Numbered from the stretch's first letter, positions 1-64,000 are shown. The stretch: 64,000 bases of DNA from Malaciobacter pacificus (GCF_004214795.1 NZ_CP035928.1:372001-436000), one strand, 5' to 3'. Program-made: numbers and translations. The notes: a model not told the origin generated them from the letters alone.

Positions 1-21
1 ATGTATATTTGTAATGAATAA
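1..21 (+). CDS. pqqA: PqqA-like precursor peptide, C-terminal end only (cut by window edge)
   Basis: The first seven codons of the window read MYICNE followed by TAA. The two complete PqqA peptides in this window end in MYICHN and MYICTK, and the DNA of the first twelve bases is identical to that of the second copy. This is therefore best read as the tail of a third PqqA precursor whose crosslinked Glu lies left of the window; the crosslinked Tyr is residue 2 of the visible part. It sits just upstream of the PQQ-associated ABC transporter. The call rests on only six residues. Confidence 0.7.
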   Translation: MYICNE

Positions 22-52
22 TAAAAAATAACTGGTCTCCTTTAGTTTTTAG

Positions 53-85
53 GATATATAACTTGAGTTTTTCAAGTTATATATC
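53..85 (+). terminator. Perfect 14-bp hairpin after the truncated pqqA
   Basis: Positions 53-66 and 72-85 are perfect reverse complements around a 5-base loop. The hairpin follows the pqqA-like stop by about 30 bases. No long T tract follows, so it may act as a terminator or as a 3' stabiliser of a short pqqA mRNA. Confidence 0.6.
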
Positions 86-100
86 TCTTACAATTAATAT

Positions 101-132
101 GCTAAATTAATGCTACAAACATTTCATATAAT
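101..132 (+). promoter_or_regulatory. GCTA-phased operator and promoter of the ABC transporter
   Basis: GCTA occurs at 101 and 112, 11 bp apart, and a perfect TATAAT -10 box lies at 127-132, starting 15 bp after the start of the second GCTA. The same geometry precedes the PQQ dehydrogenase, the aldehyde dehydrogenase and the XdhC-like gene. Direct repeats at 11-bp spacing next to the -35 region are how OmpR/PhoB-type response regulators usually bind. Regulator assignment is inference. Confidence 0.7.
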
Positions 133-162
133 TAATATAAATTCAAAAAATATGTGGTAAAC

Positions 163-885
163 ATGAGTAAAAATATATTAGAACTAAAAGACGTTGAGTT
201 TTCTTATGGTAGTAAAAAAGTATTAAACAATATATCTTTTAACATAAAAGAAGGAAGTTTCTCTGTTCTTCTTGGATTAAACGGTGCAGGTAAATCTACA
301 GTTTTCTCTTTAATAACAAGACTTTTAAAATTGCAAGTAGGAAAAATTAATATAAATCAATATCCAATTAACGAATATTCAAAAGCTTTAAAAGATATTG
401 GAATAGTATTTCAAGAGCCAACTTTAGATTTAGACTTAACAGTTAAACAAAATTTATATTATTATGGTTCATTAAAGGGCCTAAATTTCAAACAAACACT
501 TGAATCTATTGGTGATGAGATTGTAAGACTTGAACTTCAAGATTCTCTTGATACTCCAGCTAGAAGATTAAATGGAGGACATAGAAGAAGAGTTGAAATT
601 TTAAGAGCACTTATAAATAGACCTAAGCTTTTATTACTAGATGAACCAACTGTTGGTTTAGACTTAAAAAGTAGATTTGATATATTAGAGTATGTAAGAG
701 ATTTAGTAAAAAGAGAAAATCTTTCAGTACTTTGGATTACACATCTATTTGATGAGGTTAATGAAGAAGACGATATTTCATTTATAAAAACTGGTCAAAT
801 TGTTGAAGCTGGTATTGTAAAAGATATTGTAGCAAAATATGAAAAAGAAAATTTAGTTGAAACATTCAACCATTTAGTAAGGTAA
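163..885 (+). CDS. ABC transporter ATP-binding protein, PQQ-alcohol-dehydrogenase-associated type
   Basis: ATPase subunit of an ABC transporter. Visible motifs are Walker A GLNGAGKST, Q-loop FQEP, an atypical signature LNGGHRRRVE in place of LSGGQ, Walker B LLLLDEPTVGLD and the switch histidine in WITH. The LNGGH signature is typical of the ATPase family found beside PQQ-dependent alcohol dehydrogenases. ATG at 163 is preferred over an in-frame GTG at 154, because it matches the usual N-terminus. The permease follows after 3 bases, and the promoter carries the GCTA operator. The transported substrate is unknown; an alcohol, an aldehyde product or a PQQ-related compound are all possible. Confidence 0.88.
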   Translation: MSKNILELKDVEFSYGSKKVLNNISFNIKEGSFSVLLGLNGAGKSTVFSLITRLLKLQVGKININQYPINEYSKALKDIGIVFQEPTLDLDLTVKQNLYYYGSLKGLNFKQTLESIGDEIVRLELQDSLDTPARRLNGGHRRRVEILRALINRPKLLLLDEPTVGLDLKSRFDILEYVRDLVKRENLSVLWITHLFDEVNEEDDISFIKTGQIVEAGIVKDIVAKYEKENLVETFNHLVR

Positions 886-888
886 AAA

Positions 889-1671
889 ATGAATATTTAT
901 TTTAATTGTATGAAGGGTATTGTTTATAAAGAATTAATTAGATTTATAAAACAGAAAAGTAGATTTTTTTCAGCATTAGTAAGACCTCTTTTATGGTTAT
1001 TTATTTTTTCTGTTGGATTTAAAACAGCATTAGGTTTAGCTATAACACCTCCATATGAAACATATATAACTTATGAAACATATATTGTTCCAGGACTTGT
1101 TGGAATGGTTTTACTTTTTAATGGTATGCAAAGTTCATTGACTATGATTTTTGATAGAGAAATGGGAAGTATGAAAATTCTTTTATCATCTTATATAAAT
1201 AGAAACTACTTATTATTTTGTAAAATGTTTGCTACATCAATTGTTTCTACTATTCAAGCAATTACGTTTTTATTAATTGCAAAATGGTATGGAGTTGATA
1301 TTAGTTTTCTAGCAATAGTTATTACAATTCCTGTAATTATTATATCTTCTATAATTCTAAATGCTTTTGCACTATTTTTATCCTCTGTAATCAAACAGTT
1401 AGAGAACTTTGCAACAGTGATGAATTTTGTTATTTTCCCAATGTTCTTTTTAAGTTCAGCGCTTTATCCTTTATGGAAAATAAAAGATTCTTCAATTTTA
1501 TTATTTGAAATATCATCATATAACCCATTTACTTATATAGTTGAAGCCATAAGGTTCAGTTTATATCTAAAATTTGATATTCAGGTTTTTTTAATATTAG
1601 GAATTTCTCTTGTTATTACCCTTATAATGGCATTTGTAGGATTTAAATCTAAAAAAGTTAATCATGGCTAA
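889..1671 (+). CDS. pedC: ABC-2 type permease, PedC-like
   Basis: Membrane subunit of 260 residues with about six hydrophobic segments in the ABC-2 exporter layout. It lies 3 bases after the ATPase gene and is surely cotranscribed. Family knowledge: permeases of this kind (PedC of the Pseudomonas phenylethanol cluster) occur beside PQQ alcohol dehydrogenases and are proposed to export or import pathway compounds, without a settled substrate. The stop codon overlaps the first GCTA of the dehydrogenase operator at 1667, so the dehydrogenase promoter begins inside this gene. The gene symbol is by analogy. Confidence 0.8.
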   Translation: MNIYFNCMKGIVYKELIRFIKQKSRFFSALVRPLLWLFIFSVGFKTALGLAITPPYETYITYETYIVPGLVGMVLLFNGMQSSLTMIFDREMGSMKILLSSYINRNYLLFCKMFATSIVSTIQAITFLLIAKWYGVDISFLAIVITIPVIIISSIILNAFALFLSSVIKQLENFATVMNFVIFPMFFLSSALYPLWKIKDSSILLFEISSYNPFTYIVEAIRFSLYLKFDIQVFLILGISLVITLIMAFVGFKSKKVNHG

Positions 1672-1698
1672 ATTTACGCTATATTTCTCATGTATACT
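1667..1698 (+). promoter_or_regulatory. GCTA-phased operator and promoter of the PQQ dehydrogenase
   Basis: GCTA at 1667 and 1678 (11 bp apart) and a -10 box TATACT at 1693-1698, again 15 bp after the start of the last GCTA. The stretch from the first GCTA through the -10 closely resembles the aldehyde dehydrogenase promoter, including the shared ATTTCTC segment. The leader that follows ends in a good ribosome site, AAGGAG, before the ATG at 1750. Confidence 0.75.
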
Positions 1699-1749
1699 TT
1701 TGCTTAGACAAATTCCCAATTTGTTATCAAAATTTTTAAGGAGAGACTT

Positions 1750-3525
1750 ATGTTAAAAAACAGATTGCTTACAAGTGCAGCTGCTGTATCATTATCTGCA
1801 TTACTTACAGGTTGTGTAGCTGATAGTAATGTAGCTAAAACAGAAGCTAGCGCGACAAAAGCTGCTTATACACCAGTTACTAGTAACGATGTATTAAATG
1901 ATGTAAAAACTACAGGTGATGTATTATCAAATGGTATGGGATTACAGGGACAAAGATTCTCACCATTAACTCAAATTAATAAAGAGACAGTTAAAGATTT
2001 AGTACCAGTATGGAACTTCTCTTTTGGTGGTGAAAAACAAAGAGGTCAAGAATCTCAACCATTAATTAAAGATGGTGTTATGTATGTAACTGCTTCATAT
2101 TCAAGAGCATTTGCAATTGATATTGCAAGTGGTGAAGAGTTATGGCAATATGATGCAAAATTACCTGATGCAATTTTACCTTGTTGTGATGTTATTAACA
2201 GAGGTGGAGCATTATATGATAACTTATTTATCTTTGGAACATTAGATTCTAAATTAGTTGCTTTAGATAGAAAAACTGGTAAAGTTGTATGGAAGAAAAA
2301 AATAGAAAACTATAAAGATGGTTACTCAATTACTGCTGCTCCAATTATCGTTAAAGATATGGTAATCACTGGTGTTGCTGGTGGTGAGTTCGGAATTGTA
2401 GGTAAAGTTGAAGCTAGAAGTGCAAAAACTGGTGAAGTTATCTGGACTAGACCAACTGTTGAAGGTCACATGGGATACTTAAACGGTAAAGAAAATGGAA
2501 TTACTGGTGGAGAAGCTGGTAAAACTTGGCCAGGTGATATGTGGAAAACTGGTGGTGCTGCTACATGGTTAGGTGGTACTTATGATCCAGAAACTGATTT
2601 ATTATTCTTTGGTACTGGTAACCCAGCTCCTTGGAATTCACACACAAGACCAGGGGATAACTTATACTCTTCTTCAAGATTAGCAATTGACCCTGATACT
2701 GGTAAAATTGTATGGCATTTCCAAACAACTCCACATGATGGATGGGATTTTGATGGTGTTAACGAATTAATTTCTTTCAACAAAGATGGTAAAAAATATG
2801 CTGCAACTGCAGATAGAAATGGTTTCTTCTATGTATTAGATAGAACTAATGGTAAATTTATTACTGCAAACCCATTTGTTTCAAAAATTACTTGGGCAAA
2901 AGGAATTGATAAAAATGGTAAACCAATTTTAAATCCAGAAGGAAGACCAGGTAATCCTAATGGTGAATCAAAAGGTAAATCAGTATTCTCAGTACCTTCA
3001 TTCTTAGGTGGTAAAAACTGGATGCCAATGGCTTACTCTCAAAATACTGGAAACTTCTATGTTCCATCAAATGAGTGGGGAATGGATATTTGGAATCAAC
3101 CAATTTCATACAAAAAAGGTGCAGCTTACTTAGGTGCTGGATTTACAATTAAACCAATTTATGATGATCACATTGGTTCATTAAAAGCAATTGATCCATT
3201 AACTGGTGAAATTAAATGGAACTATAAAAACAAAGCACCATTATGGGGTGGAGTTTTAACTACAAAAGGTGGTTTAGTATTCTTCGGAACTCCTGAAGGT
3301 AAATTCTTAGCATTAGATGATGAAACAGGTGAAACTTTATATAGCTTCAATGTTGGTTCAGGAATCGTTGCTTCTCCAGTTACTTGGGAGCAAAATGGTG
3401 AGCAATATATCGCAATCGTTTCTGGTTGGGGTGGAGCTGTTCCTTTATGGGGTGGTGAAGTTGCAAAATCAATTAAGAACATTAACCAAGGTGGTACTGT
3501 TCACTTATTCAAATTACACAAGTAA
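1750..3525 (+). CDS. PQQ-dependent alcohol dehydrogenase, predicted lanthanide type, lipoprotein
   Basis: Periplasmic quinoprotein of 591 residues that oxidises primary alcohols to aldehydes. The eight-bladed propeller shows repeated tryptophan-docking motifs ([16 protein letters not shown]). Adjacent cysteines C145-C146 form the ring disulfide stacked on PQQ. Likely metal ligands are E213, N291 and the catalytic D333; D335 (WDFDG) is the extra aspartate that marks lanthanide-dependent XoxF/PedH-type enzymes, where calcium enzymes have Ala, Ser or Thr. The N-terminus ends in a lipobox LLTGC with C22, so the enzyme is probably lipid-anchored, which is unusual. There is no cytochrome c domain, so an external cytochrome is needed; none is visible nearby. 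pqqA follows after 37 bases on the same transcript. Substrate choice (ethanol or methanol) is not decidable from sequence. Confidence 0.93.
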
Positions 3526-3562
3526 TTTGAATATTTAAAAATCTATAAAGGAGGTACTAATC

Positions 3563-3637
3563 ATGAAATGGGAAACACCAATGTTTGTTGATAATAGATT
3601 TGGTTTTGAAGTGACAATGTACATTTGTCACAACTAA
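3563..3637 (+). CDS. pqqA: PQQ precursor peptide PqqA (copy behind the dehydrogenase)
   Basis: A 24-residue peptide starting MKWETP with the diagnostic core FEVTMYI. Family knowledge: the Glu and Tyr of the E-x3-Y core are crosslinked by PqqE with PqqD and become PQQ; here they are E16 and Y20. A very strong ribosome site, AAAGGAGGT, lies 7 bases before the ATG. It sits between the dehydrogenase and pqqB, with a terminator after it, the usual way to make peptide in excess of enzymes. A Cys two residues after the Tyr is shared by all three copies in this window. Confidence 0.93.
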   Translation: MKWETPMFVDNRFGFEVTMYICHN

Positions 3638-3690
3638 GAAAAGTTAGATACTTTCCAAATTTAGTTTTTAGTTAAAAGTTTTAGTTTATA

Positions 3691-3725
3691 AACAAGTCAG
3701 TTTGCTCAACTGGCTTGTTTTTTTA
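3691..3725 (+). terminator. Terminator or attenuator between pqqA and pqqB
   Basis: An imperfect hairpin (AACAAG-CAGTT paired with AACTG-CTTGTT) is followed by a run of T. It would end most pqqA transcripts before pqqBCDE and so raise pqqA dosage relative to the enzymes. Confidence 0.75.
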
Positions 3726-3737
3726 TAATTGAGTTTA

Positions 3738-3746
3738 TGCTAATAT
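3738..3746 (+). promoter_or_regulatory. Probable extended -10 promoter of pqqBCDE
   Basis: TGC followed by TAATAT fits the extended -10 pattern seen elsewhere in this window, with a purine-rich ribosome site AGAGAGG before the pqqB ATG at 3780. No GCTA pair precedes it, so pqqB may be expressed apart from the dehydrogenase promoter. Confidence 0.45.
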
Positions 3747-3779
3747 AAGTTCAATTATGAAAAGAGAGGTAAGGTTTTT

Positions 3780-4697
3780 ATGAAAATTCAAGTTTTAGGT
3801 TCTGGAGCTGGAGGAGGTCTTCCTCAATTTAATTGTAATTGTGACAATTGTAAAGGTTATAGAGAAGGAAAGCCTACAATTAAAAGAAGAACTCAAAGTT
3901 CAATCACAATTAGTGAAGATGGTGAAAACTGGGTATTATTTAATACTAGTCCTGATATTTTAGAGCAAATTCACAACTCACCTTTTTTACATCCTACTAA
4001 AAAAAGAGAAACTAAAATTAAAGCAATCGTGTTTAATGATGCTCAAATAGATCATACAACAGGTTTATTGATGCTAAGAGAAGGTTGCCCTCACGAGATT
4101 TACTGTACAAAAGAAGTAAATGAAGAGTTAAATACATCATTTCCTACTATGAAAATGTTACAACACTGGGATGGTGGTGGAACTAATTGGCATGAAATAC
4201 TTCCTGATTCAACAACAAAATTTGAAATCCCTGTAATGCCTTCTTATGAGTTTTATGCACATGCATTAATTTCGAATGCACCACCTTATTCAGCTCACAG
4301 AGATAAGCCAAGACGTGGTGATAATATTGGAATTACAGTAGTTAATAAAAATACTGGAAAAAGACTGTTTTATCTTCCAGGTCTTGGAGTTATGGAAGAT
4401 CATGTTTTTGAAGAGATGAGAAATGCAGATGTTCTTTTAATTGAAGGAACACTTTGGACAAATGATGAAATGATTAAAGGAAAGTTCTCAAATAAACTTG
4501 GAACTGATATGGGACATATTCCATTAAGTGGTGATGAAGGACTTATTAAAGTATTAGATACTTTAGAAAAGCCTAGAAAAATTTTAATTCATATTAATAA
4601 TACAAATCCAATTCTAGATGAAAGTAGTGATGAGTATAAAGAATTGATATCTCATGGAATAGAAGTTTCATATGATGGCATGAGTATCGAAATTTAG
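3780..4697 (+). CDS. pqqB: PqqB, metallo-beta-lactamase-fold PQQ biosynthesis protein
   Basis: At 305 residues this is full length for PqqB. It shows the N-terminal [14 protein letters not shown], the zinc-binding cysteine cluster CNCDNC, and [11 protein letters not shown] where hydrolase-type metallo-beta-lactamases have HxHxDH. Family knowledge: PqqB acts in the middle of PQQ synthesis, hydroxylating the Glu-Tyr crosslinked product. It is first in the pqqB-C-D-E run, with 14 bases to pqqC. No PqqF or PqqG protease gene is visible in the window, so peptide trimming must be done by a protease encoded elsewhere. Confidence 0.96.
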
Positions 4698-4711
4698 TAG
4701 TAGGAGAAATT

Positions 4712-5458
4712 ATGAGTAAGTTATTAAGTAAAGAAGAGTTTGAAGCAAAACTAAGAGGTATGGGTAGTATGTATCATATCCACCATCCGTTTCATATCAG
4801 AATGTACAAAGGAGAATGTACAAAAGAGGAGATTCAAGGATGGGTTGCAAATAGATTCTATTATCAAACAGCAATACCTATTAAAGATGCAGCTATTATG
4901 TCAAATAACCCACCATTAGAAGATAGAAGAAAATGGTTAGATAGAATTATTGACCATGATAGCGTTGGTGGTGGAATTGAAGCTTGGTTAGAGTTAGGTG
5001 AAGCTGTTGGATTAAATAAAGAGGATTTAATTTCTCATAAGTATGTATTACCTTCTGTTAAATTTGCAGTTGATGCATATATTAACTTTGCTAAACAAAG
5101 ACCTTGGAAAGAAGCTGCAATGTCATCATTAACTGAGATGTTTGCACCTCAAATTCACCAACAAAGATTATCAACTTGGCCTGATAATTATCCTTGGATA
5201 AAACCAGAAGGTTTAAGATATTTCCAAAAAAGATTAAGTGAAGCAAGAAGAGATGTTCAACATGGATTATCAATTACTTTAGAAGAATTCAATACGGTTG
5301 AACTTCAAGAGAAAGCTTGTGAGATTTTACAATTTAAATTAGATATACTATGGACAATGTGTGATGCGTTGTATTTAGCATACGAGTTAAAACAACCTCC
5401 ATACTTCAATATTGAAGGGGCAGAAAATGCACAAAGAAAAATTAATTGCAGTGAATAA
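4712..5458 (+). CDS. pqqC: PqqC, pyrroloquinoline-quinone synthase
   Basis: A 248-residue cofactorless oxidase that performs the final ring closure and eight-electron oxidation to PQQ. It is helical and of family length, with conserved stretches [11 protein letters not shown] near the N-terminus, the NRFYYQ segment and [11 protein letters not shown]. It follows pqqB by 14 bases with ribosome site AGGAG, and overlaps the pqqD start by 32 bases. Confidence 0.96.
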
Positions 5459-5696
5459 TCACTTTCAATTGCAATTTGAAAAAGCACAAGATTGCTTTGT
5501 ATTATTGTATCCTGAAGGAATGGTTCAGTTAAACCAAAGTGCTGGTGAGATTATGAACCAATGTGATGGAACTAAAAATTTTAATCAAATAGTAGAAACT
5601 TTAGAAAAAAAATTTGATATGTCTGGACTAGAAAAAGATGTAGAAGCTTTCTTTACTGAGGCATTTGAGAGAAAGTGGGTAAATTATGTCGACTAA
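5427..5696 (+). CDS. pqqD: PqqD, peptide chaperone (RRE domain)
   Basis: An 89-residue protein starting MHKEKL. ATG at 5427, preceded by GAAGGGG, is chosen over an upstream in-frame TTG at 5412. PqqD is the founding RiPP recognition element: it binds the PqqA leader and presents it to PqqE. The segments [18 protein letters not shown] and CDG fit the family. It overlaps pqqC (5427-5458) and pqqE (5686-5696), which suggests translational coupling. Confidence 0.93.
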
Positions 5697-6816
5697 TGAA
5701 AAAGTAAATGATATTAAACCACCATTATGGGTATTATTAGAATTAACACATAAGTGTCCTTTAGAGTGTACTTATTGTTATAATCAATTAGATTTTGCTA
5801 ATACAAAAGATGAAATGATAAAAGAAGACTGGTTTAGAGTCATGGAAGAAGTGAGAGAACTAGGTGCAGTACAATTAGGAATTTCTGGTGGTGAACCATT
5901 ACTTAATAAAGACATAGTTGAAATTGTTGCAAAAGCTAGTGAATTAGGTTTTTATACAAACTTAATTACTTCAGGAGTAGGTGCTCCTGAAGGGATTATT
6001 GGTAAATTAAAAGATGCAGGATTAAAAACTGTTCAACTTGGTATTCAATCTCATGATAAAGATACTATGACTTTAGTAACTAATCACAAAGGTGCTTATG
6101 AGCAAAAGTTAAAAATTGCAAAAGAGATTAAAGATGCAGGATTACAATTAATTGTAAATACTTGTATAACTAGACAAAATATTCATCAAGTTGGTGAGAT
6201 TATTGAGTTTGCAGATGAGACTTTAGATGCTGATTATTTAGAGATTGCAAATATTCAATATTATGGATGGGCACTACAAAATGTAAATGCGCTTTTACCA
6301 AATAAAGAGCAATTAACTAAAGCAAAAGAAGTAACAGATAAATATAGATCAAAAAAGAAAGACATGAAAGCTTTCTTTGTTGTTCCAGATTATTTTGCTG
6401 ATAGACCAAAAGCTTGTATGAATGGATTAGGGACTACTTTCTTAACTATTAATCCAGATGGAATGGCACTACCATGTAATACAGCAAATACTATGCCTAT
6501 ACAGTGGCCTAATGTTAAGAACTCTTCAATCAAAGAAATTTGGTTTGATTCAGAGCAATTCAATCACTTTAGAGGCGATTCATGGATGAGTGAACCTTGT
6601 AGAACATGTGATGAAAGAGATAAAGATTTTGGTGGTTGTAGATGTCAAGCTTATGCACTAACAGGTGATATGCATGCAACTGATCCTGTTTGTTCAAAAT
6701 CTCCAGACCATGGTGTAATTGAGAAAAAAATAGCTGATAGTGTTAAATTTGCAAACCAAGATTTGGTTTATAGAAATAAGAAAAACTCATTAGCTTTTAT
6801 AAATAAAACTTTTTAA
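5686..6816 (+). CDS. pqqE: PqqE, radical SAM PqqA crosslinking enzyme
   Basis: A 376-residue radical SAM enzyme that joins Glu and Tyr of PqqA by a carbon-carbon bond. The SAM iron-sulfur motif is C24-x3-C28-x2-C31 (CPLECTYC), the glycine-rich SGGEPLL follows, and the C-terminal SPASM region carries CRTCDERDKDFGGCRCQ and a later DPVC that bind auxiliary clusters. It is last in the pqqBCDE run and is followed directly by a bidirectional terminator. Confidence 0.96.
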   Translation: MSTNEKVNDIKPPLWVLLELTHKCPLECTYCYNQLDFANTKDEMIKEDWFRVMEEVRELGAVQLGISGGEPLLNKDIVEIVAKASELGFYTNLITSGVGAPEGIIGKLKDAGLKTVQLGIQSHDKDTMTLVTNHKGAYEQKLKIAKEIKDAGLQLIVNTCITRQNIHQVGEIIEFADETLDADYLEIANIQYYGWALQNVNALLPNKEQLTKAKEVTDKYRSKKKDMKAFFVVPDYFADRPKACMNGLGTTFLTINPDGMALPCNTANTMPIQWPNVKNSSIKEIWFDSEQFNHFRGDSWMSEPCRTCDERDKDFGGCRCQAYALTGDMHATDPVCSKSPDHGVIEKKIADSVKFANQDLVYRNKKNSLAFINKTF

Positions 6817-6823
6817 ATAAAAA

Positions 6824-6853
6824 AGAAGATAGATTAGGAAGCTACTATCTTCT
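6824..6853. terminator. Bidirectional terminator between pqqE and the opposing unknown gene
   Basis: Arms 6824-6832 (AGAAGATAG) and 6845-6853 (CTATCTTCT) are exact reverse complements, with A-rich sequence before and T-rich sequence after. The right arm covers the last codons of the minus-strand gene, so it can end both transcripts. Confidence 0.75.
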
Positions 6854-7510
6854 TTTCTTTCTTGACTTTGAAACTCTTTTTGTGTTTATCTTGAAATTAT
6901 AGTTTATATATTTATTTATCATTGATTCAGATATATCATACATTTGATCTAAACTTGTTTTAATTTCCCAAGTTGATTTATTCTCTTTTGTTGCTAATTC
7001 TTTTTTAACTGCAATATTATTTTTGTTATAAATGTCTAGTATTTTTTCAACTGGAAAATTATCAATAAAATCGTATGATCCAAAAGACTTTCCAAACTCT
7101 TTTTTATAATTATATATCAAACTAAAGGCAAGAAGTTCAGGAATCCAATAAGAGCCTTTTTCTAATTTGGAAGAGAAGATAGATGTTAGAAATTTATAAT
7201 AAGCTCTCATTGGTTGAATATTTGTTGAAATCTTTTTTAATAATAAAGATTTATTTTCATTTTGGAAGATATAAATCATAGTCTTAGGAGTAATTATATT
7301 ATTGTCTAAGTACTCTTTTAGATTTCTAATATGACTTAATATTATTTTTGTATCATTTTCATCTTTTGGTAATTGCATTTTTTGATAATCACTTAAAAGA
7401 TGATTTACAATAATTAATAACGTATCTAATTTTAATTTTCTCAAATTAATAGATTCACACTGTTTTAATACTAAATCTAGTTGTTTATTTAAATCTTTAT
7501 TTTTTTCCAA
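6845..7510 (-). CDS. Hypothetical protein, 221 residues
   Basis: I do not recognise this family. The protein is predicted soluble, Lys-rich and mostly helical, with no signal peptide, membrane segment or cysteine motif, and ends in a strongly basic tail (SKSRKKRR), possibly nucleic-acid binding. The start MEKNKD is the first Met. Its promoter shares a two-box AGCACT element and exact -10 spacing with the biotin carboxylase gene next door, suggesting joint control. No function is assigned. Confidence 0.6.
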   Translation of the reverse strand: MEKNKDLNKQLDLVLKQCESINLRKLKLDTLLIIVNHLLSDYQKMQLPKDENDTKIILSHIRNLKEYLDNNIITPKTMIYIFQNENKSLLLKKISTNIQPMRAYYKFLTSIFSSKLEKGSYWIPELLAFSLIYNYKKEFGKSFGSYDFIDNFPVEKILDIYNKNNIAVKKELATKENKSTWEIKTSLDQMYDISESMINKYINYNFKINTKRVSKSRKKRR

Positions 7511-7537
7511 AACCCTTACCTATATTTGATTGAACGT

Positions 7538-7601
7538 ATTTTATGAAAATATTTAATTTAATTCTTCTTTTTAAGTGCTAATAAAATTGTTTATTAGTGC
7601 T
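7538..7601 (-). promoter_or_regulatory. Two-box AGCACT operator and -10 of the unknown gene
   Basis: On the minus strand, AGCACT boxes start at 7601 and 7579, 22 bp apart. A TAAAAT -10 box starts at 7543, 36 bp after the start of the second box. The biotin carboxylase promoter at 9114-9177 has identical spacings. The boxes sit about 48 and 70 bp before the expected start of transcription, as for a class I activator. Confidence 0.6.
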
Positions 7602-7634
7602 TATTTTATTATTTAAAATTGTTAAATAAATTGC

Positions 7635-9083
7635 TTATCTAATATTTAATTTACTATTTTTGATTTTATCAATTAATTTATGTATCTCTTCTACCTTTTT
7701 TTCTTCCTCTTCAAGATGATTTTTTGCATCAAGATTAAATTTTTCTAACTTTTTATCTAAATAGTTAGTATAAAATTTTCCATCTTTGAAATCTTTATCC
7801 CTTACTATTTCTCTATGAAGAGGAATATTTGTAGGAAACCCTTCAATGTAAAATTCATCTAAAGCCCTTGTAGCTTTTCTTACTGCACCTTCCCAATCTA
7901 AAGACCATACAATAAGTTTTCCAATCATTGAATCATAGTTTGCTGGAACTTTATATCCCGTATAAACACTAGTATCAATTCTAACTCCTGGACCTCCTGG
8001 TGTTAGGTATTTACTCACAGTTCCAACTGATGGCATAAAGTTTTTTTGAGGGTTTTCTGCATTGATTCTAAACTCAATTGCATATCCTCTAAATTGAACT
8101 TCTTCTTGTAAGAACTGCAATTTATCACCTTCTGCAATTTCAATCATTCTTTGAATTATATCAACACCTGTAATAGTTTCAGTTACTGGATGCTCTACTT
8201 GAACTCTTGTATTCATCTCAATAAAGAAGATATTATCATCAACATCCACTAAAAATTCAACAGTACCAACACTTTCATATCCAAGTTTGAACATTGCTTT
8301 TGTTGCAATTCTATATAGCTCTTTTCTTGTATCATTATTTAATCTTGGACTTGGTGCTATTTCAATTACTTTTTGATGTCTTCTTTGAATAGAACAATCT
8401 CTTTCACCTAAGTGCAAAACATTTCCATACTTATCTGCAATTACTTGTATCTCTATATGTCTTGGATTTTCAACATATTTTTCAATAAATACTTCACCTC
8501 TACCAAAATATTTTAGGGATTCATTTGTAGCACTTTCAAACATTGAAGAAAAATCTTTTTGCTCTTTTACAATTCTCATTCCTCTTCCCCCTCCACCAAA
8601 AGCAGCTTTGATAATCACAGGAAATCCAATCTCATTAGCTATTTTTACACCTTCTTTAACATCTAAAATTGGTTCATTCGTTCCTTCAAGTACTGGAACA
8701 CCAACTTTCTTCATTGCAACTTTTGAGGCCATTTTATCCCCAAATAGTTCAATATGGTCTGCTTTTGGGCCTATAAAAGTTATTCCATTTTTTTCACAAG
8801 CTCTTGCAAAATCAGCATTTTCACTTAAGAATCCATAACCTGGATGAATTGCATCACAATTAGCTCTTTTAGCAATGGTAATAATTTTTTCAAAGTCTAA
8901 ATATGCTTGTATTACATCTCCCATAATTGGATAGCATTCATCTGCTTTTCTAACCCAAACACCTTCAACATCAGCTTCAGAAAAAATTGCAACACTTTTT
9001 ATATCTAACTCTTTACACGCTCTTATAATCCTAAGTGCAATTTCACCTCTATTAGCCACTAAAACTTTATTGATTTTATTCAT
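7635..9083 (-). CDS. Biotin carboxylase subunit (pyruvate or 2-oxoglutarate carboxylase A type)
   Basis: ATP-dependent carboxylation of a biotin carrier protein. The ATP-grasp domain shows AAFGGGGRGMR, RDCSIQRRHQKVIE and EMNTRVQVEHPVTE. At 482 residues it is about 30 longer than housekeeping AccC and ends in a charged helical tail, like the A subunits of two-part pyruvate or 2-oxoglutarate carboxylases of Campylobacterota and Aquificota. No carboxyltransferase or biotin carrier gene is adjacent, so the partner is elsewhere. Which acceptor is used cannot be settled here, so no symbol is given. It shares its promoter architecture with the unknown gene at 6845-7510. Confidence 0.85.
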   Translation of the reverse strand: MNKINKVLVANRGEIALRIIRACKELDIKSVAIFSEADVEGVWVRKADECYPIMGDVIQAYLDFEKIITIAKRANCDAIHPGYGFLSENADFARACEKNGITFIGPKADHIELFGDKMASKVAMKKVGVPVLEGTNEPILDVKEGVKIANEIGFPVIIKAAFGGGGRGMRIVKEQKDFSSMFESATNESLKYFGRGEVFIEKYVENPRHIEIQVIADKYGNVLHLGERDCSIQRRHQKVIEIAPSPRLNNDTRKELYRIATKAMFKLGYESVGTVEFLVDVDDNIFFIEMNTRVQVEHPVTETITGVDIIQRMIEIAEGDKLQFLQEEVQFRGYAIEFRINAENPQKNFMPSVGTVSKYLTPGGPGVRIDTSVYTGYKVPANYDSMIGKLIVWSLDWEGAVRKATRALDEFYIEGFPTNIPLHREIVRDKDFKDGKFYTNYLDKKLEKFNLDAKNHLEEEEKKVEEIHKLIDKIKNSKLNIR

Positions 9084-9113
9084 TATTACTTCCTATAATT
9101 TATTAAAAATGTA

Positions 9114-9177
9114 ATTGTAGGTTTTTTTAAAAATTAGTTCTTCTTTTAGAATGCTTTATAAGTTGTTCTTTAGTGCT
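9114..9177 (-). promoter_or_regulatory. Two-box AGCACT operator and -10 of the biotin carboxylase gene
   Basis: On the minus strand, AGCACT starts at 9177 and AGCATT at 9155 (22 bp apart); the -10 TACAAT starts at 9119, 36 bp further. The surrounding 50 bp is a diverged direct repeat of 7563-7615. The ribosome site AGGAAG precedes the ATG. Confidence 0.6.
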
Positions 9178-9195
9178 TATTTTATATTTTGTTTA

Positions 9196-9204
9196 TGCTA
9201 AAAT
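9196..9204 (+). promoter_or_regulatory. Extended -10 of the AraC gene, probable leaderless start
   Basis: TGC plus TAAAAT ends 7 bases before the ATG at 9212, so transcription would start at or next to the start codon. No ribosome site is present. Confidence 0.55.
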
Positions 9205-9211
9205 AATTGTT

Positions 9212-10081
9212 ATGAAAAAAGATACTTTACAAAAAAGAACAAAAATAGCCAATGACATTATGTTTTATATTTATACTCATATTGATACAAATATCGATAT
9301 TGAAGAGCTTAGTATTGATTTAAATGTTAGTAAATTCCATATGCATAGAATTTTTAAAGAAGCATTTGGAAAAAATATTTATGAAAGTATAAAATCAATT
9401 AGATTACAAAAGGCATCAAATTTACTTTTAACAAATAAATATTCTACCATTTCTGAAATTGCAAATGAGTGTGGATACTCTTCTCAATCATCATTTATAA
9501 AAACTTTTAAAGATAGATTTGAAATGACTCCAAAACAATGGAGAAATGGAGGGTATAAAAATTATTCTCAGAAAATTTTACAACAATCAGCTGTTGCTAT
9601 GAAATCAACTGCAGATTTTAGCGATAAAATACCAGAAATAGTAAAAATGCCTTCCTTTGAGAGCTTTTATATTAGAAATCCAGGATACAATTCAAATATA
9701 AAACAAGCATGGCAAAAATTACAAACATGGATTTTATCAAATGATATTCATGAATATAAACAAATTGCACTCTTTCATGACAATCCAACAATTACACCAC
9801 TTGAAGAGTGTCAATATATCGCTTGTATTGTTACTAATGAGAATATAAAAAGCGATAGATTACCAAATTTTAAAATTTCAGATGGAGTTTATGCGAAATT
9901 TGATGTAGAAGGAAAACAAGGGGATATTCTAAAATTTATTCACTGGGTTTATCATGAATGGCTTCCCAAAAGTGAATTTGAAACTACTACAAAACCATCT
10001 TATGTAATTTATAGAAAAAACAATTTTTTAAGTAGCGATAATCAATTTGATTTAAGTTTTTATGTATCAATAAAATTTTAG
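9212..10081 (+). CDS. AraC-family regulator with GyrI-like effector domain
   Basis: A 289-residue regulator. The N-terminal AraC double helix-turn-helix covers about residues 10-110 (LSIDLNVSKFHMHRIFKEAFG; ISEIANECGYSSQSSFIKTFK), and the C-terminal half (about 130-289) resembles a GyrI/Rob-type small-molecule binding domain, the reverse of the classical AraC order. The start is set at ATG 9212 rather than an in-frame GTG at 9173, because the -10 box lies between them. The next gene on this strand, 56 bases later, is an isolated pqqA with its own palindromic promoter, a plausible target. The effector is unknown. Confidence 0.85.
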   Translation: MKKDTLQKRTKIANDIMFYIYTHIDTNIDIEELSIDLNVSKFHMHRIFKEAFGKNIYESIKSIRLQKASNLLLTNKYSTISEIANECGYSSQSSFIKTFKDRFEMTPKQWRNGGYKNYSQKILQQSAVAMKSTADFSDKIPEIVKMPSFESFYIRNPGYNSNIKQAWQKLQTWILSNDIHEYKQIALFHDNPTITPLEECQYIACIVTNENIKSDRLPNFKISDGVYAKFDVEGKQGDILKFIHWVYHEWLPKSEFETTTKPSYVIYRKNNFLSSDNQFDLSFYVSIKF

Positions 10082-10100
10082 TAGCAAAATTTTTTAAATA

Positions 10101-10122
10101 TGGTATAATTTTCATTATACCA
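10101..10122 (+). promoter_or_regulatory. Palindromic extended -10 promoter of the second pqqA
   Basis: TGGTATAAT (10101-10109) is a perfect extended -10 box and also the left arm of an exact 9-bp inverted repeat whose right arm is 10114-10122, loop TTTC. The right arm covers the expected start of transcription. It may be an operator or, in read-through RNA, a hairpin next to the ribosome site AAAGGAGGT. Confidence 0.65.
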
Positions 10123-10137
10123 AAGGAGGTGATAATC

Positions 10138-10212
10138 ATGAAATGGGAAAAACCACAATTCGTAGATAATAGATTTGGATTTGAAGTTACAATGTATATT
10201 TGTACTAAGTAA
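10138..10212 (+). CDS. pqqA: PQQ precursor peptide PqqA (solo copy)
   Basis: A 24-residue peptide MKWEKPQFVDNRF then GFEVTMYICTK, with crosslink residues E16 and Y20. It differs from the copy at 3563 at only four positions (residues 5, 7, 23 and 24). It has its own palindromic promoter, a perfect AAAGGAGGT ribosome site 7 bases before the ATG, and a terminator right after the stop, so it is probably a stand-alone pqqA transcript. It lies 3.3 kb from pqqE and directly behind an AraC regulator. Confidence 0.92.
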   Translation: MKWEKPQFVDNRFGFEVTMYICTK

Positions 10213-10229
10213 TTTTATAATTCAAGTAC

Positions 10230-10256
10230 AAACAGTTAGCATTAGGCTAACTGTTT
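10230..10256. terminator. Bidirectional terminator between pqqA (solo) and the response regulator
   Basis: Arms 10230-10240 and 10246-10256 are exact 11-base reverse complements around a 5-base loop. The right arm reaches into the stop codon of the minus-strand response regulator gene. Confidence 0.7.
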
Positions 10257-10914
10257 AATTAGGTCTTTCAACCATATATCCACTACCTCTTATATTTTTA
10301 ATAAAATCTTCTTTTAGTACTTTTTTTACTCTATTTACTTCAGCTCTAATTGTTGCATTATCTATATAATCGTCATTCCAAACATAAGTTCTAAACATAT
10401 CATAATTAACAACTAAACTTCTATTATGAGCTAATAGTTCTATAATTTGTAATTGTCTTTTTGGCAAGATATGAGGTTCATTATTAAAATATAAAGTCAT
10501 TGATTCTGCATCAAAACTATAAGATTTTGACAATCTTTTATGTTTTTGAGGGGCAATGTTAGTTTTTAAAATTTTATTAATTCTTAGTGTTAATTCTCTT
10601 AAATGAAATGGCTTTTTTAAATAATCATGACAACCAATATCAAAGGCTCTTGTTATCTCTTCTATATCAATTAGTGCAGATATATAGATTGTAGGAACCA
10701 TTCTTTTTTGTTCATGTAATTTTTCTAATATGGTAAGTCCATCTACATTTGGTACATTTATATCTAGTATTAGTAAATCAAATTTTTCATTTTCTAATAT
10801 TTCTAAACATTTTAGTCCATCTGTTGTTGCTGTGATTGCATGTCCTGTTGAAGTTAAATAATCTGTGATCATTTCGTTTAACATTACATCATCTTCTAAA
10901 AGCAAGATTTTCAT
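10255..10914 (-). CDS. OmpR/PhoB-family response regulator
   Basis: A 219-residue two-domain regulator. The receiver domain (about 1-115) has acidic residues D8-D9, phospho-acceptor D51 (LLILDINVP) and the conserved Lys of YLKKPF. The C-terminal winged helix (about 125-219) ends in NIRGSGYMVE. It overlaps the kinase gene by 4 bases, so they form one operon. Four promoters in the window carry GCTA direct repeats at the 11-bp spacing this class binds, three of them on alcohol-oxidation genes around it; this regulator is the natural candidate to bind them. Confidence 0.93.
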   Translation of the reverse strand: MKILLLEDDVMLNEMITDYLTSTGHAITATTDGLKCLEILENEKFDLLILDINVPNVDGLTILEKLHEQKRMVPTIYISALIDIEEITRAFDIGCHDYLKKPFHLRELTLRINKILKTNIAPQKHKRLSKSYSFDAESMTLYFNNEPHILPKRQLQIIELLAHNRSLVVNYDMFRTYVWNDDYIDNATIRAEVNRVKKVLKEDFIKNIRGSGYMVERPN

Positions 10915-12827
10915 TTTTCTATTCCTTTAAATGTATATGTAAATGAAGCAAAGTTTTCCCCAGATTCAAGTCTAATTCCAACATTTTCTTCACTGCAGAT
11001 TCTTTTTACTAAATTTAATCCTAGTCCAAATCCATCTTGTGACTCTTCTTCTCTGTAATACTCTTCAAATATTTGCTGAGGATCTAAAATTTGAACTGAA
11101 CGACCTTCAAATACTAAGTCACATTCTCCATTTGGATGAAGTTTTAATTTTACATTAATATTCTCATTTGGCAAGGTATATTTAATTGCATTGGTTAGGT
11201 TATTATCAACAATTCTTTGAAGTTTAATTTCATTAAAGTTTAAATTTATCTCTTCTTTATTTGATGAAAAATTTAATGTAGCTTTTGATTTTATAGCATT
11301 TTGGGTATAAAAATCAATTCTACTTCTAACAAAATCAACTAAATTTATTTCATGAACAGCTTGATTAACTTGATTCTTTTTAACTAAGTAACTTAAATCA
11401 TCATATATACTAAATAGATTTTTCATTGCTACTTCAATATTTGATAAATACTTGTTCTTACCAAACTCCATTTCATACATATCAATATTTCCCATTATAA
11501 CTGAAAGTGGAGTATTAGTTTCATGAATTGCATATTTTAAAAACTGTTTTTGAGATTCGATTAGATTTTGTGCATATTTATGCCCTTGTTCTAATTTTTC
11601 TGATTGATCGTTATAATCTTGAGAAGATTGTTGAATTAAATGAGTTAGGGCTTGTAAACTTCTTGCATAGTCACTTAGTCTTGTATCATTCTCTTTAACT
11701 TCATCACCTTTAACTTTTTTAGGTTTTTTTTCACTTAATGCTAAGACAGTTAATGTTTGATTTAAAAGTTCATTACTAGATCTCTTTTTATTGTGATAAA
11801 ACTCCCCATAAGTAAAAAAACCAGAAGTAGTAGCTACTTTTGAAAATGGGCTGATTTCAATATCTATTAGATTTGGCATATATCTTCTTCTAGCCATACA
11901 AGAAAAAATAAAAAATGATTCACTATTTGCAACGGCACAAGATTTAAAAAGTGATTGAATAGGATTACTCATAATCATTTCAACATTACCAAAACCTAAT
12001 TTTACAACATCACCTTCATTTAAATTTCCTGCAAAACTTAAACTTCCATCATCATGTTTATTTATTACAGCTCTAGCTAAAGGAATACCATTTTTTTTGA
12101 CGATTAATGGAAATTCTATTCCAGTTGCAGGTAGTGCATGTGCTACATAATCCCCTAAATATTTTTTATAAAAATCAATTGGTTTAAGTCCAGATATTTG
12201 ATAAACTCTATTGCCATGAACTTTTTCAACTACATGATCTATTCCTATGGGTGACCAATTAAAATTATAGGCACTACAAGCATTTAATTCTTCAGAGTTT
12301 AAAGAAACTCCTACTGCTCCATCACTTAATATAGTTTCATTAGAACAAATAAATGTTTGTTTAAATGTAGCATTATCAGCAGCCATCCCACCACAAACTA
12401 TTACCTTTTCATTAACTGAACTAATACCATTTAAAAACTCTTCACCATTTGTAGTATATGGATTACAAAATGTAATTATAACTTTTGTATCAGGCATACA
12501 GAGTTTTTTAGCTAGTTTTACTCCATTTTTAAAGGAATCTTTTTCTGTTGCATATGCTGTTTTAATTTTTGTATTTTCAAATATTGAAAAAGATATCACG
12601 GTTTTTAAAGTACTAATATTGCTATTATTAATTTCTCCATCTGTTGATGAACCAATCAAAATAGCATGTGGAAGTTTTTTTCTTAACACCTCTACTATTT
12701 TTTCTAATTTATCTTTTGTTTGACCACAATATATCTGAATTAATATATTTTCCTTGTCTTTAAAATTATTGAAATCTATCATCAAGTCAAGAGGCTGGTT
12801 CTTAATTGTATAATTATAAGTCTTCAT
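10911..12827 (-). CDS. FIST-domain sensor histidine kinase
   Basis: A 638-residue cytoplasmic kinase without membrane segments. The N-terminal FIST domain (about 30-220) and FIST_C domain (about 220-365), proposed to bind small ligands, precede a helical linker (about 390-430), a HisKA region with phospho-acceptor H435 (AIHETNTPLS) and a HATPase domain (about 530-635) with N-box NNLTNAIKY and G-box GFGLGLN. It is in an operon with the OmpR-type regulator. Its place between the PQQ genes and the aldehyde dehydrogenase suggests it senses an alcohol, an aldehyde or a metabolic product; the ligand is inference. A -10 box 7 bases from the ATG suggests a leaderless mRNA. Confidence 0.9.
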   Translation of the reverse strand: MKTYNYTIKNQPLDLMIDFNNFKDKENILIQIYCGQTKDKLEKIVEVLRKKLPHAILIGSSTDGEINNSNISTLKTVISFSIFENTKIKTAYATEKDSFKNGVKLAKKLCMPDTKVIITFCNPYTTNGEEFLNGISSVNEKVIVCGGMAADNATFKQTFICSNETILSDGAVGVSLNSEELNACSAYNFNWSPIGIDHVVEKVHGNRVYQISGLKPIDFYKKYLGDYVAHALPATGIEFPLIVKKNGIPLARAVINKHDDGSLSFAGNLNEGDVVKLGFGNVEMIMSNPIQSLFKSCAVANSESFFIFSCMARRRYMPNLIDIEISPFSKVATTSGFFTYGEFYHNKKRSSNELLNQTLTVLALSEKKPKKVKGDEVKENDTRLSDYARSLQALTHLIQQSSQDYNDQSEKLEQGHKYAQNLIESQKQFLKYAIHETNTPLSVIMGNIDMYEMEFGKNKYLSNIEVAMKNLFSIYDDLSYLVKKNQVNQAVHEINLVDFVRSRIDFYTQNAIKSKATLNFSSNKEEINLNFNEIKLQRIVDNNLTNAIKYTLPNENINVKLKLHPNGECDLVFEGRSVQILDPQQIFEEYYREEESQDGFGLGLNLVKRICSEENVGIRLESGENFASFTYTFKGIEK

Positions 12828-12834
12828 AAAAAAA

Positions 12835-12843
12835 ATTGTAGCA
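12835..12843 (-). promoter_or_regulatory. Extended -10 of the kinase-regulator operon, probable leaderless start
   Basis: On the minus strand TGC TACAAT ends exactly 7 bases before the ATG (CAT at 12825-12827); the 7 bases are all T, with no ribosome site. A small GC hairpin with T tract on the same strand at about 12873-12884 lies upstream and could insulate it. No GCTA repeats face this direction, so autoregulation is not apparent. Confidence 0.5.
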
Positions 12844-12920
12844 AAAAAAATAAAAAAAATAAAGAAAAAAAAGCTCTTTAGAGCCCCTTTTTATGGTAAA
12901 TAAGTAAAAAAAAATCTAAT

Positions 12921-12974
12921 GCTATACTTAGGCTATACTTAGGCTAAACTCACGCTACATTTCTCGTGTAAAAT
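12921..12974 (+). promoter_or_regulatory. Four-repeat GCTA operator and promoter of the aldehyde dehydrogenase
   Basis: GCTA starts at 12921, 12932, 12943 and 12954, all 11 bp apart, and the -10 box TAAAAT starts at 12969, 15 bp after the last. The first two repeats are identical over all 11 bases. This is one of the two longest arrays of the element, in the divergent region between kinase and aldehyde dehydrogenase. Confidence 0.8.
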
Positions 12975-13056
12975 TTCATCAAGCGGAAAAATTGCTTAGG
13001 ATAATTAAGAGTTTTTCTCCTAATTAAATAAAACAATAATATTAAAGGATTTAAAA

Positions 13057-14553
13057 ATGATCTATAGCAGACCAGAATATAAAGCTCAGTATGAGAACTT
13101 CATCGGTGGAGAGTGGGTTGCTCCAAAGAGTGGTGAGTACTTTGACAATATTTCACCAGTTGATGGTAAGAGCTTAACACAAATTCCAAGATCAAATGAA
13201 GAAGATGTAGAATTAGCTATTCAAGCAGCAAAAACTGCATTTGCATCATTTAAACACACTTCTGTAGTTGAAAGAAGTACAATGCTAAACAAAGTTGCAG
13301 ACGCAATTGAAGCTAACCTAGAAGCTTTAGCTATTGCTGAAACTTTAGACAATGGTAAAACTGTAAGAGAAACTTTAGCAGCAGATGTACCTTTAGTTGT
13401 AGATCACTTCAGATACTTTGCTTCAGTAATTAGAGCTGAGTCTGGAACAGTTGCAGATTTAGATGAAAATACAATTTCACAAGAAGTTTATGAGCCATAT
13501 GGTGTTGTTGCTCAAATTATTCCTTGGAACTTCCCACTATTAATGGCAGCTTGGAAATTAGCTCCTGCATTAGCAGCAGGTAACTGTGTAGTTATGAAGC
13601 CAGCAAGTGCAACTCCAATGTCAATTTTATTATTAATGGAAACAATCCAAGATGTATTACCAAAAGGTACTGTAAACATTATTAATGGTTCAGGTGGAAA
13701 AATTGGTAAATTCTTATCAACTCACCCAGACATTAAAAAAGTAGGATTCACTGGTGAAACAACTACTGGTCAATTAATTATGCAATATGCAACTGAAAAT
13801 ATTATTCCTTCTACATTAGAATTAGGTGGTAAATCTCCAAATGTATTCTTTGAATCAATTATGGATGCTGATGATGAGTTCTTCGATAAAGCAATTGAAG
13901 GTCTAGTATTATTCGCATTTAACTCAGGAGAAGTTTGTACTTGTCCATCAAGAGCATTAATTCAAGAATCAATTTATGAGCCATTTATGGCAAGAGTTTT
14001 AGAGAGAGTTAAAGCAATTAAATTAGGTAATCCTTTAGATACTGAAAACATGATGGGTGCTCAATGTTCTCTTAACCAAAAAGAGAAAATTATGGAATAC
14101 ATTAACATCGGTAAAGAAGAAGGTGCTGAGTGTTTAATTGGTGGAGATGTATTAGAATCAGAAGTAAATCCAGATGGTTTCTATATTCAACCAACAATCT
14201 TCAAAGGTCATAACAAAATGAGAATTTTCCAAGAAGAAATTTTTGGACCAGTACTTGCTGTTACAACTTTCAAAGATGAAGCTGAAGCATTAGAAATTGC
14301 AAATGACACAATCTACGGATTAGGTTCAGGTGTATGGTCAAGAGATGCTCACCAATTACATAGAATGAGTAGAGGTATCGAAGCTGGTAGAGTATGGGTT
14401 AACTGTTACCATATGTACCCATCTCACGCATCATTTGGTGGATACAAAAAATCAGGTATCGGTAGAGAAACTCACATGATGATGTTAAACTCTTACAGAC
14501 ACACAAAAAATATCTTAACTTCTTACAGCAAAAACGCTTTAGGATTCTTTTAA
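13057..14553 (+). CDS. NAD-dependent aldehyde dehydrogenase, ExaC/acetaldehyde type
   Basis: A 498-residue cytoplasmic aldehyde dehydrogenase that would oxidise the aldehyde made by the PQQ enzyme to the acid. It shows the cofactor motif GFTGETTTG, general base Glu in LELGGKSPN, and the catalytic Cys in NSGEVCTCPSR, where a second Cys two residues away is usual for the ExaC/AldB group. The DUF779 protein that follows is a common partner of this group. It is driven by the four-repeat GCTA promoter, with ribosome site AAAGGA before the ATG. The preferred aldehyde is not decidable; acetaldehyde is likely. Confidence 0.92.
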   Translation: MIYSRPEYKAQYENFIGGEWVAPKSGEYFDNISPVDGKSLTQIPRSNEEDVELAIQAAKTAFASFKHTSVVERSTMLNKVADAIEANLEALAIAETLDNGKTVRETLAADVPLVVDHFRYFASVIRAESGTVADLDENTISQEVYEPYGVVAQIIPWNFPLLMAAWKLAPALAAGNCVVMKPASATPMSILLLMETIQDVLPKGTVNIINGSGGKIGKFLSTHPDIKKVGFTGETTTGQLIMQYATENIIPSTLELGGKSPNVFFESIMDADDEFFDKAIEGLVLFAFNSGEVCTCPSRALIQESIYEPFMARVLERVKAIKLGNPLDTENMMGAQCSLNQKEKIMEYINIGKEEGAECLIGGDVLESEVNPDGFYIQPTIFKGHNKMRIFQEEIFGPVLAVTTFKDEAEALEIANDTIYGLGSGVWSRDAHQLHRMSRGIEAGRVWVNCYHMYPSHASFGGYKKSGIGRETHMMMLNSYRHTKNILTSYSKNALGFF

Positions 14554-14562
14554 TAGGTATTA

Positions 14563-14601
14563 GACAAAAGAAATTCCCTTTTGGGAATTCTTTGTCCTTT
14601 T
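14563..14601 (+). terminator. Terminator after the aldehyde dehydrogenase
   Basis: A long hairpin (GACAAA-GAA-TTCCC paired with GGGAATTC-TTTGTC) is followed by TTTTATTT. The DUF779 gene beyond it would depend on read-through or on its own -10 (GTGTAAAAT near 14630). Confidence 0.8.
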
Positions 14602-14684
14602 ATTTGTTTTCTTTAGTGATTTAGTGTAAAATTAGTACAGAAAACAAACTTATATTCCTTATAGGGACTTACAAGGATAAAATC

Positions 14685-15068
14685 ATGGATACAAGAAGAG
14701 TAACTGTTACTCCTGAAGCTTCAGAAGTGATAGAAATGTTAAAAAAAGAGCATGGAGAGCTTGTATTTAACCAAAGTGGTGGTTGTTGTGATGGTACTGC
14801 TCCTATGTGTTATGAAAAAGGTGATTTTTACGTTCCAAGTAGAAATGTTAAAATGGGTGAGATTTGTGGTTGTGAGTTTTTTATAGACCATGAACAGTTT
14901 GAGTATTTTAGACACTCACAAATTATTGTTGATGTTAAAAAAGAGCAAGGTGCATTTGGAAATTCATTTTCTATTGAAATAGACCATGGGTATCAATTTT
15001 TAACAAGATCAAGAATTTTTACAGACGAAGAGTATTTAGCTTTAAAAGAAGAGGAAGAAAAGAAGTAG
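14685..15068 (+). CDS. DUF779 family protein, aldehyde-dehydrogenase partner
   Basis: A 127-residue protein with the family's cysteine-rich motifs GGCCDGTAPMCY and GEICGCEFFID, which suggest metal binding. Family knowledge: DUF779 genes very often sit beside NAD aldehyde dehydrogenases of the kind found here; the biochemical role is not established, and an activating, chaperone or redox-protective role is possible. The last codons form one arm of a hairpin shared with the opposing exbD gene. Confidence 0.88.
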   Translation: MDTRRVTVTPEASEVIEMLKKEHGELVFNQSGGCCDGTAPMCYEKGDFYVPSRNVKMGEICGCEFFIDHEQFEYFRHSQIIVDVKKEQGAFGNSFSIEIDHGYQFLTRSRIFTDEEYLALKEEEEKK

Positions 15069-15083
15069 TTACTGCTTTTCTTC
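15054..15083. terminator. Bidirectional terminator inside the two convergent gene ends
   Basis: Bases 15054-15066 and 15071-15083 pair with one mismatch around a 4-base loop. The stop codons of DUF779 and exbD both lie inside the hairpin. Confidence 0.7.
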
Positions 15084-15458
15084 ATTTGTAACTAATGCTA
15101 AGTTAGTTAAATCATATTTTTGTAATAAATCTAAAAGTTTTACAACTCTTTCATATTCTACTTTTTTATCAATTCTAACAATCACTGATTTATCTTTATT
15201 CTCAATTGCTTTTAAATTATCCTCAAGTGATTCAAAAGATACTTCAATCCCTTTTATAGCAAGCTTTTCACGACTAAGTTCTATAAATACTTGTTCTTTA
15301 TCTATTTTCATCTCATCTGCACTAGAAGTTGGTAAATCTAGTATTAGTGCAAGTTCATCTTTTTTAAATACAGAACTAACAATAAAGAAAATTAATAGAA
15401 TAAATACAACATCAATAACAGGTGTTAAATCAATCCCTAATGGTTCTCTTCTTTTCAT
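15069..15458 (-). CDS. exbD: ExbD/TolR biopolymer transport protein
   Basis: A 129-residue protein with a single N-terminal membrane helix. The segment GIDLTPVIDVVFILLIFF carries the conserved proton-conducting Asp (VIDVVF), and the rest is a periplasmic domain. It overlaps exbB by one base. ExbB-ExbD complexes use proton flow to power TonB or act in the Tol system. No tonB or tolA gene follows, so the partner is elsewhere. It could power an outer-membrane receptor, but which one is unknown. Confidence 0.88.
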   Translation of the reverse strand: MKRREPLGIDLTPVIDVVFILLIFFIVSSVFKKDELALILDLPTSSADEMKIDKEQVFIELSREKLAIKGIEVSFESLEDNLKAIENKDKSVIVRIDKKVEYERVVKLLDLLQKYDLTNLALVTNEEKQ

Positions 15459-15940
15459 TAGAATTTACCAATAACCTTTTTTGCTTTTAATTCAATTGAA
15501 TCAATTTGAGAAATAAAGTGATTATAGGCAATATGATGTGGAATAGCTACAATAAGTCCTGCAATTGTAGTAATAAGAGCTATTGCAATACCATTTGAAA
15601 ATACAGTTGGGTCTCCTAATCCATTTGCTGTAATAGCTTCGAATGATTGGTAAACACCAATAACAGTTCCAAGTAATCCAAGAAGCGGAGCAATTGTTGC
15701 AATATTTTTAATATAAGTAAGACCTGATTCTAATTTTTTTACCTCATACTCAATTTGTGCATATATTGAATTTTCAGGATCAATTCTATTTTTAATTTTT
15801 TCAATAATTGCATTTTTTCTAGGAAGTGTAAAAAATTTCCATAAAATGATAGTAAATCCAATAATATTTAGTGCAATTAAAATATAAACAATAATTCCAC
15901 CTTTATCAATATATTCCATTAAATCCATAGTTTTTCCCAA
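15458..15940 (-). CDS. exbB: ExbB/TolQ-type proton channel protein
   Basis: A 160-residue MotA/TolQ/ExbB family protein with three membrane helices, including the conserved IAPLLGLLGTVIGVYQSF and GIAIALITTIAGLIVAIP segments. It is shorter than TolQ, in keeping with compact ExbB forms. It is first in an exbB-exbD operon on the minus strand. An internal Met at residue 5 (MDLMEY) is an alternative start. Confidence 0.88.
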   Translation of the reverse strand: MGKTMDLMEYIDKGGIIVYILIALNIIGFTIILWKFFTLPRKNAIIEKIKNRIDPENSIYAQIEYEVKKLESGLTYIKNIATIAPLLGLLGTVIGVYQSFEAITANGLGDPTVFSNGIAIALITTIAGLIVAIPHHIAYNHFISQIDSIELKAKKVIGKF

Positions 15941-15978
15941 TAAAGTTTTTGTTATTCTACTAAATTTTTATTAACAGA

Positions 15979-15987
15979 TGGTACAAT
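15979..15987 (+). promoter_or_regulatory. Extended -10 (TGGTACAAT) deciding the start of the next gene
   Basis: The box lies inside the longest open frame, which starts at 15978, and ends 5 bases before an in-frame ATG at 15993. This argues that 15993 is the real, probably leaderless, start. Confidence 0.5.
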
Positions 15988-15992
15988 TTTAT

Positions 15993-16847
15993 ATGAACTT
16001 ACAAAACTCCCCTATACAAAAAGTAAAATTTAATAAATTTGAATACTATGTTAAAAGAGATGATTTATTAAACAATGACTTTTCAGGAAACAAAGCTAGG
16101 AAGTTTTATCATTTTTTAGTAAATGATTTTCCAAATATCAAAAAAGTAGTCTCTCATGGTTCAGCCCAATCAAATGCAATGTATTCATTAAGTGTTTTAT
16201 GTAAGTTAAAAAATTGGAATTTTGAATATTATGTTGATCATATAGCAACTTTTTTAAAAGAAAATCCTATAGGAAATTATAAAGCTGCACTACAAAATGG
16301 TATGAAAATTTTTGAAAAAGAGTTAGCAAAAAAGTTTGATGAAAATACACTTTTTATAAGTGAAGGTGGAGCAGTTAAAGAGGCTAAATTAGGAATTGAA
16401 AAATTAGCTAAAGAGATTGAGTTTTGGGCTAATGAAAATCAAATAAAAAAGCTAAAAGTTTTTTTACCTAGTGGAACAGGAACTACTGCACTTTATTTGC
16501 AAAGATATTTGAGCTTTGAAGTAATGACATGTGCTTGTGTAGGCGATGAAGAGTATTTACAAAAGCAGTTTGAATATTTAGAAAATGATAATTTCCCAAC
16601 AATTTTAAAAAGAGAAAAGAAATACCATTTTGGAAAATTGTATAAAGAGTTTTATGAAATTCATAAAGAACTTATAAAACAAACAAATATAGAGTTTGAT
16701 TTACTTTACGATAGTTTAGGATGGCTTGTTTTTGAAAAATATGTAAAAGAAAACTATGATGAAAATACAAAATATTTGTATATTCATCAAGGTGGTATAC
16801 TTGGTAATACAAGTATGATTCAAAGATATATCTATAAATATGATTAG
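15993..16847 (+). CDS. PLP enzyme of the ACC deaminase/D-cysteine desulfhydrase family
   Basis: A 284-residue fold-type II PLP enzyme. The PLP lysine is in DFSGNKARKF, the next motif is SHGSAQSNAM, and the phosphate-binding loop is PSGTGTTALY. Family members convert D-cysteine to pyruvate, sulfide and ammonia, or open 1-aminocyclopropane-1-carboxylate; the desulfhydrase reaction is more likely in this lineage. The start at 15993 (MNLQNSPIQK) is preferred because a -10 box overlaps the upstream ATG at 15978. It overlaps the opposing GGDEF-EAL gene end by 4 bases. Confidence 0.8.
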   Translation: MNLQNSPIQKVKFNKFEYYVKRDDLLNNDFSGNKARKFYHFLVNDFPNIKKVVSHGSAQSNAMYSLSVLCKLKNWNFEYYVDHIATFLKENPIGNYKAALQNGMKIFEKELAKKFDENTLFISEGGAVKEAKLGIEKLAKEIEFWANENQIKKLKVFLPSGTGTTALYLQRYLSFEVMTCACVGDEEYLQKQFEYLENDNFPTILKREKKYHFGKLYKEFYEIHKELIKQTNIEFDLLYDSLGWLVFEKYVKENYDENTKYLYIHQGGILGNTSMIQRYIYKYD

Positions 16848-19800
16848 TTAAAATTTTTTATAAATTCTATAAATTCATCTTCTCTTAAAGCTTTAGAATA
16901 TAACCAACCTTGTATTTCATCACAAGCCTCTTTTTGTAAGAATTGTTTTTGCTCAATTGTCTCTACACCTTCTGCAATAGTTTTAACTTCTAATCCATTT
17001 CCTAAAGCTAAAATAGTTTTTGCAATTGCTACATCTTTTTTATTTGAAGGAAGACCACTTACAAAAGATTTATCAATTTTCAATTTATCAATTGGAAATT
17101 GTTTTAAATAGTTTAATGATGAATAACCAGTTCCAAAATCATCAATAGCAAGTTTTATCCCAAGATTCTTTAGATTTTTTAAAATAATTAAAGACTCTTC
17201 AATATCTTCCATAATATAACTTTCTGTTAATTCTATTTCTAAATTTTGTGGACTTAATTTTGAGTTTTCTAATTCTTTGATAATGGAAGCTAATAAATCA
17301 CTATGTTTAATTTGAATACTAGAAATATTAATAGCAATTATTCCCTCATTTAATAAATTTAAATCACTTAGTTTTTTCATAAAATTACAAGCTTTATTCA
17401 AGACAAATTCACCAATAGGGATAATTAATCTACTCTCTTCTGCATGGGAAATAAATTCACTAGGGAACACTAAACCTAATTTTTTATGATTCCATCTAAT
17501 AAGTGCTTCAGCTCCTACAACTTTATTTTCTTTTATATCTATTTGAGGTTGATAATAAATTTCAAACTCTTCATTTTTGATAGCTTCAGTTAACTCTTGT
17601 TTCATAGTGATTTTTTCAAAAATTTCACTTGTCATTTCATTTTTATAAAATTGATATTGGTTTTTGCCACTATTTTTTGCACTATACATAGCAGTATCTG
17701 CATGCTTAATTAAATCTTCTACATTTAGTCCATTGTTTGGGAAAATAGAAATTCCAACACTAATAGTAATATCAAAAATATATTTTTCAATTTTTATTGG
17801 TTCTTTAAAATCAGCTACTATTTTTTTTGCAATTTTAGTAATATCTTTATGTTCTATTAAATCTTCAATTACAATTATAAATTCATCTCCACCAATTCTT
17901 GAAATAGTGTCATTTTTCCTTATATTCTTTTGTAATCTATTTGCAACGTAAGTAATAACTTCATCTCCTATTGAGTGGCCATAACTATCATTAATCAATT
18001 TGAAGTTGTCAATATCTATAAAAAATATTGCTAATCTTTGTTTTAATTCATTCGCTTTTTCTATAGATTTTATAAGTCTAGCTTTTAGTAAAAGTCTATT
18101 AGGAAGATTTGTTAAAGGGTCATGATGTGCTAAAAATTCAATTTTTGCATTTGAGTTTTTGATTTTTGTTATATCTGAAAATAGAGCAACATAATTTAAT
18201 ATATTTCCTTCTTTATCCTTTACAGCACTTAGATTTAACCATTCAGGGTAAAGTTCTCCTGATTTTTTTCTATTCCAAATTTCACCTTTCCAAGAACCTT
18301 TATTTTTTAATTCTCTCCATAAAAATTTATAAAAATCTCTATCATGTTTCCCTGATTTTAATATTTTTGGATTTTTTCCTTTTATATCTTCAAATGAATA
18401 GCCAGTAATTTTTGAAAAAGCATTATTTACTGAAATAACTTTTGCTTTTTCATCTGTTATAATAATTCCTTCTGTTGTGTTTTCAAATACAATATCAGAA
18501 AGTTTTAATTTTTTTTGGATTTTTTGCTCTTGAGTTATATCTTTAAAAATGCAGTGAGTTCTTAATTCTTTATTTACATTTGATAAAGTTCCAGTGAAAC
18601 TAACAAGTATAATCTCTCCATTTTTTTTCTTCATTTTTATTAATTCATTTTCAATATGCATATTTTTTAAAAAGTTTGCAAATAGAAATTTTAAAGTTTC
18701 ATAACTTTCATCTGTAAAAATTGAAAATTTTTGACCTATTACATCATTTTTTTCATAGCCAGTAATTTCTAACCATTTTTTATTTACATTAGTAATAATT
18801 CCTTTTGAATCCAAAGATTGATAAGGGTAAGGTACCTCTTCGTATAAAAGTTTAAAATTATTTTCAATACTTTTATTTGTATTAGCAATTTCTGAAATAT
18901 TTGTAAAAAGTAGCTTGATTATTGTATTACCCATAACATCATTATAAATTACATTTAGTTGAAAAATATTTTTGCCAATTTCTATAATTTCATTATCTTT
19001 AAAACTATTAGATTTAATTTTTTTATAAATTAAATCCCATCTTGCTTTTGAAATAATTGTTGTGATGTTCTCATCAATTCTTATGTCAAACAGATTTGAG
19101 GCTTTGGGGTTAAACCAATAAATTAATTGTTCTTCTTCATTGTCAAATAATTCAATAACCGCTTCATTTAAAGAATTAAAAGTATTTTTTACATCTTTTA
19201 ATTTTGATTCTAAAAAAAGATTGTAGTTTCCTTTTATATTATTTAAAATCTCTTTTGAAGTGATTATAAAATAATTCGAACTATCTTTATCAAAAATTAA
19301 AGCTCTTCTTATATCTTTCTCTCTCATGATTTTTACTATTTCAAATAAAGCTTTTTCACTATCAAAGTAAATCAGTTGTTTGTGGGCAAATTGTTCAATA
19401 TTAAGTTTTGTATCAATATGTTTTTGTGCAAGATTTACAACATCGCTCTCTGTTAAAATACCAATGGGTTCATTCTTATCAAAAATTAAAACAGAGCCAA
19501 TGCCTTTTGTTCTCATTAAATCAAGGGCATTTTGAATTGAAGAGTTTTTTTGTAAAGAGATTACTTTTTGTTTATTTTTAATTAAATCTTTTGCTTTTAT
19601 ATTTGTTTTAAAAATATCCTGTTCAAATTCAAAAATAATTTTTTCTTGAATAATAGAACCTTTGTAGTCACCCTCTTTGTCTAAAATTATAACTCTTCTT
19701 ATTTTATGATTTAACATAAGGCCTAAAATATAATTTATTTTTCTACTTTCTTTTGCACAAATCAATTTTTTATTTGCAAAATTTATGGCTTTTGAATTTA

Positions 19801-19984
19801 AATCGATGTGCTTAGCATATAAAAAAAGAATATCTCTTTCTGTGATAATACCTACAGGTTTTTTTCCATTAAGTAAAACGAAATGTTTAGTATTGTTTTT
19901 TATCATTTCATCAAGAATTTCTTGTAAAGTTACGTCATGATTTATTGAGTCTTTAATTTCTGAAATGAATTTTGTTAATGCCAT
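16844..19984 (-). CDS. CBS-PAS-PAS-GGDEF-EAL cyclic-di-GMP signalling protein
   Basis: A 1046-residue cytoplasmic protein. Four CBS-like repeats (about 5-245) could bind adenine nucleotides; two PAS domains (about 375-480 and 495-605) follow; then a diguanylate cyclase domain with intact RIGGDEF and an RxxD inhibitory site five residues before it (RKND), and a phosphodiesterase domain (about 790-1040) with intact EALIRW and DDFGTGYSS. Both enzyme domains look active, so it may make and break cyclic-di-GMP under CBS/PAS control. It has no membrane segment. It stands alone on the minus strand; the next gene, aroK, diverges. Confidence 0.92.
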   Translation of the reverse strand: MALTKFISEIKDSINHDVTLQEILDEMIKNNTKHFVLLNGKKPVGIITERDILFLYAKHIDLNSKAINFANKKLICAKESRKINYILGLMLNHKIRRVIILDKEGDYKGSIIQEKIIFEFEQDIFKTNIKAKDLIKNKQKVISLQKNSSIQNALDLMRTKGIGSVLIFDKNEPIGILTESDVVNLAQKHIDTKLNIEQFAHKQLIYFDSEKALFEIVKIMREKDIRRALIFDKDSSNYFIITSKEILNNIKGNYNLFLESKLKDVKNTFNSLNEAVIELFDNEEEQLIYWFNPKASNLFDIRIDENITTIISKARWDLIYKKIKSNSFKDNEIIEIGKNIFQLNVIYNDVMGNTIIKLLFTNISEIANTNKSIENNFKLLYEEVPYPYQSLDSKGIITNVNKKWLEITGYEKNDVIGQKFSIFTDESYETLKFLFANFLKNMHIENELIKMKKKNGEIILVSFTGTLSNVNKELRTHCIFKDITQEQKIQKKLKLSDIVFENTTEGIIITDEKAKVISVNNAFSKITGYSFEDIKGKNPKILKSGKHDRDFYKFLWRELKNKGSWKGEIWNRKKSGELYPEWLNLSAVKDKEGNILNYVALFSDITKIKNSNAKIEFLAHHDPLTNLPNRLLLKARLIKSIEKANELKQRLAIFFIDIDNFKLINDSYGHSIGDEVITYVANRLQKNIRKNDTISRIGGDEFIIVIEDLIEHKDITKIAKKIVADFKEPIKIEKYIFDITISVGISIFPNNGLNVEDLIKHADTAMYSAKNSGKNQYQFYKNEMTSEIFEKITMKQELTEAIKNEEFEIYYQPQIDIKENKVVGAEALIRWNHKKLGLVFPSEFISHAEESRLIIPIGEFVLNKACNFMKKLSDLNLLNEGIIAINISSIQIKHSDLLASIIKELENSKLSPQNLEIELTESYIMEDIEESLIILKNLKNLGIKLAIDDFGTGYSSLNYLKQFPIDKLKIDKSFVSGLPSNKKDVAIAKTILALGNGLEVKTIAEGVETIEQKQFLQKEACDEIQGWLYSKALREDEFIEFIKNFN

Positions 19985-20088
19985 GTTTTTGCCTGTTAAT
20001 AGAGAATAGAAGTCATAATTCTACCAAAAATAGTTATAATTTGAACTAATAAAATTTACTACATTAAAAAAATTTACTATAAATTGGA

Positions 20089-20094
20089 TATAAT
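20089..20094 (+). promoter_or_regulatory. TATAAT -10 box of aroK, probable leaderless start
   Basis: A perfect TATAAT ends 8 bases before the aroK ATG, and the 8 bases contain no ribosome site. Confidence 0.55.
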
Positions 20095-20102
20095 CCCTAA
20101 CT

Positions 20103-20612
20103 ATGAAAAAGAACAATATAATATTAATAGGTTTTATGGGTGTTGGTAAAGGTACAGTAGCACGTGCGTTAGTTAATAAATCAGGCATGATGGCTATAGA
20201 TACTGATGATATTATTGAAAGTATGGAAAATAGAAAAATTAAAAAAATTTTTGAGCTTGAAGGTGAACCATATTTTAGAAATTTAGAGAAAAAAACTGCT
20301 AAGTGGCTTGCTAAAAATGTAAAAGGAACTATCATCTCAACAGGTGGTGGATTTTATAAGCAAGAAAAACTAAATGAAATTGGAAAAGTAGTTTATCTAA
20401 AGTCATCTTTCCAAGGAATACTAGATAGAATTCACAGTGCGCCAAATGCTGCTAATAAACTTAAAAAAAGACCATTATTACAAAATATGGAAGCTGCAAG
20501 TAAGCTTTTTGATGAAAGAGCACCTCAATATGAAGCAGTTGCAGATATTATTGTAGATGTAGAAAAGAAAGATATAAATTTAATAGTTGAAGAAATTTTA
20601 GGACAAGTTTAA
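20103..20612 (+). CDS. aroK: Shikimate kinase
   Basis: A 169-residue NMP-kinase-fold enzyme that phosphorylates shikimate in aromatic amino acid synthesis. It shows Walker A GFMGVGKGT, shikimate-binding DTDDIIE, a phenylalanine-containing EGEPYFR segment, STGGGF and the lid RPLLQN. It overlaps hisD by one base (TAATG), so the two are cotranscribed. The -10 box is so close to the ATG that a leaderless mRNA is likely. Confidence 0.93.
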   Translation: MKKNNIILIGFMGVGKGTVARALVNKSGMMAIDTDDIIESMENRKIKKIFELEGEPYFRNLEKKTAKWLAKNVKGTIISTGGGFYKQEKLNEIGKVVYLKSSFQGILDRIHSAPNAANKLKKRPLLQNMEAASKLFDERAPQYEAVADIIVDVEKKDINLIVEEILGQV

Positions 20613-21907
20613 TGAAAATTATAAATACAAGTGACGCAAATTTTAAGAATGAATTTGATGCAATTTTAGCAAGAGCTAAAAGTGATATCAAAGGTGTTTC
20701 ATCAATTGTTATGAATATAATTGATGAAATTGTAGAAGAGGGTAATGAAGCTTTAAAAAGACACATCGAAAAGTTTGATAAATGGGAAGTTAAAAGTGAT
20801 GAAGAGTTACTAATTTCACAAGATGATATGAAAAAAGCTTATGAAAATATTGATGATAAATTAAGAGCTGCACTGCATACTGCTTATGATAGAATTAAAG
20901 CATACCACGAAAAACAATTGCCAAAATCATGGTTAGATTTTGAATCAAATGGAACAATTTTAGGACAAAAAGTAACTGCAGTTGATAAAGCTGGATTATA
21001 TATTCCTGGTGGAAAAGCAGCATATCCAAGTTCTCTTTTAATGAATGCAGTTCCTGCAATTGTTGCTGGTGTTGAAGAAATCGTAGTATGTACTCCAACT
21101 CCTGAAAATGAAGTAAATGAACTGTTACTTGCAGCTTGTCACTTATGTAAAGTTTCAAAAGTTTATAAAGTTGGAGGAGCTAGTGCGATTGCAGCTATGG
21201 CTTATGGAACGCAAACTATTCCTAAAGTTGATGTAATTACGGGACCTGGAAATATCTTTGTAGCTACTGCAAAAAAATTAGTATTTGGTGAAGTAAATAT
21301 TGATATGATAGCAGGTCCAAGTGAAATTGGAATACTTGCAGATGAAACAGCAAAACCTCACTACTTAGCAATTGATTTATTATCTCAAGCAGAGCATGAT
21401 GAGATGGCTAGTTCAATTATGATTACAACTTGCGATAAAATTGCTGAATTAACTAGCAATGAAGTTGAAGAGTATTTAAAAACTTTAAGTAGAGAAACAA
21501 TTGCTAGAAAATCTATTGAAGAGCGAGGAGCTATTATAGTTGCTTCAAATATGGAAGAAGCAATTGAGCTTATGAATGAAATCGCCCCAGAGCACTTAGA
21601 GGTAATGACTAAAAATGCTTTTGAATTATTACCATACATCAAACACGCAGGTGCAATTTTCCTAGGTGAAAATACTCCTGAGCCAATTGGTGATTATATA
21701 GCAGGTCCAAATCATACACTACCAACAGGAAGTACGGCTAAATTTTATAGCCCATTAAATGTTGAAAACTTTATGAAGAAAAGTTCAATCATCAATTTTT
21801 CAAAAAATGCAATTGATGAGTTAGGTGAAGCGTGTGCACTATTAGCAGATACAGAAGGTTTAACAGCTCATGCTAAATCAGTTAGAGTTAGATTAGAAGA
21901 TAAATAA
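20612..21907 (+). CDS. hisD: Histidinol dehydrogenase
   Basis: A 431-residue zinc enzyme for the last two oxidations of histidine synthesis, full length for the family. Typical segments are the PGGKAAYPSS loop, VDVITGPGN, DLLSQAEHDEMA with zinc and catalytic residues, and the C-terminal PTGSTAKFYSPL. It is second in an aroK-hisD run that continues into the DUF2018 and polyprenyl synthase genes. Confidence 0.96.
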   Translation: MKIINTSDANFKNEFDAILARAKSDIKGVSSIVMNIIDEIVEEGNEALKRHIEKFDKWEVKSDEELLISQDDMKKAYENIDDKLRAALHTAYDRIKAYHEKQLPKSWLDFESNGTILGQKVTAVDKAGLYIPGGKAAYPSSLLMNAVPAIVAGVEEIVVCTPTPENEVNELLLAACHLCKVSKVYKVGGASAIAAMAYGTQTIPKVDVITGPGNIFVATAKKLVFGEVNIDMIAGPSEIGILADETAKPHYLAIDLLSQAEHDEMASSIMITTCDKIAELTSNEVEEYLKTLSRETIARKSIEERGAIIVASNMEEAIELMNEIAPEHLEVMTKNAFELLPYIKHAGAIFLGENTPEPIGDYIAGPNHTLPTGSTAKFYSPLNVENFMKKSSIINFSKNAIDELGEACALLADTEGLTAHAKSVRVRLEDK

Positions 21908-21934
21908 AAGAAAAAAGAAAAGGAAAATAGATTT

Positions 21935-22237
21935 ATGTCAACGTTCAAAGATTGGTTTACAGAAGACGAAGATGATATTTTTATGGGAAGCCCAAAATCA
22001 AAATTTTTTGATGTAAGTAGAGAAGCATCTCAAGATATCGTAGAAGAAGAGTGGGATAAAGTTATTGAAAAATTAGCTGTTTTAGAAATGATGGTTCAAA
22101 GAGAAAAAGGAACTGATTTTGATATTAATAAAATGGTTGAAGAGTTTAAATGGGATAACGAAAAAGAAGTAAATTCTATGAAAAAAGGTCTTTATGTAGA
22201 GTTTACTGGTGAGATTATCTGTAGATTAGATTCATAG
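21935..22237 (+). CDS. DUF2018 family protein (HP0242-like)
   Basis: A 100-residue helical acidic protein starting MSTFKDWF, of a small family known in Campylobacterota (Helicobacter HP0242, whose structure is an intertwined helical dimer). The function is not known. It lies between hisD and the polyprenyl synthase in the same transcription direction, with ribosome site AAAAGGAAAA. Its presence supports the taxonomic placement of the window. Confidence 0.8.
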   Translation: MSTFKDWFTEDEDDIFMGSPKSKFFDVSREASQDIVEEEWDKVIEKLAVLEMMVQREKGTDFDINKMVEEFKWDNEKEVNSMKKGLYVEFTGEIICRLDS

Positions 22238-22246
22238 GTTTTTTTT

Positions 22247-23146
22247 GTGGAAGAGTTACAACAAGTAAAAGACCAAATAAAGCAATTTGTTATTGAGTGT
22301 AATGATACTAAAAGTTTAGAATTACTTGATAAATTAGCAACAGGAAAGATGCTAAGAAGTAAGTTAATACTTAAAATTGCAGGAATTAATGAGCAGTCAA
22401 TTAAACTATGTGCTATAGTTGAAATGATTCATGCCGCATCACTTTTACATGATGATGTAATTGATGAAGCTGATACAAGAAGAGGGCAACCATCAGTAAA
22501 TGCTCTTTATGATAATAAGACTTCAATTATGTTTGGAGATATTTTATATTCAAAAGCCTTTACTGAATTATCTCAAATGGATAAAAAGATTGCATATACT
22601 GTATCAAATGCCGTAACATTACTTAGTATTGGTGAAATGCTTGATGTAGATTTAACAAATAGTTTTAATAAGTCATATGATAAATATCTTGATATGATTT
22701 ATAAAAAAACTGCTTCATTAATTGAAGCTAGTGCTAAAGCAGCAGCTATTTTAGTAGGACATGATGAAGTGAAATATGCACTTTATGGAAAGAATTTAGG
22801 TCTTGCTTTTCAAATGATTGATGATATCTTAGATATCACTCAAGATAGTGAAACTTTAGGGAAACCTGCTATGCTTGATTTTGTTGAAGGTAAAGTAACT
22901 ATTCCATATCTATTATTACATGAAAGAGTTGAAGACAAAGAAAAATTAGAGTCTTTATACAAAAAAGAGTTATCACAAGAAGAGTCTGATTGGATTAAAA
23001 AACAGATGATTCAAACAAATGCATTATCTGATTCAATTACTCAAGCTAAAAAATTAGGAAATGAAGCTATTGAAGCTGTAAAAGGTGAAGAAAATAGTGA
23101 AACTCTAATTATGATTATGAAAGCAATGATTGAAAGAGAGTTTTAA
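22247..23146 (+). CDS. Polyprenyl diphosphate synthase
   Basis: A 299-residue trans-prenyl chain synthase with the two aspartate-rich motifs: HDDVIDEADTRRG (first) and DDILD (second). The residue length fits the octaprenyl type that makes the quinone side chain. It starts with GTG at 22247, 9 bases after the DUF2018 stop, with a weak ribosome site. hemA follows after 3 bases; the run of quinone and tetrapyrrole genes suggests a joint role in respiratory cofactors. Chain length cannot be read from sequence here. Confidence 0.9.
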   Translation: MEELQQVKDQIKQFVIECNDTKSLELLDKLATGKMLRSKLILKIAGINEQSIKLCAIVEMIHAASLLHDDVIDEADTRRGQPSVNALYDNKTSIMFGDILYSKAFTELSQMDKKIAYTVSNAVTLLSIGEMLDVDLTNSFNKSYDKYLDMIYKKTASLIEASAKAAAILVGHDEVKYALYGKNLGLAFQMIDDILDITQDSETLGKPAMLDFVEGKVTIPYLLLHERVEDKEKLESLYKKELSQEESDWIKKQMIQTNALSDSITQAKKLGNEAIEAVKGEENSETLIMIMKAMIEREF

Positions 23147-23149
23147 TAT

Positions 23150-24445
23150 ATGAGTTATTTAGTAATTAGTTTTTCCCATAAAAATACTGATATTGAGATG
23201 AGAGAAAAACTAGCTTTTAATGACACAGAATTAAAAGATAGATTTTTAAAAAATATATTAGCATGTGATACTACTAAAGAAGCTGTAGTTTTATCAACAT
23301 GTAATAGAGTTGAGATAATAACTAGGTCATCAAATATAAAAAATAGTTCTAAAGATATTATTCAAAAAATTTCTGATTTTTCAGGGGTTGAGTTTGATAA
23401 ACTTTATAAAAGAGCTGATATTTATGATAATGATGGTGCAGTTCATCACTTATTTACTGTAGCATCTGCCCTTGATTCACTAGTAATTGGTGAAACGCAA
23501 ATTGTAGGACAGTTAAAAGATGCCTTTAGATACTCTCAAGGTAAAGGATACTGTGCTCAGAATATCACAAGAGTAATGAACTATGCTTTTAAGTGTGCAG
23601 CAAATGTAAGAAATGCTACAAGTTTAGGTACAGGTTCAGTATCAGTGGCTTCAACTGCAGTTGCAAAGGCAAAAGAGATTATTGGAAATACAACTGGGAT
23701 TAAAGCTCTTGTAATAGGTGCAGGTGAGATGAGTGAGTTAACAGTTAAGCATTTGTTAGCTTCAGGCTTTGATGTAATTATTACAAGTAGAAATATGAAA
23801 AAAGCTCAAAATTTAGCTGATACATTTGAAGTTAATGTTGATGTTGCTCCTTATGAGAGTTTAACAGCACTTTTAGGGCAAGTTCCAGTTATGATAACTG
23901 CAACTTCTGCTCCTTATCCAATTATTACAAGTTCAAATGCACCTGAAGCTTCATTTAATAGGTATTGGTTTGATATAGCAGTGCCTAGAGACATTGATGA
24001 TATTGATTTACCAAATTTACAAATTTATTCAGTTGATGATTTACAAGATATAGTAAATGAAAATATGAGTTTAAGGGCAGAACAAGCTAAAACTGCCTAT
24101 TCAATTGTTAGTAAAAATTCACTTGAATTTTTTGATTGGTTAAAATCACTTGAAATTGAACCAGTAGTAAAACATCTTTATACAAAAGCTGATGAGATTA
24201 TTGAGAAAAAAATGGCAAATGCCATAAAAAAAGGTTTTATAAAAGCTGAAGATGAAGAGAATATTAGAAAACTTTGTCAAACAGTAATAACTGAATATTT
24301 ACATGCTCCATCAAAAGAGTTAAAAAATATTTCACAGAATATGGAGTGTGATATTGTAGTGGGTTCAATTCAAAAAATGTTTGGACTAACAAATGATTCA
24401 GACTTAAGCGAAAAATATAGATGTGAACATCTATCAAAAAATTAA
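23150..24445 (+). CDS. hemA: Glutamyl-tRNA reductase
   Basis: A 431-residue enzyme that reduces Glu-tRNA to glutamate-1-semialdehyde, the first committed step of tetrapyrrole synthesis. The catalytic Cys is in LSTCNRVEI; the glycine-rich NADPH site is VIGAGEMSEL; DSLVIGETQIVGQLK is conserved. It lies 3 bases after the polyprenyl synthase and 18 before proS, as in other Campylobacterota. Confidence 0.96.
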   Translation: MSYLVISFSHKNTDIEMREKLAFNDTELKDRFLKNILACDTTKEAVVLSTCNRVEIITRSSNIKNSSKDIIQKISDFSGVEFDKLYKRADIYDNDGAVHHLFTVASALDSLVIGETQIVGQLKDAFRYSQGKGYCAQNITRVMNYAFKCAANVRNATSLGTGSVSVASTAVAKAKEIIGNTTGIKALVIGAGEMSELTVKHLLASGFDVIITSRNMKKAQNLADTFEVNVDVAPYESLTALLGQVPVMITATSAPYPIITSSNAPEASFNRYWFDIAVPRDIDDIDLPNLQIYSVDDLQDIVNENMSLRAEQAKTAYSIVSKNSLEFFDWLKSLEIEPVVKHLYTKADEIIEKKMANAIKKGFIKAEDEENIRKLCQTVITEYLHAPSKELKNISQNMECDIVVGSIQKMFGLTNDSDLSEKYRCEHLSKN

Positions 24446-24463
24446 ATTATAGGACGATTATAT

Positions 24464-26170
24464 ATGAAATTTTCACAAATGTTTATTCCAACAACAAAAG
24501 AGACTCCAAATGACGCAACACTACCATCACACCAATATCTAATAAGAGGTGGATTTATTGCTCAAACTGGTGCTGGAATTTATGATTTTATGCCATTAGG
24601 GAAAATTGTTCTTGATAAAATTAGAGCTATAGTAAAAGAAGAGATGGATGAAGCTGGTGCTAATGAAGTTCAATTTGGTTTTGTAACACCATTATCATTA
24701 TGGGATGAATCTGGAAGATCTTTAACTATGGGTAATGAACTATTAAGATTTAAAGATAGAAAAAATGGTGATTATGTATTATCTCCTACAAATGAAGAAG
24801 CTGTAGTAAATATGGTAAAAAATAGAATTACTTCATATAGAGATTTACCAGTACATTTATATCAAATCAATACAAAATTTAGAGATGAAGCAAGACCTAG
24901 ATTTGGTCTTATGAGAGGTAGAGAGTTCTTAATGAAAGATGGATACTCTTTTCACTCTAATGCAGAAGATTTAGTAAGAGAATTCAATCATATGGAAGAG
25001 ACTTACAAAAAAATTTATACTAGACTTGGATTAGAGTTTAGAGTTGTTGAAGCTGATAGTGGTGCTATTGGTGGAAGTGGTTCTAAAGAGTTCCACGTTT
25101 TAGCAAATAGTGGTGAAGATACAATAGTTGTTTGTGATTCTTGTGATTATGGAGCTAATATTGAAGCAGCTACTAGAAAAGCAAATAAAAAAGAGAAGTT
25201 AGAAACAATTGAGTGTGAAAAGGTTCATACACCTAGTCAAAAATCTATTGAAGAAGTAAATACATTTTTAGGAACTGATTCATACTATTCAATGAAAGCA
25301 GTAATTAAAAAAGCTGTTTATGAAGAAAAAACTGAAATCGTTGTTTTCTTTGTAAGAGGATGTGATGAATTAGAAGAGACAAAAGCTTGTAATGCAGTTA
25401 ATGCTTTAGAACTTGAAGATGCAATCGAAGATGAAATTATAGCTGCAGGTATAGTTCCTGGATTTTGTGGAATTTTAGGAATTAAAGAAGATATTCAAGT
25501 AGTAGTTGATAATGAATTACAAGGTGATAACAATCTTGTAATTGGTGCAAATGAAATTGATTACCACTATAAAGGTTTTAATTTAACAACTTTAGAAAAT
25601 GTTGTTTATAAAGATTTAGTAGCTGTTCAAGAGGGTGATATTTGTGCTTGTTGTGGTGGAAAACTTTCATACACAAAAGGTATTGAAGCAGGGCATATCT
25701 TCCAATTAGGAACTAAATACTCACAAGCTATGGGTGCAAATTTCTTGGATGAAAATGGGAAAACTCAACCATTTGTAATGGGATGTTATGGTATTGGAGT
25801 TTCAAGACTTGTTGCAGCTGTAATTGAGCAAAACCATGATGAAAAAGGTTGTATCTGGACAAAAGAAACAGCTCCTTTTAAAGTTGATGTAATTGTTTCA
25901 AATGCTAAAAAAGATGAAGAATTAGAAGCTGGAATGAAAATCTATGAAGATTTAAAATCTGCTGGAATTGAAACTATTATTGATGATAGAAAAAAAGAGA
26001 GATTTGGATTTAAAATGGGAGATTACGAATTATTAGGTTTCCCTTATGCAATTATTGTTGGTAAAAAACTGCAAGATGGACTTGTAGAAATTGCTAATAG
26101 AAAAACAGGTCAAAAAACTGATGTTGCAATTGATGAGGTTGTACAAAAAATAGAAGAGCTTTTAAAATAA
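24464..26170 (+). CDS. proS: Prolyl-tRNA synthetase
   Basis: A 568-residue class II synthetase, bacterial type, with an editing (INS/YbaK-like) insertion between motifs 2 and 3. Motif 1 region [10 protein letters not shown], motif 2 [21 protein letters not shown] and motif 3 [10 protein letters not shown] are present. It is last in the hemA-proS run; a new promoter with a perfect extended -10 follows for the MscS gene. Confidence 0.96.
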
Positions 26171-26185
26171 TTTATTAGATTATTG

Positions 26186-26194
26186 TGCTATAAT
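26186..26194 (+). promoter_or_regulatory. Perfect extended -10 promoter (TGCTATAAT) of the MscS gene
   Basis: TGC followed by consensus TATAAT lies 28 bases before the ATG at 26223, and the ribosome site AAAAGGA lies between. A clear example of the extended -10 class in this genome. Confidence 0.7.
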
Positions 26195-26222
26195 CACGCA
26201 ATTTAAAAAAAAGGACTTATTT

Positions 26223-27026
26223 ATGGACGCTTCTATGATTGACTTAATTAGTGATTATGCTGTAAAGATTGTTATTGCAATTGTAATCTTTTATATTGGT
26301 AAGTGGGTTGCTAGAAAACTTACTGATTTAGTAGTAAAAATTACTAGAAAAACTGGAAAAGTTGATGAAACATTACTTAAATTTTTAAGTAATATTATTT
26401 TCTATGTTTTAATGATTGTTGTTATTTTAACAGCACTAGAACAACTTGGAGTTGATACAACTTCATTCTTAGCAATACTTGGTGCAGCTGGTTTAGCTAT
26501 TGGTTTAGCTTTAAAAGATTCATTAAGTAACTTTGCTTCAGGTGTTATGATTATTATGTTTAGACCATTTAAAGTGGGTGATTTTATTAATGCTGGTGGA
26601 GTTAGTGGTTCTGTTGAAGAAATCTCAATTTTTAATACTATTTTAAAAACTGGTGATAATCAAACTTTAATTGTACCAAATGGAGCTATTACATCGGGAA
26701 CTATTACAAATGTAAATGCAAAACCAACTAGAAGAGTAGATTTAGTTGTTGGTATTGGTTATGATGATGATATTAAAAAAGCAAAAGAGGTTTTAAATAC
26801 TATTATTACTTCTGATGAGAGAGTTTTAGTTGATGAAGGTGTTACTGTTGCAGTTTCAGAACTTGCTGATTCATCAGTTAATTTTGTAGTTAGAGCTTGG
26901 GTTAATACTCCTGATTACTGGGCTGTTAAATTTGACTTAACAGAGAATATCAAATTAACATTTGATAAAGAGGGGATTTCTATTCCATATCCACAACAAG
27001 ATGTTCACCACTACAACAACGATTAA
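26223..27026 (+). CDS. mscS: Small-conductance mechanosensitive channel, MscS family
   Basis: A 267-residue membrane channel that opens under hypo-osmotic stress. Three N-terminal membrane helices end in the glycine/alanine-rich pore helix (AILGAAGLAIGLALKDSLSNFASG), followed by the MscS beta domain (RPFKVGDFI, VPNGAITSGTITN). The length is close to E. coli MscS. The end overlaps the start of the tRNA nucleotidyltransferase gene by about 26 bases. Confidence 0.92.
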   Translation: MDASMIDLISDYAVKIVIAIVIFYIGKWVARKLTDLVVKITRKTGKVDETLLKFLSNIIFYVLMIVVILTALEQLGVDTTSFLAILGAAGLAIGLALKDSLSNFASGVMIIMFRPFKVGDFINAGGVSGSVEEISIFNTILKTGDNQTLIVPNGAITSGTITNVNAKPTRRVDLVVGIGYDDDIKKAKEVLNTIITSDERVLVDEGVTVAVSELADSSVNFVVRAWVNTPDYWAVKFDLTENIKLTFDKEGISIPYPQQDVHHYNND

Positions 27027-28401
27027 TCTTCCTGTTGTTCTAGAAAATATACTAGATGACCTGCTAAAAATTGGTGTAAAACCAGTTTTAGTAGGTGGTT
27101 GTGTACGTGATTACTTTTTTAAAATACCAAATAAAGATTTTGATATTGAATTATTTGGTTTAAACTGCTTAGAAACTATTGAAAAGACTTTACAAAAATT
27201 TGGAAATGTTAAACTAGTTGGAAAATCATTTGGTGTGTTAACTCTAAGAGTTGATGAATATGATTTTGATTTTGCTTTACCTAGAATTGAAAAGAAAATA
27301 GGTAATTCACATACAGATTTTGAAATTGTAAGCGATGCTAATTTGAGTTTTAAAGAAGCAGCTATTAGACGAGATTTTACAATAAATGCAATTGGATATG
27401 ATTATGAGTCAAAAGAGTTCTTAGATCCTTTTAATGGATTAGAAGATGTCAAAACAAAAACACTTAGACATATTGATGATAAAACTTTTGTAGAAGATAG
27501 TTTAAGAGTTTATAGAGCTGTACAGTTTACTTCAAGATTTGATTTAAAAGTTGAAGAAAAAACTTTAGAGCTTTGTAAAAAGATTGTTAATTCAGATGAG
27601 TGTAAATATTTACCAAAAGAGAGAATTTATGAAGAGTTTAAAAAACTATTTTTAAAATCATCTAAACCTTCATATGGGTTTGAACTGTTAAGAGAGTTTG
27701 GTTTACTCAAATATTTTCCAGAACTTCAAGCCCTTATTGGATGTATTCAAGATAAAGAATATCATCCAGAAGGAGATGTTTGGGTTCATACTTTAATGAC
27801 TATTGATGAATTATCAAAAATAATAAAAAAACAAAATCTAGAAGATGAATATAGAAAATTATATCTGTTTTATGGAATACTTTGTCATGATTTAGGCAAG
27901 CCATTTTGTACAGAAGTTATTAATGAAAGAATCACTTCACACAAACATGAAAGCTTAGGGATTGAACCAACAATTTCATTTTTATCTAAATTAACAAATG
28001 AAAAAAAGTTTATAGATATAGTTTGCTCACTTGTAAAAAATCACCTTGCACCTTTTCAGCTCTATCTTGCACAATCAAGCGAAAAAGCAGTTAAAAGATT
28101 ATCACTAAAAGTGAATATTGAAGATCTTTGTTTGGTTTGTTTAGCGGATTGTTTAGGAAGAGACATACCTGATAAAGACAAGTGTTATAAAGCAACTAAT
28201 TGGTTGCTACAAAAGGCAAAAGAATTAGAAATTCATAATGCTCCTATACTTCCATTAATTCAAGGTAGAGACTTAATTAAACTAGGGTTTAAGCCTAGTA
28301 AAAAATTTAAAGAAATACTTGATTTTGCATTTGATTTACAAATAGATGAACATATGGGGAAAAATGAAATACTTTTAGAAATATCTAAAAAATTTAATTA
28401 A
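27001..28401 (+). CDS. cca: CCA-adding-type tRNA nucleotidyltransferase with HD domain
   Basis: Class II nucleotidyltransferase of 466 residues that adds or repairs the 3' CCA end of tRNA. Motifs are VGGCVRD, the metal-binding DFDIE, and RRDFTINAIGYD. The C-terminal HD phosphohydrolase domain has CHDLGKP. ATG at 27001 is preferred over one at 26962, which would overlap MscS by 65 bases. Poly(A) polymerase activity cannot be excluded by sequence alone, but the length and HD domain favour tRNA maturation. Confidence 0.88.
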   Translation: MFTTTTTINLPVVLENILDDLLKIGVKPVLVGGCVRDYFFKIPNKDFDIELFGLNCLETIEKTLQKFGNVKLVGKSFGVLTLRVDEYDFDFALPRIEKKIGNSHTDFEIVSDANLSFKEAAIRRDFTINAIGYDYESKEFLDPFNGLEDVKTKTLRHIDDKTFVEDSLRVYRAVQFTSRFDLKVEEKTLELCKKIVNSDECKYLPKERIYEEFKKLFLKSSKPSYGFELLREFGLLKYFPELQALIGCIQDKEYHPEGDVWVHTLMTIDELSKIIKKQNLEDEYRKLYLFYGILCHDLGKPFCTEVINERITSHKHESLGIEPTISFLSKLTNEKKFIDIVCSLVKNHLAPFQLYLAQSSEKAVKRLSLKVNIEDLCLVCLADCLGRDIPDKDKCYKATNWLLQKAKELEIHNAPILPLIQGRDLIKLGFKPSKKFKEILDFAFDLQIDEHMGKNEILLEISKKFN

Positions 28402-28459
28402 TTAAAATATTAATTTAGTTATTTTTTAATAAAATAATAATCATTTAAAAGGAGTTAAA

Positions 28460-28906
28460 ATGAAAAGAATATTAATAAGCTCAATTTCAGCTTTATTATT
28501 AACAACAGCAGCAAATGCACAAGTAAATCCTAACACTGGATGTGGACTTGGTTCTGTAATTATTAAAGACCAAAGTACAGTTGTAATGCAAGTATTAGCA
28601 GCAACTACAAATGGTACATCTGGTAACCAAACTTTTGGTATTACTACTGGAACACTAAATTGTGATAAGCCATCAAACTTTGTTTCAAATGATAAACTAC
28701 AAAAATTTGTTGGTGAAAACATGGATGAATTAGCAATGGATATTTCAGCAGGTCAAGGTGAAACATTAAATACTGTTGCTACATTAATGAACGTTCAAGA
28801 TAAAGCATCATTTAATGCAAAATTAAAAGAGAATTTCTCAAGCATTTATGCAAATGAAAATGTTACTTCAGCTAACGTGATTGATTCAATTGCTAAATAT
28901 ATGTAA
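28460..28906 (+). CDS. DUF3015 family periplasmic protein
   Basis: A 148-residue protein with a clear signal peptide (cleavage after ANA, mature start near QVNPNTGCGLG). Two conserved cysteines (GCGLG and LNCDKP) may form a disulfide. Family function is unknown. Ribosome site AAAGGAG. The last 26 bases overlap the start of the DUF4105 gene, implying cotranscription. Confidence 0.8.
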   Translation: MKRILISSISALLLTTAANAQVNPNTGCGLGSVIIKDQSTVVMQVLAATTNGTSGNQTFGITTGTLNCDKPSNFVSNDKLQKFVGENMDELAMDISAGQGETLNTVATLMNVQDKASFNAKLKENFSSIYANENVTSANVIDSIAKYM

Positions 28907-30689
28907 TATTACTATAAAACAAGGTATTAAAGTATTAATTTTTAATGCCCTGTTTTTAAATCTACTTCAAGCTTCAAATACAAATTTAAACAAATATATA
29001 AATAAAAATAAAATCTATAATGATACTTATTGGTCAAAACTTCTACACTATAAAAATGGTATAAGTGAAATAGATTCTGATAATTTTTTTGTTTCTAAAA
29101 ATGGAAAAAATGATTTAAAAAAAGAGTTATTAGAGACTATTGATTCTTTAGTAAAAGGAAAAAATGATGTGTTATGTCGTTTTCCTTTAAGAGTAGAGTG
29201 GCTTAAACAAAATATACCAAGTTTGGTTAATCAAATTAAAAACTATGAGTGTAAAGATTTAGATATTTATTTAAAAGAGATAGGTGGAAAAAAAATTAGT
29301 ATTGTATTCCCTTCTTCTCACATTAATTCTCCTGCATCAATGTATGGACACACATTTTTGAAAGTTTATGATAATGAAGACACAACTTTAATATCAAATG
29401 CAATTAATTATGCTGCACAGACTGATGAAAAGAATGGATTAGTATTTGCATATCAAGGTTTATTTGGTGGTTATGAAGGACGATACTCTATCTTACCTTA
29501 TTATGAAAAAATTAAAGAATATAATAATTTAGAGCAAAGAGATATTTGGGAATATAACTTATCTTTTACAAAAAAAGAGATTAGAAATATTGTTTTACAC
29601 ACTTATGAATTAATTAATTCTTATGCGTATTATTACTTTTTTTTAGAAAATTGTTCTTACAATCTTTTATGGATGTTTGAAATAGCAAAGCCAGATTTAG
29701 ATTTAGTTAATAAATTTAATTTAAAAGCAATACCACTTGATACTATAAAAATATTAAATGAAAATAATTTAATTGAGTCTTCAAATTATAGATATTCTAA
29801 AATGAAAAAGATGAAATTTATTTTAAATAAAATTGATAATAAAAAATATCTTGAAGAGTTTTTACAAAGTAGTGTAAAACTAAATGAAAATCTTAGCTTT
29901 GAAGATAAAGTAAAATATTTAGATTTAAAAATAGAGTATATAAGATACCAAAGAAGTCAAAATAAAATCTCTAAAGATTTATATTTAAAAGAGTATTTAA
30001 AGTATTTAAAGATTAGAAGTTCTTTAGATAAAATCTCTACTTTTGATATAAAAAAGCCTAAAAATCCTATAAACTCACATGATTCATCAAAGTTGAAGAT
30101 TTCATATAGAACTGATGATTCAATATTATTAGATGTAAAACCTGCTTATAATGATATTTATGATGTTTCTGATGGTTATCTCGAAGGGGCATTTATAGAC
30201 TTTTTTAATTTAGGACTAATTTCTAAAGATGATGAAGTATCAATTAATAGATTTACAATATTAGATATTAAATCATACTCTTCAAGAGATGAAATTTTTA
30301 AACCATTATCATGGGGAATAAAACTAGGCTATGAACGTTTTAAAGATAATTCAGATTATTTAAACATATCTCCTGAATTTGGAGTAACATATTCAAATGA
30401 TGTTGAATATTTATATATAATGTTAAATTCAAAACTTTATACTAAGTCCCATGATACACTGGCTTCTTTAGGTGGGAATATTGGATTAGTTTCAAATAGA
30501 TTTGATAACTATAAACTTGGATTAAAATACTCTTATGATAAATATAATAAAAGTATTACAAACAAAGAATTTGAAACCTTTCTTACATATAAATTTTTAA
30601 GAAATACTTCTGTTAATCTAAATTACACAAATGATAATTTACATGAAAAACGAGATAAATTATCATTTGGTTTATTTTACTATTTTTAG
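28881..30689 (+). CDS. DUF4105 / Lnb N-terminal domain-type membrane or periplasmic protein
   Basis: A 602-residue exported protein; the N-terminus has a hydrophobic signal segment (about residues 15-31). The DUF4105 region has the SHINSPASMYGHTFLKV stretch and FFLENCSYNLLWM, with the His and Cys that suggest a papain-like (NlpC-type) active site. The C-terminal third (about 420-602) has alternating aromatic strands ending in Phe, like an outer-membrane barrel. DUF4105 is the domain at the N-terminus of the Bacteroides lipoprotein N-acyltransferase Lnb. Here the gene ends head-on against lnt. Whether this protein acylates lipoproteins is unproved. Confidence 0.75.
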   Translation: MIQLLNICNITIKQGIKVLIFNALFLNLLQASNTNLNKYINKNKIYNDTYWSKLLHYKNGISEIDSDNFFVSKNGKNDLKKELLETIDSLVKGKNDVLCRFPLRVEWLKQNIPSLVNQIKNYECKDLDIYLKEIGGKKISIVFPSSHINSPASMYGHTFLKVYDNEDTTLISNAINYAAQTDEKNGLVFAYQGLFGGYEGRYSILPYYEKIKEYNNLEQRDIWEYNLSFTKKEIRNIVLHTYELINSYAYYYFFLENCSYNLLWMFEIAKPDLDLVNKFNLKAIPLDTIKILNENNLIESSNYRYSKMKKMKFILNKIDNKKYLEEFLQSSVKLNENLSFEDKVKYLDLKIEYIRYQRSQNKISKDLYLKEYLKYLKIRSSLDKISTFDIKKPKNPINSHDSSKLKISYRTDDSILLDVKPAYNDIYDVSDGYLEGAFIDFFNLGLISKDDEVSINRFTILDIKSYSSRDEIFKPLSWGIKLGYERFKDNSDYLNISPEFGVTYSNDVEYLYIMLNSKLYTKSHDTLASLGGNIGLVSNRFDNYKLGLKYSYDKYNKSITNKEFETFLTYKFLRNTSVNLNYTNDNLHEKRDKLSFGLFYYF

Positions 30690-31918
30690 GGTCTAAATAT
30701 CTCATTTTTACTTCCATTTACCACATGGAAAATTGTCACTCTATATTTTTTAGAATAGTATTTTAAAAGCAAAGACTGCAGTGTTGGTTCAATTGATGGA
30801 GTAAACCAAGCATTGTTTGAAGTTGCAATCATATATTTTGTGTCATTTAAATCTTTAAATATCTCATCAGTTGTTGCTTCATAACAAATAGCATTTCTAA
30901 ACTTTATATCTTTAACTATAAAATCTGTAGGAGTAGATGCTTTTGAATAATCACTAGCTCCTCCATAAAAAACATCATTAATTAAATCAACAAAAAATTT
31001 AGGAAGAGGTATTTCTTCTCCAAATGGAACTAAAACTACTTTTTTTGCAATTTTTACATGACCATTTGAGATATGATAAGTTGCATTATAAATTTTCTCA
31101 CCTTCAAGATATAAAGCACCTGTAATAATATCAATATCATAAGAAAAACTATTTAATCTTTCCATAGTTTGAGCATCAAGATTTAATGCAGTAGCAAAAG
31201 ATGTTTCTGGTAAAACTATTAAATCCTTATTCTCTTCGACTGCTTTTGCAATTAGTTCAAAGTTTTTCTCTATTAATATTTCCCTGTAATCTTTTTCCCA
31301 TTTTAGATTTTGTTGAATATTCATTTGAGGCATTGCTATTTTTAAGTTTGGATTATCTATAAAATCACCTTTTGGTAATGAAATAGCAAAAATTAAAGGC
31401 ACAATCCCAATTATTTTTAATCTTTTTAATTTAATAATTAAAAAAAGCCCTATTAAAATTAAGGCTAAATCAATTTTTGATGTTCCAATATAAGAGTTTA
31501 TAAACAGCAATTCAGGTTTAATCCAATTAAATCCAAAGGGAATTAAAAAACTAAATCCAAAAAGTGCTAAAGCTCTAAATAAGGCTTTATCATAAAGTGC
31601 AAATAGATAAAAAATTATTCCATAAACTAATCCAACACCTATTAAAAGAATGGGTGTTAAGTAAACTAACTCATAATATTTTAAACTAACAGCCATCCAG
31701 TAACACCAAAAGACACCAATAAAAAAACCTGTGAAAAATAGTGCTTTTTTAGGAATTGTTAGTATTAAATAAAATGCTGAGATAGCAAATATTGTATCAA
31801 TAATTTTTATTTCTACACCAAAATAGTTTAAGTAAATAAATGAACTAAATAAAATGGCTGTAATCAAGCCTTTTATTATAAAGTTTTTGTTAGAATGTTC
31901 GCGTTTTGCTAAAAACAT
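30686..31918 (-). CDS. lnt: Apolipoprotein N-acyltransferase
   Basis: A 410-residue inner-membrane enzyme adding the third acyl chain to lipoproteins. Several N-terminal membrane helices are followed by a carbon-nitrogen hydrolase domain with the catalytic triad: Glu in LPETSFA, Lys in KKVVLVPFGEE, Cys in RNAICYEAT. It is shorter than E. coli Lnt (512), as is usual in this phylum. It is convergent with the DUF4105 gene, overlapping by 4 bases, and divergent from yajC. Confidence 0.9.
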   Translation of the reverse strand: MFLAKREHSNKNFIIKGLITAILFSSFIYLNYFGVEIKIIDTIFAISAFYLILTIPKKALFFTGFFIGVFWCYWMAVSLKYYELVYLTPILLIGVGLVYGIIFYLFALYDKALFRALALFGFSFLIPFGFNWIKPELLFINSYIGTSKIDLALILIGLFLIIKLKRLKIIGIVPLIFAISLPKGDFIDNPNLKIAMPQMNIQQNLKWEKDYREILIEKNFELIAKAVEENKDLIVLPETSFATALNLDAQTMERLNSFSYDIDIITGALYLEGEKIYNATYHISNGHVKIAKKVVLVPFGEEIPLPKFFVDLINDVFYGGASDYSKASTPTDFIVKDIKFRNAICYEATTDEIFKDLNDTKYMIATSNNAWFTPSIEPTLQSLLLKYYSKKYRVTIFHVVNGSKNEIFRP

Positions 31919-31946
31919 AATAGACTACTTTTTAAAAGGAAATTTG

Positions 31947-32222
31947 ATGGAAGGTTCAAGCGCTGATTTAATAAGCTCATTACTACCTCTTGTTGCATTA
32001 TTTGCAATATTCTATTTTTTAATTATTAGACCACAACAAAAACAAGCGAAAGCTCATAAAGAAATGGTTGCTAATTTAAAAAAAGGTGACAAAATTGTAA
32101 CAAATGGTGGCTTAATCGTTGAAGTTGCAAAAGTTGAAGAGACATATCTAGTGATTAAAAACAATGATAACTCTGAGATGAAACTTATGAAAGAGTTTGT
32201 AGCTAAGCTTTTAGAAGACTAA
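31947..32222 (+). CDS. yajC: YajC, preprotein translocase subunit
   Basis: A 91-residue protein with one N-terminal membrane helix and the typical FFLIIRPQQKQAKAHKEM-like stretch, then KKGDKIVTNGGLI. ATG at 31947 has a good ribosome site (AAAAGGAAA), so the longer frame from 31854 is rejected. It precedes secD-secF, its partners in the accessory Sec complex. Confidence 0.93.
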   Translation: MEGSSADLISSLLPLVALFAIFYFLIIRPQQKQAKAHKEMVANLKKGDKIVTNGGLIVEVAKVEETYLVIKNNDNSEMKLMKEFVAKLLED

Positions 32223-32234
32223 AAAACTATTTAA

Positions 32235-32255
32235 GACATGTAAGATTCTTACATG
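32235..32255 (+). terminator. Hairpin between yajC and secD
   Basis: ACATGTAAG and CTTACATGT form an exact 9-bp stem with a 3-base loop, followed by TTTTAT. It may attenuate read-through from yajC into secD. Confidence 0.6.
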
Positions 32256-32289
32256 TTTTATACCTCAAATAACCTACTAAGGATTAAGA

Positions 32290-33858
32290 TTGAAAATCTT
32301 TAATTATAGATTCATAATATTTGCATTAAGTATTGTATTTGGTATATTTTTCTCTATCCCTTCACTTATGCAAACTGATACTGGTAAAAAAATTTCTCTA
32401 GGACTTGATTTACAAGGTGGATTACACATGCTTTTAGGTGTAAATACACATGAAGCTGTAACTGCTAAAATCAAATCTATTGCATCTTCAATAAAATATT
32501 TTGCTGATGATGAAGAGATTTTAATAGATGCATTGTCAATAAACGAAGACAGTGTTACATTTACTGTTTTAGATGTTGATGAAATGCCTAAAATGGATGA
32601 GATGTTAAATACATCAATAACTGGTTTAGAAGTTAATAAAAATGATCAAGATTATATTTTAACTTTAACTGCTGAAGATATTGAAAAAACAAAAGATTTT
32701 GCAGTTAGTCAAGTTGTTGAAACTATTAGAAATAGACTTGACCAATTTGGATTATCAGAACCAAGTGTTACAAGACAAGGTGATACTGATATTGTTGTTC
32801 AACTTCCAGGTATTAAAACTGCTGAAGATGAAAAAGCTGCTAGAGAACTTATCTCAAAGCCAGCTAATTTAGAGCTTATGGCAGTTGATGAAGAAAGAGC
32901 TGATCAAGTATATACAATGACTGCATCTCAAGCTGCACAATATGGGAATATCATATTAGAAGACACAAACGATGCTAGTACAAAATACTTAGTTAAAGAG
33001 ATTCCAATTTTAAATGGTAGTCAAATTATTGATGCACAAGTGGCTTTTGATCAAGCTAATCAACCGATTATTAACTTTACATTAAACTCAAGTGGAGCAA
33101 GAATTTTTGGGGATTTTACAGCTAAAAGTGTTGGTAAAAGACTAGCTGTTGTTTTAGATGGAAAAGTTTATTCTGCACCTAATATTAGAGAGAGAATTGG
33201 TGGAGGAAGTGGACAAATTTCTGGTGGCTTTACAGTTGCAGAAGCTGGAAATGTTGCAATTGCCCTAAGAAGTGGAGCACTGCCTGCTTCTGTTAAATTA
33301 TTAGAAAAAAGAAGTGTAGGACCAAGTTTAGGTGCTGATTCTATTAAAGCTTCAATGATTGCACTTATTTCTGGTTTTGTTTTAGTATTTATTTTTATGA
33401 TTATTTACTATAAACGTGCTGGAATCATTGCTAATATTGCACTTGTTACTAATATCTTTATTATTATTGCTGTTATGGCGATGTTTGGTGCAACTTTAAC
33501 ACTTCCTGGTATGGCAGGTATCGTACTTACTGTTGGTATGGCAGTTGATGCCAATGTTATTATTAGTGAAAGAATTAGAGAACTCCTAAGAGAAGGTATG
33601 TCAATTCCAAAAGCAATTGAAGATGGTTACTCAAATGCAATGAGAGCTATTTTAGATGCAAATATTACAACATTATTAGTTGCTGTTATTTTATATGCTT
33701 ACGGAACAGGACCAATTAAAGGATTCGCTGTAACTATTTCTATTGGTATTTTAGCATCTATGTTAACAGCAATATTAGGAACTCATGGTATTTATGAAGC
33801 ATTATTACCAAAAATTATGCAAAGTAAAGATAAGAAAAAATGGTTTGGAGTTAAATAA
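32290..33858 (+). CDS. secD: SecD, protein translocase subunit
   Basis: A 522-residue RND-family membrane protein that uses proton flow to pull proteins across the inner membrane. It has one N-terminal helix, a large periplasmic domain starting GLDLQGGLHMLLGV, and a C-terminal five-helix block with GMAVDANVIISERIRE. It starts with TTG at 32290, supported by AAGGA upstream. It overlaps secF by one base. Confidence 0.95.
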   Translation: MKIFNYRFIIFALSIVFGIFFSIPSLMQTDTGKKISLGLDLQGGLHMLLGVNTHEAVTAKIKSIASSIKYFADDEEILIDALSINEDSVTFTVLDVDEMPKMDEMLNTSITGLEVNKNDQDYILTLTAEDIEKTKDFAVSQVVETIRNRLDQFGLSEPSVTRQGDTDIVVQLPGIKTAEDEKAARELISKPANLELMAVDEERADQVYTMTASQAAQYGNIILEDTNDASTKYLVKEIPILNGSQIIDAQVAFDQANQPIINFTLNSSGARIFGDFTAKSVGKRLAVVLDGKVYSAPNIRERIGGGSGQISGGFTVAEAGNVAIALRSGALPASVKLLEKRSVGPSLGADSIKASMIALISGFVLVFIFMIIYYKRAGIIANIALVTNIFIIIAVMAMFGATLTLPGMAGIVLTVGMAVDANVIISERIRELLREGMSIPKAIEDGYSNAMRAILDANITTLLVAVILYAYGTGPIKGFAVTISIGILASMLTAILGTHGIYEALLPKIMQSKDKKKWFGVK

Positions 33859-34826
33859 TGGAATTTTTTAAAATAGATAAAGTATTTGACTTTATGTCAA
33901 AAAGACTTCCTTTTTTAGGATTGTCTGGATTATTAGTTATAGCTTCAATTGTTTTACTTTTTACAAAAGGTTTAAACTTTGGTATTGATTTCGCTGGTGG
34001 TACAGTAGTTCAAGTTCAATATGAACAAAAAGCACCAATTGAGAAAATCAGAAATACTTTAGAGGGAACAAAATATGAAAACTCTACAATAACTGAGTTT
34101 GGAAGTCCCCAAGAAGTAGTTATTAGAATCAAAGGAAGTTCAAGTAATTTAGCCAATGACATTGGCGATGAAATGCATAAGCTTTTAGATTCAACAGGAA
34201 ACTTTGAAGTTAGAAGAGTTGATATGGTTGGACCTAAAGTTGGTGGAGAGCTTAGAGAAAAAGGTTTAATGGCTTTAGGATTATCTTTAGTAGTTATTCT
34301 AATCTATGTATCATTTAGATTTGAATGGAGATTTGCTGTTGCTTCTATCTTAGCTTTAGCACATGATGTTACTATTGCACTTGGAGCAATATCTCTATTT
34401 AATATCGAAGTGAACTTAGATATTTTAGCAGCTATTCTTACAATCTTAGGATATTCACTAAACGATACTATTATCGTATTTGATAGAATTAGAGAAGGTG
34501 TTCAAATATCAAAAGAGTCTATTCTTGATAAAGTAGTAAATGAATCAGTAAGTAAAACTTTATCTAGAACTACTCTTACATCATTAACAACATTCTTTGT
34601 TGTTATTACTCTGTTCTTATTTGGTGGAGAGATTATTCATGGATTTGCCTTTACAATGCTTGTAGGTATTGTAGTTGGTACTTATTCATCTATTTTTATT
34701 GCAGCATCATTCTTAGTTCAGTTAAAATTCTCAATTGCTAACTTTAAAGCTAAAGAGGCTGAAAAGTTAAAAAGACAAAAAGAGAAAGAAAAAATGAGAG
34801 CTATGTACGAGCAAGGTACAGTATAA
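33858..34826 (+). CDS. secF: SecF, protein translocase subunit
   Basis: A 322-residue partner of SecD. It shows GLNFGIDFAGGTVVQV in the periplasmic part and LGYSLNDTIIVFDRIRE in the membrane part. It ends in a charged cytoplasmic tail. A strong terminator follows. Confidence 0.95.
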   Translation: MEFFKIDKVFDFMSKRLPFLGLSGLLVIASIVLLFTKGLNFGIDFAGGTVVQVQYEQKAPIEKIRNTLEGTKYENSTITEFGSPQEVVIRIKGSSSNLANDIGDEMHKLLDSTGNFEVRRVDMVGPKVGGELREKGLMALGLSLVVILIYVSFRFEWRFAVASILALAHDVTIALGAISLFNIEVNLDILAAILTILGYSLNDTIIVFDRIREGVQISKESILDKVVNESVSKTLSRTTLTSLTTFFVVITLFLFGGEIIHGFAFTMLVGIVVGTYSSIFIAASFLVQLKFSIANFKAKEAEKLKRQKEKEKMRAMYEQGTV

Positions 34827-34852
34827 AATACTTAGTATATTAATTACTTACA

Positions 34853-34888
34853 AAAGGGAAGAAGGTTTTTACTTTCTTCCCTTTTTTT
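34853..34888 (+). terminator. Terminator after secF
   Basis: AAAGGGAAGAA (34853-34863) pairs exactly with 34874-34884 around a 10-base loop and is followed by a T run. Confidence 0.85.
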
Positions 34889-34953
34889 ATTTAAACTGCA
34901 AATCTTTTAAATATAAACATATGAATCAACATTCAGCTGTATAAAAAATATAC

Positions 34954-35007
34954 GCTATAAATAGGCTATTTTTGGGCTACACGAGGGCTATAAATTTATT
35001 TTATAAT
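34954..35007 (+). promoter_or_regulatory. Four-repeat GCTA operator and promoter of the XdhC-like gene
   Basis: GCTA starts at 34954, 34965, 34976 and 34987, all 11 bp apart, and a perfect TATAAT starts at 35002, 15 bp after the last. The geometry is identical to the aldehyde dehydrogenase promoter 22 kb away. It fills the central part of the 215-base gap after secF. Confidence 0.8.
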
Positions 35008-35040
35008 ACGCCAATTTAAAATAATTAGGATAATGATAAA

Positions 35041-35952
35041 ATGTTCCAAAATAAAAAATATATTAAGTTTTTACAAAAATCTAAAGTTATAAATGCAGAT
35101 ATTATTTGCGTGAATATTCTAAAAGAAGATAATAAAGGTTTAAAGCATAGTATTAAAAATATGTTTATCAACTCAAATGGAGATTCTATTGGATTTGAAT
35201 TTAGTGAAGAATTAAAGAATTTTATTTTAATTCATAGTAAAGAGTTTTTCAAAGAAAAAAAAGGAAAACTAATTAAATTTAATATTAATAAAACTAAATG
35301 GAATGAGTTATTTGACATGGAATGCTGGGCTGAGCCATTTTTTGCAAAAAATGATTATGGATATTTAGGAGAAGCTTTAAAAAACGCAATTAAAAGAGTT
35401 AATACAACTTTAGTAAGATCTATTAAGCACTCTGGTGCACACGCTTTCATACCAGTATTAGATGAGGAAAACAATTCATTCACTGGTAATAAAAATATTT
35501 TTTATGAAAAAATTAATTTTCCAATAAAGTTATTACTTTTAGGTACAGCTAAAGGAAGTGTTGAATTAGTCAAAACAGCAGATTTATTAGGATGGCAAAT
35601 TTGTTTGAGTGATATAAGGGGTGGTAATTTTAAAAGAGTTAAGCATCTTGATGAAATAGTATTATTAAATGAAGAGAAGAGTATCTCTAAAGTTTTAGAA
35701 AAGCAATTTGATGTTTCAATTATTATGGATAATCAAAATAAGTCTGAGCTATATTTAAAAGAACTTGTTAATTCTAATGTAAAAAAAATTGTATTAACTT
35801 CAGCAAATAATGAGATAAAGAATTTAGATGATAGAATTGTTATTATTTCTAATCAATCTCATCAGCCTTTAGAAAGAGTATTCCTTGAGATTTGTAAAAA
35901 TATTCAAAACAAAATACACCTAAAAAAAGAGATAGGCTATGAATTTATTTAG
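35041..35952 (+). CDS. XdhC/CoxI-like protein
   Basis: A 303-residue protein whose C-terminal half (from about residue 160) looks like the Rossmann domain of XdhC/CoxI, starting IKLLLLGTAKGSVELVKTADLLGWQICLSDIR; the usual GAGH loop is altered to GTAKGS. The N-terminal part has only weak similarity to the XdhC start (ECWAEPFF). XdhC proteins sulfurate and insert molybdenum cofactor into xanthine or aldehyde oxidases, but no molybdoenzyme gene is nearby. The four-repeat GCTA promoter ties it to the alcohol oxidation genes. A short hydrophobic frame overlaps its end. Confidence 0.6.
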   Translation: MFQNKKYIKFLQKSKVINADIICVNILKEDNKGLKHSIKNMFINSNGDSIGFEFSEELKNFILIHSKEFFKEKKGKLIKFNINKTKWNELFDMECWAEPFFAKNDYGYLGEALKNAIKRVNTTLVRSIKHSGAHAFIPVLDEENNSFTGNKNIFYEKINFPIKLLLLGTAKGSVELVKTADLLGWQICLSDIRGGNFKRVKHLDEIVLLNEEKSISKVLEKQFDVSIIMDNQNKSELYLKELVNSNVKKIVLTSANNEIKNLDDRIVIISNQSHQPLERVFLEICKNIQNKIHLKKEIGYEFI

Positions 35953-36013
35953 CATAATATTTGTATTAGGACTTTACTTCTCTTTTCTATTGAAAATAAC
36001 TCTATCTTTTTAG
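35939..36013 (+). CDS. Candidate 24-residue hydrophobic peptide
   Basis: An open frame MNLFSIIFVLGLYFSFLL followed by KITLSF, overlapping the end of the XdhC-like gene by 14 bases in another frame. It is preceded by an A/G-rich AAAAGAGATAGG that could serve as a ribosome site. The composition is that of a single membrane helix. Expression is not demonstrated; a chance frame is possible in such AT-rich DNA. Confidence 0.35.
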   Translation: MNLFSIIFVLGLYFSFLLKITLSF

Positions 36014-36093
36014 TTATATATAAAATTTTTTGCTATAGAATATTAATTATATCAAAGAGATTTAAACAAAAAATCTAATCTCTAGGAGAAATT

Positions 36094-36588
36094 ATGAATA
36101 CTTCTAGCAATAATAAAAACCTATTTAGAAAGATTAAATATAAATTTGATTTTGTAACTTCTAATCATGGTAAAAATTGGCTCTTAGCTCTTAATTGGAT
36201 TTTTATTTTTGAACTAATATCTTCGATTTTAGAATACAATTTAGTTGAAAAAGCACAAAACTTTGTAGAGCCAATTACAAATACTTTATTTAAAGAAATA
36301 TCAATAGCTATCTTATTAGTTTTATTTATATGGTATAGTTTATATAATTTTATTTTTATGAATAAAGAGAGATTTTTACTTTTTACAATTTATATTTGGG
36401 TTTGTATCTATTTTTTATTTACAAATGATTTAACTTTTAATTTACTTTTACACAATCTAAATCCTACAGAATTATATATTGATGGCTTTGGCATATATTT
36501 AGTTGTGCAAGTTTTATTGAAAGTTATAATTTTATACTTGATATATAAATTGTTGATAGCATTTAAAAATCGAAAAAGTAATACCTAA
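36094..36588 (+). CDS. Hypothetical membrane protein with about four helices
   Basis: I do not recognise this 164-residue protein. It has a basic N-terminal stretch, then about four hydrophobic segments near residues 29-46, 69-90, 95-109 and 132-157, and a basic tail. Ribosome site TAGGAGA precedes the ATG. It stands alone between the XdhC-like gene and the DUF6394 gene. An N-terminal motif resembling the start of some ion channels (KIKYKFD) is too weak to use. Confidence 0.6.
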   Translation: MNTSSNNKNLFRKIKYKFDFVTSNHGKNWLLALNWIFIFELISSILEYNLVEKAQNFVEPITNTLFKEISIAILLVLFIWYSLYNFIFMNKERFLLFTIYIWVCIYFLFTNDLTFNLLLHNLNPTELYIDGFGIYLVVQVLLKVIILYLIYKLLIAFKNRKSNT

Positions 36589-36673
36589 GTGAACTCACCC
36601 TAAACAAGTAAGTATTCAGTTATATTTGGCTAAAATATCTGCCATTTATAATGCATAAAATAAAAGGATAACT

Positions 36674-37018
36674 ATGGATTGGGGTAAAGTAACCTATATT
36701 TTCTTTTCACTAATGTCTCTTACAACAACAGCTGGATTTTTATACGAGCCAAACGAAATTGCACTATTCGTAGCTGCTGGGGTAAATATTATATCAACAG
36801 TTTTAAAACTTGGTGTTAGAAACTTATTAGCTGCAGAACTTCTTGCAAGTTCGTTAGTTGCAGATTTACACTTAATCCCTGCATTTATGGTATTAACATT
36901 TACAAATGACCTACCATTAGCAATTTCATTAGCAATTGGAGCAGTTGTAGCAAATGTGTTCTCAATTGCATTAGCATTAATAGAAAGTGCAAAAAGTCAA
37001 GATAAGGAAGAATTTTAA
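36674..37018 (+). CDS. Small membrane protein, probably DUF6394 family
   Basis: A 114-residue protein with about four hydrophobic segments and few charges, starting [16 protein letters not shown]. It resembles an uncharacterised membrane family common in Campylobacterota upstream of leuS. It overlaps leuS by one base (TAATG), so the two are cotranscribed. Ribosome site AAAGGA. The family name is from memory and moderately certain. Confidence 0.65.
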
Positions 37019-39483
37019 TGGAATATAATTCAAAAGAGATTGAGCAAAAATGGCAAAACTACTGGAGTGAAAATCAATCTTTTGAACCTAGTGATGATCA
37101 ATCAAAAGAGAAAAAATATATCTTAAGTATGTTTCCATACCCAAGTGGTAGAATTCACATGGGACATGTTAGAAACTACTGTTTAGGTGATGCATTCGCT
37201 AGACACTTTAGAAAATCAAACTACAATGTTTTACACCCAATTGGTTGGGATAGTTTTGGAATGCCTGCTGAGAATGCAGCAATAAAAAATAAACTTCATC
37301 CAAAAAAATGGACTTATGAAAATATTGATTATATGAGAGATGAACTAAGAGCATTAGGTCTTTCTTTTAGTGAAAATCAAGAGTTTGCAACAAGTGATGA
37401 ATTATATACAAAATGGGAACAAGAGTTTATTATCAAAATGTTTGAAGAGGGGCTTTTATATAGAAAGTCTACGACTGTAAACTGGTGTCCACATGATTTA
37501 ACTGTTCTTGCAAATGAACAATTAGAAGAGGGTTGTTGTTGGAGATGTGGTACAGAGGTAGTTCAAAAAGAGATGCCTGGTTACTACATTGGTATTACAA
37601 AGTATGCACAAGAATTATTAGATGATTTAAAACTTTTAGAAAATGATTGGCCAAGCCAAGTTTTAACTATGCAAGAAAATTGGATTGGTAGAAGTGAAGG
37701 TTTAGAATTTAAGTTCCAAATTGATTATGATTCAAGAATGAAACTTGATAGACAATTTACTAAATATTTAGTATTTACAACTAGACCAGATACTATTTAC
37801 GGGGTTTCTTATTCTGCACTTGCTCCAGAACATCCAATTGTAAAATATATTGTAGAGCACAATCTTTTACCTCAAAAGAAAATTAATGCAATTAAAGAGA
37901 TGCAAAAAGTTAGTGAAAGAGATAGAGCAACACAAGAAAAAGAAGGTATTTCTTTAGAAATTGATGTTGTACATCCTTTAACTGGTGAAAAAATTCCTGT
38001 ATGGGTTGCAAACTTTGTATTAAGCTCTTATGGTGGAGGTGCTGTTATGGCAGTACCAGCTCACGACCAAAGAGATTTTGAATTTGCTAAGAAATATGAT
38101 TTACCAATTAAACAAGTTATATCTGGACCTGAAGGGTTAATAGAAAATCCAACAGAAGCATATACAGGTGAGGGTGAATTAATCAACTCTGAAAGCTTTA
38201 CTGGTCTTCAAAATACAAAAGCTAAAAAAGCAATTATGTATCATTTTGAGCAAAACTCTTATGGTGTTAAAAAAATCAATTTTAAACTTAGAGATTGGGG
38301 AGTTTCAAGACAAAGATATTGGGGAGCACCTATTCCATTTGTACATTGTGATGATTGTGGATTAGTTCCTGAAAAAACTGAGAATCTACCAATTGCACTT
38401 CCAGAAGATGTAGAAATTACAGGTGAAGGGAATCCTTTAGATTCTCATCCAACTTGGAAACATACTAATTGTCCTAAATGTGGTAAACCAGCAACTAGAG
38501 AAACTGATACTTTAGATACATTTGTTCAATCTTCTTGGTACTTCTTAAGATACGCAACTGACCATAAAAAATGGAATGATGTTGGTATTTCAAAAGAAGA
38601 TAGTAAATACTGGATGGATGTTGACCAATATATTGGTGGAATAGAACATGCAATTTTACACTTACTTTATGCAAGATTCTTTACAAAAGTACTAAGAGAT
38701 TTAGGTTATACTGAATCAACTGAGCCATTTAAAAGGTTACTTACTCAAGGTATGGTACTTAAAGATGGTGCTAAGATGAGTAAATCAAAAGGAAATGTAG
38801 TAGATCCTGACTTAATTGTTGAGAAATATGGAGCTGACACAGCTAGATTATTTATTTTATTTGCTGCTCCTCCTACAAAAGAGTTAGAGTGGAATGATTC
38901 TGCTGTTGATGGTTCATTTAGATTTATAAAAAGATTTTTTGAAAGGTCAGCTAATGTTACAAATGAAGCAGTAGCTAACTTTAAAAATATTGACCATTCA
39001 TCATTAGATAAAGATGAAAAAGATGCAAGAAAGAAAGTATATGAAGCTTTAGAAAAATCTAATGAGGTATTTACTAAAACGTATACATTTAATACTTTAA
39101 TTGCATCATGTATGGAAGCTTTAAATGCTCTTCAAACACAAAAAAATGAATTAGTATGGGCTGAAGGTTACTATGTTTTAACAAATATTTTAGAACCAAT
39201 TATTCCTCATACTTGTTGGGAACTTTCAAAAGAGTTATTCAATCTTGAAAACTTTGGTGAAAAATTAGAAATTAAAGAAGAAGTATTTACTTTAGATTCA
39301 ATCTCTTTAGCTGTTACAATTAATGGTAAAAAAAGATGTGAAATTGAAGTAAGCCCAAGTGCTTCAAAAGATGAGATTTTAGCGATGGCTAAAGAAGTTG
39401 GTGCAAAATGGATTGATGGTAAAGAAATCATCAAAGAGATTGTTGTACCAAATAAATTAGTAAATTTAGTAGTTAAAGGATAA
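37018..39483 (+). CDS. leuS: Leucyl-tRNA synthetase
   Basis: An 821-residue class I synthetase. The HIGH-type motif is HMGHVRNY near residue 48 and the KMSKS motif is intact ([12 protein letters not shown]). The editing domain has TTRPDTIYG and the [13 protein letters not shown] segment, and zinc-binding cysteine pairs are visible. It is first of a leuS-lptE-folC-M23-bactofilin-helicase run with overlaps or gaps of under 10 bases, a gene order seen in Campylobacterota. Confidence 0.96.
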
Positions 39484-39489
39484 AAGATT

Positions 39490-40032
39490 ATGAAAAGTAT
39501 GAATAATATTTCAAAAAAAGTACTATTTGTACTTTTCACTTCTTTTATTTCACTCTCTTTATTTTCTGGATGTGGATATAAACCATCAACTTATTACGCA
39601 AAGAAAGAGTTAAGCGGTAAAGTCTTTGTTAAACTTTTTGTAGATTTAAAAGACCCTAAAAATGCAGTATTAATAAAAGATTCAATAAATCAATTATTAG
39701 CACAAAAAATAGGTTCTAAATTAGTATATGATGAGAGTTTAGCAGATACTGTTATGAACTTAAAAATTAATTCTGTAAAAATGAGAACACTACAATATGA
39801 TATTGATGGATATAATAAGTTATATAAAGCAGTTGTAGATATTTTAGTTAGCTATACAAAAAAAGATACTAATAAAACTAACAAATTTATTGTTACAGGA
39901 GAGCATAACTTCTCTGTTGATGATGGTTCAACAATTACAGATACAAAAAGATTTGATGCTATTAAAAATGCAAGTGAAGATGCACTTGATGAAGTTTTAT
40001 CAAAAATTGCAGTTTCTTCTTTTAGACAATGA
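39490..40032 (+). CDS. lptE: LPS-assembly lipoprotein LptE-like
   Basis: A 180-residue lipoprotein with a signal peptide and lipobox (LFSGC). LptE plugs the LptD barrel that inserts lipopolysaccharide in the outer membrane. The GCGYKPS start of the mature protein and the position between leuS and folC agree with LptE of related genomes. It overlaps folC by 4 bases (ATGA). Confidence 0.85.
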   Translation: MKSMNNISKKVLFVLFTSFISLSLFSGCGYKPSTYYAKKELSGKVFVKLFVDLKDPKNAVLIKDSINQLLAQKIGSKLVYDESLADTVMNLKINSVKMRTLQYDIDGYNKLYKAVVDILVSYTKKDTNKTNKFIVTGEHNFSVDDGSTITDTKRFDAIKNASEDALDEVLSKIAVSSFRQ

Positions 40033-41198
40033 GATATGATTTAAAAAAGTGTTCTTTAGAACACTTCTTAGAGCACAAAACACTTTACTACGATAAAATC
40101 GATTTTTCTATTGTTCATAGATCATGGGAAATACTAAAAACAAAAATTAAAACACCTTTTGTGATTCATCTTGTAGGAACTAATGGAAAAGGAAGTACAG
40201 GTAGATTTCTAGCTCACTATTTAGTTAAAAAAGATTATAAAGTTCTTCATTACAGTTCTCCTCATATTGTAAAATTCAATGAACGAATTTGGATAAATGG
40301 AAGTGATGTAAGCGATGAAACTTTAGAAAAAGCTCACAAATACCTTCAAGATATTCTTTCTGTAGAACTTTTAGAAAAATTGACATATTTTGAGTACACA
40401 ACACTTTTGGCTTTATACTTATCAAAAGATATGGATTATATTGTTTTAGAAGCAGGTCTTGGTGGTGAGTTTGACGCTACAAATGTGATTGAAAACAATC
40501 TATCTTTAATCACTACAATTGACTTAGATCATCAAAGCTTTTTAGGTAATAGTGTTGAAGATATAGCTAAAACAAAAATGCGTTCAGTTGATAATAAAAT
40601 GATAATTGGATATCAACTTCATGATAGTGTTTATGAAGTTGCTAGTGAAGTAAAAAAACAAATAAAAGAAGAGCGAAATAGAGAGATTGAGATTATTGAA
40701 GTAAAAGAGTTTGAAAAGTATATTTTAAATAACTCTTTTGCCTCATATTTAAAAAGAAATCTTCATTTAGTTATTGAGTGTTTAAATCAATTAAATATTG
40801 ATATTGATATAAAACTTTTTGATGATGTAAAACTTTTTGGGAGATGTCAAAAAGTTTTACCAAATGTAACTATTGATGTTGGTCACAACCCTCTTGCTGC
40901 AAGAGCTTTAGTAAATGAATTTAAAGATAAGAAGCTTACCTTGATTTATAATTCTTACAAAGATAAGGATTATGAAAAAGTATTAAGTATATTAAAACCA
41001 ATAATAAGTAAAATAATTATTATTCCTGTTGAAGATAAAAGAATTGTAGATAAAAATAATTTATTAGAAATTATAAATAAATTAAATATAATACAATTTA
41101 ACTCACTTGAAATAAATGAAAATGAAGAGTATTTAGTCTTTGGTTCATTTTTAGTAGTTGAGAAATTTTTATCTTTAATAGGCTTTAATGAAAAATAG
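40029..41198 (+). CDS. folC: Folylpolyglutamate synthase / dihydrofolate synthase
   Basis: A 389-residue Mur-ligase-type enzyme that joins glutamate to folates. The ATP loop is GTNGKGSTGRF; other family segments are YSSPHIVKFNERI, EAGLGGEFDATN and DVGHNPLAAR. It overlaps lptE by 4 bases and the M23 peptidase gene by 11. Confidence 0.93.
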   Translation: MRYDLKKCSLEHFLEHKTLYYDKIDFSIVHRSWEILKTKIKTPFVIHLVGTNGKGSTGRFLAHYLVKKDYKVLHYSSPHIVKFNERIWINGSDVSDETLEKAHKYLQDILSVELLEKLTYFEYTTLLALYLSKDMDYIVLEAGLGGEFDATNVIENNLSLITTIDLDHQSFLGNSVEDIAKTKMRSVDNKMIIGYQLHDSVYEVASEVKKQIKEERNREIEIIEVKEFEKYILNNSFASYLKRNLHLVIECLNQLNIDIDIKLFDDVKLFGRCQKVLPNVTIDVGHNPLAARALVNEFKDKKLTLIYNSYKDKDYEKVLSILKPIISKIIIIPVEDKRIVDKNNLLEIINKLNIIQFNSLEINENEEYLVFGSFLVVEKFLSLIGFNEK

Positions 41199-42096
41199 AT
41201 TAATAATTACAATATCAGACATAAAAGGTACTAAATCTTACAATATACATCAACTCTTTAGAAAATTCTTTTTTATAATTTTAACAGCTACTTTTATTTT
41301 ACTAGCAGGAAGTTTTCTATTTATTAATTATTTAACAAGCGAAGTTGAACAAGTTAAACAATCAAAGAAAAACCAAGAAACTCAACTAAATATCTTAAAA
41401 GAAAAAGAGGATAAATTAGTATCTCAAAATAAATTATATTCAATGCAAATAAAAAGTAAAGTGCAAGATATAGAAGAATTAAGCTCAAAACTTGATGAAA
41501 TTCATACTATAATTGGTATTGAAGATGATGATACAAAAGAAGAAATTACTAAAAAAACTTTAGATACTATAAATGAAAATAAAAAGAAATATGCACTTAA
41601 CCTTATTCCAAATGGTAAGCCTTTAGAAAAATTTAGATACTCATCAAATTTTGGTTACAGAATTAATCCTGTAACTAAAAAAAGACAGTTTCATAGAGGT
41701 TTAGATATGGCAGCACCTAGAAAAACTCCAATTAGAGCAACTGCTGATGGGATTATTGAGTATGTTCAAAGTAGAAATATTGGAGATTATGGAAGGGTTG
41801 TAAAAGTACAGCATAATTATGGTTTTAAAACTGTATATGCTCATATGGAAAAAACTTTTGTAAATGTTGGTGATATTATAAAAAAAGGTCAAATTCTAGG
41901 TTTAGTTGGAAACAGTGGTAGAAGTACAGCTCCACATTTGCATTATGAAGTTAGATATGCAAATATGGTTTTAAATCCAAGAAGATTTGTGGATTGGAAT
42001 CTAAGTAATTTTGAAGAAATATTTAAAAAAGAGAGGAAGATAGAATGGGAGTCTTTAGTAAGTCTGATAAACAGTCATCAAACTCAGCTACGATAA
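41188..42096 (+). CDS. M23 peptidase, probable cell-shape endopeptidase
   Basis: A 302-residue protein with one N-terminal membrane helix (about 28-50), a coiled coil (about 52-110) and a C-terminal LytM/M23 zinc peptidase domain with HRGLDMA and HLHYEVR ligands intact. It would cut peptidoglycan crosslinks. The next gene, overlapping by 52 bases, is a bactofilin; the same pairing in Helicobacter (Csd1 and CcmA) sets helical cell shape. A role in cell curvature is inferred from that. Confidence 0.88.
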   Translation: MKNRLIITISDIKGTKSYNIHQLFRKFFFIILTATFILLAGSFLFINYLTSEVEQVKQSKKNQETQLNILKEKEDKLVSQNKLYSMQIKSKVQDIEELSSKLDEIHTIIGIEDDDTKEEITKKTLDTINENKKKYALNLIPNGKPLEKFRYSSNFGYRINPVTKKRQFHRGLDMAAPRKTPIRATADGIIEYVQSRNIGDYGRVVKVQHNYGFKTVYAHMEKTFVNVGDIIKKGQILGLVGNSGRSTAPHLHYEVRYANMVLNPRRFVDWNLSNFEEIFKKERKIEWESLVSLINSHQTQLR

Positions 42097-42482
42097 TTGC
42101 AGAAGGTACTTGTATTATTGGTGGTATTAGTACAAAAGGAACAGTTCATATTGATGGAAAGTTTGAAGGTGTTATTTTAGAAGCTAATGTAATTTCTATT
42201 GGTCCAAAGGGTGAAGTGATTGGAGATATTAAAGCCAATAATTTAGTTGTAAATGGACTTTTTGATGGAAAAATTGATTGTAATGAAGTTCAAATTTTAT
42301 CTCAAGGAAAAGTTATAGGAGATATGAGATATAATGAACTTATAATAGAAACAAATGGGAAGTTTGAAGGTAGAGGTATTAGAAAAAATTCTGAACTAAA
42401 AAGTAAATATAATGAAGTTGAGAATAAAATTAATAACATCGTTGTCTCGCCATCTAATATAATAGGTCATGATAAATCTTAA
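42045..42482 (+). CDS. Bactofilin (CcmA-like)
   Basis: A 145-residue cytoskeletal protein with the repeating beta-helix pattern (GTVHIDGKFEGVI, GPKGEVIGDIKANNLVVNG, GKVIGDM). The start MGVFSK lies inside the M23 gene end, with ribosome site AGAGGAAG, so the two are translationally coupled. Bactofilins form filaments at the membrane that position peptidoglycan enzymes. It overlaps the helicase gene by 14 bases. Confidence 0.92.
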   Translation: MGVFSKSDKQSSNSATIIAEGTCIIGGISTKGTVHIDGKFEGVILEANVISIGPKGEVIGDIKANNLVVNGLFDGKIDCNEVQILSQGKVIGDMRYNELIIETNGKFEGRGIRKNSELKSKYNEVENKINNIVVSPSNIIGHDKS

Positions 42483-44589
42483 AAAGAAACTAGAAACACT
42501 TTATACAAAAAAAGAAGAAATAGAAAAGCAGATTTTAGAGCTTGAGCAACAAATACAAGAACAAGAGTTAATTTCACAAAAAAGAAACTTTTCTAAAGAT
42601 GAAAAAATAGATATATTTAAATCTTTATTTATAGCAAGATTTGATATTTATGCAAAAAAATGGATAAATAAAGAGGGAACAAAACAAAATTTCTTTCCTG
42701 TAACTCAAACATTTAGAGGTGAAGATTATCTACCTTTAACAAATAAAGAGATTGAAGAGCATTTAAGAGGACAATCTTTTTTAGCAACTTATTGTATAAA
42801 CTTACAAAATAAATCAAAGTTTATAGCCTTTGAAATACTTGATGAAGATAAATTTAAATTACAAATTGCACTAAACTCTGTTAATGTAAGAGCATACTAT
42901 GAGTTAAACTCTCATAATAGTTTAGTAGCTTGGATTTTTTTAGAAGAGGAAATCTCTTCGAAAGTAGTATTTAACTTTGCACAATTTATTTTAAAAAAAG
43001 CAAATATCTCCGCAAAAGTTTTTCCAAATAAAGAGTTTGCTACAAAAGCAAGTTTAGGAATGCCTTTAGAGTTACCTTTACATTTAGAGTATAGAAATAG
43101 AAATAAAACTGTATTTATTGATGCTAATACAAATAAAATATATGAAGACCAATGGATGGTGCTAAATTCAGTAAAAAAAGTTTCTAAAGAGATTATATAT
43201 ACATATTCTCAAAACTCTGAACTTGTAAGTATTGTAAAAGAGTTTGATGATATTGAGTTTCCAATTGAAAATATTGAAATTGTATTATTTGATTATATTT
43301 ATATCCCAACTTTACATTTATCAAAAAGTTTAATTAATAAATTAAAAGCATTCTCTTCTTTTGATAATCCTCAAATAAAAGTTTTACTTAGTCTTAGAAA
43401 GCCACTTTATAATACTCCAAGAGTTATAAAATCTTTTGAAGAAGATGAAAGACATTTAATGCTTCCTAGAGGCTTATATCAAACGATTATTGACTTTTTT
43501 AATGAAAATGATGTGAAGTTTTCTATTGAAGATAAAAGAGTCTTTAGTAATATTGAAACAAAAAAAGTACAATTTAAATTAAGACCAGAACAAAATGATG
43601 CAATTGATGGAATTATGAAAAGTGACTTTTCTATTTGTGTTGCACCTCCTGGTTTTGGTAAGACTTTAATTGGTGCAAAAATGTTTGAACAAAGAGCTTG
43701 TAATACACTAATAGTTGTGAATAAAAATATGCTTTTAAACCAATGGATAGAAAGATTTGTTGATTATTTTGGATATTCTAAAAAAGATATTGGTTATCTA
43801 GGAAAAGGTCATAATAAACTTAATGGTTATATGGATGTTGCCACAATGCAAAGTTTAAAAAATGACCCAAGTATTATTAATAACTACTCTTTTGTAATTG
43901 TAGATGAATGTCATCATATACCAGCAGTTACTTTTGAGCAAATCATAAAAAACTTTAAGGGTAAATATATTTTGGGCTTAAGTGCAACTCCAAATAGAAA
44001 AGATGGATTAGACCCTATTTTATTTCAACAATTAGGTGATATATCTTATGAGTATAAAAAGAAAAGAACACACTATAATAAGTTAAAGATAATTAGAACG
44101 GATTTTGTTAGTGATGCTGAAAACTACTCTACTATCATCAATGAGTTATGTGTTGATGAAAAGAGAAATGATTTAATAATAAGTGCAATAAAAGATAATA
44201 TTAAAAGAAAAATTTTAGTTTTAACTGATAGAATAGAGCATATAAATTTACTAGAGACTCTTCTAGAAAATGAGGGTATAGATTTTGTTTGTGTTCATGG
44301 TAGCATGAATAAAAAACAACAAGTTGAGAATATGAAGCTTGTAAAAGAAAAATCCTTAATACTTGCAACAACATCATATTTTGGAGAAGGAATAGACTTC
44401 CCTCATTTAAATACTATTTTATTTGCAACACCAATTTCTTATTATGGAAGATTAATTCAATACTTAGGTCGAATTGGTAGAGGTAATCAAGAGTGCTTAG
44501 CTATTGATTTTTTAGATTCAAAAAATGCTATGTTAAATTCATCTTATAAAAAAAGATTAGATGGATATAAACAAATGCATTACAAATAA
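42469..44589 (+). CDS. TOTE-type primase-helicase fusion with degenerate primase domain
   Basis: A 706-residue protein. A short N-terminal coiled coil (1-37) precedes a domain (about 48-215) that matches the archaeo-eukaryotic primase of TOTE conflict systems. The catalytic D-x-D segment reads FEIL (121-124), and the GGH before the VWIFF strand is replaced by SLVAWIFL (151-158), so primase activity is probably lost. The helicase part is intact superfamily 2: VAPPGFGKT near 391, VDECHH near 478, LSATPNRKDGLDP near 504, and GRIGRG in the last domain. It sits at the end of a housekeeping run without other TOTE components, so it may serve repair rather than defence. Confidence 0.75.
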   Translation: MINLKKKLETLYTKKEEIEKQILELEQQIQEQELISQKRNFSKDEKIDIFKSLFIARFDIYAKKWINKEGTKQNFFPVTQTFRGEDYLPLTNKEIEEHLRGQSFLATYCINLQNKSKFIAFEILDEDKFKLQIALNSVNVRAYYELNSHNSLVAWIFLEEEISSKVVFNFAQFILKKANISAKVFPNKEFATKASLGMPLELPLHLEYRNRNKTVFIDANTNKIYEDQWMVLNSVKKVSKEIIYTYSQNSELVSIVKEFDDIEFPIENIEIVLFDYIYIPTLHLSKSLINKLKAFSSFDNPQIKVLLSLRKPLYNTPRVIKSFEEDERHLMLPRGLYQTIIDFFNENDVKFSIEDKRVFSNIETKKVQFKLRPEQNDAIDGIMKSDFSICVAPPGFGKTLIGAKMFEQRACNTLIVVNKNMLLNQWIERFVDYFGYSKKDIGYLGKGHNKLNGYMDVATMQSLKNDPSIINNYSFVIVDECHHIPAVTFEQIIKNFKGKYILGLSATPNRKDGLDPILFQQLGDISYEYKKKRTHYNKLKIIRTDFVSDAENYSTIINELCVDEKRNDLIISAIKDNIKRKILVLTDRIEHINLLETLLENEGIDFVCVHGSMNKKQQVENMKLVKEKSLILATTSYFGEGIDFPHLNTILFATPISYYGRLIQYLGRIGRGNQECLAIDFLDSKNAMLNSSYKKRLDGYKQMHYK

Positions 44590-44600
44590 GGAGCATAAAT

Positions 44601-46214
44601 ATGTTAGGAATAATTGTTTCTACAACACTTATAGCATTAGTTATAAACTTACTGCTAAAAAGATTTCATTTACCAACCATTATTGGTTATATTGTTACAG
44701 GAACTATAATCGCATATTTATTTAATCTTCATGATGCTGTTAATAATCATGAATTAAAAGAGATAGCAGAGTTTGGTGTTGTTTTTTTAATGTTTACTAT
44801 TGGATTGGAGTTTTCAATAGAGCATTTAAAAAAGATGAAAAGAGAGGTATTTTTTACAGGAACTCTTCAAATAGTTGTAACTGCACTAGTGGTATTTATA
44901 ATTTCAAAATTTGCAATAGGTCTTGGAACTCAAACATCTTTAATTATTGGTGCAGCCCTTGCTCTTTCTTCAACAGCAATTGTTTTAAAAACATTTAATG
45001 AAACAAAAGAGATAAATAGACCTCATGGTAGAAGAGTTTTAGGAATTTTAATTATGCAAGATATTGCTGTAATTCCAATTCTTTTAATGATATCATTTTT
45101 TACTATGGGTGAGGGAAGTAGTGTTACTTTAATGATCGGAAAAACAATTTTAGCCGCAATTGTTTTACTTGGACTTTTATATGTAACTGGAAAATATTTA
45201 TTAGAACCATTTTTAACACATGTTTCAAATACGAAATCTGATGAACTGTTCGTTGCTTCTGTTTTATTACTTGCAATGGGTTCTTCTTATTTAGCTTATT
45301 ACTTTGGATTTACATACTCTTTAGGTGCCTTTGTAGCAGGTATGTTAATTGCAGAGACTAAATTTAAACATCAAGTTGAAGCTGATTTAATTCCTTTTAG
45401 AAATATTTTATTAGGTGTATTCTTTATTACAGTTGGTATGCAAATTAACTTTAGTGTAATTGCTGATTATATATTTATAATTTTAATTTTACTACCTGCT
45501 TTAATGGGTTTAAAATACTTAATTATTTATACATTAGTTAGGTTTGAAGATAACAAAAGAGTTGCTTTTAAAACAGCATTATCTTTAATTCAAATTGGTG
45601 AGTTTTCACTTGCAATATTAGAGATTGCAAGAAGTCAAGATTTAGTAGATCCAACTTATTCTCAAGTATTAATTGTAACTATTGTAATTTCTATGATTTT
45701 AACGCCAATTATTTTAAAGAATTTATCTAAAGCAGCTGCAAAACTTGTTCCTGAAGATGTTATGATGGCTTGTAATACTAATCAAGTTGATGTTGATACA
45801 GAAAATCACGTTGTTGTATTAGGTTATGGTAGATTTGGACAATCAATTGTAAAGCAGTTAAAAAACTTCAATCAAAACTATGTGATATTAGAACACAATA
45901 TTAAGTTCTTCCAATTAGGTCAAAGTAGGGGTGAGCCAATTGTATTTGGAAATGCTGCTCAAAAACATATATTAAACTCATTAAATATTAAAAAAGCATC
46001 AGCTGTAATTGTTGCTGTTAATAACCCAGAAGCTTTACATTTAATTTGTGAGGCAGTAGATTCTTTAACACACAACAGTAAAACAATTGTAACAGTAACT
46101 AGTGAAAATGATAAAGTTATATTAGATACTTTACATTTAGAGCACGTTATTGTTGAAACAGACCAAATTGCAAAAGCAGTTGTTGATGAGGTTATGTTAT
46201 GTCGAATCGGTTAG
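44601..46214 (+). CDS. Kef-type cation/proton antiporter with RCK domain
   Basis: A 537-residue CPA2 family transporter. About twelve membrane helices (residues 1-380) with the GLEFS and SSTAIVLK segments are followed by a C-terminal Rossmann domain (VVVLGYGRFGQSIVKQL) that binds NAD(H) and gates transport. It would exchange K+ or Na+ for protons. The KefC-type glutathione control cannot be confirmed. Ribosome site AAGGAG, 11 bases after the helicase stop. Confidence 0.88.
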   Translation: MLGIIVSTTLIALVINLLLKRFHLPTIIGYIVTGTIIAYLFNLHDAVNNHELKEIAEFGVVFLMFTIGLEFSIEHLKKMKREVFFTGTLQIVVTALVVFIISKFAIGLGTQTSLIIGAALALSSTAIVLKTFNETKEINRPHGRRVLGILIMQDIAVIPILLMISFFTMGEGSSVTLMIGKTILAAIVLLGLLYVTGKYLLEPFLTHVSNTKSDELFVASVLLLAMGSSYLAYYFGFTYSLGAFVAGMLIAETKFKHQVEADLIPFRNILLGVFFITVGMQINFSVIADYIFIILILLPALMGLKYLIIYTLVRFEDNKRVAFKTALSLIQIGEFSLAILEIARSQDLVDPTYSQVLIVTIVISMILTPIILKNLSKAAAKLVPEDVMMACNTNQVDVDTENHVVVLGYGRFGQSIVKQLKNFNQNYVILEHNIKFFQLGQSRGEPIVFGNAAQKHILNSLNIKKASAVIVAVNNPEALHLICEAVDSLTHNSKTIVTVTSENDKVILDTLHLEHVIVETDQIAKAVVDEVMLCRIG

Positions 46215-46316
46215 TATTATAATTAATTATAATAATTATAAAAAATAAATTATAGTTTTAACTTATATGTAATCTTTATTAATATAAACTCTTCTTAGAT
46301 AATTTAAGGAGAGATT

Positions 46317-46847
46317 ATGAGATTTGGAAATATTTTACTAGGAGTTGGAGTACTAGCTTCAACTATGTTTGCTGAAGGTTTTATCAATTATAAGTCTTTA
46401 TCAAAAGATTTAAAAGCTCAGGCAAAAAAAGATGGTAATTTTGCAACAACTCAAGATGTAAAAGATGCTTTAAAAGCTAAAGATTGGGCTGTAGTTGATG
46501 TTAGAACAATTGAAGAGTGGTCAGGTGGATTTATTGAAGGAAGCCAAAGAATTGGTAGACAAGCACCTGAAAAAGCTTTAGAAAGTATTGTTACTGATAT
46601 GGATGATAACTTTGTAAAACCAAATTTAATAGTTGTTTGTAATACTGCTTCAAGAGCTTCTATTGATGCAGTTAAATTTAGAGATATGGGATTTAAAAAA
46701 GTAAAAATTTATCCAATGGTTACTTGGATTGATGAGTGTAATCCTGTGGTTACAAAATATTCTTTATCAAAGGATAAAACAGGTTCTAAACAAAAGTTCG
46801 GTAGCTATTATGCTGAACATTGTGTAAAACCAATAGATAAAAAGTAG
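46317..46847 (+). CDS. Exported rhodanese-like protein
   Basis: A 176-residue protein with a signal peptide and one rhodanese domain. The entry motif is VVDVRTIEEW and the active loop is CNTASR, with the catalytic Cys. A final Cys (EHCVKP) and another (DECNP) may form a disulfide. It could move sulfur or handle oxidised thiols in the periplasm. It has its own promoter region (46215-46316) and shares its last four residues, IDKK, with the opposing gene because of a palindrome over both stops. Confidence 0.85.
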   Translation: MRFGNILLGVGVLASTMFAEGFINYKSLSKDLKAQAKKDGNFATTQDVKDALKAKDWAVVDVRTIEEWSGGFIEGSQRIGRQAPEKALESIVTDMDDNFVKPNLIVVCNTASRASIDAVKFRDMGFKKVKIYPMVTWIDECNPVVTKYSLSKDKTGSKQKFGSYYAEHCVKPIDKK

Positions 46848-46868
46848 ATATTTCTACTTTTTATCTAT
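46833..46868. terminator. Bidirectional terminator encoding IDKK-stop on both strands
   Basis: A perfect 16-bp inverted repeat (46833-46848 and 46853-46868) with loop TATT covers the stops of rhodanese and OlsF. Because the arms are identical on both strands, both proteins end in IDKK. Confidence 0.8.
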
Positions 46869-48566
46869 ATATCTTTTTTTTGCACTTTCTTTTATTTTAT
46901 CAACTTCAACTAATATAAATCCATCAATACAATCACCAAAATTAGGGTCGATATTAAATCCTAAAAATTTTACTCCACCATCTTGAGCTATATCACTATA
47001 TTGCTTATATAGTGTTGGAACTGAAACATTCATGTTCCCCAGACTTGATTTTAATATTTTAAAATCTTGTTTTTTATCTTCAAGACTAAATAACTCTTTT
47101 ATTTCTGATTGAGTATTTGAAAATTGATATGGCTGTACAGGGTTAACAAAGTTCTTTTCTTGACCAAAATAATGGTCATAATAAAATACCATTAAATCCT
47201 TTGCTGTTCTTGGGTAAGTTGCACTAAGAGAAACAGGCCCAAACATATATTTAATATTTGGGTTATTTTTTAAATAAGCCCCAATTCCATACCATAAATA
47301 ATCTAAAGCTCTAGTTCCCCAGTATTTTGGTTGTACAAAACTTCTTCCAAGCTCAATAGAGTTTCTTAAGTATGGAACAAAATCATCTTGGTATTTAAAT
47401 AGATTATATGAGTAAAAACCTTTTACACCAATATTTTTATATATAAAATCACTATTACCTATTCTGTATGAACCAACTATCTCTAAATCATTCTCATCCC
47501 ATAAGATGATGTGTTGATAATAAATATCATATTTATCTGTATCTCTTTTTTTGTTGATTCCTTCACCAACTTTTCTAAATGATAACTCCCTTAGTCTTCC
47601 TAATTCTTTTAGTACAATTGAGTCCTCAACATAATCATATAAATAGATTTTTTTCCCATCATTTGTTTCTCCAATTAGTTTAGAGTTTTTAAGTTCATTT
47701 AGTAAATCTTTTCTATTTACAGGATGCGCAATTGCACTTTGAGTTTCAAAAAATGATTTTTTCCCTCTTTTTAAAGCATATAGATGTTTTTTATATAAAT
47801 TTGTAAGATATTTTTTATCAATACCTTTGGGAATAATATTTTCATTTGGAATGATTTTTCCAACTTTAATATTTATTCTTTTTGATTTTTTATTAAACAT
47901 TTCATTTGATAAAAGTAGAGTTGAGAAAGTTTTATTTAATAATGAAATTGTATAAAAAGTTTTAGAATTTTTTGCATTTAAAAATATAGGTAATATAGGA
48001 GCATTAGTATTTTTTGCAAAATTTAAAAAACCTTTATTCCAAGTAGGGTCCTTAATCCCTTTTGATGTAGCACGACTTACTTCTCCTGCTGGAAATATTA
48101 TAATAGCTTCTTCATTATTTAAAGCATCGTAAATATTTTTAATATCTTGCTTTGATTGCTTTATTTTATAATTATCTATTGGAATCATTAGTGAATTTAT
48201 TGCTTCAAATCCAACTAGAAAATCATTAGCCACTATTCTTACATCTTTTCTTACTTGACCTATAAGTCTAAGTAAACATAATGCATCCAAACCACCTAAT
48301 GGATGGTTAGCAATAATAACAACTTTACCAGTAGTTGGGATGTTTTGCATATCACTACTTGAAACAGTATAATCAAAATCAAAATAGTCTAAAACTGCAT
48401 CTACAAAATCAAATCCTTTTAAGTGGGAATTTTGTTGTAAGAACTGATTTATCGAGTCTTCGTGAACTATTTTCTTCGCTATTTTAAATAAAGATTTTTT
48501 TAGAAAACTTTGTTTATCTTTTATTTTTGGAAACTTCTTTTCTATCTCTTTTTGTACATCAATCAT
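46854..48566 (-). CDS. olsF: OlsF-type bifunctional ornithine lipid synthase
   Basis: A 570-residue fusion. The N-terminal half is a PlsC/OlsA-type acyltransferase with ANHPLGGLDAL near residue 86 and FPAGEVSR; the C-terminal half (from about 290) is an OlsB-type GNAT domain (FRKVGEGINKKRDTDKYD). Known OlsF proteins make ornithine lipid from ornithine in two acylations, using the GNAT half first. Ornithine lipids replace phospholipids under phosphate limitation, which fits the phosphate-type genes to its right. Ribosome site AGGAGA. The upstream region borders an IS110 element. Confidence 0.85.
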   Translation of the reverse strand: MIDVQKEIEKKFPKIKDKQSFLKKSLFKIAKKIVHEDSINQFLQQNSHLKGFDFVDAVLDYFDFDYTVSSSDMQNIPTTGKVVIIANHPLGGLDALCLLRLIGQVRKDVRIVANDFLVGFEAINSLMIPIDNYKIKQSKQDIKNIYDALNNEEAIIIFPAGEVSRATSKGIKDPTWNKGFLNFAKNTNAPILPIFLNAKNSKTFYTISLLNKTFSTLLLSNEMFNKKSKRINIKVGKIIPNENIIPKGIDKKYLTNLYKKHLYALKRGKKSFFETQSAIAHPVNRKDLLNELKNSKLIGETNDGKKIYLYDYVEDSIVLKELGRLRELSFRKVGEGINKKRDTDKYDIYYQHIILWDENDLEIVGSYRIGNSDFIYKNIGVKGFYSYNLFKYQDDFVPYLRNSIELGRSFVQPKYWGTRALDYLWYGIGAYLKNNPNIKYMFGPVSLSATYPRTAKDLMVFYYDHYFGQEKNFVNPVQPYQFSNTQSEIKELFSLEDKKQDFKILKSSLGNMNVSVPTLYKQYSDIAQDGGVKFLGFNIDPNFGDCIDGFILVEVDKIKESAKKRYIDKK

Positions 48567-48595
48567 TTATTCTCCTACTAATAAATTTTGTATAA

Positions 48596-48783
48596 TTACA
48601 TACAAAGAGATAAGTAAGATGATCACATTTTTTTTAGATCAATGATAGAACTTTTAATGAAGTTTTATTAAATCTCCAAGGAGTCTATCACTTACTTCAA
48701 ATCCCAATAGGTTGATTAAGCTTCGAGCTTCTGTCATTATGGAGATAGGATAAAAGTAAGGTTACTTATCTGTTTGTATGTAA
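48596..48783. repeat. 22-bp inverted repeat flanking 144 bases upstream of the transposase
   Basis: Arms 48596-48617 and 48762-48783 are reverse complements except for one base. The left arm overlaps the expected olsF promoter, the right arm the transposase promoter. It may close a 188-base RNA fold, mark an element boundary, or be a shared protein site; see findings. Confidence 0.7.
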
Positions 48784-48808
48784 AATAACATTTGTAAAGG
48801 TATTTGTG
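48618..48808 (+). ncRNA. Candidate IS110 bridge RNA region
   Basis: IS110-group elements carry a structured noncoding RNA between their left end and the transposase gene. Here the stretch before the ATG holds a stem TGATAGA/TCTATCA (about 48643-48690) with an inner CTCCAAGGAG hairpin, a hairpin AAGCT-TCG-AGCTT (48718-48730), and a hairpin around AAGTAA-GG-TTACTT. Exact ends and guide segments are not determined. Confidence 0.45.
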
Positions 48809-50005
48809 ATGTATAAACAATTCATAGGAATAGATATTTCTAAAGATAGCTTTGATTTAACACTACTTGAAAATAGTGGTGAAATTAAACTAGAAGTAAA
48901 GCTTACAATGAATAGAGATGGATTTGATACTTTAGTAGAGTATTTATCCACATATCCTAAAGAAGAGCTTTTAATAGCAATGGAAGCAACTGGTATTTAT
49001 CATTTACCACTATTATCTTTTTTATTAGAAAATAGTTTTAAGTGTGTAGTGATTAATCCAATACTCATAAAGAGTTTTATTGGTTCAACTACCCTTAGAA
49101 AAACTAAGAATGATAAAAAAGATGCAGCTTCAATTGCTCTATTTAGTTTAAAATCATATCAATCTTTACATCTTGCTAGTACTAATAATATTGAAAATAT
49201 TAGACCGCTTATCCGTGAAAGAGAAAACCTCTCGAAAGATGTAGCAAGATTAAAAACTGAAATAAAAGCTAATTTAGTGCAATTATTCCCTGAATTGTTA
49301 AAGAACACAAATATATTTACAAAGAGCATTTTAAATCTGCTCCTTAAAGCTCCTAGCCGTAAAGCAATTAGGAACTTAAGGGAAAAGACCATCCAACGAA
49401 TCTTAGATGATACAAGTGGCAATAAAGTTAAAATTACTGCAAAGGATATATTAGCCTTAGCAAAAACTTCTATCGCCGTATCCGATAAATATCTTGAAAA
49501 GGTTTTAACTTCTAAAATTAGAAGATTAATAGCTATTCAAGATGAATTATCTATTCTAGATTCTGAGTTGGAAAACTCTTTAGAAGATACTGATATAAAC
49601 AATGATATTGATATAGTACAATCAATACCAGGAATTGGAGCAGTAACTTCTAAAAACTTTATGGTTGAAGTATCCTCTGTTGATAAGTTTAATTCCGTAA
49701 AGCAACTATGTGCTTTTATAGGAATTGACCCATCAGTTAGACAAAGTGGTACTTCAATCAACTATAGGGGCAAAATCTCTAAAAGAGGTAATGCAAACCT
49801 TAGAAGAACTATTTGGCAAATGGCAATTGGTACTATTCGTTCTTGTGAAAAATTTAAACTCTATTTCTCTAAAAAACGAGAAGAAGGTAAAAAATTCAAA
49901 CAAGCTGTTATTGCTGTTGCAAATAAACTTCTAAAAACAATATTTGTAATGTTAAAGAACAAAACCAAATTTGATGAAAATTTAGCTTTAGGTGTTTCCA
50001 AATGA
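48809..50005 (+). CDS. IS110-family transposase (DEDD recombinase)
   Basis: A 398-residue enzyme starting MYKQFIGIDISKD. The N-terminal RuvC-like domain shows the first Asp (GIDISKDSFD), Glu (AMEATGIYH) and the Asp-rich KNDKKDAASIA. A coiled coil lies near 140-160. The C-terminal transposase_20 domain has SIPGIGAVTSKNFMVEV, FIGIDPSVRQSGTS and the catalytic Ser region. The frame is intact, so the element may be active. ATG at 48809 follows an in-frame GTG and has AAAGG upstream. Known members are guided by a bridge RNA to their target. Confidence 0.93.
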   Translation: MYKQFIGIDISKDSFDLTLLENSGEIKLEVKLTMNRDGFDTLVEYLSTYPKEELLIAMEATGIYHLPLLSFLLENSFKCVVINPILIKSFIGSTTLRKTKNDKKDAASIALFSLKSYQSLHLASTNNIENIRPLIRERENLSKDVARLKTEIKANLVQLFPELLKNTNIFTKSILNLLLKAPSRKAIRNLREKTIQRILDDTSGNKVKITAKDILALAKTSIAVSDKYLEKVLTSKIRRLIAIQDELSILDSELENSLEDTDINNDIDIVQSIPGIGAVTSKNFMVEVSSVDKFNSVKQLCAFIGIDPSVRQSGTSINYRGKISKRGNANLRRTIWQMAIGTIRSCEKFKLYFSKKREEGKKFKQAVIAVANKLLKTIFVMLKNKTKFDENLALGVSK

Positions 50006-50067
50006 AACTTTAAAATCTTTGTTTTTTAGTTAGGTTTCTTTATAGTTGACTCCTTAATGCAATTGTA

Positions 50068-50103
50068 GTTACCTTTGATTACAAAAAGGTAACACTTTTT
50101 TTA
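50068..50103 (+). terminator. Terminator after the IS110 element
   Basis: GTTACCTTT (50068-50076) and AAAGGTAAC (50085-50093) form a 9-bp stem, followed by ACTTTTTTTA. It may belong to the host rather than to the element. Confidence 0.75.
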
Positions 50104-50123
50104 GAGGTAACCATAATAAGTGT

Positions 50124-50156
50124 TGTTATCATTTTGTAATGGATTAAATTTATAAT
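50124..50156 (+). promoter_or_regulatory. Pho-box-like tandem operator and promoter of the heme/NicO operon
   Basis: TGTTATC (50124-50130), a 4-base spacer, TGTAATG (50135-50141), and TATAAT starting 16 bp after the start of the second box. The two PhoX genes have the same layout. The 7+4+7 arrangement matches that of PhoB boxes. Confidence 0.65.
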
Positions 50157-50183
50157 AAGTCTCAAATTTATGGGAGATATTTT

Positions 50184-51935
50184 ATGTTTAAAAGAATTAT
50201 GTTACTTAGTGTTTTAATTTCTACAACTGCTTTTAGTAGTGAGATAGACTTAAAATCAAAAAAACTATATAACAAAACTGCATATATACCAAGTCAGTGC
50301 TACACAAAAACAACAAATAATGCCAACGAAAATATATTACATAATCCATGTTTTAGTTGCCATGTAAAAAATAAAAAACCAAACTATACATTATTAGATG
50401 ATGATTTACAAGAAGCTTATGATTTCCCTTCTCATGCATTAAAAAATAGATGGACTAATCTTTACAAAGATAGAACTAAACAAATATCAAAAATCAGTGA
50501 TAAATCTATATTGGATTATATAAGAGAAGATAACTATAAAAATAAAGATGGCGAAATTATTTTAAAGTCTAAACTAGAAAATTTAAATAAAGATTGGGAT
50601 TTCAATAACAATGGTAAATGGGATGGTTATATCCCTGATATAAACTTCAAATTTGATAATGAAGGTTTTGATAGAACTAATGATAATAAATATACAGGAT
50701 GGAGAGCTTTTTCATACCAACCATTTTTAGGAACATTTTGGCCAACAAATGGAAGTACAGATGATGTTTTAATAAGGCTTTCAAAAGAGTTCCAAAATGA
50801 TGAATCAGGAAAGTTTGATTTAGAAGTATATAAAACTAATTTATTAATTATTGAATCTTTAATCAAGCAAAAAACACTTGATATTGAGAATACTGATGAA
50901 AAAAAGTATGGGGTAGATTTAAACCAAAATGGAAAATTAGATATTGCATCTCAAATTGTATTTAATTGGATAAAACCAAAGTATGATATGAAAACTAGAA
51001 AAATTTATGATTTTTCAATGAGTTATGTAGGAGAAGCAAAAAAACTTTTGGAAGATAATACTTTAAAAATTGCTCCTGGACTTTATCCTATTGGAACTGA
51101 GTTCGCTCATACAGTTAGATATATTGATATTAGTAAAGATAAAAAAATCAAAATGTCATCAAGATTAAAAGAGTTTAGATATGCAAAAAAAATAAATTGG
51201 AATACTTATGCTCAATTAAATAATCTCGGCCTTGCTGATATTAAAGAAAGGCATGATTTCCCTGATAGATTAGATGTATATTTAGGTAATTTAGAGACTG
51301 GACTTGGAAATAAAAGAGGTTGGTATTATCAAGGTTTTATTGAAGATAAAAAAGGTGATTTAAGACCTCAAACTTATGAAGAAACTCTTTATTGTATGGG
51401 ATGTCATAGTAATATTGGAGCAATTGCTGATTCTACTTTTGTATATCAAAGAAAGTTAGAAAAGGGCTCTTATTTAGATGGTTGGTATCACTGGACACAA
51501 AAAGGAATCGAAGGAATTCCTGATAAAAAACTTCCTAATGGACAAACAGAATATGTTAGATATTTAAAAGAGAATAGTGCAGGTGATGAGTTAAGAGCAA
51601 ATGATGAGATTGTAGAAAAATTTTTCAAAAAGAATTGGGAAAAAGATGCTGAAAATATTGAAAAAGATTTGATTACTAAATTAGAAGATCCGAAAGCTAT
51701 TTTAAAACAAGAGTGGAAATTTAAGCAAAAAGAGTTAGAAAAAATAAAAAATGATATCTCTTACTTAATTCTTCCAAGTGAGAAAAGAGCAATTACTTTA
51801 AATAAAGCATACAAAGTGATTGTTGATGAACAAAGTTATATTTATGGAAGAGACGTACATGTAAAACCAGCTATTAATGTACATAAAGAGTTGAAAGCTG
51901 GAACAATGACTCATTTACAAAAGGTTGAACAATGA
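50184..51935 (+). CDS. Periplasmic di-heme c-type protein with EF-hand-like loops
   Basis: A 583-residue exported protein with a signal peptide (cleavage after AFS). Two heme c motifs are visible: CFSCH near residue 56 and CMGCH near 410. Calcium-loop-like segments DFNNNGKWD and DLNQNGKLD occur between them. I do not recognise a named family. It is first of a four-gene run with 4-base overlaps (NicO permease, DUF1007, small His-Pro protein) behind a Pho-box-like promoter. An electron-transfer or metal-linked oxidation role is possible; no substrate can be named. Confidence 0.7.
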   Translation: MFKRIMLLSVLISTTAFSSEIDLKSKKLYNKTAYIPSQCYTKTTNNANENILHNPCFSCHVKNKKPNYTLLDDDLQEAYDFPSHALKNRWTNLYKDRTKQISKISDKSILDYIREDNYKNKDGEIILKSKLENLNKDWDFNNNGKWDGYIPDINFKFDNEGFDRTNDNKYTGWRAFSYQPFLGTFWPTNGSTDDVLIRLSKEFQNDESGKFDLEVYKTNLLIIESLIKQKTLDIENTDEKKYGVDLNQNGKLDIASQIVFNWIKPKYDMKTRKIYDFSMSYVGEAKKLLEDNTLKIAPGLYPIGTEFAHTVRYIDISKDKKIKMSSRLKEFRYAKKINWNTYAQLNNLGLADIKERHDFPDRLDVYLGNLETGLGNKRGWYYQGFIEDKKGDLRPQTYEETLYCMGCHSNIGAIADSTFVYQRKLEKGSYLDGWYHWTQKGIEGIPDKKLPNGQTEYVRYLKENSAGDELRANDEIVEKFFKKNWEKDAENIEKDLITKLEDPKAILKQEWKFKQKELEKIKNDISYLILPSEKRAITLNKAYKVIVDEQSYIYGRDVHVKPAINVHKELKAGTMTHLQKVEQ

Positions 51936-52663
51936 CAAATTTTTATGATAGTTTTTTAAACTTTGTAATAAGTACACAGCAAAAAATAAATTTAACAATA
52001 AGTGATTCTTTTGATAAATTAGAATCAGGTGATAATAGTATGTTTATGTATATTTTAGCTGTTTCTTTTATTTATGGGCTGATTCATGCTTTAGGGCCAG
52101 GTCATGGAAAAATGGTAATTGCAAGCTACTTTTTAGTTAAAGGTGCAAAAATGAAAGAAGCTTTTAAAGCAGGTTTTTTAACTTCTATTATTCACACAAT
52201 TTCTGCTTTAGCTATTACTTTTGTACTATATCTATTTTTTGAAAGTGCAATTACAAAATATTTTTCTGATATAAATACGAATATATATAAGATATCGGCT
52301 ATATTTATTATAGCAATAGCTCTATTTTTATTATATGAAACATATAAAGATAGAAATGAAAAAGAAAAGTTTCAAAGAGTAGGAAATAAAAGCTTATTAG
52401 CAGTCACGATGAGTATAGGAATTGTGCCCTGTCCTGGTGTTATGTCAATAGTTCTTTTTTCTATAATCTTAGGATATATAAATCTTGGAATTTTAAGTGC
52501 TATAACTATGAGTATTGGAATGGGAATCACAATTTCATTAGCTGCTATTTTATCAACACAAATAAAAAAATCAAAAAGTAAGAATCTTAGCTCAATTATG
52601 AATATTATTACTTATGGTGGAATTGCTGTGTTATTTTCAATGGGGGCTATACTATTAGTATGA
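51932..52663 (+). CDS. NicO/RcnA-type metal permease
   Basis: A 243-residue membrane protein with about six helices. The conserved HALGPGHGKMVIASYF motif and the second motif GIVPCPGVMSIVLFS mark the NicO family of nickel or cobalt transporters, some of which export (RcnA). The His-rich loop of RcnA is absent. Neighbouring DUF1007 genes are a common partner of this family. The transported metal is not decided by sequence. Confidence 0.85.
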   Translation: MTNFYDSFLNFVISTQQKINLTISDSFDKLESGDNSMFMYILAVSFIYGLIHALGPGHGKMVIASYFLVKGAKMKEAFKAGFLTSIIHTISALAITFVLYLFFESAITKYFSDINTNIYKISAIFIIAIALFLLYETYKDRNEKEKFQRVGNKSLLAVTMSIGIVPCPGVMSIVLFSIILGYINLGILSAITMSIGMGITISLAAILSTQIKKSKSKNLSSIMNIITYGGIAVLFSMGAILLV

Positions 52664-53142
52664 AAAAGTTAAGTCTATTTATTTTTTTAACAATAAGTTT
52701 ATATGCACATCCTCACTATTTTTTAGATTCAAGTTTGGAAGTTTCAAATGAAAATATAAAAAATATTTGGAAATTTGATAGATTAAATTCAAAAATATTG
52801 ATGTTTGATTTTGATAAGAATAAAAATAAAATATTAGATGAAGAAGAAAAAATAGAGTTTTTAAACTCTCATTTTTTTAAATTAAAACAGAACAATTATA
52901 ATATATTTTTAGCAAATGAGGAAACGGAATTTAACATTGAACCTAAAAATGTTGATTTAGTTTTTGATAAAAAAAGATTAAGTATAGTTTTTGATATACC
53001 TTTTCATCTTTCAAGTGATACTACAATATGTACAATGGATGAAAAAATAATGCTTGCTTATAAATTAGATAAATTAAACACAAATTATAAAACAGATATT
53101 CAAAAAAGTGAATATGATTATTGTATTGGAGTATTAAAATGA
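52660..53142 (+). CDS. DUF1007 family periplasmic protein with His-Pro N-terminus
   Basis: A 160-residue protein; signal cleavage after YA gives a mature chain starting HPHYF, the typical DUF1007 start. A loop DFDKNKNKILDEEE resembles an EF-hand calcium site. Two cysteines (TTICTM, DYCIG) may pair. DUF1007 proteins accompany metal permeases and may bind the transported metal. It overlaps both neighbours by 4 bases. Confidence 0.8.
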   Translation: MKKLSLFIFLTISLYAHPHYFLDSSLEVSNENIKNIWKFDRLNSKILMFDFDKNKNKILDEEEKIEFLNSHFFKLKQNNYNIFLANEETEFNIEPKNVDLVFDKKRLSIVFDIPFHLSSDTTICTMDEKIMLAYKLDKLNTNYKTDIQKSEYDYCIGVLK

Positions 53143-53450
53143 AAAAGTTATTATTAATATTTTTATTTGCAACTATTGGATTTTCACATCCTGTAAGTTA
53201 TACAATAGATTTAGCTGTATCTTATGATGAAGATTCAAAAACTGCAAAAATAGATTGTGCTAGTAATAGTAAAAACAAGTGCGGATTGTATTCAGTTCGT
53301 TTACTTGATAAAAATGATAAGCAGATAGTAGATAAAAGATTTCCTTTTTTAAAAAATTCAATAAACATAAAATCTGATATAAAACCTTCTAAGTTAGAGT
53401 TTTATCTAAGAAAAACGCCAGAGCATTTATATGTAAAAATATTTGATTAA
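53139..53450 (+). CDS. Small exported protein with His-Pro N-terminus
   Basis: A 103-residue protein of no family known to me. The signal peptide (MKKLLLIFLFATIGFS) would leave a mature start HPVSYTIDL, like that of the DUF1007 protein before it. Two cysteines (KIDCAS, NKCGLY) lie close together. The fold is likely a beta sandwich by its alternating pattern. ATG at 53139 overlaps the DUF1007 stop (ATGA). Metal binding through the N-terminal His is inference. Confidence 0.6.
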   Translation: MKKLLLIFLFATIGFSHPVSYTIDLAVSYDEDSKTAKIDCASNSKNKCGLYSVRLLDKNDKQIVDKRFPFLKNSINIKSDIKPSKLEFYLRKTPEHLYVKIFD

Positions 53451-53475
53451 TGGTAATTTTTTTAGTTACCATTAA
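53447..53475 (+). terminator. Hairpin after the metal operon
   Basis: TTAATGGTAA (53447-53456) and TTACCATTAA (53466-53475) are exact reverse complements around a T-rich loop. Confidence 0.65.
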
Positions 53476-53569
53476 TTCTTATTAAACTTATCAACTATTC
53501 TTTAACCTACCTAAAAATAGAGCTTACAAACTATTTTTTTTAAATCATTTTACTAACCATCTTGATAAA

Positions 53570-53602
53570 TGTTATCAAAGTGTAATTGTTACTTTTTACA
53601 AT
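53570..53602 (+). promoter_or_regulatory. Pho-box-like operator and promoter of the first PhoX fusion gene
   Basis: TGTTATC (53570-53576), spacer AAAG, TGTAATT (53581-53587), -10 TACAAT at 53597-53602, 16 bp from the start of the second box. Confidence 0.7.
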
Positions 53603-53646
53603 ACTTGTTCATTTAAAAATATAAAATTCAAATAAGGAAGCAAAAA

Positions 53647-56600
53647 ATGAATAAAAGCTATCTAAGTTTAAGTGCATGTGCACTTTTAGCTACTTTTACG
53701 TTTGTTGGTTGTGGAAGTTCTAATAGTTCTTCTACTTCATCAGGTACATTACAATTAAATCCAACTCTTGGTAATATTGATTATATTTGTGGTTCTACTA
53801 GTGGAACTACAGATGAAAGTGGTAAATATAAATTTAGTTCAGGAGATGAGTGTGAATTTACTTTTGGTGGAGTTACTTTAAAAGCAACACCATCTGCAAA
53901 TCTTACAATTGAATCAATTTTAGAAGACACTACAAAAAATCCTAATATATCACAAGATGCAATTTGGGGATATGTTTCTGCTGCGACTGGATTATCTCAA
54001 GCTGAATTATCAAAAGCTGGAAAAGCTCATATAAAAGATGATTTTAAAAATGCAACTGATGATATTACTGATTTTTCTTCATTTGATAGATTTGAAACAG
54101 CACTATTAGATGATGATGATTTTGCTTTATTAACTGATGAAAATGATATATCTTTAAAAGAAAAGTTTGAAACAAATAAAGCAAAAATTTCTTCAGCTAA
54201 AACTACAAAAAGAGTTGATGTTAGATTTGAAGGAATTTCTACACCTGTAAAAGAAGAAACAAAATTAACTCAACAATCAAGCAGTAAAGTTTATATAAAT
54301 GGAGAAGAACAAGAAATCAATTACACTCCTATTATGAAAACTGGTTTTAAAGATACAAATGATGAAGTTTTCGGATTAGTTAAAGATATGAATGATAAGA
54401 TTATTTCATTTGAAGATGGCAATCCTTATATTTGTAATGGTACAAATGAAGGTGTTGGTTCAGGCTTAGACTATACATCTTTTTTAAATGTTAATGATAA
54501 ATTATATATGGTTTCTCAATTTGAGTGTCAAATCGGTGCTATGTATATGACTGAGTTAGTTCAAAATGAGGAAACTGGTGCTTTAACTCCTAAAGAGGGT
54601 ACATTAGAATTTATTTCTCAAAAAGATGAATTTGGTGGTTTTGTTCACTGTGCAGGACAAAAAACACCTTGGGAGTCTCATTTAGGTTCAGAAGAGTATG
54701 AAAATGATGCAAGAGCAGTAGAAAAAGCTGGGTTTGATAAAGCAGTTGGGAGTACTTCTTATGATGAAACTGTAAAATTCTGGGGTGGTGATTTTGAAAA
54801 GATGAGTCCATATTATTATGGTTGGACACCAGAAGTAAAAATCACACAAGAGGGTGAAGCTGATTATTCAAAACATTATGCGATGGGTAGATTTTCCCAT
54901 GAATTATCTTATGTAATGCCAGATAATAAAACAGTTTATATGAGTGATGATGGTACAAATGTTGGATTATATATGTTTGTTGCAGATAAACCAACTGATT
55001 TAACATCAGGTACATTATATGCTGCAAAATGGGAACAAACATCTGAAGTTGGTGTTGGTGCAGGTGAAGCTGATATTTCATGGATTAATTTAGGGCATGC
55101 TACAAATAGTGAAATTAGAGAATATTTAGATCCAGATGGTGATGTTTCAACTAATGATGGATTAAAATTCTCAGATATCTTTGATGCAGTTGATGGAACA
55201 GATGGAACTTGTTCAGAAGGTTATACTTCAATAAATACAAGTGTAGGACATGAGTGTTTAAAAATCAAAGATGGTATGAAAAAAGCAGCTTCAAGACTTG
55301 AAACAAGAAGATACTCAGCTATGATGGGAGCAACAACTGAATTTAGAAAAGAAGAAGGTATTACATATGATAAAAATACTGGAACTTTATATGTTGCTAT
55401 GAGTTCTGTTGAAAGAGGAATGGAAGATAAGCAAAAATCTGGAAAGAGTGAAACTAAATACGATATTGGTGGAAATAATGATATTAAAGTGCAATACAAT
55501 AGTTGTGGAGCTATTTATGCCCTTGATGTAAATGCTAATGAGGCTATGGATTTAGAAAAAAATAGTATTTCATCTAAATATGTTGTAAATAACATGTACT
55601 CAATTTTAGAAGGTAATCCAACAACTTATGATGAAAATTCAGATTATTCAGAAAATGGTTGTGACGTAAATGGAATTTCTAATCCAGATAATGTAACTTT
55701 CTTAGAAAATTCAAACATTTTAATGATTGGTGAAGATACTGGTAAACATGAAAATAATATGGTTTGGGCTTATGATGTACAAACAAAAGAGTTAACAAGA
55801 GTATTTACTACTCCTATTGGTGCTGAAACGACTTCTCCATTTTGGTATACAGATTTAGCAAATGGTTATGGATATATGTCAGTTGTGACACAACATCCAG
55901 ATGATAAAACAAGTGATGCTGGTCAGTCTGTTATTGGTTATGTAGGACCATTTAAAAATCTAACTAAATTAGAAGCAACAGATACTGTTTCTATCTTCCA
56001 TGTAAACGATACTCATTCACATATTTCAAGTGAAGGGATGGATTTAGAGATTAATGGAACTGAAATTGAGTTTGATGTAGGTGGATATGCTAGATATGTA
56101 ACAAAATTAGATGAGTTAAAGAAAAATAAACCAAACTCTTTAATTTTAAATGCAGGTGATGTATTTCAAGGTACATTATATTACTCATTATTTAAAGGTG
56201 AAGCTGATGCTGCTGCTATGAATATGATTAAGTGGGATGCTTATGCTTTAGGAAATCATGAGTTTGATGATGGAGATGAGGGCTTAAAATCTTTCTTAGA
56301 TATGTTAAATGAAGATATTTCGGTTATCTCTTCAAATGTTGTACCACAAAGTGGAAATATTTTAGAAAATTATTGGAAGCCTTATATTGTAAAAGAGATA
56401 AATGGTAAAAAAGTTGGTGTAATTGGAATTGATATTGTAGGTAAAACTAAAAACTCATCTAATCCAAGTGATACAATTACATTCTTAAATGAAATAGAAA
56501 CAGCTCAAAAATATATTGATGAATTAAAAGACAATGGAGTTGATAGAGTAGTATTATTAACTCATCAAGGTTATGATTATGATTTAGCAATGGCACCTCA

Positions 56601-57678
56601 ATTAAGTGGAGTTGATGTTATTGTTGGTGGAGATTCTCATTCATTACTTGGAGATTTTTCTAAATTAGGATTATCAAGTGTTTCAAATGATTATCCTACA
56701 AAAGTTTCAGATAAAGATGGAAATAAAGTTTGTGTAGTTCAAGCTTGGGAATATGGACATATCTTAGGTGATTTAGATGTTGTATTTAATAAAGATGGTG
56801 AAGTAATTGACTGTAGTGGTACTCCAAGATTATTAGTAGGTACAGATTCAATTGATGAAAATCTTTTATCAACAGTAAATGAAGTAATTAGTGATAATAA
56901 AAATATTGAAGTTGTAGTTGAAGATGAAGCTACTTTAAATGTAATTAAAAACTATGAAAATCAAGTAGATGTAAAAAAAGCTTTAGTTATTGGTGAAGCT
57001 TCAGAAACTTTAGGTCATAACAGAATTCCAGGAGATATGAAAGATGGTGTTAGTAATTTACCATTAGGTTCAGATATCGCTCCAATTGTTGCTAAATCAT
57101 TTTATGATTTAAGTAATTTAGCAGATGCTTGTATTCAAAATGCAGGTGGAGTTAGAGTTAAAATTGATTCAGGAAATATTACAATGGGTGATGCTTATAC
57201 ATTATTACCATTTGCAAATACTTTATTTGAAATTAAAATGAAAGCTCAAGAGATTAAAGATGTGTTAGAGGATGCTATTGAAGAAGCATTTTATGGTGGT
57301 GAGGATATGACAGTTTCAACTGGTTCATTCCCTTATTCTTATGGATTAAAATATGATGTTGATGCAAGTGCTCAAGCAGGAAATAGAATTCAAAATCTAG
57401 AAATGAAAGATAGAGAAACTGGAACTTGGTCTACTTTAAATTTATCTGATGATACAACTTTATATACTATTGTGACTAACTCTTATACAGCTGGTGGTAA
57501 AGATGGTTATTTAACATTTAAATCAGTTCAAGATGAAAGAGGAGTTGGTACAGATACATATTTAGACTATGCTATGAGTTTTGTAAAATATGTTGAAACT
57601 AAAGCTGCAAATAATGAATTAGTGACAAAACTACCTGCTCAAGACCATCCTATAAAAAGTTTTGTAGGACTTAAATAA
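53647..57678 (+). CDS. PhoX-type lipoprotein fused to a 5'-nucleotidase
   Basis: A 1343-residue lipoprotein (lipobox FVGC, C22). An N-terminal propeller region (about 200-775) resembles the PhoX/DUF839 alkaline phosphatase family, with ETRRYSAMMGATTEFRKEEG and CDVNGISNPDNV segments. The C-terminal part is a UshA-type 5'-nucleotidase: metal motifs FHVNDTHSH, NAGDVFQG, ALGNHEFDDG, LLTHQGYDYD and GGDSHS, then the substrate domain with NAGGVRVKIDSG. Together they would free phosphate from nucleotides outside the cell. Its promoter has Pho-box-like repeats. It shares its N-terminal part with the next gene. Confidence 0.85.
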   Translation: MNKSYLSLSACALLATFTFVGCGSSNSSSTSSGTLQLNPTLGNIDYICGSTSGTTDESGKYKFSSGDECEFTFGGVTLKATPSANLTIESILEDTTKNPNISQDAIWGYVSAATGLSQAELSKAGKAHIKDDFKNATDDITDFSSFDRFETALLDDDDFALLTDENDISLKEKFETNKAKISSAKTTKRVDVRFEGISTPVKEETKLTQQSSSKVYINGEEQEINYTPIMKTGFKDTNDEVFGLVKDMNDKIISFEDGNPYICNGTNEGVGSGLDYTSFLNVNDKLYMVSQFECQIGAMYMTELVQNEETGALTPKEGTLEFISQKDEFGGFVHCAGQKTPWESHLGSEEYENDARAVEKAGFDKAVGSTSYDETVKFWGGDFEKMSPYYYGWTPEVKITQEGEADYSKHYAMGRFSHELSYVMPDNKTVYMSDDGTNVGLYMFVADKPTDLTSGTLYAAKWEQTSEVGVGAGEADISWINLGHATNSEIREYLDPDGDVSTNDGLKFSDIFDAVDGTDGTCSEGYTSINTSVGHECLKIKDGMKKAASRLETRRYSAMMGATTEFRKEEGITYDKNTGTLYVAMSSVERGMEDKQKSGKSETKYDIGGNNDIKVQYNSCGAIYALDVNANEAMDLEKNSISSKYVVNNMYSILEGNPTTYDENSDYSENGCDVNGISNPDNVTFLENSNILMIGEDTGKHENNMVWAYDVQTKELTRVFTTPIGAETTSPFWYTDLANGYGYMSVVTQHPDDKTSDAGQSVIGYVGPFKNLTKLEATDTVSIFHVNDTHSHISSEGMDLEINGTEIEFDVGGYARYVTKLDELKKNKPNSLILNAGDVFQGTLYYSLFKGEADAAAMNMIKWDAYALGNHEFDDGDEGLKSFLDMLNEDISVISSNVVPQSGNILENYWKPYIVKEINGKKVGVIGIDIVGKTKNSSNPSDTITFLNEIETAQKYIDELKDNGVDRVVLLTHQGYDYDLAMAPQLSGVDVIVGGDSHSLLGDFSKLGLSSVSNDYPTKVSDKDGNKVCVVQAWEYGHILGDLDVVFNKDGEVIDCSGTPRLLVGTDSIDENLLSTVNEVISDNKNIEVVVEDEATLNVIKNYENQVDVKKALVIGEASETLGHNRIPGDMKDGVSNLPLGSDIAPIVAKSFYDLSNLADACIQNAGGVRVKIDSGNITMGDAYTLLPFANTLFEIKMKAQEIKDVLEDAIEEAFYGGEDMTVSTGSFPYSYGLKYDVDASAQAGNRIQNLEMKDRETGTWSTLNLSDDTTLYTIVTNSYTAGGKDGYLTFKSVQDERGVGTDTYLDYAMSFVKYVETKAANNELVTKLPAQDHPIKSFVGLK

Positions 57679-57690
57679 TTAACTTATTAA

Positions 57691-57722
57691 AGATATTTAG
57701 AGTTAAACAACTCTAAATATCT
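57691..57722 (+). terminator. Terminator between the two PhoX genes
   Basis: A perfect 14-bp stem (57691-57704 with 57709-57722) and a 4-base loop, followed by a short pyrimidine stretch. It separates the paralogs into two transcripts. Confidence 0.8.
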
Positions 57723-57836
57723 CTTCTATTTGATACCATTTTAGATTTTTTAGATTTTTTTTAATTTTATAAAATCCCCATAAATATGTAATTTTTACCA
57801 TTATTATCTATTGATAATAGTTACCACTTAGAAAAA

Positions 57837-57869
57837 TGTTATCAAAGTGTAATTGTTACTTTTTACAAT
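57837..57869 (+). promoter_or_regulatory. Pho-box-like operator and promoter of the second PhoX fusion gene
   Basis: TGTTATC (57837-57843), spacer AAAG, TGTAATT (57848-57854), -10 TACAAT at 57864-57869; same spacing as the first paralog and near-identical flanks. Confidence 0.7.
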
Positions 57870-57914
57870 ACATGCTCATTTAAAAAATATAAAAATCAAA
57901 TAAGGAAGCAAAAA

Positions 57915-60900
57915 ATGAATAAAAGCTATCTAAGTTTAAGTGCGTGTGCACTTTTAGCTACTTTTACGTTTGTTGGTTGTGGAAGTTCAAGTAATACTAC
58001 TACTTCAACTGGTACACTACAATTAAATCCAGCTTTAGGAAATATTACTTATGACTGTGGAGATGGAGAAAAAACTACAGATGAAAATGGAAAATATTCA
58101 TATATAGCAGGAAGTGAGTGTGAATTTACTTTTGGAGGAGTTAAGTTAAAAGCAAATCCATCTGCAAATCTTACAATTGAATCAATTTTAGAAGACACTA
58201 CAAAAAACCCTAATGTATCTCAAGGTGCAATTTGGGGATATATTTCTGCTGCAACAGGTTTAAGTCAAGCTGAACTTTCAAGTGCAGGGAAAGTATCTCT
58301 TTCTGATGCATTTAAAAGTGCAACTGATGATATAAGTGATTTTACTTCTTTTGATAGTTTAAGTGAAGATTTAGAAGCAAGTTCAGGTTTTGCAGCTTTA
58401 ACAGACTCAAATGGTAAATTTTTAAAAGATAAATTTGCATCAAATAAAGCAAAAATCTCTTCAGCTAAAACTGCTAAAAGAGTAGATGTTAGATTTGAAG
58501 AGATTGAAACACCAGTTTCAAGTGATGATAAACTTACACAACAAGCTAGCTCAAAAGTTATGATTAATGATGAAGAACAAGCAATTTCATATAAAACTAT
58601 TTTTAGAACTGGATTAGAAGGAAATGGAGAAGTTTTAGGACAATCAAAAGATTATCAAGATAAATTAATTACATTTGAAGATGGAAGTCCTTATATTTGT
58701 AATGGTTCTAAAGGTGCTGAAAATAGAGAAGAAGGTTCAGGAATGGATTTTACTTCATTACATAATGTAGATGGGAAAATCTTTGCTATTTCTCAATATG
58801 AGTGTGCACTAGGTTCTATGTATATGATGGAATTAGAGCAAAAAGGAGATGGTGAACTAATTGCAAAAAAAGATACACTTCAATATATCTCTCAAAAAGA
58901 TGAGTTTGGTGGATTTGTTCACTGTGCAGGTCAAACAACACCTTGGTCTTCTCATTTATCTTCTGAAGAGTATGAGCCAGATGCAAAAGACACTAGTAAA
59001 AATAGTTATCATTTAGAACTAAAGAAATACTGGGGAGAGAATGATTATAGTGCATATTACTATGGATGGACTCCTGAAGTAAAAATTGAAAATGAAAAAC
59101 CAGTTTATTCAAAACATTATGCAATGGGAAGATTTTCCCATGAATTATCTTATGTAATGCCTGATAATAAAACAGTTTACATGAGTGATGATGGTACAAA
59201 TGTTGGATTATTTATGTATGTATCTGATACTGCTAAAGATTTAAGTGCTGGAACATTATATGCTGCAAAATGGAATCAAACATCTGAAGTTGGTATTGGT
59301 TTAGGTGAAGCAGATATTCAATGGATCTCTTTAGGTCATGCTACAAATGAACAAATTAGAGCAATTATCGACCCTGATGGGGATATTACTACAAATGATG
59401 CTCCAACATTTGCTGATATTTTTGATATTAGTGAAGGAACAGATGGTTCTTGTACACAAGGGTATGTTTCTATTAATACAAGTGCAGGACATGAGTGTTT
59501 AAAAATAAAAGAGGGTATGGAATTAGCAGCATCTAGATTAGAAACTAGAAGATATGCAGCTTATATGGGTGCTACAACTGAGTTTAGAAAAGAAGAGGGT
59601 ATTACTTTTGATAAAAACTCTGGAAAGTTATATGTTGCTATGAGTGAAGTTTCAAAAGGTATGGCCGCAGATTCATCTAATGATTTAGGTGGAAATGATG
59701 ATATAAAAGTTGAAGCTAATAAGTGTGGAGGAATTTATGCTTTAGATGTTTCAACTAATAGTGTAAAAGATACAAATGAGTCTGTAATACCTTCAAAATA
59801 TGTTGTTGAAAATATGTATGGAATTTTATCTGGGAATCCTATTTCTTATGCAGAAGGAACTACTTATGCAGGTAATTCTTGTGATGTAAATGGTATTGCA
59901 AACCCTGATAATGTAACTTTCTTACCAAACTCTGATGTATTAATTATTGGAGAAGATGCTGGTTCAAGTGTTCATCAAAATAATGTTGTTTGGAGTTATA
60001 ATGTAAAAACTGAAGAGTTAAGTAGAATTTTTACTACACCTTTAAGTGCTGAAACAACTTCACCATTTTGGTATCCTGAACTTGCAAATGGATTTGGATA
60101 TTTATCTGTTGTAACTCAACACCCAAGTTTTGATTCAACTGATGAAGGAGAGTCAGCATTTGGTTATGTAGGGCCATTTAAAAACTTAACTTCTTTAGAA
60201 AATGTAAAATCAATTGACTCTGTAACAAAAATTGCTACACTAGACACAAAAGTTGAAGGTGGAAGTGAGATTGTTGCTTTTGATAAAGATTCAAAAAAAA
60301 TGTTTACAACAAATGGTAAAAATAATACTTTAGATATTACACCAATAAATGAAGATGGAACAATAGGTTCAACAACTGCTATTGATTTATCAGCTTATGG
60401 AGCAGGAGTTCAAAGTGTTGCTGTATCAAATGGAAAAGTTGCCGTTGCAGTTGGAAGCGATGATAAAGTAAATACTAAAGGTAAAGTTGTGATTTTTGAC
60501 ACAGCAGGAGTTTTAGTATCTCAAACTACAGTTGGATATTTACCTGATATGGTAACATTTAGTGAAGATGGAAATAAAGTGATTGTTGCAAATGAAGGTG
60601 AACCTGATGCAAGTTCGGGAACTTATGTTGATGTTGCTGGAACTATTGGTATTGTAACTGTTGCAAATACTGATAAAGATGATAATGCAAATGGATATGC
60701 TGAGGTTGGATTTGAAAATGCAACATTAAGCGATGCACTTGATGGAACACCAGTTAGATTAGGTGGAACACCAAGTAATGATAAAGCTTTAGATTTAGAA
60801 CCAGAGTATATTACAGTTAGTGGAACTTACGCTTATGTAACATTACAAGAAAATAACGCAGTAGCTAAAATTGATATTAGTACATCAACTCCTGTTGTAA

Positions 60901-61670
60901 TAGCTGTTAAATCTTTAGGAGCTAAAGATTATTCTAGTGAAAATTTAATTGATATTGAAGAAGAGGGATATGCTTTATTTAAAAACTATCCAGGATTAAA
61001 AGGTTTATATATGCCTGACTCAATCTCTTCATATAAAGTTGATGGTAAAACTTATTTAGTTACTGCTAATGAAGGTGATGGAAGAGAGTATTTAGATTCA
61101 GCAGATGAAGATGTATTTGTAGATGAAAAGAAAATCTCTAAGTTAGACTTAGACTCTTCAATAGCTGCTGCTTATGAAGATGAAAATGACTTAAAAGTAG
61201 TAACTGATATGGGTGATTCAAATAACGATGGTTTATATGAAGAATTATATACTTATGGTGCAAGAAGTTTTACTATTTGGGATGATGAAGCAAATTTAGT
61301 TTGGGATAGTGGTGATGCACTTTCTAAATTAACATCTAAAATGATGCCAAATTTATTTAACCAAGATGAAGGTGAAATTGATGGTAGAAGTGGAAATAAA
61401 GGTGTTGAACCTGAAGCTTTAACTGTTGGGAAAATAGGAACACAAACTTATGCTTTTGTAGGATTAGAAAGACAAAATGCAATTGTAGTTTATGATATTA
61501 CAACTCCTGAAAATGCAAAATTTGTTAAGTTTATAAATACTGAAGCACAAGGTGATATTTCACCTGAAGGTATGAGTTTTGTTGATGCTGAAAACTCTCC
61601 TACTGGAAATGCACTATTACTAGTTGCTTTTGAAGTTAGTGGAACAACAGCTGTATATGAAATCAAATAA
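57915..61670 (+). CDS. PhoX-type lipoprotein fused to a choice-of-anchor-I propeller
   Basis: A 1251-residue paralog of the preceding gene. Signal peptide and lipobox are identical, and the PhoX-like region (about 200-770) is clearly related throughout. The C-terminal part (about 780-1250) differs: it is a beta-propeller of the choice-of-anchor-I type (VTANEGDGREY, EGEIDGRSGNKGVEPEALTV-like segments, GDISPEGMSF). In other bacteria that propeller is often joined to a 5'-nucleotidase, the module present in the sister protein. Phosphatase or phytase-like action is likely for the first half; the role of the second half is unknown. Confidence 0.82.
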   Translation: MNKSYLSLSACALLATFTFVGCGSSSNTTTSTGTLQLNPALGNITYDCGDGEKTTDENGKYSYIAGSECEFTFGGVKLKANPSANLTIESILEDTTKNPNVSQGAIWGYISAATGLSQAELSSAGKVSLSDAFKSATDDISDFTSFDSLSEDLEASSGFAALTDSNGKFLKDKFASNKAKISSAKTAKRVDVRFEEIETPVSSDDKLTQQASSKVMINDEEQAISYKTIFRTGLEGNGEVLGQSKDYQDKLITFEDGSPYICNGSKGAENREEGSGMDFTSLHNVDGKIFAISQYECALGSMYMMELEQKGDGELIAKKDTLQYISQKDEFGGFVHCAGQTTPWSSHLSSEEYEPDAKDTSKNSYHLELKKYWGENDYSAYYYGWTPEVKIENEKPVYSKHYAMGRFSHELSYVMPDNKTVYMSDDGTNVGLFMYVSDTAKDLSAGTLYAAKWNQTSEVGIGLGEADIQWISLGHATNEQIRAIIDPDGDITTNDAPTFADIFDISEGTDGSCTQGYVSINTSAGHECLKIKEGMELAASRLETRRYAAYMGATTEFRKEEGITFDKNSGKLYVAMSEVSKGMAADSSNDLGGNDDIKVEANKCGGIYALDVSTNSVKDTNESVIPSKYVVENMYGILSGNPISYAEGTTYAGNSCDVNGIANPDNVTFLPNSDVLIIGEDAGSSVHQNNVVWSYNVKTEELSRIFTTPLSAETTSPFWYPELANGFGYLSVVTQHPSFDSTDEGESAFGYVGPFKNLTSLENVKSIDSVTKIATLDTKVEGGSEIVAFDKDSKKMFTTNGKNNTLDITPINEDGTIGSTTAIDLSAYGAGVQSVAVSNGKVAVAVGSDDKVNTKGKVVIFDTAGVLVSQTTVGYLPDMVTFSEDGNKVIVANEGEPDASSGTYVDVAGTIGIVTVANTDKDDNANGYAEVGFENATLSDALDGTPVRLGGTPSNDKALDLEPEYITVSGTYAYVTLQENNAVAKIDISTSTPVVIAVKSLGAKDYSSENLIDIEEEGYALFKNYPGLKGLYMPDSISSYKVDGKTYLVTANEGDGREYLDSADEDVFVDEKKISKLDLDSSIAAAYEDENDLKVVTDMGDSNNDGLYEELYTYGARSFTIWDDEANLVWDSGDALSKLTSKMMPNLFNQDEGEIDGRSGNKGVEPEALTVGKIGTQTYAFVGLERQNAIVVYDITTPENAKFVKFINTEAQGDISPEGMSFVDAENSPTGNALLLVAFEVSGTTAVYEIK

Positions 61671-61733
61671 ACTTTAAAAAACTCTTTTAAAAAGTTATGA
61701 TAAAATCCCTTATTATTAAGGGAGATTATCATA

Positions 61734-62441
61734 ATGAATAAATCAGATATTACAAACTTACTTACTGTTTTAATCATGGCATATGGTTATTCAAATGGCA
61801 ATGATACAATTTTTATGATTGGTTTATTTGCTCTAAGTGGAGCAGTTACAAATACACTTGCGATTCATATGCTTTTTCATAAAGTTCCATTTTTATATGG
61901 AAGTGGAGTTATTGAAAACAAATTTGAACAGTTTAAATCATCAATTCATAATCTTTTAACGAATCAATTTTTCACTCAAGAACACTTAACAAAGTTTTTT
62001 CAAACAGAAGTAAATAGTGCAAAAAATACAATAGATTTTGAAAAAATTTTAAATAAAACAGATTTTACTCCAGCTTATGACTCATTAAAAACAGCAGTTA
62101 TGGAATCAAGTTTTGGTGGAATGTTAGGCATGTTTGGAGGTGAAGCGGCACTTGAACCTTTAAAAGAGCCATTTATAAAAAAACTTCAAAAATCTATAAT
62201 TGATATTACAAGTAGTGAAGCTTTTAATAAAGTTTTAGATGAGAGTTTAAAATCAGAAGATTTATCAAAAGATGTTCATAGTAAGTTAAGTGAAATTGTA
62301 AGTTCAAGATTAGATGAATTAACGCCTAAAATGGTTAAACAAATAGTGCAAGATATGATAAAAGAACATCTTGGATGGCTTGTGATTTGGGGTGCAGTTT
62401 TTGGTGGACTTATTGGGTTTGTTTCAACTTTAATAGTGTAG
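61734..62441 (+). CDS. DUF445 family membrane protein
   Basis: A 235-residue protein with N-terminal membrane segments around GLFALSGAVTNTLAIHMLF, a long helical soluble middle part, and a C-terminal membrane hairpin VIWGAVFGGLIGFVSTLIV. This is the DUF445 layout; the function is not known. A small hairpin CCCTT-AAGGG before the ATG includes the ribosome site AAGGGAG and might affect translation. Confidence 0.8.
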   Translation: MNKSDITNLLTVLIMAYGYSNGNDTIFMIGLFALSGAVTNTLAIHMLFHKVPFLYGSGVIENKFEQFKSSIHNLLTNQFFTQEHLTKFFQTEVNSAKNTIDFEKILNKTDFTPAYDSLKTAVMESSFGGMLGMFGGEAALEPLKEPFIKKLQKSIIDITSSEAFNKVLDESLKSEDLSKDVHSKLSEIVSSRLDELTPKMVKQIVQDMIKEHLGWLVIWGAVFGGLIGFVSTLIV

Positions 62442-62465
62442 CTCTTTATTTAGGCTTTATATGAA

Positions 62466-62496
62466 AAATGTAGTATAGTTTTACTACATTTTTTAC
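62466..62496 (+). terminator. Terminator after the DUF445 gene
   Basis: AAATGTAGTA (62466-62475) and TACTACATTT (62482-62491) form an exact stem, followed by a T run. Confidence 0.8.
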
Positions 62497-62540
62497 TACA
62501 AATTAAAAAAAGCCAATAGTTTTTGATAATAGTTGATTGA

Positions 62541-64000
62541 TTAATGATTTAAATATATATTATTAAAAAATTTATTTAGCTTGTCAATTTCTTTTTCATT
62601 TAAAATATACTTTTTTTTCTCTTCTGTTAAGTCAGATATCCCAAAGTTTTTTATATAGTTTTTTCCAAGAGAAAAATAATTAGAAGCATAAGGTTTACTA
62701 ATACTTTTTACATACAACCAAAAGATATCAGTTTTAAAAACTTGTTCTAATATTTTTAACTCTTCTTTAGTCTCTGCCATAGCAGCCATACCATTATAAA
62801 AATATATATCTTCATTCTCTACAAAACAACTTTTAAACCCTTCTCTTGCCATTTGAGGGAATAGTAGTTTATATTTATATCTTTCTAAAGATTGGTTTCT
62901 ACCAAAAGCATACCAATATTTATAATCTTTACCTTTACCTTTATCTCTATTAACTAATGCATCTTTATTAGATAATAAATAGTGGTAAGCAAAGGGATAG
63001 TCATTTATAAACTTATCTTCTGAAATCACATAAATTTGATTTTCTTCATTATACTCATATGGAAAAATAATTTTTTCAATAATATTATTAATTTTATCTG
63101 TTTTAACTAGTAAATTTGAATTAACAATATCTTTACAAATACTTTTTTCAATTTTAGTATTTTTATCTATGTAATAGTATTTTTTAGTATCTTTTATTGG
63201 TTTAAATATGAAAACATTGTTTTTTAATGTTGCTATACCACTTTTAGTGTTATATATTTCTCCAAAAGGAGTACCTACTTTTTCTATTTTATTTACTATA
63301 TTCTTATTTTTTAAATACCATCCTTTAGAAATTGATAAATCTATATATTTGTATTTTTCATAGATAATATTATTCTTTAAGCCTAATCTTTTTAAAGGAG
63401 TATATTTAACTGTCTCCGATTTTATATTTTTTAAAAAACAAATTGAAGTATAAGTCATTCTTGAGTTAAATATTTGCTCATGTTCAAAGTCAATGATTTT
63501 TAAATCAACTTGATTGTCACTGAAATATTTTCTTATTGCTCTACCATTAAGACTTTTTATAAAGGTATTAACTGTTATATATCCAAGTATACCTTTGGGC
63601 TTTAAAAGTTCATATCCAATTTGAAAAAATGGAATATATAGATCAGGGTGCCCTGTTTTACATGTACTCCAATTTTTCATTAGTTCTTTTGTTTCATTAT
63701 TCATATTTCTAGAACACACATAAGGTGGATTCCCTACTATAATATCAAAACCTTTATTTTCTCTAATTTTCTTATTTTCATCTTGCCATTTATATTCAAG
63801 AGAATCACCTACAAATAGGTTGAACTCAAATTCTTTAGTATCTTCACCATACTTTAATGCTAATAAAGATAGAAGGATTTTCGTTCTTTCAATACTATAC
63901 TTCTGAATATCAATACCAAAAATATTATCTCTAAATATACTTTTAAAAGACTTGTTTGTTAACTTTTTAATTTCTAAAGCTGAATCAATTAGAAACCCTC
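62541..64000 (-). CDS. Type IIG restriction-modification enzyme, 3' part (5' end outside the window)
   Basis: The reading frame stays open through the right edge, giving at least 486 residues. The N6-adenine methyltransferase motif IV is intact (DIIVGNPPYVCSRN), with the preceding FGIDIQKYSIERTK and LFVGDSLEYKW segments and the following GHPDLYIPFFQIGYELLKPKG. The C-terminal half is a target-recognition region ending with a TaqI-like SLGKNYIKNFGI stretch. This is the Eco57I-like pattern of single-chain restriction-modification or BREX PglX enzymes; the endonuclease part would be upstream and cannot be seen. The Met at 63719 is internal, not the start. Confidence 0.8.
   Translation of the reverse strand, partial: GFLIDSALEIKKLTNKSFKSIFRDNIFGIDIQKYSIERTKILLSLLALKYGEDTKEFEFNLFVGDSLEYKWQDENKKIRENKGFDIIVGNPPYVCSRNMNNETKELMKNWSTCKTGHPDLYIPFFQIGYELLKPKGILGYITVNTFIKSLNGRAIRKYFSDNQVDLKIIDFEHEQIFNSRMTYTSICFLKNIKSETVKYTPLKRLGLKNNIIYEKYKYIDLSISKGWYLKNKNIVNKIEKVGTPFGEIYNTKSGIATLKNNVFIFKPIKDTKKYYYIDKNTKIEKSICKDIVNSNLLVKTDKINNIIEKIIFPYEYNEENQIYVISEDKFINDYPFAYHYLLSNKDALVNRDKGKGKDYKYWYAFGRNQSLERYKYKLLFPQMAREGFKSCFVENEDIYFYNGMAAMAETKEELKILEQVFKTDIFWLYVKSISKPYASNYFSLGKNYIKNFGISDLTEEKKKYILNEKEIDKLNKFFNNIYLNH

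Follow-up and report, generated by a model that had tools for sequence, protein, structure and literature searches.

Why should an operon for a heme protein and metal handling share its promoter sites with phosphatase genes? The question is raised by a stretch of Malaciobacter pacificus DNA of 64,000 nucleotides (GCF_004214795.1, NZ_CP035928.1:372001-436000; hereafter the window, with positions counted from its first letter). A sequence-only reading had noticed that tandem boxes of the form TGTTATC-N4-TGTAATK precede two genes of the PhoX family and an operon encoding a di-heme protein, a NicO permease and a DUF1007 protein. PhoX is a widespread phosphatase in waters and soils and requires iron, and to our knowledge no route has been described by which PhoX that is exported unfolded gains its iron-calcium site.

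The analysis reported here points to a Pho-regulon island in which the di-heme cytochrome and PhoX are very probably functional partners. The earlier interpretation, that Pho-type sites tie a heme and metal operon to phosphatases, is supported both by boxes at the pst genes and by the association of the genes themselves.

Pho-type promoters in the window

A pattern search of the window recovered the three plus-strand boxes exactly (at 50124, 53570 and 57837), and at each of them the -10 element starts 16 bases past the start of the second box. The observation as a whole stands, with four corrections. A site on the minus strand, TGTTACC-TTTT-TGTAATC-N9-TACAAT (50094..50062), had been missed; it is two bases off the motif as first written. 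Moreover, a stretch of about 150 bases, covering the promoter and the lipoprotein signal peptide, is near-identical at 53570 and 57837, which indicates one duplicated promoter rather than two independent sites. A further exact match to the 18-base motif, at 25515 on the minus strand, lies inside proS and is due to chance.

Table 1. Features of the island and its flank in the window.
Feature	Position	Strand	Evidence
olsF, bifunctional ornithine lipid synthase, 570 aa	46854..48566	-	NCBIfam NF052615, 829.7 bits, above the cut-off of 620
IS110-family element, transposase 48806-50005	48572..50055 (about)	+	NF033542, 229 bits, cut-off 140
Predicted Pho box TGTTACC-TTTT-TGTAATC, ancestral olsF promoter, divergent	50077..50094	-	-10 TACAAT 50067..50062; exact match to refined pattern
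Predicted Pho box TGTTATC-ATTT-TGTAATG, upstream of di-heme operon	50124..50141	+	-10 TATAAT 50151-50156
Di-heme cytochrome, 583 aa, PhoX partner (predicted)	50184..51935	+	CxxCH at residues 56 and 404; P460/c'-beta-like core
NicO-family metal permease	51932..52663	+	PF03824, 64.9 bits, cut-off 27.7
DUF1007 periplasmic protein, HPH motif and EF-hand-like loop	52660..53142	+	PF06226, 59.8 bits, cut-off 27
Small exported protein, 103 aa, kept in operon	53139..53450	+	Orthologs after DUF1007 in 7 family loci
Predicted Pho box TGTTATC-AAAG-TGTAATT, upstream of PhoX/5'-nucleotidase gene	53570..53587	+	-10 TACAAT 53597-53602
Sec lipoprotein, divergent PhoX domain and 5'-nucleotidase (NadN-like) domain	53647..57678	+	PF05787, 82.4 bits, cut-off 24; PF00149, PF02872; lipobox
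Predicted Pho box upstream of PhoX/choice-of-anchor I gene	57837..57854	+	-10 TACAAT 57864-57869
Sec lipoprotein, divergent PhoX domain and choice-of-anchor I domain	57915..61670	+	PF05787, 89.1 bits, cut-off 24; PF22494, 283.8 bits; lipobox

By itself the 18-base motif was rejected as a genome-wide signal: at two to three mismatches it occurs 28 times against 36 expected, which is of no significance, and in a separate comparison it fell below the reversed-pattern control. Adding the -10 element at its fixed spacing makes the pattern significant. The extended form TGTNAYC-N4-TGTAATN-N9-TANAAT matches the window exactly four times, whereas about 0.0 exact matches and 0.5 at one mismatch are expected in a second-order Markov genome of 2.66 Mb. 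A closely similar pattern, TGTWAYC...TAYANT, has four exact matches genome-wide by pattern search, on which all our genome-wide statements about the box are based, and every one lies in the window (the three plus-strand sites and 50094..50062 on the minus strand). Its one-mismatch matches include sites at pstS and pstC. Candidate sites at 1251373, 1960900 and 2059897 were rejected as lying within coding sequence, and one at 351633 was set aside because it is without a proper -10 element.

The sites show an arrangement expected of a PhoB-type Pho box, with direct half-sites spaced 11 bases apart and a constant distance to the -10 element. The sites resemble the PhoB-controlled promoters of Escherichia coli and other species (reviewed in PMC4415409) in having two direct 7-base repeats at this spacing, in replacing the -35 element about ten bases upstream of the -10, and in standing at pst genes and phosphatases. 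However, the half-sites here read TGTNAYC and TGTAATN, while that of E. coli is of the TGTCATA type. They are also unlike the GTTTC repeats of PhosR sites in Campylobacter jejuni.

The same layout at the pst genes and in relatives

The sequence-only reading had staked its interpretation on a genome scan finding the motif at known phosphate genes, and the motif passed this test. Boxes with the same spacing as those of the window precede the organism's own pstS (AGTAACC AAAA TGTAATC AACTGTTAA TACAAT) and pstC (TGTAACC ATTT TGTAATT GTTCTTAAA TACCAT). The operon contains pstS, an EAL/GGDEF gene, pstC, pstA, pstB and phoU, together with a small gene and genes for a PhoB-like regulator and a PhoR-like kinase. 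The regulator (L061:3089-3763) scores 168.7 bits against the NCBIfam PhoB equivalog, short of the cut-off of 296.2, with PhoB still its best family, and it is called PhoB-like because of its position in the pst operon. The kinase likewise scores under the NCBIfam PhoR cut-off. The EAL/GGDEF gene (L061:7887-9632, minus strand) is placed between pstS and pstC, with the Pho box of pstC behind it; in one relative (G022) pstC directly follows pstS.

The 7+4+7 arrangement, which had been recognized as that of PhoB boxes, recurs not only at these genes but also at the pst genes, olsF and PhoX genes of relatives. A site within one mismatch stands before pstS, pstC or pstB at 12 of 20 pst loci (the organism's own and those of 19 relatives). 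At the same stringency the box is present in the olsF promoter of 21 of the 29 relatives read. It is also found in promoters orthologous to that of the di-heme operon (G069, G097, G049, G002, G087 and G086) and before orthologs of the PhoX/choice-of-anchor I gene (G049, G069, G097, G002, G087, G088, G060 and G022). Relatives' loci totalling 398 kb hold 37 sites with no more than one mismatch. Of these, 31 precede olsF, the di-heme gene, PhoX or pstS, and among the remaining six, two stand before PhoX genes of the Tat type; the reversed pattern yields none.

The box pattern was refined on some sequences that were later counted, and most weight is therefore placed on the organism's own pst sites, on the reversed-pattern controls and on a matrix trained only on the olsF promoters of relatives. 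In this matrix the top two scores of the pst region fall on the pstS and pstC sites, in that order, the di-heme site ranks second for the window, and both PhoX boxes score only near background. Judged from sequence, the sites of the window are very probably Pho boxes, and PhoB-type binding and a phosphate response of these promoters are predicted with high confidence. The box could serve as a Pho-regulon signature for Arcobacteraceae, usable to annotate the phosphate response.

olsF and the IS110-family element

The minus-strand site at 50094..50062 is identical base for base to the olsF promoter of two relatives (G111 and G114). Comparison of the flanks places the insertion point of the IS110-family element in the Shine-Dalgarno sequence of olsF, between this gene and its Pho promoter. 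The gene is intact and now lies about 1.5 kb from the promoter, so that the element appears to have cut olsF off from phosphate control through this box. In G002, G097, G086 and G087, olsF and the di-heme gene lie side by side, some 145 bases apart and transcribed away from each other, each with its own box. OlsF of Vibrio cholerae is under PhoB control (PMC12186959), and the Pho box at olsF in most relatives read suggests the same kind of regulation. M. pacificus differs from V. cholerae in that an IS110 element parts the gene from its box.

The element is present in six near-identical copies in the genome, one in the window and the others at G000:C1 661492, 90477, 994355, 1658488 and 969356. 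All six split an AAGGAG Shine-Dalgarno motif shortly before a start codon and supply a TAGGAG of their own. Targeting of ribosome-binding sites would be unusual for an IS110 element, and a search of open-access text gave nothing direct on it.

Two divergent PhoX lipoproteins

Both phosphatase genes encode proteins that score above the PF05787 cut-off (Table 1), which upholds their assignment to PhoX. The PhoX/5'-nucleotidase protein also reaches 431.6 bits against TIGR01530, slightly below the cut-off of 436. Campylobacter PhoX is exported by the Tat pathway (PMC3197622), and characterised PhoX is described as carrying Ca and Fe(III) cofactors (Yong et al. 2014, as cited in PMC5768637). The proteins of the window are like the characterised enzymes (PF05787; PDB 3zwu; C. 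jejuni PhoX, PMC3197622) in their domain, core metal-site motifs and Pho-type promoter, but have a Sec signal or lipobox where characterised members are typically Tat substrates. Moreover, the match to the Pfam model is confined to the C-terminal two thirds, and the domain is fused to others and paired with a di-heme cytochrome. The metal-site motifs CAxGxTPW..EE, GWxxE, HE and DD are kept in divergent PhoX, as judged from an alignment with Tat-type PhoX over only 139 columns. A search of open-access text found no relevant paper on PhoX in Arcobacter.

Pairing of the cytochrome with Sec-exported PhoX

The di-heme gene has homologs in 21 of 104 family genomes; some of the genomes compared are metagenome assemblies. 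PhoX occurs in 28 of the family genomes, in 7 as a full-length Tat-exported protein and in 21 as a divergent one, and BLAST located a further divergent copy in G002. The divergent proteins are lipoproteins or have ordinary Sec signals, while the other seven have a twin-arginine signal. All 21 di-heme genomes carry a divergent Sec-type PhoX, the di-heme gene is found in none of the seven Tat-type genomes (0/7), and a single genome (G061) has a divergent PhoX without it. This co-occurrence gives a Fisher p of 4e-21 with phylogeny not taken into account. No Tat signal was found in the PhoX proteins paired with a di-heme gene, which have a lipobox or Sec signal instead.

The order olsF, di-heme gene, NicO, DUF1007, small gene, PhoX, DUF445 is repeated in relatives such as G002, G049 and G087, and with extra genes in G069 and G097; elsewhere PhoX directly adjoins the di-heme gene. 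A wider survey of named genomes found 219 di-heme relatives, of which 80 were kept. A divergent PhoX gene is near the di-heme gene in 78 of these 80 loci and is nearly always adjacent. One of the two exceptions is a contig end (L243), and the other, in Magnetospira, has NicO and a DUF1007-like match and no PhoX (L289). The loci are spread over Campylobacterota, Gamma- and Alphaproteobacteria, Deferribacteraceae and Geobacter/Desulfocapsa-type genomes. Among 77 PhoX upstream regions of paired loci, 25 contain a box when up to two mismatches are allowed, and the reversed pattern matches none of the 77. No recognizable box at this threshold occurs in the other 52, and other phyla may use other boxes.

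These associations (21 of 21 genomes and 78 of 80 loci) bear out the proposed link between the heme and metal operon and the phosphatases. The view that this operon was not an expected phosphate gene no longer holds, since the di-heme gene is a standing partner of Sec-exported PhoX. On the evidence of gene neighbourhood, the cytochrome is very probably the dedicated partner of this mostly lipoprotein branch. Their near-constant pairing across bacterial groups suggests that the two proteins probably work together, in a manner not yet described. A search of open-access text found no paper joining PhoX with cytochrome P460, and the papers on DUF839 and a cytochrome do not concern this pair, judging by title and abstract. 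The pairing provides a likely context for a cytochrome family without a name, and a conserved partner in several phyla offers a direct, testable handle on how the PhoX metal site is loaded.

Predicted fold of the di-heme cytochrome

Both CxxCH motifs are invariant in 77 homologs, as are C19 (an extra cysteine of the mature protein), K309, E310, R312 and H289, and many homologs have calcium-loop-like motifs. A structure model built from 17 sequences had low confidence (pLDDT 63.8), whereas the one used here, from 77 sequences, is confident (pLDDT 94.0, pTM 0.93). The structural matches listed for the latter are all to cytochrome P460 or c'-beta, with a VIA Z of at most 5.5 over 136 residues, and the best Foldseek match to this group has an E of 0.03. 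The cytochrome P460 Pfam model gives weak matches in all 77 homologs (77/77), and with the protein of the window PF16694 scores 24.2 bits, below the cut-off of 27. A sequence profile found no relatives in the PDB, and the heme core alone gave chance matches only.

The core of the model thus looks like that of cytochrome P460/c'-beta, and the protein has a second heme, although membership in that group is not established. A beta-sheet heme core, predicted for the di-heme protein, may be common to both. However, the di-heme protein has about 560 residues rather than 140-160, carries a second heme in its N-terminal part and falls below the Pfam cut-off. A longer lipoprotein paralog of 770-790 residues lies next to PhoX in several relatives (L207, L205, L206, L211, L213 and L083) and is absent from the M. 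pacificus genome.

The NicO and DUF1007 genes of the operon are as first described, both scoring above their Pfam cut-offs. A Pfam search gave no match for the small exported protein, and the open-access literature yielded nothing useful on DUF1007. Most paired loci lack NicO and DUF1007, which, like the small gene, go with the pair in certain lineages only, and this implies that metal supply by them is not general.

Possible roles of the pairing

When starved of phosphate, the cell would activate the box promoters through the PhoR/PhoB-like pair of the pst operon, with two 7-base half-sites 11 bases apart standing in for the -35 element, nine bases before the -10. Under such control would be pstS, pstC, olsF (before the IS110 insertion), the operon for the di-heme, NicO, DUF1007 and small proteins, and both PhoX genes. 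Classic PhoX is exported folded through the Tat pathway, whereas the mostly lipoprotein branch would be exported unfolded through Sec and would receive iron and calcium in the periplasm. There the cytochrome could provide a redox step, either by oxidizing Fe(II) to Fe(III) during loading or by holding the site oxidized, and NicO and DUF1007 could deliver or buffer metal in lineages that have them. This metal or redox step fits the data and is the favoured mechanism, but taken alone it is a tentative proposal, less likely than not. It is possible, if somewhat short of probable, that the Sec-exported PhoX branch, which is spread over several phyla, needs a P460-like di-heme cytochrome dedicated to it. 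Such dependence would mean either that heme assists the making of an iron-calcium phosphatase in the periplasm or that the phosphatase is redox-coupled, and in both cases the kind would be previously undescribed.

A near-obligate one-to-one pairing across phyla would also fit a redox-coupled enzyme, in which the PhoX-like lipoprotein and the cytochrome oxidize or cleave an organic or reduced phosphorus compound and electrons exit through the hemes. The P460-like core, from a superfamily with enzymes among its members, and the invariance of K309, E310, R312 and H289 are consistent with this idea. However, the metal-site core of PhoX is of the hydrolase type, one PhoX is fused to a 5'-nucleotidase, which is a plain hydrolase, and nothing indicates a substrate, and we consider such an enzyme unlikely. 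It is similarly improbable that the cytochrome has an indirect role in gas sensing or electron disposal in phosphate-starved cells, without acting on PhoX. Although the P460/c'-beta superfamily includes gas-binding proteins, the cytochrome accompanies Sec-exported PhoX but in no case the Tat-exported form, and it adjoins PhoX in phyla with differing genome contexts.

The link to phosphate could itself be due to chance if the sites belonged to another OmpR-family regulator or were ordinary AT-rich promoter sequence. Tandem spacing of 11 bases is indeed common among OmpR-family sites, and the bare 18-base motif is not enriched. This explanation is nevertheless highly unlikely given the boxes at pstS and pstC beside a regulator gene, the retention of the box before olsF, PhoX and pst genes, and control counts near zero.

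Other genes near the island and the sites

The DUF445 gene (window 61734-62441) follows the second PhoX gene here and in most island-bearing relatives, and no box of its own was found. At the other end of the window (154-6816), an ABC transporter, a PQQ-type dehydrogenase and pqqB/pqqC/pqqE-like genes stand in a row, as judged from translations only. Elsewhere in the genome, a one-mismatch Pho-box-like site (G000:C1:280606-280638, minus strand; L100) lies 167 bases upstream of the gene for a 382-residue exported porin-like protein. Another Pho-box-like site stands just upstream of a 46-residue open reading frame (G000:C1:2152090-2152227, minus strand; L103). This frame has homologs in 8 of 104 family genomes, with a site of at most two mismatches near 7 of 9 copies, and possibly encodes a phosphate-controlled small protein.
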